A DNA stretch of 25,028 nt from a virus. The stretch lies in the IMG/VR virus record IMGVR_UViG_3300009156_000268, positions 1 to 25,028 of that record; one strand, written 5' to 3'. Numbering within the stretch: position 1 is the stretch's first letter; each line of letters opens with the position of its first letter. Made by a program: the position numbers and the translations under genes. Of this stretch, positions 1-25,028 are shown piece by piece. The notes below the pieces were generated by a model. The model made no database searches. It had not been told where the DNA came from and worked only from the letters and a program-made list of their open reading frames with translations.

Positions 1-249
1 CATTCCCTCTTGCGCGAGAATAACGTATTCTTCCTCGTGGTCAATACACCATTGCTGGAAGGTGATAAGTTGATCAGGCGTAATAGACTGTAGCACTCCC
101 GGTCGAAGTCCAGCTGTAACAGTGAGCCGCTCTATAATCGGCCAGACTGTCCCAATAGCCTGCAATCTGGGTTGCCAGGTTTCCCTGGCGCGCTCCGAGG
201 CCCAGACGATTCGAGTGAACTCAGGAAGTGAAAATGGGAGGCGGTCCAT
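1..249 (-). CDS. Partial unknown protein (N-terminal 83 aa) following the radical SAM gene
   Basis: The frame opens at an ATG (249-247) and stays open to the left window edge, so only the first 83 residues are seen. An AGGAG sits about 9 nt upstream of the ATG, which supports a real start. The gene overlaps the 3' end of the radical SAM gene by 29 nt, so the two are probably co-translated. The visible part is soluble and helical-looking, rich in Trp and Arg (WASERARETWQPRLQAIGTVW, then an acidic DHEEEY stretch). It has no signal peptide, membrane segment or motif I recognise. Its position directly after an HxD-repeat protein and its candidate maturase makes it a possible third component of that system (accessory factor, recognition protein or another enzyme), but that is inference from context only. 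Confidence 0.75.
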   Translation of the reverse strand, partial: MDRLPFSLPEFTRIVWASERARETWQPRLQAIGTVWPIIERLTVTAGLRPGVLQSITPDQLITFQQWCIDHEEEYVILAQEGM

Positions 250-1456
250 CTAAAATTACTCCTGGAATGCCGCCTTCAAATACCATTGAGGAGTCGGCAT
301 GGGCATCTCCGTGAGGACTATCTCCATGAGAGTCACCATGAGCAATATCACCATGAGGAGTATCCTGATGATGACCTTGCTCGCCGGTCCAGACTCGAAG
401 ATATGCACCCTCAATCTCAGTCTTTGCTAGCTCAGATAAGACCGCGCCTTTCTGGTCGGTCTCGATTCTCTCGAAGAGCGTATACCAGGTTCTACAATCC
501 CGGGTTCGATTTCTCCAGTCTCCATCAATCGCCGTGCCAGGACACTGTCCTTTACAGAATACGAAATATTTGCATCCGGCGCATCCTCCAACAGCTTGCG
601 GCGTCTGGCGTAGGAGAAGATATCTTTCGAACCCAGGCGTGTCCGCCTTGACCCAGTTAACGCCATCCTTATTTGTTCGTCCACAGTTGGACTTTGATCC
701 ATCTGGTGAAACACCTTGAACAGCAGCAGTAGTAGAAGGATCGCAATGATTCCATATACAAGATACATTTGGATTCCTCTCTGTGAGCAGCTTCTTGATG
801 TCATCGAAAGGTTGGATAGTCATCTTCGATGTCTTAGACCATAGATAGAGACCAGTAAAGGCTTTGATCGTTTCTGCCTCTGTTAAGCAGAGATGCTCTC
901 GGCCCTCTTCGATTTCAAGATTATGAATATTGACGTGCTTAATCCCCATCCGTTCTAGACTGTCGAGCCAAGTTAGTAACTCTACGAAGCGCCACTCGAT
1001 ACCGTTCCGTTTGTGGATAGTAATAATCAGGGACGGTGTAAGTCCTTCTGTGCAAAGGGTTTCAATCGCTGACAGAGTTTGAGTAGTTGCAGTAAGAGTA
1101 TCATCCCCACAGACCCGTAAAGAATTAAGGTAGCCGGGTCCGTCAACAGATATGCCAACCTGGACTCGATACTTCCTGAAAAGCTCGACATGTTGAGGAG
1201 TAATGAGAGTGCCATTGGTCTGTATCCCGTTACTACCGTATTTCTCTAGACCAAACTTCCAGACTTCCTCTAGATGCTCAATAGGAGCTAATAGGGGCTC
1301 GCCTCCGAAAACAGTGAACTGACTGGTCAGCTGTGTTTGGACGCGCTCCCAATCGCGAGGGACATTGATGTTTCCTGCATCTCTCATCGGGTCTTGGTAG
1401 CAATAGCTGCAGGACAGATTGCAGGCGATACCTACTGGTAGATACTCTATAGTCAT
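221..1456 (-). CDS. Radical SAM/SPASM protein with C-terminal His-x-Asp repeats
   Basis: This is a 411-aa radical SAM enzyme of the SPASM type, a group that includes many maturases of ribosomal peptides. The SAM cluster motif CxxxCxxC is C12, C16 and C19, followed by GGEP at 51-54. The C-terminal half has the full SPASM cysteine pattern: C238, G253xxxxC258, then C292xxC295x5C301xxxC305 and C321, enough for two auxiliary iron-sulfur clusters. Residues 362-388 are a low-complexity tail with six HxD motifs, followed by MVFEGG (about 391-396), which resembles MFFEGG in the neighbouring HxD protein. The start ATG overlaps the stop of that upstream gene as ATGA, so the two are coupled. The family and cluster ligands are clear from sequence. 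The likely substrate is the HxD protein (or the enzyme's own tail), and the modification is unknown. A heme or quinone cofactor maturase role is less likely given the context. Confidence 0.93.
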   Translation of the reverse strand: MTIEYLPVGIACNLSCSYCYQDPMRDAGNINVPRDWERVQTQLTSQFTVFGGEPLLAPIEHLEEVWKFGLEKYGSNGIQTNGTLITPQHVELFRKYRVQVGISVDGPGYLNSLRVCGDDTLTATTQTLSAIETLCTEGLTPSLIITIHKRNGIEWRFVELLTWLDSLERMGIKHVNIHNLEIEEGREHLCLTEAETIKAFTGLYLWSKTSKMTIQPFDDIKKLLTERNPNVSCIWNHCDPSTTAAVQGVSPDGSKSNCGRTNKDGVNWVKADTPGFERYLLLRQTPQAVGGCAGCKYFVFCKGQCPGTAIDGDWRNRTRDCRTWYTLFERIETDQKGAVLSELAKTEIEGAYLRVWTGEQGHHQDTPHGDIAHGDSHGDSPHGDAHADSSMVFEGGIPGVILDGPPPIFTS

Positions 1457-2319
1457 GGTCCAATATACGTCGGATCGTCAGTATGTGCTATATCTGCGTG
1501 TAAAGCATCCGAGTGGTCCTGATGTGGTTGATTCACAGCAGGAGAATCTGAGTGCGTATCTCCATGCGTGCCATCTGTATGCGTATCTGAGTGTCCAGAA
1601 TCTCCATGAGCTGAGTCCGTATGTTGATCGCTATGGCCTACGTCGCCATGTGCTGAGTCCCCATGCGGGGTATCGGTATGACTGTCGCTATGCGAGTAGC
1701 CACCTCCACCACCGGGGTTGTTATCATAGTGAATATTGTTAGGTGGCGATGATGCATCATTGAAGGTGATCCAGCCATCCTGATGACCACCCTCGAAAAA
1801 CATATCATAATGCTCTTGATACATCGGCTGATCGCCGTGAGCACCGTCTGTATGTGGCGTATCGGAGTGCGAGTCATTGTGATAGTCATCATGCGGAGCA
1901 TCGCTATGTTGGTCCCCATGCGTAGCATCCGTATGAGCATCCCCATGCCCTGAGTCCTGATGGGGCGTATCTACGTGAGTAGCTCCGCCACCGCCATCCT
2001 GATGAGCAATATCTCCGTGCGCGTAATACCTGCCAGCTCCTCCAGCACTTTGCCAAAGAAAGAATTGCTGGTCTACCCAAATAGATCCTTGCGCAGCAGG
2101 GACAGATGCAGGTCCGACTCTCTGTAAGGTATACATCTTAGTTCCGCTCTGATTAGCATAGCGGAACTGGTCTGTGTCAATCCAAATAGATCCTGGCGCG
2201 CACTGACCTGCTACAAAGTCAGTTAGAAAGACTCCAGCGCATCTCCACTCGATACCATTCTGGTCGATGTAGTGAAAAAACTCGCCGTGAATCCAGATAG
2301 AGCCAGGCGTCTTAGCCAT
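1453..2319 (-). CDS. His-x-Asp (HxD) repeat protein, probable tail-appendage substrate of the radical SAM enzyme
   Basis: This 288-aa protein has two parts. Residues 6-93 hold three imperfect copies of a module beginning GSIW[IV] (at 7, 43 and 78), each followed by an aromatic stretch such as FFHYIDQNG; such modules look like virion or fibre building blocks. Residues 100-288 carry about 31 His-x-Asp triplets, mostly spaced 4 or 5 residues apart, in two blocks (about 101-181 and 208-281). A less repetitive segment between them contains MFFEGGHQDGW and a glycine run. The middle residue of each triplet is usually G, S, T or Q. The gene starts at TAATG with the upstream fibre gene and ends at ATGA with the radical SAM gene. 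There is no signal peptide. Dense His/Asp suggests metal binding or a serially modified peptide. I know of no named family, and the role is inferred. Confidence 0.9.
   Translation of the reverse strand: MAKTPGSIWIHGEFFHYIDQNGIEWRCAGVFLTDFVAGQCAPGSIWIDTDQFRYANQSGTKMYTLQRVGPASVPAAQGSIWVDQQFFLWQSAGGAGRYYAHGDIAHQDGGGGATHVDTPHQDSGHGDAHTDATHGDQHSDAPHDDYHNDSHSDTPHTDGAHGDQPMYQEHYDMFFEGGHQDGWITFNDASSPPNNIHYDNNPGGGGGYSHSDSHTDTPHGDSAHGDVGHSDQHTDSAHGDSGHSDTHTDGTHGDTHSDSPAVNQPHQDHSDALHADIAHTDDPTYIGP
1468..2022 (-). repeat. Degenerate HxD-coding repeat tract
   Basis: This DNA encodes residues 100-284 of the HxD protein and is a string of short imperfect units, 12 or 15 nt long, each reading CAY-NNN-GAY with one or two further codons on the coding strand. 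On the plus strand it appears as recurring words such as CCATG and GTATGNG. The units vary at third positions and in the middle codon, so the motif is conserved as protein rather than as DNA. A related shorter tract lies at about 292-373, at the 3' end of the radical SAM gene. Confidence 0.85.
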
Positions 2320-2981
2320 TATGAAGGCACGAAAGCGTTCTGACCAACTGGAATTACAAGACCAATACTACAGAGAACACCCATGTCTCCTCGTATAAAG
2401 AATCCATATTTTGAAGCGTCTACATTACGGACCATAACAGCGTTATCTGTTTTCGATGTTCCAGCAGTTATAAGTAAACCAAGTGATTGGTTAGGAGTAT
2501 TATGTCCAGTAATAAATTGCGACCAAACGTTTGGGCCACCAAGGACATTAATCGGTGTATAGCCTTGATAATACTCGAAGGTAAATCCTGTTCCTTGAAA
2601 TCGAGCATTACCACCCATTACAGTATTTATGAGGGTGCTACTGCTGAGGGTAATACCACTAATAGCACCACCCGTGATATTGACAGCATTGGCGTTCTGA
2701 TACGCCATCGAGCCTAGTCCGAGTGCTGGGACAATAGCTGCGAGATTTGTCACTCCTGTGCCACCACCAGCAGGAGACAGAACCAGGTCAACAAATCCAG
2801 TAGGGGAGCCACGATACTCCTGAAACTTGACAGGACTTCGGACTAGATTGATAGCTGCATAGGGTGGATTTGTAGGAACTCCATACCCCATGAGAGACAT
2901 AGCATCTAGATCACGATTCTTGACCTCGTCAACAAACGTGACGTAGTTACTCGTGATTGTCGGATTTGCCCAGTCTGCCAT
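2319..2981 (-). CDS. Tail fibre protein
   Basis: This 220-aa protein is rich in Gly, Asn, Ser and Thr. Its centre contains the wording common in trimeric tail fibres: GGGTGVTNLAAIVPALGLGS, then MAYQNANAVNITGG and AISGITLSSS (about residues 72-120). Such repeats usually form elongated beta-structured shafts. The C-terminal half (aromatic and Gly-rich, with YYQGYTPINVLGG) may be the distal domain. An AAGG lies about 7 nt before the ATG at 2981. The gene overlaps the 51-aa coiled-coil gene by 35 nt upstream and shares a TAATG junction with the HxD protein gene downstream. Fibre identity rests on composition, the shaft-like repeat and position at the end of the tail module. The receptor-binding role is inferred. 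Confidence 0.8.
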   Translation of the reverse strand: MADWANPTITSNYVTFVDEVKNRDLDAMSLMGYGVPTNPPYAAINLVRSPVKFQEYRGSPTGFVDLVLSPAGGGTGVTNLAAIVPALGLGSMAYQNANAVNITGGAISGITLSSSTLINTVMGGNARFQGTGFTFEYYQGYTPINVLGGPNVWSQFITGHNTPNQSLGLLITAGTSKTDNAVMVRNVDASKYGFFIRGDMGVLCSIGLVIPVGQNAFVPS

Positions 2982-3102
2982 TTTCTGCCTTTAATTCTTC
3001 GACCTGTTTTTGGAGTTCCTGGACCTGCATATTGAGCTTTCTTCTCACAACCTCAAGCTCACCAATTATCATGTAAATTTCTTCAATATTTATATCCATC
3101 AT
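2947..3102 (-). CDS. Small coiled-coil protein (51 aa)
   Basis: A short frame fills what would otherwise be the gap between two tail genes. It starts at ATG 3102 (an ATGA overlap with the upstream stop; a second ATG follows at once) and ends in TAA at 2947-2949, 35 nt inside the fibre gene. The protein begins MMDINIEEIYMIIGELEVVR and continues with heptad-like QVQELQKQVEELKAENGRL, so it is predicted to be almost wholly helical with a coiled coil at about residues 24-44. It has no signal peptide or membrane segment. A small oligomeric partner or chaperone of the adjacent fibre is a reasonable guess. Perfect tiling between neighbours and the coherent heptads argue against chance. Confidence 0.72.
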   Translation of the reverse strand: MMDINIEEIYMIIGELEVVRRKLNMQVQELQKQVEELKAENGRLGKSDNHE

Positions 3103-3602
3103 TGCACCGGAAGAGTTACGTTAATCCAGAGATAATTACCGTTCGCTGCGACCCACTGAAATGATGGGAGTGGAGTGAGACTAATATTAGTAGCACCTGC
3201 CCCCACATCCACTGAACCCGACAACCAGCCAGCACCATTGTAGTAAGTAAACATCCCAATCGAACCCGCGGATGCAACACGAAATCCACCAGGTATCGTG
3301 ATGCTGATTATGCCCGGACCACCAGTAAGGTCGAACGCATTGACGTTAATAGCCCAATGCATGACCTTACCAAATACCACGTATCTATTAACTGGGATAT
3401 TTCCTGTGCCTGGGATGACCCAGGTCAATGCTCCCCAAAAATTTGCTATGTTGAATGGAACATCAGTCCACACAGGAAAACGTCCGGCTGGGAGAGTTCC
3501 CTCATTCATCACAGCCGCGTTCATCGGAAGCGGAGTCCAATTCAGACCGTTATCGACACTCCTCTCCCAAACGTGTGAGTTCTGATTCCAGCGTTTCCAC
3601 AC
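3099..3602 (-). CDS. Tail-associated structural protein, unknown
   Basis: A beta-rich protein of 167 aa (from GTG 3602) with many Trp, Gly and Asn residues and a segment WERSVDNGLNWTPLP near the N-terminus, the kind of wording seen in phage tail-fibre and receptor-binding proteins. I place the start at GTG 3602-3600 because it overlaps the upstream TAG as TAGTG, the same coupled junction style used elsewhere in this cluster. An in-frame TTG at 3626 would add 8 residues, and an ATG at 3524 would remove the WERS segment. No obvious Shine-Dalgarno precedes any of these, so translation probably depends on coupling. There is no enzyme motif. Function as a tail tip or fibre-base protein is inferred from position between the fibronectin-domain protein and the fibre. 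Confidence 0.7.
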   Translation of the reverse strand: MWKRWNQNSHVWERSVDNGLNWTPLPMNAAVMNEGTLPAGRFPVWTDVPFNIANFWGALTWVIPGTGNIPVNRYVVFGKVMHWAINVNAFDLTGGPGIISITIPGGFRVASAGSIGMFTYYNGAGWLSGSVDVGAGATNISLTPLPSFQWVAANGNYLWINVTLPVQ

Positions 3603-5038
3603 TAGACGATTCCCCGAGCCTTCCAAGAGATAGGATACGTGACCCTATTTCCCGTTGTATCCAGAGCAAAGACGCTGAATCCTTTTGGGTTCGGCACGTC
3701 TGTAAAATCGTAGATGACGTCAATCGGTTCGATAGCATCTGCCGTAGCAGTTATCGAGTCGATGTCTTTGAACTCTTTATTGAATAGGACCGGTGTTCCA
3801 TTTGGTCTGCCACCCTGCCCATCATGCTCTTTCTCTGCTAGAATGTTACCCGAGTCAAGTTCTCTCTTGACGTCCAAAGTAACTTGAATAAGTGAGAACT
3901 CAGCGAGTGCTTTGTTATCTGATGCAGTAAAATCCAAGTGCATTCTTAGATAACGAAACTTCGGGATAAACTGTGAGTTTCCAACAACAAGAGGACTGAA
4001 GTTAATATTATCTGTTGAGTAAGCCAACGAGATAACCATACTAACTGTAGGAATATGCTCAACAAGTTGATAGTTAATCGTAACGATTGTATTGTTAACC
4101 TCTGTTATATAGTCAATGACTTCGTCATACCAGCCTGTCACCTCAGTCGGCTGAGAGTAGATTGGATAGCCGGCGTTGATCTGCTCCTGTATTGTATTCC
4201 AAGCATTGAGTCGGAAATGCTCATCCCAGGTTGGATAACCAGATACGCAAGCTAATAGACTAGGAGTCGTAGGAAGTCGCTCTACGTTATGTCGCTGTCC
4301 ATTGAGGTCGCTAAGTCTCTGATCCTCAAGCTCGAAGTCTGGTGGTGTATGGACCGAAGTCGTTACGCTACCTTTATTGCCTACATTGCCAGCAACGTCG
4401 ATAGCTTCTACGCTGTATGTATAGGTGCCTGCAAGAGTCTCAAATATCGGAGTAAACGTGCCCGAGCTGACCCCGAACTTGTTACCATCCTTATACAGAT
4501 TGTAACGATCGACCTGATGGCTAGTAAAAGGAATAGTCCAGTAGAGAAGGACGTTGTTATCAATAACCGTTGCTGTTACAAGAGGCGCATTGGGAACGAC
4601 TACCGTGAGAGTAACGTAATCAAACTCCGGTGAGTAGTTCCCGAGCGTATCAATCGTTTTGATAAGAAAGTTATAAGTCCCCGCTGTCAGAGGAGGAAGC
4701 GTAGCGTTAAACGAAGGCGTGCGCGTGACGAACGACGCTGTATCCCACTCTAACTCAGTGCTTCTACGAATCTCATAGAGATGGCCTGCGGGTGTCGGAA
4801 CGCCCCAGGTTAACCCAATAGACAGAGGAAGAACCGCGCCCATGAAATACGGTGGCGCAGGAGCCGCACCGACACCTTGACCACCCGTAGGGATGGAAAC
4901 TTTCTTTAAAACAGGTCCTAGCTTTTCTGTCAGTTCGCTAAGGTTTAAGCTAACATCACGGAGTATCTCCTTGAGAACGAGAACCGAACGGTCATCGTTG
5001 CCTAGTGAGTCGATACGAGAGTCGCGCTGAACAGTCAT
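3602..5038 (-). CDS. Tail protein with two fibronectin type III-like domains
   Basis: This 478-aa protein has a short charged helical N-terminus (about 1-50). Two tandem fibronectin-III-like beta sandwiches follow at about 62-148 and 150-230. They are recognisable from matched patterns: the early SIGLTWGVP and VLLYWTIP strands, YEIRRS and YNLYKDG, and the late GTYNFLIKTIDTLGNYS and GTYTYSVEAIDVAGNVG. The rest (about 240-478) is beta-rich with repeated short strands and may contain a further sandwich such as a discoidin-like fold. Fn3 domains are common in phage tail tips and fibres, where they act as surface or carbohydrate-contacting modules. The start ATG overlaps the upstream stop as ATGA and the stop overlaps the next gene's proposed GTG. 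Tail localisation is inferred from domains and context. Confidence 0.82.
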   Translation of the reverse strand: MTVQRDSRIDSLGNDDRSVLVLKEILRDVSLNLSELTEKLGPVLKKVSIPTGGQGVGAAPAPPYFMGAVLPLSIGLTWGVPTPAGHLYEIRRSTELEWDTASFVTRTPSFNATLPPLTAGTYNFLIKTIDTLGNYSPEFDYVTLTVVVPNAPLVTATVIDNNVLLYWTIPFTSHQVDRYNLYKDGNKFGVSSGTFTPIFETLAGTYTYSVEAIDVAGNVGNKGSVTTSVHTPPDFELEDQRLSDLNGQRHNVERLPTTPSLLACVSGYPTWDEHFRLNAWNTIQEQINAGYPIYSQPTEVTGWYDEVIDYITEVNNTIVTINYQLVEHIPTVSMVISLAYSTDNINFSPLVVGNSQFIPKFRYLRMHLDFTASDNKALAEFSLIQVTLDVKRELDSGNILAEKEHDGQGGRPNGTPVLFNKEFKDIDSITATADAIEPIDVIYDFTDVPNPKGFSVFALDTTGNRVTYPISWKARGIV

Positions 5039-6912
5039 TGAGGTCTAGTGAGCCAAAGCTGACGAACAAAGACCCAGATTTTGGTGATTACAAAGTATTC
5101 GTCAATGTTAGCGACTGAACCTCTCAGAGTAATCTTCTCACTCTGTATGTTATACGATCTAAACGGATAGACTCCAGGGGTTTCATTTAGAGGAATCGCA
5201 GGGAGATACTGCACGACTCCAGAGTCTAGTGTCGAGACTGTAAGCGTCAGGTTCCCTCGACCGTAGACTCTCAGGCGCGCTCCACCATGATGGAATACTT
5301 CTCCCTTTGAATCCGTTGGAGTCTGACCAGTTTCCCATACTGTAGGAAACGCTAGTCCGTAATCGTTATGCGTTCCCGGGCTGATACGATAAATGTTCTG
5401 GTCCTCACGCGCAAATCGGAAGATAATCTCTTTTGAGACATCATCTACGTCCAGCCCGATAGAGACTGGATTGTGCGGGAAGGTCCAGATAGACCACTTG
5501 ATCTTCTCAGAGTCTAGCCCGTTTGTGTAGTCTCCGAATAGAATGATGTTAGTTCTCGTTGATCCATCTATAGGTAGCGATACGTAGACAAACTGATTGT
5601 CTGCGTCGATAGCTACCTGGATTTTGTTGAAATGCTCTTTAGTGATTCGCTGCCAGATATCGTTAATCTTCCAAGTCAAATCCTCTTGGAAAACCCCCGT
5701 AAAAAGCAGCAATCCACGTCGTGATGCTATAAAATACTTGTCGACAGTATTCGAGTTGCGCTCGAATATCTTCCCAACTCCGTGGCATTCTGTTCCAGCT
5801 GAACCGTCGAGGAGTGGCACAGTCCAAAAGACTGCATCCTTGTCCGTCAGTGCTTGCGTCCCGTAGCATCGTTGAGCCTTAAAAATATAAAGAGTCGACC
5901 TAAACTCGACACAATTTCGAACTCCTCCACCATTAGAGGGTTCGACCTGTAAGAACCCCTCTACTGCGTTGAAGGATTCAGGTTCTCCGGCTTTGGAAAT
6001 TCTGACGGTCGACTGGTTTGCATCCTCTCCCCAGACAACCATGCTTCCTTGATACGAGGTAATCCCAACTCCGGCAGGGATAGTGGGTAGCTGCTCAAGG
6101 ATATAGTCTGCTTGATCGACGAGGTCAGCATCGAAGAACGACACTTCTTTAGTTGTTGTGGTGTTATCTGGGATGCGTCCGAGGGCGTGACTAAACCACT
6201 CTTGATTAGCATAGTCTAGACTCCAATGATACTCGGGATAGTTTACAAGGTCGGAAACGTCCTTTGTCGCGAACAAAACCCTTGCTACCGTCCCAATAGG
6301 ACCCACAGGAATGTTTGAGAGTAGAACCTTCTTTCCGCCTTTATCCTCATTGACAATTGCGGTAAACGCTCCAAACTGTGTAACGAATCCCGTCACAGTC
6401 TCGAAGCCAACAGCAAATAAATGGATACCTCGATCGAAGTTTCCTGGGACAGTCTCAACTGCGGTCATGCCCGGAGAAGCAGGGACAGCGTCGCCTCCTG
6501 CAATCTTTGCAGACCCGGAGCCTGTATAGTAATAGATGAATTGACCAGGTAAACCAGTTACTCCGTTATGTGGAGTTATGTAGGCGCGCTCGAAAAAGAC
6601 TTCCATCGAGAAGTCTGTCATAGCAGGAATGCTAAGAATAGGAAATGTCATATTGGTGGAATCATACAGATTTCCACCAGCTAGAAGGATCAAAAGACGT
6701 GACGCCTGACCTGTAATCTTATAGACGTGGAAACGAAGGACGGCTCCGCACGTATTACTAAGAACAGAGCCGTCCCTCGACCTGAAGCTCGTTACCCTGA
6801 ATTTAAGGTTTGTTGCTACCTTAAAATGATTCAGAGGAACAGATTCATCAGGACCACGGTCAAATAGCCCAGCAAACTCTGTGATGGGAATTGGAACGTG
6901 GTTCTCAATCAT
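5035..6912 (-). CDS. Tail nozzle/hub-like protein (P22 gp10 / T7 gp12 position)
   Basis: A 625-aa beta-rich protein beginning MIENHVPIPITEFAGLFDRG and soon reading VPLNHFKVATNLKF, an opening typical of podovirus tail-nozzle or stabilisation proteins that form a ring of beta-propeller-like subunits below the connector. Repeated blade-like segments follow (for example TSYQGSMVVWGEDANQSTVR, then RSTLYIFKAQRCYG and YFIASRRGLLLFTG). The chosen ATG at 6912 follows the upstream TGA by one base. A TTG at 6936 is also in frame but lacks a better ribosome site. The gene lies two genes after the adaptor and is followed by Fn3 and fibre genes, matching the order adaptor-nozzle-fibre in P22-like phages. 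There is no signal peptide or membrane segment. The family assignment is from remembered patterns, not a search. Confidence 0.75.
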   Translation of the reverse strand: MIENHVPIPITEFAGLFDRGPDESVPLNHFKVATNLKFRVTSFRSRDGSVLSNTCGAVLRFHVYKITGQASRLLILLAGGNLYDSTNMTFPILSIPAMTDFSMEVFFERAYITPHNGVTGLPGQFIYYYTGSGSAKIAGGDAVPASPGMTAVETVPGNFDRGIHLFAVGFETVTGFVTQFGAFTAIVNEDKGGKKVLLSNIPVGPIGTVARVLFATKDVSDLVNYPEYHWSLDYANQEWFSHALGRIPDNTTTTKEVSFFDADLVDQADYILEQLPTIPAGVGITSYQGSMVVWGEDANQSTVRISKAGEPESFNAVEGFLQVEPSNGGGVRNCVEFRSTLYIFKAQRCYGTQALTDKDAVFWTVPLLDGSAGTECHGVGKIFERNSNTVDKYFIASRRGLLLFTGVFQEDLTWKINDIWQRITKEHFNKIQVAIDADNQFVYVSLPIDGSTRTNIILFGDYTNGLDSEKIKWSIWTFPHNPVSIGLDVDDVSKEIIFRFAREDQNIYRISPGTHNDYGLAFPTVWETGQTPTDSKGEVFHHGGARLRVYGRGNLTLTVSTLDSGVVQYLPAIPLNETPGVYPFRSYNIQSEKITLRGSVANIDEYFVITKIWVFVRQLWLTRPQ

Positions 6913-6913
6913 C

Positions 6914-7225
6914 TCAACCCAACTTCGGATATTCAATATCCATCGTCACAACATCGCCGGTCACACCTGCGGGATACGCTCCAGCAGCGACTTCAGCACC
7001 ACCGAGGTAGACCAGCACCTTTCCAGTTGTTGGGTCGTATCGGAAGGTGTGCGGCCCTTTGTTCCAGAAATTCGCTCCCCACGGGAGCTTCGAGGTCCAG
7101 ACTCTGACGATGCCTACTGGAACTTCTCCGCCTGTGACATAGTTACCAGTGAAGGTCAGGGTTCCAATCTGTCGGAACGTCCGGAATGCTGGAATCTTGG
7201 CCTTCTCCGTGAATGTAATTGCCAT
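6914..7225 (-). CDS. Small virion structural protein, unknown
   Basis: A 103-aa protein beginning MAITFTEKAKIPAFRTFRQI and then rich in Gly, Thr and Val with alternating hydrophobic strands, as in small phage head or tail structural proteins. A perfect AGGAGG (complement at 7230-7235) stands 4 nt before the ATG at 7225 and fixes this start; the frame extends further upstream, but only into the adaptor gene. The unusually strong ribosome site suggests high expression and hence a multicopy virion component (decoration or tail-ring protein). The gene sits between adaptor and nozzle, one base before the next ATG. I do not recognise a named family. Confidence 0.78.
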   Translation of the reverse strand: MAITFTEKAKIPAFRTFRQIGTLTFTGNYVTGGEVPVGIVRVWTSKLPWGANFWNKGPHTFRYDPTTGKVLVYLGGAEVAAGAYPAGVTGDVVTMDIEYPKLG

Positions 7226-7256
7226 GTGTCCTCCTGTGGGCAAACCAAGGATTGGA

Positions 7257-7901
7257 CTAGAATCCCTGGCGCGCACGCCGACTGTAACCGTAGGGTTTAC
7301 GCCGGAACCTATTACCTTGCTGGTTCCGTATCTCAGCATTAATCAACATATTCAGACAGTCATTTGCCTCAGCATTCAGGACGCCTGCCCTCTCCGCGTT
7401 AGCTGCTCCGAATGCTGAAGCGTTTGCTGCTGTCTTTGCTGATAGATAAGGCTTTGACAGAAGAATGCTAATGTTAGAATTCTCTCCGCTGATAGATGCT
7501 AGACCTTTCCTATACCGAAGGACAACTTCTCGATTAGTCTTAGGACTATTGATCTTTAGTTGATCCTCTCGGAAGTTCCAGAAACGAATAGCATCTGACT
7601 CAAACTTCTTATCCCACTCAGACTCCGTGACTGTAACGTAGGTATCGTTTGATCCTTGCGCGCGCTCCCCCATCGCAATGGGTTGGACGAAGTCCTGTGG
7701 CAATGCAATCTCGCCATTCGCAGGCACCGGGATGACTAGTGACACCTCCTTAAGGCTGCGGACACCATTCAGAAAGAGATTCAGCTCTAGCGTCCTATAC
7801 GCACGTTGCAGATAGGGTAGAAGCTGTGGGTATCCCCAGGTCAGCTTCCCTGTGTCGTTCATCAGGGATGCTGCTTCGTCCATGACCTCAGAGGCGAGCA
7901 T
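7257..7901 (-). CDS. Head-tail adaptor, gp4-like
   Basis: A 214-aa protein opening MLASEVMDEAASLMNDTGKL, then YPQLLPYLQRAYRTLELNLF, the helical N-terminus typical of podovirus adaptor or head-completion proteins that bind under the portal. A beta segment with LVIPVPANGEIALPQDFVQP and a middle WNFREDQLKINSPKTNREV follow. The C-terminal third is Ala-rich and helical (AANASAFGAANAERAGVLNA) and ends in a very basic RRKPYGYSRRARQGF. P22 gp4 is 166 aa, so this version is longer. The start ATG follows the upstream stop as TAAGATG, with AAGGTAGG about 6 nt before it. Position two genes after the capsid gene's first follower supports a connector role. The family call is from pattern memory. Confidence 0.72.
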   Translation of the reverse strand: MLASEVMDEAASLMNDTGKLTWGYPQLLPYLQRAYRTLELNLFLNGVRSLKEVSLVIPVPANGEIALPQDFVQPIAMGERAQGSNDTYVTVTESEWDKKFESDAIRFWNFREDQLKINSPKTNREVVLRYRKGLASISGENSNISILLSKPYLSAKTAANASAFGAANAERAGVLNAEANDCLNMLINAEIRNQQGNRFRRKPYGYSRRARQGF

Positions 7902-7902
7902 C

Positions 7903-8556
7903 TTAACCTACCTTAGTGTGTCGAATTTCACCCGTAAAGTGCAGCTTATCGTAAATCTCTTTGTTAATAATACAGCCGCAGTCTCGGCAAACTGCAACTT
8001 TCTTGTTAATCAGAGTCCCACAGCCAGGGCAATCGACGTTGTTCTCTGGCTGATATTCGAAGGCCCACTCTCTCGTGAGTCTCAATCTCGCAGCTGCGAT
8101 CTTCTGAACTTCCGTGATCATTCGATGCTGATGGAACTTACTCCACTCGTCATCAGCTACCAGGATAAGGCGCTTGAACCACTCGGTCTGGATGATGTTC
8201 TCATCCTTCATGCGAGCTTGCTGCTCTTTATCGTTGAGCACCTCAAAGATGGTCCACTCTCCTGGGAGATGCCAGAGTGCAGGGCGCGCTCGGTCCTCAG
8301 CCATGTATTGGCTATCCATGAAGTCGCGCACGACCGACTCAGCTATCGTAATAGCAGGAGTCTTGATCGTCATCATTCCACGGAACTCATCTAGATAGAC
8401 GTGGAATAGTCCTTCCTTGATAACCAGAATCTCAGGCGCGCTCTCAGCTCTTGAAGCTGGAACCTGATAGATGCTTGGAATAAGAGGCTTCGTCTCATGC
8501 ACCGGAAGTGGAAAGAGGGAAACAAGAGTTGCTGCTGACCCAAAGTCCTTAGGCAT
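7903..8556 (-). CDS. Unknown phage protein with C-terminal zinc ribbon
   Basis: A 217-aa protein of unknown function. The C-terminus has two CxxC knuckles, CPGCG and CRDCG (cysteines at about 176, 179, 190 and 193, with one more Cys two residues later), separated by a short Lys-rich turn: a typical zinc ribbon. The middle is charged and helical (VADDEWSKFHQHRMITEVQK, then IAAARLRLTREW). I choose ATG 8556 because AAGGA lies 5 nt upstream; a GTG immediately before it is too close to that site. The gene overlaps its upstream neighbour by 8 nt and is followed by the adaptor after one base. Its place between capsid and adaptor suggests head completion or assembly, but no domain other than the ribbon is recognised. 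Confidence 0.75.
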   Translation of the reverse strand: MPKDFGSAATLVSLFPLPVHETKPLIPSIYQVPASRAESAPEILVIKEGLFHVYLDEFRGMMTIKTPAITIAESVVRDFMDSQYMAEDRARPALWHLPGEWTIFEVLNDKEQQARMKDENIIQTEWFKRLILVADDEWSKFHQHRMITEVQKIAAARLRLTREWAFEYQPENNVDCPGCGTLINKKVAVCRDCGCIINKEIYDKLHFTGEIRHTKVG

Positions 8557-9037
8557 CACTATCCTTTTTCATGTCTGGCACAACGATGGCTTCTCTGTTC
8601 TTGAGCATCGTTGCCATATAAGGAGACTCGTTCTCTAGAATATCGTAGGCTTCTAGAACTTCTCGATCAAACTCTTTCTTATCTTCATCGTAATGATCTT
8701 GTAGAGTCCTCTTGACCCCATTCATTATCGACTCTGTGATGAACATGCAGACCGCTATGCTAGGGTCTATCGGTTCGTCACTATTCGGCTTCTGGAACGG
8801 CCAGATGATCTCATAACCATTCCAAGTCTTGAGTTCCGGAGGCTTGCCTTGTTCTATGACATCCCTCTCCAAAATATAGCAATGACGGAAAAAAGGATAC
8901 TTTCTGAGTAGTAAAACCTCACCGCCGCGCTCACGATGCTCTAGCTGGGTGTCGGAGTAGACGACCCGAAATAGAGGTCGGCCACCCCATTTGTTCTTGA
9001 GCGCCTCGTTGATTCTATCTAGCTGTAAATGATCCAT
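8549..9037 (-). CDS. Unknown phage protein downstream of the capsid gene
   Basis: A 162-aa soluble protein starting MDHLQLDRINEALKNKWGGR and PLFRVVYSDTQLEHR, with an aromatic middle (YPFFRHCYILERDV, then TWNGYEIIWPF) and a charged helical C-terminus (HYDEDKKEFDREVLEAYDIL). I recall proteins with the wording PLFRVVxSDxQxExR near capsid genes of uncultured phages, but cannot name a family. No Shine-Dalgarno is visible before the ATG. Instead the start lies 7 nt after the base of a large hairpin that follows the capsid gene, so its translation may depend on that structure or be weak. A head-assembly or minor virion role is inferred from position only. Confidence 0.75.
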   Translation of the reverse strand: MDHLQLDRINEALKNKWGGRPLFRVVYSDTQLEHRERGGEVLLLRKYPFFRHCYILERDVIEQGKPPELKTWNGYEIIWPFQKPNSDEPIDPSIAVCMFITESIMNGVKRTLQDHYDEDKKEFDREVLEAYDILENESPYMATMLKNREAIVVPDMKKDSDA

Positions 9038-9044
9038 AAATTGC

Positions 9045-9109
9045 TGGGTGACTACAGTTGGTAGTAACTAGGCTCTAGAACCTGATACTAACACGGTCGT
9101 AGTCACCCA
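9045..9109 (-). terminator. Hairpin after the capsid gene (attenuator, processing or stabilising structure)
   Basis: The only sizeable gap inside the structural cluster (9038-9115) holds an inverted repeat. TGGGTGACTAC at 9045-9055 matches GTAGTCACCCA at 9099-9109, a perfect 11-bp stem. The 43-nt interior contains a second imperfect stem (TAGTA/TACTA and AGG/CCT). No U-run follows, so it is not a classical intrinsic terminator. Partial attenuation, RNase III-type processing or 3' protection of capsid mRNA would all fit a site between the most highly needed product and the minor genes. Confidence 0.6.
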
Positions 9110-9115
9110 ACTCCC

Positions 9116-10399
9116 CTAGTAGCCCGCGGGAACCGCGAGGTTGTCGATGTAGCTCGAAGCCGCTGGATTCGAGTTGTAGATGTTGAAGGAGGCGACCGTG
9201 TAGAAGATCTGCGAAGTGGCGACGCCTCCAGATGCACCTCTGATTTCGAAGATCTTACGATCATCGACCTCGTAGAAACCCGCCGGATGCATCTCGGCGC
9301 GCCCCCAAGTGTCCATCACGAGGAAGTCAATGCGTCGCTTGTCCCACGAGAAGTGCTTGCGAATCGGGACACCAGCGATCTTGAAGTTGTCTCCGTCCCC
9401 GAAGTAGAGATCGAGGCTCTGCTTACCGGGGGTTTTCTCGATCGTCATCATGAGCTGACCGAGTTCTTCGTATGCTTGAACCTGTGCGGGATGCATCCAG
9501 GCAGTCGGGCGGAAGCTGTGGTCCTGACCGAAGCGGTCACCCAGCTTGTTGAGGGCTACCCTGGCATACGAAAGCGCCAGCGACGTGCCATTCGCATTGA
9601 CTCGGTTCGACCGAATCTCGGGGAACAGCGCACGATCAAGTCCCAGCCAGCTCCCAGTGGAAGCATTCGACACGTGATAGGGCACACCGTAGAGCGACAC
9701 AGGAGGTGTGCTCGTCAAACCGGAGACCACCAACTTGTCACCTACGACCGGAGTCGTTGCCGCTCCGTTGACTGTGACCAACTTGTTCTGCAAGTCGAGC
9801 AGAGTGATCGGAGCCTCGCCGTTGAGCGTAGCTGACCCAGCGAAGGGCTTACGAGTAGCCAGCGTGGCGTCGTAGAGCGACACCATCTGACCATGACGCA
9901 TCAAGCGCACGCCGTAGCCGTCCGACGCGCACGTCAGCGTGTCCTTGCCGCCAGCGGTGGTGTAGCCCGAAACGACACCGAGCGTGCCGGTCCCGTCCGA
10001 GGAAACTGCCAGAGCGTCAACCGCGCGACGGAACTCCGTCATGCCAGAGGCGAGCAGCTTCTTGACCGCCTGGACGACAGCCTTCCTCTGGGAATCCGTC
10101 GACCACTCGGTCTTCTTGTGCCATTCAATCGCGTGCCGAAGATGCACGGTGTTGATGACCGCCTTTTCGTAGGTCGGTCCCTCACCGCGTCCCAGGTCTC
10201 CGCCAGCCGGGTCGAAGTGTCCGAAGCGCCCACCAGGCCTGATTTCCAGAGGGATTCTCATGTCCCGATTGGAAATCTGTTCGACCTCCCCCTTCTCGAT
10301 CTGCGAGTAGAAGGTGTCCTCCTTATCGAAGAGGACCGGAATCTTCTTCCGGACATTCTCCAACTCAGTGGCCGCTACCTGAGTTTCGTCCATTGCCAT
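9116..10399 (-). CDS. Major capsid protein
   Basis: A 427-aa protein, close in length to P22 coat (430 aa) and encoded directly after the scaffold gene, as expected for a HK97-fold major capsid. The N-terminus is charged and helical (MAMDETQVAATELENVRKKI). A loop with RPGGRFGHFDPAGGDLGRGE could be the extended E-loop. A long helix AVVQAVKKLLASGMTEFRRA may be the spine helix. A Gly/Thr-rich central insertion (about 165-260) precedes GDRFGQDHSFRPTAWMHPAQ. Base composition is visibly richer in G+C than the neighbouring tail genes, consistent with codon choice for high expression. An AGGA lies about 10 nt upstream of the start. A structured gap follows the gene. Identity is from context and general fold pattern, not from a search. 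Confidence 0.83.
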   Translation of the reverse strand: MAMDETQVAATELENVRKKIPVLFDKEDTFYSQIEKGEVEQISNRDMRIPLEIRPGGRFGHFDPAGGDLGRGEGPTYEKAVINTVHLRHAIEWHKKTEWSTDSQRKAVVQAVKKLLASGMTEFRRAVDALAVSSDGTGTLGVVSGYTTAGGKDTLTCASDGYGVRLMRHGQMVSLYDATLATRKPFAGSATLNGEAPITLLDLQNKLVTVNGAATTPVVGDKLVVSGLTSTPPVSLYGVPYHVSNASTGSWLGLDRALFPEIRSNRVNANGTSLALSYARVALNKLGDRFGQDHSFRPTAWMHPAQVQAYEELGQLMMTIEKTPGKQSLDLYFGDGDNFKIAGVPIRKHFSWDKRRIDFLVMDTWGRAEMHPAGFYEVDDRKIFEIRGASGGVATSQIFYTVASFNIYNSNPAASSYIDNLAVPAGY

Positions 10400-10414
10400 A
10401 GTAATTCGTCCTGT

Positions 10415-11677
10415 CTAAGCCCTTCTCTTAGGCGTATACTTTCCATTCAGGAAGTCGAGGTCGGAAGTCTTTCCCCAGTTCACATCCCGGGCCGACGGGA
10501 CCTTTGCGGCCTGACCTGAGGCTTGACGACCTGACTGCGGAATGTTAGTGCGCGCTTTCTGAGTCGTTGCTTGTTTACCTTGAGCTGGTTGTAGTCCTGC
10601 CTCTGCGCGAAACTTCTGTCGAACTGCCGGAATCAAGGCTTTAGCGCCTCGCAGATAGGCGTCAATAATCTCTCTGCGTGCCTCTTTCGGGAAGCCACTC
10701 GACTCAGCTCTGCGCCACAAAGCATTCATCTGTTTGAGGTGGCGCACGTCCTTACCAAGAAGGCTGTCCACCTCAGTGAAAATCTTATCTTTCAGAGTAG
10801 TTTTAAGAAACGGGGAGATGGATTTGTCATTATCAATCCCTCTAGCGATTTCCGCGAGGGTCTCTTCCCGACCGTTCGAGAAGCACTCATTACTGAAGTC
10901 CTGAGCCTTCTCCTGCCAGAACGCCTGACGCTGCTGCTGAAGCTTCTGCTCTTCAGGATTGACCGCAGGCTTCTCTTCGAGATTCGGAATCTCTGGCTTA
11001 CCGTAGAGATACTTGGCAATGTGCAGCGCAGCGTTCCGAAGGTTCACGTTCTCGGAGCCTTCTGCATCACGCATCGCACTGCGAAGCACGTCGTTGACTA
11101 CTGGTAGAGTAATCTCAGCAAAGAGTTCCATCGACTTGTTACGAATAGTCGGAAGGAAGTCCTTGGCGACGCGCTTCATCGCCTCTGGATTGCTCTTTTC
11201 AATATCATTAATCAGCTCTTTCGCAGAGCCGCTCATGATATTGGTTTCGAGCTGGTTGAAGTAGGACGCTACTTTGACTGCGTCTCTTGCATCATCCGGA
11301 CTCGTGAAAATCTCGCTATACGCGCGGTCGTTGCGAATTGCCGTAGCAAGCTGCGGAAAGTCTTTGAAGACGGTCGGATACTTGGTCTTAATATCCTTAA
11401 ACCGGAGTTGGCCTGCTGGGACCTCTGTATCCTCTGTATCCTCAGCTGGAGTCTTTGCAGCCGGCTTCTTGCCCTCTTCAGGTTCGTCTGCATCAGAGCC
11501 TTCTTCGATCGGTTCTTCAAATGAGACCTCATCTGGCTCTGTTTCTTCGGCAGTTTCTGCTTCCTCAGTAGGCTCATCTGGAGCATTCAAGATGTCCAGA
11601 TCGGACTGGCCCGACCCGGTGGGACCACCCAACGCATCTGAGTCATCATAAAAAATCTGAAACCATTTAAGGAACAT
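10415..11677 (-). CDS. Scaffolding protein
   Basis: A 420-aa highly charged protein between portal and capsid, the usual place for scaffold. Residues about 20-90 are a very acidic, low-complexity stretch (many E, D, P and T, with EETEPDEVSFEEPIEEGSDA). The remainder is helical and Lys/Glu/Gln-rich, and the C-terminus turns basic and ends YTPKRRA, as in scaffolds that bind coat through a positively charged C-terminal tip. I place the start at ATG 11677, where GAGGAG lies about 7 nt upstream and the overlap with the portal gene is only 11 nt. The frame extends 30 codons further into the portal gene without a better start. The role (co-assembly with coat, then exit or proteolysis) is known for the class and inferred here. 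Confidence 0.78.
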   Translation of the reverse strand: MFLKWFQIFYDDSDALGGPTGSGQSDLDILNAPDEPTEEAETAEETEPDEVSFEEPIEEGSDADEPEEGKKPAAKTPAEDTEDTEVPAGQLRFKDIKTKYPTVFKDFPQLATAIRNDRAYSEIFTSPDDARDAVKVASYFNQLETNIMSGSAKELINDIEKSNPEAMKRVAKDFLPTIRNKSMELFAEITLPVVNDVLRSAMRDAEGSENVNLRNAALHIAKYLYGKPEIPNLEEKPAVNPEEQKLQQQRQAFWQEKAQDFSNECFSNGREETLAEIARGIDNDKSISPFLKTTLKDKIFTEVDSLLGKDVRHLKQMNALWRRAESSGFPKEARREIIDAYLRGAKALIPAVRQKFRAEAGLQPAQGKQATTQKARTNIPQSGRQASGQAAKVPSARDVNWGKTSDLDFLNGKYTPKRRA

Positions 11678-14165
11678 TCTGAACTCCTCTAGGTGCTGGA
11701 ATTGACTCTGTATCCTTTGCCTTAGGTGGAGAGCCTTTACCACCCGAGGTTGACTCAGGCGGACCACCCGGAGGTGGCGCGCCCATCATCATCTGCTCCA
11801 TCTGCTCTTTCTGCTCCAACCCTGTGTGCATCTGAAGATGCGCTACGACGTTCATGTAGCCACCAGGATTGGTCTGCTTTTGATCCATCCCAATCTCTGA
11901 AACACACCATTCCTTGATCACTGCAATATGGACTCCGTGGTCGTCCACGTCTTCCTCAGCAGGAATCGAAGGCTGTAGGATAGGAGTCCCGTCTACGGGA
12001 TTGATTCCCATAGGCTGGGGCTGGCCCGAGAGCATCTCGTAAATCTCGTAAAGCTGCTTAGTCCTATCCGAATTACCAGGAACCGTGATTTCTGGCACGC
12101 CTACGAGATCAGCTATTACGTGTCGATTCTCAGGATGGAACATCGCCTCATTGAGAGCTTCGTTGTTCAGTTCAAGGAGGCGCATAATTACGTCGCGCTT
12201 CTGACTCCAAGCAAGAGGGAATTGCTCAGAAAGCTCTGGCTCGACCTCTCCAACCTCTCCCGTCATCTCCGCCTTGCGAATCCAGACGTTCACAAAGGTA
12301 TTCTTACCCTGTGATTTGACCAGTTTCTCGTCTGTTTTCATGTTCTTGGCGTAACCCTTGACCGCTTTGGTCTCGATGTCAGCCCAGAAGAACGAAATCA
12401 TCTTGTAGATAATCTGTAACCTTTGCAGAGCCTGAGCTCTGGACATGCTGTATTCCGCAGCGGTGTCCGAACCACCTTGCGCGTTACCGCCGTAGACCGA
12501 CGGGACTGTTCCCAACACAAACTGACCAGCAACCTGTAGGTCGTCAGCAAACTCTTTGTGCTCCCGCGATAGCATGGCAGCTTTGTTAGTATAAAATGCT
12601 GCGCCAATGTTCCCTCCAGCAGGAGCCTTAACGGGATATAAAGACCCAGGAGAGACTTCCATCTCTCGGTATTTCTGGAAATCGAGCACAGAAGAGTCAA
12701 CAAATGTCTCTGGGATTCCGTATCGTATCGTTTCAATAGTAAGCTGGAATAGTTCATTGGTCATCTCTTGAACAGGAACAATAGCGTTAGCCATCGGCTG
12801 CCCGTGGACTCGATCTAGAATAGGGTCGACCGAAACGGTCCAATACTCATCCATGTCCTCATCGTTAACTTCTGCCAGGACATCGTTAATGTAGACCGCT
12901 CGGATTCCCTTCGGGAACTGTTCCTTAAGGGCGAGCATCCTCTCGTCGTCGCTCTTTCCGAGCTTATTGAACATCCAGGGGCGCAACCAGACCTGTCGAC
13001 AGGTGCAAACATCTGCATCGTCATCGTTCTGCACGATTGACGGACTCCTTGCCCATCGATCATACCTTTCACTGTCTGCCGTAGGCACGATCTTATCCGC
13101 GATGCGAGGGAACTTTTCCTGCATTTCGGCGACTTCGTGCTCGGAGTTCAGAATCAGATAGCCTGACTGTTCAAGAGTGCGCGCCCTTGGAAAGATTTGG
13201 ACGTTAGTTGCACCATACAACTCGATGATCTGACGCATCTTAGGCACAACTTCTTCGTAGTCGAACTCCTGCGTTGGCTCAGTCTGCATGTCCTGCATGG
13301 GCTGAACCATCGACCCGCAGTTAGGACACAGTGTGCCACCTTCTATCGGAGGCTCCATCAGATTCTCTGGCGGAGGCTCGGGCGGCAGCATCGGGTCTTC
13401 TACTGGTGGCTCCTGGGGATACTCCATTTCAGCAGCCGACTGGGTCCCAAGTATTTGCTCCGCTTCGTCAATGGGAGGCAGGAGTTCCGGTGCCGCTTGG
13501 GAGACCTCACCCTCAGGGACGGGCAGCCCCTCGGGCGCGGGGGGCGGCACCGGAAGTTCGCTGTTCATCGGTTGAACAGCTAGATTCTCTCCGCAGTCTG
13601 GGCAATAGGACACTGGCGTTTCCTGAACGCCCTCTTTGAAATGCGGAATCCTATCGACGCCATACTTCGGATGTTGATCGTTATACGTATAAGCTGCGAT
13701 AATTCCCTGATTATAAAGCAGTCCAATCGCCTTCATGAAGAGGAACGGAACTTTGTTATGCTTACGGATTAGCTCGGCAATCCTGCTAAACGACTGAGCA
13801 GTGTAAATATCCGCAGATACGTCGGCGTCATTTGGAAAGAAGCGAGTCGCAGGAATAGACTGCGAAATAGCCGCGACGATAATCTCTCCGTGCGCCTTGT
13901 AGATATTGACAACCTTGTTCTCTAAGTTGGCGTCATCTTCAACCACTTCCCCATCAGGGTTCTGGGAGATGTAACGCCAGTCGTGAGCTATCTCAGAGAA
14001 AAAGATGTTCTGGAGACCTTCCCAGAAATACTCGTTCCGCTTGTAGATACGCATCAAGCGATCGCGCGCAAACTGGTCCCTATGGTCGATGTCCAGAATA
14101 ATTGAGTCAAGGCCCTGCCGTAGTTCGTCCGGCAGGATCTCGTCTTCGTCCATCGGGATAGTCAT
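11667..14165 (-). CDS. Portal protein with zinc-knuckle/proline-rich insertion
   Basis: An 832-aa portal-like protein, the ring at the capsid vertex through which DNA enters and leaves. Support: position between terminase and scaffold, an acidic helical N-terminus, and the portal-like core FVLGTVPSVYGGNAQGGSDT, AAEYSMSRAQALQRLQIIYK and WADIETKAVKGYAKN. P22 portal is about 725 aa. The excess here is explained largely by an insertion: a CPDCG knuckle (C188, C191) and a CPNCG knuckle (C280, C283) enclose about 88 residues dominated by Pro and Glu. Both knuckles are followed by similar VQPM wording, so they probably form one zinc ribbon split by a flexible loop. The C-terminus (about 790-832) is Gly/Pro/Met-rich. 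The start overlaps the upstream stop as ATGA. Portal identity is fairly sure; the role of the insertion is unknown. Confidence 0.8.
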   Translation of the reverse strand: MTIPMDEDEILPDELRQGLDSIILDIDHRDQFARDRLMRIYKRNEYFWEGLQNIFFSEIAHDWRYISQNPDGEVVEDDANLENKVVNIYKAHGEIIVAAISQSIPATRFFPNDADVSADIYTAQSFSRIAELIRKHNKVPFLFMKAIGLLYNQGIIAAYTYNDQHPKYGVDRIPHFKEGVQETPVSYCPDCGENLAVQPMNSELPVPPPAPEGLPVPEGEVSQAAPELLPPIDEAEQILGTQSAAEMEYPQEPPVEDPMLPPEPPPENLMEPPIEGGTLCPNCGSMVQPMQDMQTEPTQEFDYEEVVPKMRQIIELYGATNVQIFPRARTLEQSGYLILNSEHEVAEMQEKFPRIADKIVPTADSERYDRWARSPSIVQNDDDADVCTCRQVWLRPWMFNKLGKSDDERMLALKEQFPKGIRAVYINDVLAEVNDEDMDEYWTVSVDPILDRVHGQPMANAIVPVQEMTNELFQLTIETIRYGIPETFVDSSVLDFQKYREMEVSPGSLYPVKAPAGGNIGAAFYTNKAAMLSREHKEFADDLQVAGQFVLGTVPSVYGGNAQGGSDTAAEYSMSRAQALQRLQIIYKMISFFWADIETKAVKGYAKNMKTDEKLVKSQGKNTFVNVWIRKAEMTGEVGEVEPELSEQFPLAWSQKRDVIMRLLELNNEALNEAMFHPENRHVIADLVGVPEITVPGNSDRTKQLYEIYEMLSGQPQPMGINPVDGTPILQPSIPAEEDVDDHGVHIAVIKEWCVSEIGMDQKQTNPGGYMNVVAHLQMHTGLEQKEQMEQMMMGAPPPGGPPESTSGGKGSPPKAKDTESIPAPRGVQNVP
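13560..13580. repeat. Palindrome GCTGTTCA-N5-TGAACAGC inside the portal gene
   Basis: A perfect 8-bp inverted repeat with a 5-nt centre (TCGGT) lies in the portal coding sequence beside the first zinc knuckle. With the following TAG it matches the intergenic palindrome at 24689-24705 and its flank at 19 of 21 positions. It could be an operator-like site or chance; in the portal it is also constrained as codons. Confidence 0.4.
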
Positions 14166-17100
14166 TTCTTAGCCTTAGCCTTCAGGAGAGCCTCGACTTC
14201 TGTAAGTCGCTTGTGACCACTAAAGGTCCACCTATCACCTGTTTTAGTCATAAACTTCTGAATGTAAGGATAAGAGGAAGCGTCAGCGTGGTAAACCGCA
14301 AGCTGGAGCTTCACGAAGTCCTCAGTGCTCATTCCGACCTTTTTGGCCTTCTCGCTAAGAACGCGCGCGACGTCTGCACCACCTTTACTCGCAGCTTCAC
14401 CGCTGACCAGAGGACCTAAGAGATCGTGATTGAAGAGTTCTGTAGCGAGGTTAATCTCTCTACTCTTAAAGCCCTTCTCCTTCAGAACCCTCTGCATGAC
14501 CGGAATGCTATGAGTATGCTGAGCACTCTTTCCCGCGCCAGACGCGATTGCCTTGCCCTTACCGATATCGTGCAGAGCAATGGAGACGTCCATCAAGCTA
14601 CGAAGATCTACATCGCTACCAAAGCGCTCTGAGATCTCATCTAGCTCGTAGTCGGGCATGTGTTTCGCCCACTCCGTTTGGACTTCCTTTGTATGCTTCT
14701 CGATAGAGCCGCGCTCCGTTCCAGAGTGCATCTCATAAAGCTTTTTGAGCTCTGGGTCTTTCTTAAGTGACTCGATGATGTTCTCTGATGTTTCAACCGA
14801 CTCTTCAACCGACTCCTCAACCGACTCCTCACTTCCAGCCTTAAACTTCTCCTTATACTTGGCCCAATACTCTTTATTATAAGCCTTTTGTTCCTCTTTG
14901 GTTTTCTTCGGACCAGGACCCTTCTTAGGCGTTCCCTCTTTTAGCTTTACGCCAGCCTCTGAAGTTGAGAAGTCTTGGAAATGCCGAGCTTTCGTATTAG
15001 TCGGGTCGTGCTCGCTGTAGTCGAGATAATCCCTCTTACCCTTTGGTTGCTTATTAATCCAGTCTTTAGCCTCTTCAGCGGTATCGAACAGTGCTACTGT
15101 CTTATCGTTAGCAGTGTTATAGACTTCGTGTTTGCCAGGCTTTGTCCCGTGTTTAGCGTAATGCGCTTTGTCCTCAGGAGACTCAACTTTGATAGGCTTC
15201 TGCATCTCAGGAGATTCAAATAGCTTATCAACTACCTCCCCAACATCGAAATGACCTGACTCACCAGGATCAAGCGCGCCCTTCGGAGCCTCTGGGGTCC
15301 CATGCTCCGCTGTATGAGCATCCTTGAGCTTCTTGTATTCAGCAGGATACTCTTGCGCTAACGCATACGCGTCTGGACCATTTAGGTCGTTAGCAAAGAC
15401 ATCTGCAAAGGCTTCCTGATCGTAGGCAGACTTGTTTACAACATCAACGATCGACTCGATATAGGCTTGGTCGGTATTCGGATATGCCTTCTTCCAGTCC
15501 TGACCACTCTTGGTCTTTCCAATAGTGCCCCAGCCGTCCTTTACTGGCTCGACATCGTCGAGTTTATCAGGTGCCGGACCAAAGTCTAGATCGCCCTTCG
15601 GCGCCGCAACTGTCGTGAAGTCCTGGAAGTTCGGGTCTGTCCCAAGGTTGGGCATGTGACCACTAACACCCAGATGTTCTTTGTCTGGGTGAGCTGTCTT
15701 CCAAGCCTGTGCCGAGGCATAGTCATCGAAGACTGCTACAGGCTTACCAGTGCTTGTGCTGTAGACATCATACTTCGTGGGATGAACGTATCCGTATAGC
15801 TCGCTCTCGAACTTCTTAAAGTCTGCTGGATATTTTTGCTTATACGCCTCTTTCCCCTCAGGCGCGAGCTTAGCAAAGTTCTCAGCAAGTTCCTTATTAG
15901 TTTGAGTGCTACCGACTACAAAGTTCTGATGGAAGGTATCTGCCAGGTCGCCCGCAGCTTTCTCGATAGCTGGCGACGGAGCTGCAACTGCTCCGGGCAG
16001 AGGCGCACCAGACAATTTTGCGTGGAGATTAGGCATCTCCTTAGCAATCTTGTCTTGCTCAAATTTCGACAGCGCACCCCAGATTTGCTGAGGACTCGTA
16101 AGGGTGCCTGCCTCTATCTCAGCATGTAAGAATGGGAAATTGGTCTTAACGTATTCCTTACCCTTTGGACCGATATTACCCCAGGCGTAGCCTCCCGGTG
16201 CCGCAACTCCACCAGTCGGCGTGCCTGACTCAAGATGGCTAGCAGACGCAGGATGATACTTTTTGAAGTGTGCCTTAGCACCAGCGCTCATCGCATGGTA
16301 TGCGTCGACTTGGTCTTGATGCGTAGCATCCATGTCTAACCAGACACCACTAGAGAACTCATTAGCCTCTGCTACAGGGTCGAGCGCACCTTTTGCCTTT
16401 AGAGCCTCTTTATAAGCTGAGCTATTTAGAACAGCTTTATGAGAATCTGGGAACTGTTCTCCAAACGCCTTTTTTGCCGCAGGGCTGAGATTTACAAATT
16501 CCTTAGCTGCTTCTTCATAGCTGACAGTAGGACTCAACCAGAAATTATTATTGAAGTCTTGTGCTTCCGACTCGTGCTTTGCCAGCTTCAATGCAGGCTC
16601 AGGAGCCTCAAGGACACCTGTAGCTGGAGGAGTCTCAACCTTCAGATTCTTAGCGTAGTGCTCACTCCACTTGCTCTTATAAGCCATCTGCACATCAGGC
16701 TTGAGCGCGTGCCATGCAGCAGCTTTGGCTTGAGGACTCAATCCTGGATTGTTTATAACATCCCAATGAAAGTCCTCTGCTCTATCAGCAGCCGCATTAT
16801 TGGCCTGAACCTTGAAGTCCCAAAGCTCATCAACGTCGTTAGCAGCATCGTAAGAGCCCTGACTATGTAGATAGTCACTTGCTAGCTTGTGTAGGGTCTT
16901 CGGATCTAACTTAGCCTGCTCGCTAGGGTCCTCGGCGAGGAACTTACCAAGCGGACTATTTGGGTCTGGAGTATCACCAATCTGATCGAAAATTCCTTTA
17001 ATATCATTAACGTGTGTTATCATTTCCGATTCTTTATCAGCAATCGGAGCAGGAGCCCAAAGTCCTCCAGTAGGCTTCGGAGTAGCCGCAGCCTGGATAG

Positions 17101-18634
17101 CAACCCTAGGATTCGCAACAGGTCCTGGGACTGCGCCAGCCCTCGCTGGCATTGGTGTTGGCGAGGGTAAATCTCGGGGGAAGGTATATCCAGGAGCTAC
17201 GCCAAGAGGCTTCCAGGGCTTGGTCTCAGCTCGGTCTGTGACCATAGCTGCGTTGGGATCGAAAGCGATAGATTCTGGACTTCCGATTGCAGCAGTGTCT
17301 CGATAGAAAGTCGCGCCCCAGGGAGAATTTGCTATCGTAGGCATGTCAGGATGATTAAGAGGGCTTTCTCCTCCCAATCCCCTTATTCCATGCACATTGC
17401 CCCGAGCTAGTTCGCTCGCCAGATTCTTTACGGCGCGCTCCGCTACTGGATCATTCTTAACTGAAACAAATGGGACCTTACCAGAAATCTGGTCTGCGGG
17501 GTCTACAACGTATTGTGACTGGTCCTGCCAAGCTCTCCAGATACGCTTGATCTTGTCTGCATCATGTTGTGGATGCAGCTTATCGACAATAACCTGGACA
17601 TCTTCCTTAGGCACTGGCTCTAAGAGGTTCAGAGCCAGCATGTTATCAGGAAAATCAACAGGCATCTCGTAAGAGCCAAATCGAGATGCTACTGGACTTG
17701 AAGGTAGCTTACCAAGCTGACGCGCAACTTGAGCCTGCTCTGGAGAGACCATACCGCCATGAGCGTAACGCTGGAGAACATCAGCTCCACTAGTTGGCTG
17801 GAAGCCATGCTCGACCATCGCATCGATAGCAGTTTTACTATAGTCTCCGTGCGCGAATCTCTTAATATTCTTCTGTTGCTTGGCGAGCCACATCGGAATT
17901 GCAGCTTCCTTAGCAACATCGCCAGTCATTCCAAGGAGTTTTGCAGCCCCTATACCAGCGTGCGCGAGACCACCTACAGCAGTCGCAGCAGCCTTTTCTG
18001 GAATGAAATTACTTAGATCTGCGTTATTTAGAGCAAACTTCGCGCCATAGTAAAAAGCTGGGTTCCTCTGATACATCTCGTTTAGAGCTGTAGGACCCAC
18101 TCGTTTACCAAGCTCACGCGCAAGCTCCGGCTGTTCTGCCGTTGGGTCCATCAGGCCGCTTTTAACAGCCTTACCCATCTCCCAGGCAATATCTGACGCA
18201 GGCTTCCTTTCGGAACCAGTGTTTAGTGGACTTGTAACATCCCAGGCAGTTCTGACCCCTGCAGACATTGGAGAGGTCGTTAGTGCTCCGACCGTGCCTA
18301 AAATCTTCTCGCCCCTGTCTCTAACTTCGGGAGTTAAAAGACCTGAATAGAAGTCGCGCGCAGACCTCAGATTGCTACGAACAGGATCTTTTGCAGCTTC
18401 CTGGAAATCTCCGTAGAGTTTCTGTGCGCCACCGAGTAGGTCAGAACCAGCCTTTTTTAGGTTCTGTCCAGCTTGACTCCATGTAAGTGGAGGACCAGAG
18501 GGGAATGCCGGAGGAGGTGGCGGAGGAGTAGGATCGTATATAGCGCGAGGCAGAGAAGTAGGCAACATTGACTTTAAGTCATTGTATTGCCTGCCGATCC
18601 AGGGAATCCAGCCTTCTCTAGACTCGCCGCCCAT
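14162..18634 (-). CDS. Giant multidomain (polyvalent-like) protein with C-terminal HD hydrolase domain
   Basis: A 1490-aa protein between terminase and portal. Residues 1-50 end in a proline run. About 55-250 is helical and Gly/Ala-rich. About 300-500 is a mixed region I do not recognise. About 610-945 holds five related helical segments of 50-60 residues with a common [FY]xxxxP-[ED] ending, and a sixth similar one occurs near 1070-1110. A beta module (xVYxTxxxKxVAxFDxxxxAxxW, ending FQDF[TS]T) occurs twice, at 954-1006 and 1167-1222. After a Lys-rich linker and ESVE repeats, about 1300-1480 is an HD-superfamily domain: EKHT (H1314), LHDIGKG (H1355, D1356), QHTHS (H1373, H1375), FNHD (H1403) and YHAD (D1451). 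HD enzymes hydrolyse phosphate esters using metals; the substrate here is unknown. The architecture recalls phage polyvalent proteins that may be packaged and injected. The start is a TAATG junction. Confidence 0.85.
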   Translation of the reverse strand: MGGESREGWIPWIGRQYNDLKSMLPTSLPRAIYDPTPPPPPPAFPSGPPLTWSQAGQNLKKAGSDLLGGAQKLYGDFQEAAKDPVRSNLRSARDFYSGLLTPEVRDRGEKILGTVGALTTSPMSAGVRTAWDVTSPLNTGSERKPASDIAWEMGKAVKSGLMDPTAEQPELARELGKRVGPTALNEMYQRNPAFYYGAKFALNNADLSNFIPEKAAATAVGGLAHAGIGAAKLLGMTGDVAKEAAIPMWLAKQQKNIKRFAHGDYSKTAIDAMVEHGFQPTSGADVLQRYAHGGMVSPEQAQVARQLGKLPSSPVASRFGSYEMPVDFPDNMLALNLLEPVPKEDVQVIVDKLHPQHDADKIKRIWRAWQDQSQYVVDPADQISGKVPFVSVKNDPVAERAVKNLASELARGNVHGIRGLGGESPLNHPDMPTIANSPWGATFYRDTAAIGSPESIAFDPNAAMVTDRAETKPWKPLGVAPGYTFPRDLPSPTPMPARAGAVPGPVANPRVAIQAAATPKPTGGLWAPAPIADKESEMITHVNDIKGIFDQIGDTPDPNSPLGKFLAEDPSEQAKLDPKTLHKLASDYLHSQGSYDAANDVDELWDFKVQANNAAADRAEDFHWDVINNPGLSPQAKAAAWHALKPDVQMAYKSKWSEHYAKNLKVETPPATGVLEAPEPALKLAKHESEAQDFNNNFWLSPTVSYEEAAKEFVNLSPAAKKAFGEQFPDSHKAVLNSSAYKEALKAKGALDPVAEANEFSSGVWLDMDATHQDQVDAYHAMSAGAKAHFKKYHPASASHLESGTPTGGVAAPGGYAWGNIGPKGKEYVKTNFPFLHAEIEAGTLTSPQQIWGALSKFEQDKIAKEMPNLHAKLSGAPLPGAVAAPSPAIEKAAGDLADTFHQNFVVGSTQTNKELAENFAKLAPEGKEAYKQKYPADFKKFESELYGYVHPTKYDVYSTSTGKPVAVFDDYASAQAWKTAHPDKEHLGVSGHMPNLGTDPNFQDFTTVAAPKGDLDFGPAPDKLDDVEPVKDGWGTIGKTKSGQDWKKAYPNTDQAYIESIVDVVNKSAYDQEAFADVFANDLNGPDAYALAQEYPAEYKKLKDAHTAEHGTPEAPKGALDPGESGHFDVGEVVDKLFESPEMQKPIKVESPEDKAHYAKHGTKPGKHEVYNTANDKTVALFDTAEEAKDWINKQPKGKRDYLDYSEHDPTNTKARHFQDFSTSEAGVKLKEGTPKKGPGPKKTKEEQKAYNKEYWAKYKEKFKAGSEESVEESVEESVETSENIIESLKKDPELKKLYEMHSGTERGSIEKHTKEVQTEWAKHMPDYELDEISERFGSDVDLRSLMDVSIALHDIGKGKAIASGAGKSAQHTHSIPVMQRVLKEKGFKSREINLATELFNHDLLGPLVSGEAASKGGADVARVLSEKAKKVGMSTEDFVKLQLAVYHADASSYPYIQKFMTKTGDRWTFSGHKRLTEVEALLKAKAKK
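14793..14828 (-). repeat. Three tandem 12-bp repeats encoding the ESVE linker
   Basis: Three head-to-tail copies of TCAACCGACTC[TC] (plus-strand reading) at 14793-14804, 14805-14816 and 14817-14828 differ at one base. They encode the repeated ESVE units just before the HD domain of the giant protein. They are nearly identical at the DNA level, so they probably arose by recent slippage, and copy number may vary among relatives. Confidence 0.8.
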
Positions 18635-18987
18635 TAGACCCCCTCAGGGAGCTTTCCGGCTTTGTCGTATTCGTCCTGCACGCGCGCCCAGTATTGCTTC
18701 TTAGCCTCTGGATTGTCCTTCGCTTCCTTATCCTCAGCCATCTTTCTAAGTTGAGCAGTCGTCAGAATGTTCCGTAAAGGTTTCTGCTCTGCGACCACCT
18801 CGGGTTGCGGTGGAGCTATCAGACCACCTCTCGTGAAAAGTAACGTCTGTAGAGCAGAATTGCCTTCTCGCTCCGACTTCAAGAGTGCCTGAAGGTCCTC
18901 GATGTGCGCGATTCGTGCCGCACAGCCGAGACAGACCTTTGGTTGCCTTACTACGAGAGAAGGTCGAAAAAGGTCAGTGAGCCACAT
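18634..18987 (-). CDS. Unknown small protein downstream of terminase
   Basis: A 117-aa protein of unknown function. The N-terminus (MWLTDLFRPSLVVRQPKVCL) leads into a CLGC pair at residues 19-22. A helical, coiled-coil-like segment follows (AHIEDLQALLKSEREGNSAL), then a proline-containing linker and a charged helix (LRKMAEDKEAKDNPEAKKQY). A single CxxC could bind metal in a dimer, but no second pair is present. The gene overlaps the terminase 3' end by 14 nt and joins the giant gene as TAATG. It has no Shine-Dalgarno of its own (TTTCCTT precedes the ATG), so it probably relies on coupling. A packaging or portal-assembly accessory role is only a guess. Confidence 0.72.
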   Translation of the reverse strand: MWLTDLFRPSLVVRQPKVCLGCAARIAHIEDLQALLKSEREGNSALQTLLFTRGGLIAPPQPEVVAEQKPLRNILTTAQLRKMAEDKEAKDNPEAKKQYWARVQDEYDKAGKLPEGV

Positions 18988-20647
18988 AAGGAAATCGTCG
19001 TCTTCTTAAGCCTTTATGGAAGATCTTGACTGGTCTCTGTTCCGTTGCCTTAATTCGGTCTAATTTCTCCATCCTGCGGTAGAAACCAGTCATATCTCCA
19101 GAGGTTTGGAGGTATTCTAATACTTGATTCAACCGTTCTCGGTCCGCCGAGACGGCGACTGATTGCTCTACCCAGCGATGAACCTCTTTTATCAGGTAGC
19201 GACCCCCATCATAAGGGTCATCACCTGGAAATTCCATGACGTCTTCCGTTTTTACGTCATCGTAGACACAAAGTGGAATAACGTCCTCAAAAGCTGATAA
19301 ATCTTGCGCGACGTAGAGCCTTGAGTCCTTGAAAACCTGTAATTTCGGGATGTTTTGCTCCGGTCTTTCCGGCTCAAACATCGAAGAATACTCTTTGAAC
19401 GCCTTTTCACCATGAATTCGGAAGATCCTAGCTCCCAGCTCGATATCAAATCCTTCCTTAGGAATGATCCTCGCTGGTTTCGGCTTCCAGCGTAAGTATT
19501 CATGCATCACCATCTTGCCGCTGATACGATCGTTGTCAGCAAGACTGATTCTGAACCTTGCGTCCTGCTCTGTCGGGTTCAGGACTTCAACGAATTGCTG
19601 TAGAATCGACCTCTGATCGCCTTGTTTCTGCTTGGCCGAGGGATCAATAACTACTGAATCGATTATCTCTCCTTGAGACAACCGGACAAAGTCCGATGCC
19701 CACTCTACGATCTTCCTGTTCTTCTGTCCATACTGACGGTAGAGAAAAACCTGATTATTTGGAGCTATCGCAGCCCATCCCATCCAAGTCATAGCAGAAT
19801 GGCCCCAGTCAATTGCTGCAATCCGAGGCCAGAAAGCTGGAAGTGGAAAAGGATCGATAAGATGGAGAGCATTTTTCGGCTCTCCCTCGAAGTGTTCATG
19901 ACGCCATTCGTCAAAAACCTGACCAGTGAACGTCCACCAGTCACCTTCGAGCTTTGCTTTTTTCTCTGCTGTAGGAAGAAGTTGAAGTCGATTTATATAG
20001 TTGGGGTCCGCGTTCATCAAGAACGGGTTGTCCGTCAACTTAGCGGGTATGAATATTCGGTAGCTTTTTGCGGCTCTGTCGTATATCTTTGTATATCCCT
20101 GCTTTGCAGGCTCTACAAACCGTTTTCTGACCCAAGCATGACCGACATTACCCGGGTTCGTGGCGCCCCGGACAATCGCTGGGAGGCTTGGGTCAGAAGT
20201 TCTGCATCGAGAAGTCAGGTAAACATACTGAAATTCTTCGAAAGCAGTTAATTCATCGAATGCGATGTAGTTGTATTCCGCGGTATCGTGAGAACGTGCG
20301 TCCTCACTTCGCAGCATGTAAGAAAACTGTATCCAACATCCTGAAGGAAATGTCCAACGATGCTTCGTATCGTTATAGGTGGCGCCGAAAAAGGGGTAAA
20401 TTTCTCGTGAACGTGGAATGAGTGACTCTTCAAGTTCGGGGAAAGTCCTACGAAATATAACTCCCTTGAAAGAAGCATTTTGATACCACCCCCGAGCAAT
20501 GGGCAGCATCAAAAGGAGTTCTGACTTGCCTCCCCCGGCCGCGCCACCATAAAGACTCTCGAAAATGGTATCTGGAATCCGTATAAAGTCCGTCTGCCGC
20601 TTACTCGGCTCCCAGACTTTAGCGCCATCTACGGTCTGAAACGGCAT
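18974..20647 (-). CDS. terL: Terminase large subunit (DNA packaging ATPase/nuclease)
   Basis: A 557-aa motor protein that pumps phage DNA into the procapsid and cuts it. The N-terminal ATPase has a Walker A-type loop GGAAGGGKS (34-42) and Walker B YIAFDE (D131, catalytic E132), then GATNPGNVGH (161-170), matching the coupling motif region of terminases. The C-terminal RNase H-like nuclease shows IAAIDWG (D280) and VVIDPSAKQ (D335), giving two of the expected metal-binding acids; a third acidic group is probably near 455-475 (VYDDVKTEDV). Length is normal for the family. The start ATG overlaps the stop of the small membrane-protein gene as TAATG. This is the most secure functional call in the window and, with the portal and capsid that follow, defines the region as a tailed-phage head module. 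Confidence 0.95.
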   Translation of the reverse strand: MPFQTVDGAKVWEPSKRQTDFIRIPDTIFESLYGGAAGGGKSELLLMLPIARGWYQNASFKGVIFRRTFPELEESLIPRSREIYPFFGATYNDTKHRWTFPSGCWIQFSYMLRSEDARSHDTAEYNYIAFDELTAFEEFQYVYLTSRCRTSDPSLPAIVRGATNPGNVGHAWVRKRFVEPAKQGYTKIYDRAAKSYRIFIPAKLTDNPFLMNADPNYINRLQLLPTAEKKAKLEGDWWTFTGQVFDEWRHEHFEGEPKNALHLIDPFPLPAFWPRIAAIDWGHSAMTWMGWAAIAPNNQVFLYRQYGQKNRKIVEWASDFVRLSQGEIIDSVVIDPSAKQKQGDQRSILQQFVEVLNPTEQDARFRISLADNDRISGKMVMHEYLRWKPKPARIIPKEGFDIELGARIFRIHGEKAFKEYSSMFEPERPEQNIPKLQVFKDSRLYVAQDLSAFEDVIPLCVYDDVKTEDVMEFPGDDPYDGGRYLIKEVHRWVEQSVAVSADRERLNQVLEYLQTSGDMTGFYRRMEKLDRIKATEQRPVKIFHKGLRRRRFPYVAH

Positions 20648-20841
20648 TATTTAGCTTTTTCAGCTCGTGCAGCTTGGTAGCTTGACCAATGTCCAACTAC
20701 GTTAGCGTAGAGGCTCATCGTAGCCACCCAAAAAATGCTTTCCTTCCACCAAAGAATTGTAGGAATCAAAAGAAGCGCCCAAATCACCGTCATATAGAGG
20801 TGAAAGTTGGGAGATCTAAGGAATTTTAGAGCCTTTTGCAC
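20647..20841 (-). CDS. Small membrane protein (64 aa), possible holin
   Basis: A 64-aa protein with two hydrophobic segments, about 15-32 (LYMTVIWALLLIPTILWW) and about 35-50 (SIFWVATMSLYANVVGHW), separated by a KE turn and flanked by a basic N-terminus and a charged C-terminus (ARAEKAK). This predicts a hairpin with both ends on the same side. The start is a GTG at 20841 that overlaps the previous gene by 16 nt; the stop joins terL as TAATG. Small two-segment proteins next to terminase genes are often holins, but no endolysin is seen nearby and many phages have unrelated small membrane proteins here. Membrane location is clear; a lysis role is a guess. Confidence 0.75.
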   Translation of the reverse strand: MQKALKFLRSPNFHLYMTVIWALLLIPTILWWKESIFWVATMSLYANVVGHWSSYQAARAEKAK

Positions 20842-21050
20842 GTGACTGTCGTGTTCGCGAGCGCGGAGCGCACGAAATTACCGAGCGCGTATTGGCCTGA
20901 CGTGTGCGCGGCGTAAGTTCCGCCCAAAGACTGAGCAACTTCAACAGCCGCGCTTCCGATCAAGAGGCAAGCTCTGTTCGGGAGCGCATATTCGACGTTT
21001 TGTGCCAGAATGGTCGGAGCGCCGATCGGAATCGAGTATGTGATTGCCAT
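20826..21050 (-). CDS. Unknown small protein (74 aa)
   Basis: A 74-aa protein starting MAITYSIPIGAPTILAQNVE, mostly small and hydrophobic residues with a few strands, ending LANTTVTCKRL. It lacks a signal peptide cleavage site and a clear membrane helix. Composition (Ala, Gly, Ser, Thr and Val) fits a beta-structured virion or surface protein. The ATG overlaps the upstream TGA as TGATG, with GGAG about 9 nt upstream. I do not recognise it; a minor structural role is possible from its place beside packaging genes. Confidence 0.68.
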   Translation of the reverse strand: MAITYSIPIGAPTILAQNVEYALPNRACLLIGSAAVEVAQSLGGTYAAHTSGQYALGNFVRSALANTTVTCKRL

Positions 21051-21199
21051 CAGTCTTTACTCCACATCCGTCGTTTCTTCGGTGGCGTCTTCTTGACGAA
21101 CTCTTTGGCTACCGCTGGCTCGATTTTCTGAGGACCAGAGAGGCCACCATGCGACGCAGCTTGCATAAAACGGTATTGTTTTCCGCTTACTGCTGGCAT
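21050..21199 (-). CDS. Small basic protein, MPAVSxKQYRFM family-like (49 aa)
   Basis: A 49-aa protein beginning MPAVSGKQYRFMQAASHGGL and ending in a very basic VKKTPPKKRRMWSKD. The opening resembles a widespread family of short phage and bacterial proteins that start MPA-[VKT]-S-K-x-Q-x-[RK]-F (DUF3008-like); their function is unknown. I choose ATG 21199 because a long purine-rich ribosome site (GGAGAGGAGAGG) ends 5 nt before it. The same frame extends upstream across the neighbouring 79-aa gene, but that extension is Arg/Ser-rich shadow sequence. The Lys/Arg-rich tail suggests nucleic-acid contact. The gene overlaps the next by one base. Confidence 0.7.
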   Translation of the reverse strand: MPAVSGKQYRFMQAASHGGLSGPQKIEPAVAKEFVKKTPPKKRRMWSKD

Positions 21200-21215
21200 G
21201 ATGACCTCTCCTCTC

Positions 21216-21455
21216 CTACCGCTTGGGCTGCGGCTGCTGTCCCGGGAGACCCTGCGATGGATGCGCTCCACCGCTTGGCAGCGTGTTGTCGACCTTCGGC
21301 GCGAGGAACCAGCCGAGAGCCGTCTTGACCGGCGTGAACTCCCGCGGAGGAGCCGGAAGCTGCGTCGGTTCCGGGGGAGCTGGAAGCTGAGAGGCCTGCG
21401 CGTCATCGACCTCATACATCACGCCGACGAACTGAACCACTTTACCCTGTGCCAT
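21216..21455 (-). CDS. Unknown small proline-rich protein (79 aa)
   Basis: A 79-aa protein opening MAQGKVVQFVGVMYEVDDAQ and then dominated by Pro, Ala, Gln and Gly, with QLPAPPEPT followed by QLPAPPREFT as an internal duplication. AAGGAGA lies 5 nt before the ATG, a strong ribosome site. It follows the PEP-CTERM gene by 10 nt and precedes the 49-aa gene by 16 nt. There is no signal peptide or known domain. The start and spacing support a real gene; the function is unknown. Confidence 0.68.
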   Translation of the reverse strand: MAQGKVVQFVGVMYEVDDAQASQLPAPPEPTQLPAPPREFTPVKTALGWFLAPKVDNTLPSGGAHPSQGLPGQQPQPKR

Positions 21456-21465
21456 CTGTGTCTCC

Positions 21466-22086
21466 TTAGTGTCGGGTTCGGAAGCGACGAGCGGCTGCTA
21501 CTAGACCCGACCCGAAAAGTAGCAGCGTAGCTGGCTCGGGAACGGCGGTCGCTGTCGCCGTGTCCGTCGCTGAGAAGCTGAATGCCGTGCCGGCGTTCGT
21601 GACGGCTAGCGAATAGGTTCCTGGAGTGTCGTCAAAACCTGCAATGTGGAACAATCCGGTGCCAACGACGAGCAGACCAGAACTGTTCCTGAAAGGACTA
21701 GTGACAGTCAGCATGTCAAAAGTCGCGCCCGTTGCAGAGGTCTGCCAGGAGGCGATCGGAGCCGTCGGGTAGATCCCACAAGATCCTGCTACGAAGCAGA
21801 AGTCCTTGATCGTCCCGCTGCCGACGATGCCAGCAAAAACGCCAGTGCCGCCGTCGATGCTCATTGGACCAGCGACGTTCGGCGTCGGAGCACCTGTATT
21901 GGTGAAATCAAGCGCGACAGCTTGGTCGAGAGTCGTCACAGTCCCATTTCCAAGGACCGGGAGAACGCAATCAGCGCCTGGACAAACAAGCGCACTCTGG
22001 GAGAGCGTCACTGAACCTGTAATCGGGACAGCGTATGCGGTTGGAGCAATCGTGACGGCGAACAAAAACGCGGCGAGTTTCTTCAT
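21466..22086 (-). CDS. Exported PEP-CTERM-sorted protein
   Basis: A 206-aa secreted protein. Residues 1-19 are a classic Sec signal (MKKLAAFLFAVTIAPTAYA, cleavage expected before VPI). The body is beta-rich, full of Gly, Thr, Ala and Val, with two cysteine-containing loops (CPGADC and CFVAGSC). The C-terminus is a textbook PEP-CTERM signal: VPEPATLLLFGSG (from about 182), a hydrophobic helix and a basic end RRFRTRH. In bacteria this tripartite tail is recognised by the membrane enzyme exosortase and the protein is sent to the cell surface or exopolysaccharide. No exosortase is in this window, so a host enzyme would be needed. AGAGGGA lies about 5 nt before the ATG. The gene sits 9 nt after a lipoprotein gene in an otherwise virion-type operon, which is very unusual. 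Its role may be host-surface alteration. Confidence 0.88.
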   Translation of the reverse strand: MKKLAAFLFAVTIAPTAYAVPITGSVTLSQSALVCPGADCVLPVLGNGTVTTLDQAVALDFTNTGAPTPNVAGPMSIDGGTGVFAGIVGSGTIKDFCFVAGSCGIYPTAPIASWQTSATGATFDMLTVTSPFRNSSGLLVVGTGLFHIAGFDDTPGTYSLAVTNAGTAFSFSATDTATATAVPEPATLLLFGSGLVAAARRFRTRH

Positions 22087-22095
22087 GTTTCCCTC

Positions 22096-22623
22096 TTAGA
22101 ATCGAGTTGCTGTCCATTGTGCGGCTGCGTCGAACCCTACGACATTCCAGCCGAACTTCGAGTTACCACAATAATCAATAATGATATCTACAGCCCAAGC
22201 ACCGATATTATCGGACGTTGCTCGATAGGCGATGACATCGTGAGAAATCGATCCAGAGGATTTGATGAGGTATCCCCATCGCGTATCAGACTTCCTTAGA
22301 GCGAGTATAACAGAATCAAGATAAGTCCAAGAACTAGCACCGTAAGTGTCTTCACAAGACTTGGTAATGTAGGATTGAGGGACAGCTTCGGCAATCTGGC
22401 GCGCGTTTGCAGGGATGTTGACAGGAACTTCACTGCCTCCCGTAGGAGTAGCGACTGGCGCGCTCGGAGTGGGACTAGGAGTGAAAGCACCAATGTCATG
22501 TATCTCGATAGTATTGGTGTTCGTATTGGTGTTGTCGATCGTCGGACCGGTGATGTTTATATCACAAGCTGTGACGACGAGCAGAAGAACTACAGCACAG
22601 ATACTTCGGCTCGTCGTCTTCAT
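22096..22623 (-). CDS. Lipoprotein, unknown
   Basis: A 175-aa predicted lipoprotein: basic start, hydrophobic stretch AVVLLLVV and lipobox VTAC with lipidated Cys20. Asp at the +2 position would, by the E. coli rule, keep it at the inner membrane, though hosts differ. Residues about 28-70 are a low-complexity Asn/Thr then Pro/Ala/Thr linker (NTNTNTNT, PSPTPSAP). The C-terminal domain (about 75-175) is compact with two cysteines (C90, C152) that could pair, and a repeated aromatic strand pattern ending WTATRF. I do not recognise the fold. It lies 16 nt after the proline-rich gene and 9 nt before the PEP-CTERM gene, so these two exported proteins are probably made together. Superinfection exclusion or envelope modification are possibilities; an outer-membrane spanin is less likely because of its size and folded domain. 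Confidence 0.82.
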   Translation of the reverse strand: MKTTSRSICAVVLLLVVTACDINITGPTIDNTNTNTNTIEIHDIGAFTPSPTPSAPVATPTGGSEVPVNIPANARQIAEAVPQSYITKSCEDTYGASSWTYLDSVILALRKSDTRWGYLIKSSGSISHDVIAYRATSDNIGAWAVDIIIDYCGNSKFGWNVVGFDAAAQWTATRF

Positions 22624-22639
22624 TTGACTTTACCTTACC

Positions 22640-23620
22640 TTAGCGTCCGTAACCCGTGTTCGGAGGAAGATTGAACGGGAACTCCGCTGGCGGGCGCCCC
22701 GTGTCGATGTTCTCGGGCTTCTGCTCAGCGTCCCTCGGCTCGTTGGCTTGACCTTGGAAGTCAGCCTTGGGACTGCCGACTTGAGGAAGCTGACCACCAG
22801 AAACCTGACCAGTTCTTTCCTTTTCCTGTCGGGCTGACATCGAGTCAGTTCCCGCCAAAGGCGCGCGCCCTTGAATCCAAGCTCCTCCGGACCAGTATGC
22901 GTCCGAAGCGTCACCGAGCGTAACGTATTGGTCTGGACCCCAGAGTTCCGTTGGCGTAGCAGTGACAGCCTGCATTGAGGCAAGATTGGCTGGTGTCGTA
23001 GAACCCGAAGGAGTGAACGTGCCAGGCGAGCCAGCGGTCGCTCCGGTTGCTGCGGTGACGTCAGGTGGTTCGGTCACGTCTTCCGTATCCTCAGGAATTG
23101 GGAGCATCGGACCAGGAACGATGGTGGCATACTCGTCAGGCTTCGCCGTAGGCGGTCCTTCTCCGGAGTCAACGATCTGGATACGCTGATTGATGTCGTT
23201 CGGGTCGACTTCCTTCGGAGTATTCTTCGCCGACTCTTCCATCACCCTGTTGATCTCTTCCCTTTGCTTGCCCATCTCTTCTTCGGTGAAAGGTGAGAGA
23301 CCGTCGTCGAGACGCTTTGCGACCCGGATTTTCAGCATCTCTTTCTTGACCAGCTCGTCGTATTTGTCCTGTCCCAGAAGAACGATGTAGAGGTCCTTCG
23401 ACATCATCACATCGTGCTTACCGAAATGACCTACGACGTCACCAGGGCCTGCCTGGACTTCACCGGCTTTCGTCTTGACATTCAGCGGCGTTGAAAGATT
23501 GACCTTGAGTCTCGTCAGTCGCGGGCCTTTCGGCCGTGGGTCGGCTGGCTTTTGTTCCTGTTGATTGGAAGGGAAGCCGAGGTCCTCATTGGAGTCTCCA
23601 GCTTGCGTTAGCTCAGGCAT
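22640..23620 (-). CDS. Unknown phage protein, proline/threonine-rich (326 aa)
   Basis: A 326-aa protein with an N-terminal basic stretch (RPKGPRLTRLKVNLSTPLNV), a compact region at about 40-130 (VGHFGKHDVMMSKDLYIVLL and charged helices KREEINRVMEESAKN), and a long disordered tail rich in Pro, Thr, Gly and Ala (about 150-326). The short ordered core might be a DNA- or protein-binding domain, but I cannot name it. The gene overlaps the cold-shock gene by 13 nt, with AGGAG a few nt before the ATG. It has no signal peptide. Composition suggests a flexible scaffold-like or virion-associated protein; this is uncertain. Confidence 0.75.
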   Translation of the reverse strand: MPELTQAGDSNEDLGFPSNQQEQKPADPRPKGPRLTRLKVNLSTPLNVKTKAGEVQAGPGDVVGHFGKHDVMMSKDLYIVLLGQDKYDELVKKEMLKIRVAKRLDDGLSPFTEEEMGKQREEINRVMEESAKNTPKEVDPNDINQRIQIVDSGEGPPTAKPDEYATIVPGPMLPIPEDTEDVTEPPDVTAATGATAGSPGTFTPSGSTTPANLASMQAVTATPTELWGPDQYVTLGDASDAYWSGGAWIQGRAPLAGTDSMSARQEKERTGQVSGGQLPQVGSPKADFQGQANEPRDAEQKPENIDTGRPPAEFPFNLPPNTGYGR

Positions 23621-23835
23621 TGCTCCTGCTTTCGGTTGACTAACACGTTTAGCGCCTTTGGGCCTTGACTGCCCTCTTCCGAGTCGAATATGACCTTATC
23701 GCCTTCTACCATATTTCTGAAAGGGACTGAAGCTCGGCTTACTTTCGACCAGTGGAGGAAATAGTCTCGCTGGTCCTCGCCTTCGATAAAAGCAAATCCC
23801 TTTTCTTGGAAGAGTTTTCTCACGTAGCCTTGCAT
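23608..23835 (-). CDS. Cold-shock domain protein
   Basis: A 75-aa single-domain protein of the CspA type, a five-stranded barrel that binds single-stranded RNA or DNA. The fold markers are present: G-Y-V-R-K near the start, RNP1-like KGFAFI (12-17), RNP2-like DYFLHW (24-29), and a C-terminal GPKALNV strand. I place the start at ATG 23835: GGAG lies 6 nt upstream, whereas the ATG four codons earlier (23847) has no ribosome site. Length is usual for the family. The gene lies between the HTH protein and the proline-rich unknown, overlapping the latter by 13 nt. As an early gene of the leftward operon it could act as an RNA chaperone or anti-terminator of the long transcript; that role is inference. 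Confidence 0.9.
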   Translation of the reverse strand: MQGYVRKLFQEKGFAFIEGEDQRDYFLHWSKVSRASVPFRNMVEGDKVIFDSEEGSQGPKALNVLVNRKQEQCLS

Positions 23836-23868
23836 TGAAGTCTCCATCTAATTCATAGTAGGATACTT

Positions 23869-24452
23869 CGGGATACTTTACCTTAGAGTATCCTTAACCG
23901 ATATCTACACGTCCGTAGTCCTCTTCACCCCCTTGTTCAGGAGAGAAGACGATCACTTGCGCGTTTGTAGTCTTATCTCCAAAATCCGCTGGAGGCTTAG
24001 TGCTTGTCATGATCGATGACAAGTTGCGCGCAATGATCGACAGTTCCTTCGGATCTTTGTTCTCGATTGATTCAGGAGTTATCCCAGCAACCGTAAAGGC
24101 CAGAACGCCTAAGACTTGGTTTCTGATCGCTAGAGTGTCGCGCTCAATCTTGCTAAGCAGGTCAGGATCAGGCTCATCAGTCGCGGCGATCTTACCATGC
24201 TTGTAATTATGAGCTAACTGGTGAGAAACACCAAATGCTTTAGCAGCACCACGAGTAGTGCCGAGCCGCGCGGCTGAGCCTATTAGACTACGAAAGATAG
24301 GAGGAACGTTCTTCTGTTCTGGGTAACGACCTCCGCGAGAACCTGGATCAGTGAGCGCTCGTCGTTCTGCAAGAACAGCGAGCCTCTCAGGGTCTCCTTC
24401 GGAAGAGATCGTAGGCTCTGTGTATGTCTCTACGGGATACTTTACCTTAGAG
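23869..24452. repeat. 20-bp direct repeat pair
   Basis: CGGGATACTTTACCTTAGAG occurs identically at 23869-23888 (gap before the cold-shock gene) and 24433-24452 (inside the HTH gene, where it encodes SKVKYPV with its flanks). The word CTTTACCTTA recurs once more near 22629 ahead of the lipoprotein gene. Only the two 20-bp copies are repeats; the span between them is ordinary coding sequence. Confidence 0.6.
23871..23893. repeat. Small inverted repeat between the HTH and cold-shock genes
   Basis: GGATACT and AGTATCC form a 7-bp stem around a 9-nt loop, ending one base before the HTH gene's stop codon. It lacks a following T-run. The left arm and loop belong to the 20-bp direct repeat also found at 24433-24452, so it may be a binding site or mRNA structure rather than a terminator. 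Confidence 0.45.
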
Positions 24453-24568
24453 ACTTCCGGCTCGTTGGGTGTTGGTTGGCTGGGATCGGAGGTGGAGATT
24501 CCCAAGCGAGCCAAGAGGTTATCTTTGGAAGTAAGACGCGCGCGTGCCTCGGCCTCTGTGATACGCAT
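23894..24568 (-). CDS. HTH protein, possible small terminase subunit
   Basis: A 224-aa protein with a helix-turn-helix segment at about residues 103-124 (TTRGAAKAFGVSHQLAHNYK), where AAxxxGVS fits the turn and recognition helix. The N-terminus is helical, about 20-70 is a Pro/Ser/Thr-rich linker, and the C-terminal third is helical and acidic. Small terminase subunits have this general build (HTH, oligomerisation helices, acidic C-terminus) and lie upstream of terL, but here seven to eight genes intervene, so a transcriptional regulator is an alternative. I use ATG 24568: it lies 42 nt after the predicted transcription start, whereas the upstream TTG (24673) lies before the promoter. The ribosome site is weak and purine-rich. 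It is the first gene of the leftward operon. Confidence 0.7.
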   Translation of the reverse strand: MRITEAEARARLTSKDNLLARLGISTSDPSQPTPNEPEVSKVKYPVETYTEPTISSEGDPERLAVLAERRALTDPGSRGGRYPEQKNVPPIFRSLIGSAARLGTTRGAAKAFGVSHQLAHNYKHGKIAATDEPDPDLLSKIERDTLAIRNQVLGVLAFTVAGITPESIENKDPKELSIIARNLSSIMTSTKPPADFGDKTTNAQVIVFSPEQGGEEDYGRVDIG

Positions 24569-24616
24569 GTCTTTATCTTTTTTCTTCGACTGTATAGGTA
24601 TTTCTCGCCCGTAGGA

Positions 24617-24646
24617 ATTGTAGCATCTCCATACGTTTGCTGTCAA
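24617..24646 (-). promoter_or_regulatory. Sigma70-like promoter for the leftward operon
   Basis: On the minus strand: -35 TTGACA (24646-24641), 18-nt spacer ending TGC, and -10 TACAAT (24622-24617). The -35 matches consensus at 6 of 6 and the -10 at 5 of 6, with an extended TGn. AT-rich sequence lies just upstream of the -35. Transcription would start near 24610, about 42 nt before the HTH gene's ATG. It is the only strong promoter I see for the 24-kb gene cluster. Confidence 0.8.
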
Positions 24647-24688
24647 GTATTTTCGTAAACCCTTGGTTTTCAAGCACTTAGCGGTAGG

Positions 24689-24705
24689 TGTTCACCGGCT
24701 GAACA
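24689..24705. promoter_or_regulatory. Operator-like palindrome TGTTCA-CCGGC-TGAACA
   Basis: A perfect 6-bp inverted repeat with a 5-nt centre lies about 43 bp upstream of the -35 box of the leftward promoter. Size and symmetry suit a dimeric HTH repressor or activator. The related palindrome in the portal gene (13560-13580) shares its core and flank. Confidence 0.4.
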
Positions 24706-24819
24706 GCTAGGTCTGGGGTTGTCCCGTTGTATTTATCTAATGTAGTGTGTGGACTGGAACAGTCAGATATGGGACCCTATTTGTCTTTTTTGAAAAACAA
24801 GCGCGTTGATCCCTTCGGC

Positions 24820-24849
24820 TCCCCGCGGGTCCTATGGGACCCGCGGGGA
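24820..24849. repeat. Perfect hairpin 1 (13-bp stem)
   Basis: TCCCCGCGGGTCC (24820-24832), loop TATG, and the exact complement GGACCCGCGGGGA (24837-24849). It is very G+C-rich and has no adjacent T-run on either strand, so it is not a standard intrinsic terminator. Confidence 0.9.
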
Positions 24850-24852
24850 CGT

Positions 24853-24878
24853 AGAGTGTCCCCTTGAGGGGACACTCT
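24853..24878. repeat. Perfect hairpin 2 (11-bp stem)
   Basis: AGAGTGTCCCC (24853-24863), loop TTGA, then GGGGACACTCT (24868-24878). It shares the AGTGTCC core with hairpin 3 and follows hairpin 1 by three bases. Confidence 0.9.
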
Positions 24879-24879
24879 G

Positions 24880-24917
24880 CATGACAAAGTGTCCGCTTTC
24901 GCGGACACTTTGTCATG
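24880..24917. repeat. Perfect hairpin 3 (17-bp stem)
   Basis: CATGACAAAGTGTCCGC (24880-24896), loop TTTC, then GCGGACACTTTGTCATG (24901-24917). It is the longest of the three and begins one base after hairpin 2. All three have 4-nt loops. Confidence 0.92.
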
Positions 24918-24961
24918 TAAAAATTACACGAAAAAAACTTTGAGAAAAACGAGCCGAGGCC

Positions 24962-24989
24962 TTGACACGCGCTGTGGAGCTGGTAGAAT
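24962..24989 (+). promoter_or_regulatory. Sigma70-like promoter firing rightward out of the window
   Basis: -35 TTGACA (24962-24967), 16-nt spacer ending TGG, -10 TAGAAT (24984-24989). The extended TGn and A-tracts at about 24931-24949 (UP-element position) strengthen it. Transcription would start near 24996. The leader then has a small GGCGCG-CGA-CGCGCC hairpin (25008-25022) and GAGGAG (25023-25028), which looks like a ribosome site for a plus-strand gene just beyond the edge. Confidence 0.7.
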
Positions 24990-25028
24990 TGTCTTGTTGG
25001 TTGGTTGGGCGCGCGACGCGCCGAGGAG

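Follow-up and report, generated by a model that had tools for sequence, protein, structure and literature searches.

A viral radical SAM/SPASM cassette that probably cross-links a His-x-Asp repeat protein of the tail module

We analysed a 25,028-nucleotide stretch of viral DNA (IMG/VR record IMGVR_UViG_3300009156_000268, positions 1 to 25,028; here called the window), which encodes a protein rich in His-x-Asp (HxD) triplets next to a radical SAM/SPASM enzyme and a DUF483-type protein. The best explanation as a whole, to which we assign a probability of roughly 0.7, is that these genes form a virus-encoded maturation cassette that cross-links the HxD protein of the tail module. The cassette and the tail genes upstream of it are tightly packed and all lie on the minus strand:

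1..249, minus strand: 5′ part (83 codons) of the DUF483-type gene, truncated by the window end
221..1456, minus strand: radical SAM/SPASM enzyme gene, 411 aa, Pfam PF04055; proposed HxD maturase
290..370, minus strand: HxD tail of the radical SAM/SPASM enzyme, with six HxD in residues 363-388; the model shows it as disordered
1453..1456, minus strand: ATGA stop/start overlap from the HxD gene to the enzyme gene
1453..2319, minus strand: HxD repeat protein gene, 288 aa; proposed substrate and tail appendage
1636..2019, minus strand: first part of the main HxD repeat block, residues 101-228 of the HxD protein; the repeats run on to residue 281
2319..2981, minus strand: gene for a 220-aa protein with a TAATG junction to the HxD gene and no confident family match; probably part of the tail module
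3602..5038, minus strand: gene upstream of the cassette for a tail protein (host-specificity or central fibre type); match to PHROG 1727 'tail protein and host specificity', E=1.5e-11

The DUF483-type gene starts at position 249 and overlaps the end of the enzyme gene. The initial annotation of this DNA had described a protein with about 31 HxD motifs and GSIW modules, lying at the end of the tail module and joined by ATGA to a full SPASM radical SAM enzyme. The overlap was indeed found at 1453-1456, and the PHROG 1727 match at 3602-5038 backs the position in the tail module. The six HxD at the C terminus of the enzyme, the DUF483-type third gene and the TAATG-joined upstream gene had not been mentioned there.

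The count of HxD triplets proved to be exactly 31 in 288 aa, taking up 31 of the 33 His residues of the protein; in 20,000 composition shuffles the mean was 4.5 HxD and the maximum 13. The triplets recur at a spacing of 4-5 and follow three GSIW-type beta modules (about residues 6-100), in agreement with the modules annotated earlier. Residues 1-100 of the AlphaFold model mostly had a pLDDT of 70-90, and the repeat region was disordered (below 50), a prediction that is uninformative on any cross-linked form. A fold search with the HxD protein gave no significant match in the PDB; a single viral protein matched, A0A451ED92, which shares 35% identity and at 342 aa is as long as the HxD protein of Thermus phage phiMa.

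The rule governing the repeats was derived from 133 non-redundant partner proteins with 23,770 repeat-region residues. The residue at His +2 was Asp in 92%, Asn in 4% and Glu in 0.3% of cases, with 173 Asn, 39 His, 13 Glu and 12 Ser among about 4,165 positions. The stronger indicator, because the selection does not fix it, is the residue found at -2 of those Asp that lack His there: Tyr was enriched 8.9-fold, Phe 5.3-fold and Trp 4.7-fold, and nearly all other residues stayed at or below expectation (exceptions being Arg, 1.3-fold with 8 cases, and Cys, 1.9-fold with 3 cases). Phe was also enriched, 6.5-fold, at -2 of Asn without His. Because Tyr, Phe and Trp are enriched at this place when His is missing, the unit is aromatic-x-Asp/Asn, which is the motif of three-residue cyclophanes (triceptides). 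Apparent exceptions fit the rule, including an HxN protein (L134), a YxD protein (L074), a mixed YxD/HxD protein (L133) and the mixed repeats of an archaeal cassette. Across 21 aligned relatives, His and Asp were 96% and 92% conserved versus 20% for x and 19% for the spacers, in an alignment that tends to line up H and D. Thioether and formylglycine chemistry were both rejected, neither Cys nor Ser being part of the conserved motif; thioethers in particular are excluded because Cys makes up only 0.2% of repeat-region residues.

Triceptide enzymes all link residue i to i+2, and the reviewed cross-links comprise C2(His)-Cbeta(Ala/Arg), formed by HaaB and YhhB, C3(Tyr)-Cbeta(Asp), formed by YxdB, C7(Trp)-Cbeta(Asn/Asp), formed by OscB, and C4(Phe)-Cbeta(Asn) (PMC11002830). 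His-x-Asp, Tyr-x-Asp, Phe-x-Asn and Trp-x-Asp all fit the triceptide rule, and metal binding leaves the motif unexplained.

The Pfam Radical_SAM model matched the window enzyme with 49 bits (cut-off 29.5). The Cys residues of its CxxxCxxC motif (C12, C16 and C19) are invariant in 55 relatives, as are eight more in the SPASM region (C233, C238, C258, C292, C295, C301, C305 and C321), so that the earlier description of a full SPASM radical SAM enzyme stands. Among the best 25 of 59 NCBIfam matches, the top-scoring named families include the cyclophane formers AmcB (78 bits, cut-off 425) and DynA (75, cut-off 450), with lower scores for anSME (64, cut-off 349) and YhhB (50, cut-off 445); within these 25, no named cyclophane family comes anywhere near its cut-off. 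Because all scores for named families lie this far under their cut-offs, the enzyme appears to belong to a separate, new family. Its AlphaFold model (pLDDT 86.5) has as its nearest PDB entries anSME with peptide and ChlB with precursor, the closest solved fold being anSME 4k39 (TM 0.63/0.71, 20% identity); both anSME and ChlB act on peptides. In the enzyme tree the window falls inside a supported, all-viral set of 15. A C-terminal tail with at least two HxD was present in 57 of 74 viral versus 7 of 48 bacterial enzymes assessed, and is thus mainly a viral feature. PADLOC reported a likeness to the antiviral viperin (44 bits), which we rejected as superfamily likeness: it spans only about 100 residues and includes no SPASM.

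We scanned a collection of 2.9 million viral contigs with an HxD DNA pattern that is blind to the enzyme. The pattern found 91 stretches on 88 contigs, and an equally degenerate HxE control using Glu codons found one. Seven of the 91 were left out as not HxD proteins, four with no ORF in frame (L167, L174, L213 and L227) and three that were apparently a shadow frame of Thr/Ala-rich sequence (L160, L181 and L186). True HxD ORFs occurred on 81 contigs, of which 69 also encode the enzyme family, mostly immediately downstream of the HxD gene; whole-record searches contributed four records to those found enzyme-positive from the fetched stretches. In 46 stretches the enzyme start lay between -3 and +12 bp from the HxD stop. 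As for the 12 contigs without the enzyme, in five (L165, L166, L193, L207 and L235) the HxD gene leaves the contig on the enzyme's side, and the other seven (L184, L191, L216, L220, L222, L228 and L239) are fragments with that side present, none of them known to be complete. Most of these seven resemble L203, a genome in which tandem enzymes lie some kilobases from the HxD gene. HxD proteins thus do not regularly occur without the enzyme.

Starting from the enzyme gave the same picture. The viral collection yielded about a hundred enzyme loci, and 73 of 79 viral loci had an ORF with at least six HxD on the same strand within 6 kb. Four of the remaining six are cut just upstream (L108, L139, L148 and L152), in L134 the HxN protein adjoins tandem enzymes, and the sixth is L105. 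Of 69 bacterial loci, 60 lie close to either an HxD-rich protein or a short precursor with HxD at its end. Twenty of the bacterial partners are short, leader-type precursors that end in H[I/L/V/F]D, for example ...AAVVHIDF, ...IVHIDL, ...TIHIDIL and ...IIHLDG; some other bacterial HxD stretches terminate large proteins, one of them with tectonin/tachylectin domains. An aromatic-x-Asp partner was not found at bacterial loci L034, L051 and L060, where the contig or locus is cut, nor at L065 and L069, which are unexplained, and L021 and L022 have only a 94-aa ORF with three HxD. Bacterial clusters also encode an aKG-HExxH peptide beta-hydroxylase (79 bits, cut-off 40) and a RiPP radical SAM C-methyltransferase (594 bits, cut-off 282), and some an epimerase-like enzyme. 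With an HxD neighbour at most viral (73 of 79) and bacterial (60 of 69) loci, the relatives of the enzyme are not tied to an unrelated, unlinked substrate. The co-occurrence search that the initial annotation had proposed found HxD proteins and this radical SAM clade together in viruses, bacteria and an archaeal plasmid, and we strongly infer that the HxD protein is the substrate of the enzyme.

A DUF483-type partner ORF was present in 141 of 148 loci (68 of 69 bacterial and 73 of 79 viral); at 18 of the bacterial loci it forms a fusion with the enzyme. The homologue of this gene in L002 matched Pfam DUF483 with 19.9 bits, together with methyltransferase models; in close relatives of the window the gene extends into a methyltransferase domain, which is found in many partners. 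The domain is not essential, because the DUF483 proteins of Thermus phages (312 aa) are without it. Invariant DUF483 residues are D120, C133, C134, C187 and H227 (L002 numbering), and the protein may serve in substrate or metal binding. No function had been assigned to DUF483; the cassette would give it a consistent one, as partner to an enzyme that matures aromatic-x-Asp triplets.

Among 50,697 phage records, full-length relatives of the enzyme were found only in Thermus phages Cumys, phiMa and phiLo, all grown on Thermus thermophilus HB8, and DUF483 matches only in the same three. In Cumys and phiMa, whose enzymes are 44-45% identical to that of the window, HxD proteins with 54 and 53 triplets (counted as HxD/N) adjoin the enzyme. 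In phiLo, three HxD proteins (55, 101 and 72 HxD) come directly after base plate wedge genes, with the enzyme on the opposite strand at a distance of about 4.4 kb. In a haloarchaeal Halomicrococcus plasmid, the baseplate genes are followed by a protein with GSIW modules and HxD, YxD and FxD triplets, the enzyme and DUF483. The initial annotation had considered the system possibly undescribed, which holds in part. Kolesnik et al. (2024; PMC11437467) reported a module of the radical SAM gene, an unknown gene and DUF483 in Cumys and phiMa, with similar loci in prophages, and this is the same cassette as in the window, with HxD protein, radical SAM enzyme and DUF483 in one locus. The parts of that paper available to us do not mention the HxD repeats and propose DNA modification as the function.

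We propose that the HxD protein would attach through its GSIW-type modules, behind which the aromatic-x-Asp triplets would form a long, flexible chain. The enzyme, translated together with it and relying on the DUF483 protein as an obligate partner, would abstract hydrogen from the Asp or Asn beta-carbon and join this carbon to the ring of the residue at -2, which would be His and sometimes Tyr, Phe or Trp. Each triplet would become a small rigid ring, with a mass change of about -2 Da, giving up to 31 rings in the window protein (some relatives could carry as many as about 100), and what was a flexible chain would become a tail appendage that is stiff and resists proteases. The HxD-bearing tail of the enzyme would probably act as a substrate-like tether, or might be modified too. 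We hold it to be likely, given the triceptide precedent, that aromatic-Cbeta cross-links are formed, and the gene position makes it fairly likely that the HxD protein is present on the virus particle. Stiffness and protease resistance are a benefit that we suggest only weakly. The broader picture seems somewhat more probable than its opposite: tail appendages with dozens of stapled aromatic-x-Asp triplets in bacterial and archaeal viruses, made by the virus's own radical SAM enzyme with its obligate DUF483 partner, and bacterial relatives applying the same chemistry to lectin-like and other large proteins and to short peptides.

The enzyme might instead modify the HxD protein without cross-linking it: Asp or His could for example be epimerised, hydroxylated, desaturated or methylated, a reaction in which the DUF483-methyltransferase would play a part. 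The evidence on the substrate applies equally to such a modification, which could draw on the methyltransferase domain of many partners and has counterparts in the beta-hydroxylase, C-methyltransferase and epimerase-like enzyme of some bacterial clusters; moreover, the closest fold is that of anSME, no cyclophane former. Modification of one residue, however, gives no reason for an aromatic exactly two before Asp or Asn, with Tyr, Phe and Trp replacing His, and the methyltransferase domain is dispensable, being missing in the Thermus phage proteins; Cys is too rare for a thioether product. We regard a modification of this kind as unlikely, if still to be reckoned with. We also note, as points against cross-linking, that anSME is a formylglycine maker and that the family scores are far under their cut-offs.

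Much less probable is that the repeats form a metal-binding or self-associating spike, with the enzyme acting elsewhere or only assisting. His and Asp are common metal ligands, lines of His-x-His in phage fibres bind iron, and the repeat region is predicted to be disordered without a ligand. Yet Glu and His almost never take the place of Asp, while Asn does, and His is replaceable by Phe and Trp, whose side chains cannot bind metals; the metal-spike form of the idea is weakened by this pattern, and both the near absence of the HxE control pattern and the tight co-occurrence with one radical SAM clade in viruses, bacteria and an archaeal plasmid speak against it. The earlier proposal that the enzyme cross-links or otherwise modifies a tail appendage, perhaps into a stable or metal-binding spike, is thus supported in the specific form given by the aromatic-x-Asp/Asn motif and loses ground in its metal-binding variant. 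That repeat-rich phage proteins are common could suggest that a low-complexity protein and an auxiliary enzyme adjoin each other by accident, a reading to which we give almost no credence and which the motif rule and the co-occurrence in both directions refute: 69 of 81 contigs show the co-occurrence in a collection that yielded about a hundred enzyme loci, gene order and overlap are conserved, and viral enzymes carry HxD tails. The module might, as Kolesnik et al. (2024) suggested, modify phage DNA, and some cyanobacterial homologues do lie near deazapurine DNA-modification genes according to the available part of that paper (PMC11437467). The enzyme is nevertheless of the SPASM peptide-maturase type, in bacteria it is surrounded by RiPP enzymes and by precursors with a terminal HxD, it is coupled to the gene for the HxD protein, whose motif rule follows the enzyme, and a cyanobacterial relative (L018) is adjoined by an HxD protein on the other strand. 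We rejected DNA modification on these grounds as extremely improbable.

Cross-linking by radical SAM enzymes is known from small secreted bacterial peptides; the candidate substrate here is a large protein of a virus tail module with dozens of sites. In the openly licensed literature we found no HxD repeats as a radical SAM substrate, no case of a virus particle protein or phage tail matured by such an enzyme, and no report of an i/i+2 His-Asp cross-link. If cross-linking is correct, the HxD protein would be the first protein of a virus particle to mature through a radical SAM enzyme, its rings would be the first cyclophanes of the His-x-Asp type, and the published DNA-modification guess for the module would be corrected. 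Fibres in hot or protease-rich surroundings could be hardened in this way, and the enzymes might lend themselves to producing protein polymers with staples at regular intervals. The bacterial precursors that end in HxD mark a peptide class that seems unexplored.

The chemistry would be of a known type acting on a new substrate class in a new setting, probably by a new family. Like the window, the triceptide systems (AmcB, YhhB, HaaB, YxdB, OscB/GrrM, XncB/XyeB and FxsB) have a radical SAM/SPASM enzyme beside aromatic-x-[Asp/Asn] triplets, and His, Tyr, Phe and Trp are all known as ring partners among them (PMC11002830). Unlike their short leader-core precursors, the proposed substrate in the window is a 288-aa tail-module protein with 31 triplets and no leader; the obligate DUF483 partner, the viral carrier and scores below every family cut-off (best 25 of 59 NCBIfam matches) further set it apart. 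The His-Xaa-Ser (Hxs) system, which the initial annotation named as the closest analogue, shares His-x-z repeats beside radical SAM enzymes and gives way to the triceptides in that role. Membership in Hxs was rejected because the third residue is Asp or Asn and not Ser, found at only 12 of about 4,165 His +2 positions; Hxs has an HxsB/HxsC pair, whereas the window has a single radical SAM gene plus DUF483, and neither HxsB nor HxsC is among the best 25 of 59 NCBIfam matches. Sactipeptides and ranthipeptides depend on Cys donors, which the repeat regions of the partner proteins all but lack (Cys 0.2%). The anSME, as the nearest solved fold, has two auxiliary clusters as does the window enzyme, which differs in scoring under the family cut-off (64 vs 349) and in a partner motif without Cys or Ser. 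In TvgA/TvgB, one radical SAM modification is likewise repeated along a repeat protein, there a short bacterial peptide with TVGG repeats and a cyclopropylglycine product (PMC9062424).

Four viral contigs (L141, L138, L145 and L187) carry the gene for the radical SAM/SPASM enzyme as a tandem pair, and at least one enzyme of the pair ends in a C-terminal tail with 12-25 His-x-Asp (HxD) triplets. The HxD-tailed enzyme looks as if it were itself a large substrate. Tandem enzymes also adjoin L134:12859-13545, where the repeats are HxN rather than HxD, a natural Asp-to-Asn variant.

A full cassette (HxD protein, enzyme and DUF483-type partner) was found after baseplate genes at L253:5338-8498, on haloarchaeal plasmid NZ_CP100467.1. 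Its triplets are mixed (HxD, YxD and FxD), and its carrier is an archaeal plasmid or provirus.

Among bacteria, a Myxococcales MAG encodes a 1,350-aa tectonin/tachylectin lectin protein with 22 C-terminal HxD triplets (L011:1-4053), and the enzyme gene lies directly 3' of it. At L023, a fusion of radical SAM and DUF483 is followed by an aKG-HExxH-type peptide beta-hydroxylase (10055-10909; TIGR04267, 79 bits). Both enzyme and DUF483-type partner are present at L065 and L069 (Chitinophagaceae MAG, Fulvivirga marina), and no aromatic-x-Asp partner was detected in these neighbourhoods.

We also noted short bacterial precursors consisting of a leader and a C-terminal HID, HLD, HVD or HFD (L055:4660-4914, L079:10670-10969, L052:6660-6893 and 17 more bacterial loci); several of these loci have a YydG-like enzyme or a TIGR03975 member (RiPP radical SAM C-methyltransferase) close by. 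Precursors with such HxD-type ends apparently represent an unexplored peptide class.

Three other genes of the window deserve mention:

14162-18634 (-), 1,490-aa protein, between the terminase and portal genes
22096-22623 (-), protein with a lipobox-like signal (VTAC)
21466-22086 (-), protein with an N-terminal signal-like sequence

The first had no good family match and is perhaps a polyvalent or injected protein. The other two may be envelope or superinfection proteins.

Follow-up and report, generated by a model that had tools for sequence, protein, structure and literature searches.

The window (the whole stretch of DNA analysed, 25,028 bases of an IMG/VR virus record) encodes on its minus strand, at 21466..22086, a PEP-CTERM exported protein of 206 amino acids in an intact reading frame. 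Read by eye from the translation, the N-terminus is a Sec-type signal peptide (residues 1-19, 22030..22086, minus strand; MKKLAAFLFAVTIAPTAYA followed by VP) with a KK pair, a hydrophobic core and cleavage expected after AYA. The ectodomain (residues 20-181, 21544..22029, minus strand) is followed by a PEP-CTERM sorting tail (residues 182-203, 21478..21543, minus strand), in which the PEP motif, a hydrophobic helix and an Arg cluster succeed one another (VPEPATLLLFGSGLVAAARRFRTRH at the C-terminus). The tail scores above the curated cut-offs of Pfam PF07589 (28.2 bits versus 20.7, E 1.8e-6) and NCBIfam TIGR02595 (19.5 bits versus 16), and membership of the protein in the PEP-CTERM sorting class is well supported, with the tail judged by these cut-offs and the Sec signal by eye. 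The initial annotation, which had described a Sec signal and a complete PEP-CTERM tail and had proposed a scan with a model of the TIGR02595 type, is borne out in this respect.

A PEP-CTERM search of the whole window record found this gene as the single place, and the search matched 0 of 14 control genomes. Outside the tail, the protein reaches no Pfam or NCBIfam family cut-off and matches no PHROG; the named PEP-CTERM subfamily and equivalog models listed all score far under cut-off, matching mostly the tail. A sequence search of the PDB with A1 (the alignment of the window family) and A4 returned chance matches only, and the models from two AlphaFold runs (pLDDT 37.7 and 39.5) are too poor to speak to the fold.

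Genes surrounding the PEP-CTERM gene

The PEP-CTERM gene belongs to a same-strand run with genes of a tail protein (3602..5038, phrog_1727, E 1.5e-11), the major head protein (9116..10399, phrog_14242, E 0.00037), the portal protein (11667..14165, phrog_1216, E 1e-7) and the terminase large subunit (18974..20647, phrog_979, E 2e-47, and PF03237 over cut-off), all on the minus strand, in agreement with its earlier placement in a phage structural operon. Between the terminase gene and the PEP-CTERM gene, also on the minus strand, are genes of a 74-amino-acid conserved packaging-region protein (20826..21050, with homologues in contigs G007 and G010-G013), a 49-amino-acid conserved protein (21050..21199) and a small repeat protein with DNTLP and SQGLPG motifs (21216..21455). 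A lipoprotein gene (22096..22623, minus strand) lies directly upstream. The PEP-CTERM gene has a GAGGG-type ribosome site and is separated by 9 nt from the lipoprotein gene and by 10 nt from its downstream neighbour, and this tight spacing on both sides suggests that it is read together with its neighbours.

The lipoprotein (175 amino acids, lipobox LVVTAC followed by D, no family) is kept in contigs G001 and G007 and is found at 15 IMG/VR loci, with no relatives in INPHARED. Its lipobox Cys is followed by Asp; it also contains a stretch of NTNTNTN, and its C-terminal domain (RWGYLIK...DVIAYRAT..AW.VDIIID.CG) is strongly conserved.

Relatives of the repeat protein adjoin the PEP-CTERM gene in G001, G004 and G002. 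With the G001 version as query, 33 IMG/VR loci were found, at three of which (L330-L332) a different PEP-CTERM protein is encoded beside the repeat-protein relative; there was no match in INPHARED. The repeat protein is proline-rich, with PDNSLPG or DQGLPG motifs (21216-21455, minus strand, in the window; 1727-2230 in L002; 7539-8006 in L026), and its longer versions carry a KRYVVKWLACHGLILVPD core.

Elsewhere in the window, a radical SAM protein (221-1456, minus strand; PF04055 over cut-off, phrog_1802) is encoded beside the tail genes and is 68% identical in G001 and G007, and a phage-borne cold-shock protein (PF00313; 23608-23847, minus strand) has relatives in G001, G005, G007 and G010-G013.

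Homologues of the window protein and integrity of the contig

Homologues that are 67-77% identical to the window protein occur in six other IMG/VR contigs, and a profile search returned the same six. All six keep AVPEPA, the hydrophobic stretch and the arginines; the tail is over the PF07589 cut-off in the window protein and five relatives, and the sixth (L003) passes when its protein itself is scanned. Signal-like segments are present by eye in all homologues, in L003 after a long Pro/Ser-rich extension. Exactly four cysteines (residues 35, 40, 97 and 103 of the window protein) are invariant across alignment A1, as expected for a domain outside the cytoplasm, and the mean column identity of the ectodomain is 60% over six sequences. 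Compared with five relatives, the window gene has a pN/pS of 0.20-0.28 in the mature domain, 0.16-0.37 in the tail and 0.48-0.75 in the signal peptide, values that are rough since synonymous sites are near saturation; on these ratios, the ectodomain is evidently under purifying selection and the signal peptide is drifting. No homologues of the window protein were found among INPHARED phages or plasmids, nor among bacteria in two genome-contig scans that needed exact short peptides and that distant homologues could escape.

The homologue of contig G002 (L003, 7770-7990) is extended at both ends: Pro-Ser repeats precede its signal-like segment at the N-terminus, and its tail continues further past the Arg cluster. 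By eye, the 74-bp end repeat of G002 resembles the 3' portion of a tRNA, such as occurs at attachment sites, and ARAGORN found no whole tRNA.

The contigs that carry the homologues differ in their backbones. G001 (47.6 kb) has a terminase 49% identical to that of the window and the same order of lipoprotein, PEP-CTERM protein, repeat protein and terminase; G002 has a phrog_9 terminase and a phrog_617 head protein; G004 has a phrog_1216 portal and a phrog_371 head protein; G005 and its near copies G003 and G006 have a weak phrog_2 match. Head genes of the carriers are unrelated between backbones, GC content ranges from 51 to 69%, and the third-position GC of the PEP-CTERM gene follows that of its phage. 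A chimeric join is effectively ruled out by the identical gene order of G001 despite its 49% identical terminase, and bacterial contamination by the presence of homologues in unrelated phage backbones. Thus, the integrity of the contig, which the initial annotation had wished to see confirmed, is supported by six homologous contigs that have the tail and by the gene order of G001, and the search for viral contigs with such tails that it had proposed yielded these six homologues as well as other PEP-CTERM families in IMG/VR.

Accessory status of the gene

Contig G007 (50.5 kb, with a 123-bp terminal repeat) is colinear with the window, to which its head protein is 92% and its terminase 84% identical, and has neither the PEP-CTERM gene nor the repeat-protein gene: its lipoprotein gene is followed almost directly by the 49-amino-acid gene, the first gene common to both contigs past the accessory pair. 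Because this near relative is without the PEP-CTERM gene and the next gene, and the window and G001 possess it, the PEP-CTERM gene is, judging from gene content, an accessory gene of the phage (a moron). A PEP tail was found in none of eight near terminase relatives of the window (81-86% identical), several of which are short contigs. At the corresponding slot of G007 (about 44060-44250, locus L031) there is unrelated DNA that, by eye, seemingly encodes a short hydrophobic protein.

PEP-CTERM genes in other environmental phages

Codon-pattern scans of IMG/VR with the patterns VPEPATL and VPEPASL gave at least 242 matches, from which no prevalence is derivable. Among the matches listed, 119 of 242 have PEP-CTERM-like ends by rule, about seven of which look spurious by eye (L040, L098, L109, L138, L170, L200 and L204). 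Fifty records were picked by the authors from the loci with the 119 candidate tails, with long contigs favoured; a PF03237 terminase is encoded by 21 of these records, a PF04860 portal by seven, and either by 24. The PEP gene is on the terminase strand and 0.5-5.6 kb upstream in eight of the 21 records with PF03237, on the same strand elsewhere in five, and on the other strand in eight. Placement near the terminase is not general, as 13 of these 21 PEP-bearing records differ.

Three carriers of PEP genes have exact end repeats (G015, 123 bp; G016, 102 bp; G052, 123 bp) and are therefore probably whole phage genomes, and in G016 a second PEP-type open reading frame crosses the joined contig ends. 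Ten further PEP-type proteins of phages were scanned with PF07589, and nine passed; the exception, L100, was the one AEP-tailed paralogue in the scan and did not reach the model at E 0.01. Four other phage PEP proteins (those of G016, L112, L242 and L128) had no matches in INPHARED. The presence of PEP-CTERM genes in many other environmental phages suggests a phage strategy of altering the surface of the infected cell through this bacterial sorting system. The accessory nature of the gene, its occurrence in unrelated phages and the existence of other PEP-CTERM families upstream of terminase genes go beyond the initial annotation, the observation of which is confirmed.

The phages G016 (L275-L277), G033 and G048, each about 42 kb long, encode a pair of PEP-type paralogues, of which one has a PEP tail and the other an AEP tail; the pair in G016 is separated by a DNA methyltransferase gene. 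PEP-CTERM proteins are also encoded on the IMG/VR records of L128, L199, L253 and L078, some of which have identifiers resembling those of isolate genomes and may be prophages of cultured bacteria.

Exchange of ectodomains upstream of the terminase gene

Two terminase lineages include phages with PEP-CTERM genes upstream of the terminase: the first (phrog_979) comprises the window, G001, G007 (which has no PEP-CTERM gene), G035 and G052, and the second (phrog_2) comprises G015, G016, G030, G033, G044, G048 and G060, mostly 73-94% identical. The PEP proteins encoded upstream of terminase fall into four ectodomain groups (window and G001, more distantly G016 and G033; G015 and G060; G030; G035 and G052), between which there is no detectable homology. 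The window protein and those of G016 and G033 have about 30% identity and a GFDxTPG...SFSAT module in common. Thus, terminases may be 73-94% identical, yet the ectodomains of such phages have no detectable homology; unrelated ectodomains in related phages are what selection for a surface protein with a swappable domain would predict.

A profile of the second-lineage terminase gave a sample of 73 loci not picked for PEP. PEP-type genes were detected at 12 of the 73, a rough figure in which contigs count separately even when related and the strict detector overlooked three known cases (L394/G059; L386/G016, with its open reading frame across the contig ends; L423/G044, with its open frame cut short); by the same detector, 61 loci are without a PEP-type gene. 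In reversed sequence, 850 kb on two strands gave 0 matches. All 12 genes are on the terminase strand, four lie downstream of the terminase start, and three of the 12 loci have AEP-type tails only. A PEP-type gene within 6 kb upstream was found at five of the 32 loci that have at least 6 kb of upstream sequence.

Proposed function and alternative explanations

The best explanation of these observations, advanced tentatively and with a little less than an even chance of being right as a whole, is that the PEP-CTERM gene is a phage moron in a run leading into the terminase and head genes, the product of which is exported by Sec, sorted by the exosortase of the host to the cell surface or exopolysaccharide (EPS), and used most likely for exclusion. 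By its anatomy, the protein would enter the Sec pathway, and the ectodomain would fold in the oxidising periplasm as a putatively beta-rich, disulfide-bonded domain. A PF09721 search of 15 phage records found no exosortase, which would therefore have to come from the host; the host enzyme would recognise Pro-Glu-Pro and remove the tail, and the freed domain might then be passed to the outer surface or EPS of the infected cell. It is reasonable to infer, as the initial annotation did, that a host exosortase places the protein on the surface and that the host range is limited to bacteria with exosortase. In the window and the relatives scanned, ARAGORN found no tRNA.

Most probably, a surface altered in this way would keep other phages, competitors and sisters alike, from adsorbing to the infected cell or to its debris. 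By analogy and from the swapping of ectodomains, exclusion of adsorption or superinfection is the most likely benefit: it is favoured because related phages exchange the displayed domain and because surface lipoproteins of phages exclude elsewhere (PMC3952083). The T5 Llp and Cor proteins are phage surface exclusion proteins. Like the Ltp-type lipoproteins (PMC3952083), the window protein would be a small envelope protein of phage origin, proposed to affect adsorption to the infected cell, and a lipoprotein gene is directly upstream of it, but its own sorting route would be exosortase, and exclusion is ascribed to it by analogy. The module would thus serve superinfection or adsorption exclusion with exosortase replacing the lipid anchor. 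A broader proposal, that PEP-CTERM tails route exchangeable ectodomains through the host exosortase as swappable exclusion modules in tailed phages of exosortase-bearing bacteria, kept in a slot upstream of the terminase in several lineages and corresponding, on an exosortase basis, to the lipoproteins and membrane proteins used for exclusion, is doubtful.

Sorting might be the same and the benefit different: the protein could bind EPS to infected cells and promote aggregation or floc formation, keeping progeny near new hosts or sheltering infected cells, with any adsorption block beside the point. PEP-CTERM proteins of bacteria have a part in forming flocs: PMC9850573 reports that in an Aquincola rpoN mutant a single plasmid-borne PEP-CTERM gene (pepA) restored flocs, bypassing RpoN, and that its overexpression raised bound EPS and lowered soluble EPS, a precedent that also makes it conceivable that a phage product made in quantity would alter the infected-cell surface; for bacteria of sediments, soils and biofilms, the PEP-CTERM/exosortase system is likewise tied to EPS (PMC1569441). 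However, pepA alone rescued flocculation among several Aquincola PEP-CTERM genes tested (PMC9850573), and a generic glue would explain less well than specific recognition why related phages swap unrelated ectodomains, so that the aggregation role is considered unlikely. The tolerance of unrelated ectodomains behind a conserved tail could also mean that the phage protein, in abundance, engages the host exosortase as a decoy substrate, so that fewer host PEP-CTERM proteins are displayed and a thinner EPS layer favours release or adsorption of progeny. This is very unlikely, as a tail would suffice for it, whereas conservation in the window family extends strongly to the ectodomain (the column identity and pN/pS given above).

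The protein might instead act without sorting, its tail serving as a plain membrane anchor or the protein taking part in lysis or in the particle, as its packaging-gene and lipoprotein neighbours and the lack of exosortase in the 15 phage records would allow. A plain anchor needs no Pro-Glu-Pro, however, and PEP is kept in the window protein, all six homologues and nine of the ten further phage proteins (not in the AEP-tailed tenth), which makes such a role quite unlikely. It is highly improbable that the gene is an artefact, whether a chimeric join, bacterial contamination or a host gene captured without selection. PEP-CTERM genes are otherwise bacterial, and bacterial flanks could be present in some IMG/VR contigs with PEP genes, but the gene order of G001, the unrelated phage backbones, the terminal-repeat contigs with PEP-CTERM genes, the G016 open reading frame across joined ends and the purifying selection speak against it, and for the window family it is refuted.

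If surface sorting for exclusion is right, phages exploit a surface-sorting system known mainly from cellular genes; a phage with such a gene would be recognisable as one that infects exosortase-bearing hosts, the EPS producers of sediments, soils and biofilms (PMC1569441), and the genes would provide small natural substrates for exosortase research.

Relation to bacterial and viral PEP-CTERM proteins

A search by title and start of abstract, in a coverage that leaves out most subscription journals, found no literature on phage-encoded PEP-CTERM proteins; the PEP-CTERM passages seen in PMC12642866 and PMC4886054 deal with genes of hosts. The nearest mention, made in passing in PMC11003980, is of hot-spring viruses, for which 13 TIGR03118 proteins that have a domain putatively interacting with exosortase are listed among horizontal gene transfers. 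The window protein is likewise virus-borne, but TIGR03118 is another family, and the portion seen of that paper contains no analysis of a phage gene class, position, function or family.

The window protein has the features of the bacterial PEP-CTERM/exosortase (EpsH) system (PF07589, TIGR02595, PF09721), namely a Sec signal, a secreted domain of low homology, and PEP with a hydrophobic helix and a basic end. Bacterial PEP-CTERM genes are single-gene operons in more than 65% of cases, with more than 200 nt upstream and often a sigma-54 site (PMC1569441). Unlike these, the window gene is phage-carried, in a same-strand run and close behind another gene, and the 900 bp upstream of it contain no sigma-54-like site on its strand. 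Given its spacing from the lipoprotein gene and the absence of such a site, the phage version probably escapes bacterial control; reading from a phage transcript, putatively late, would free it from the regulation that the host imposes on its own PEP-CTERM genes. Across the whole window, 12 sigma-54-like sites with at most two mismatches were counted, versus a shuffle mean of 5.2 (0 of 100 shuffles reached 12), and they lie mostly inside genes, with none just upstream of the PEP-CTERM gene.
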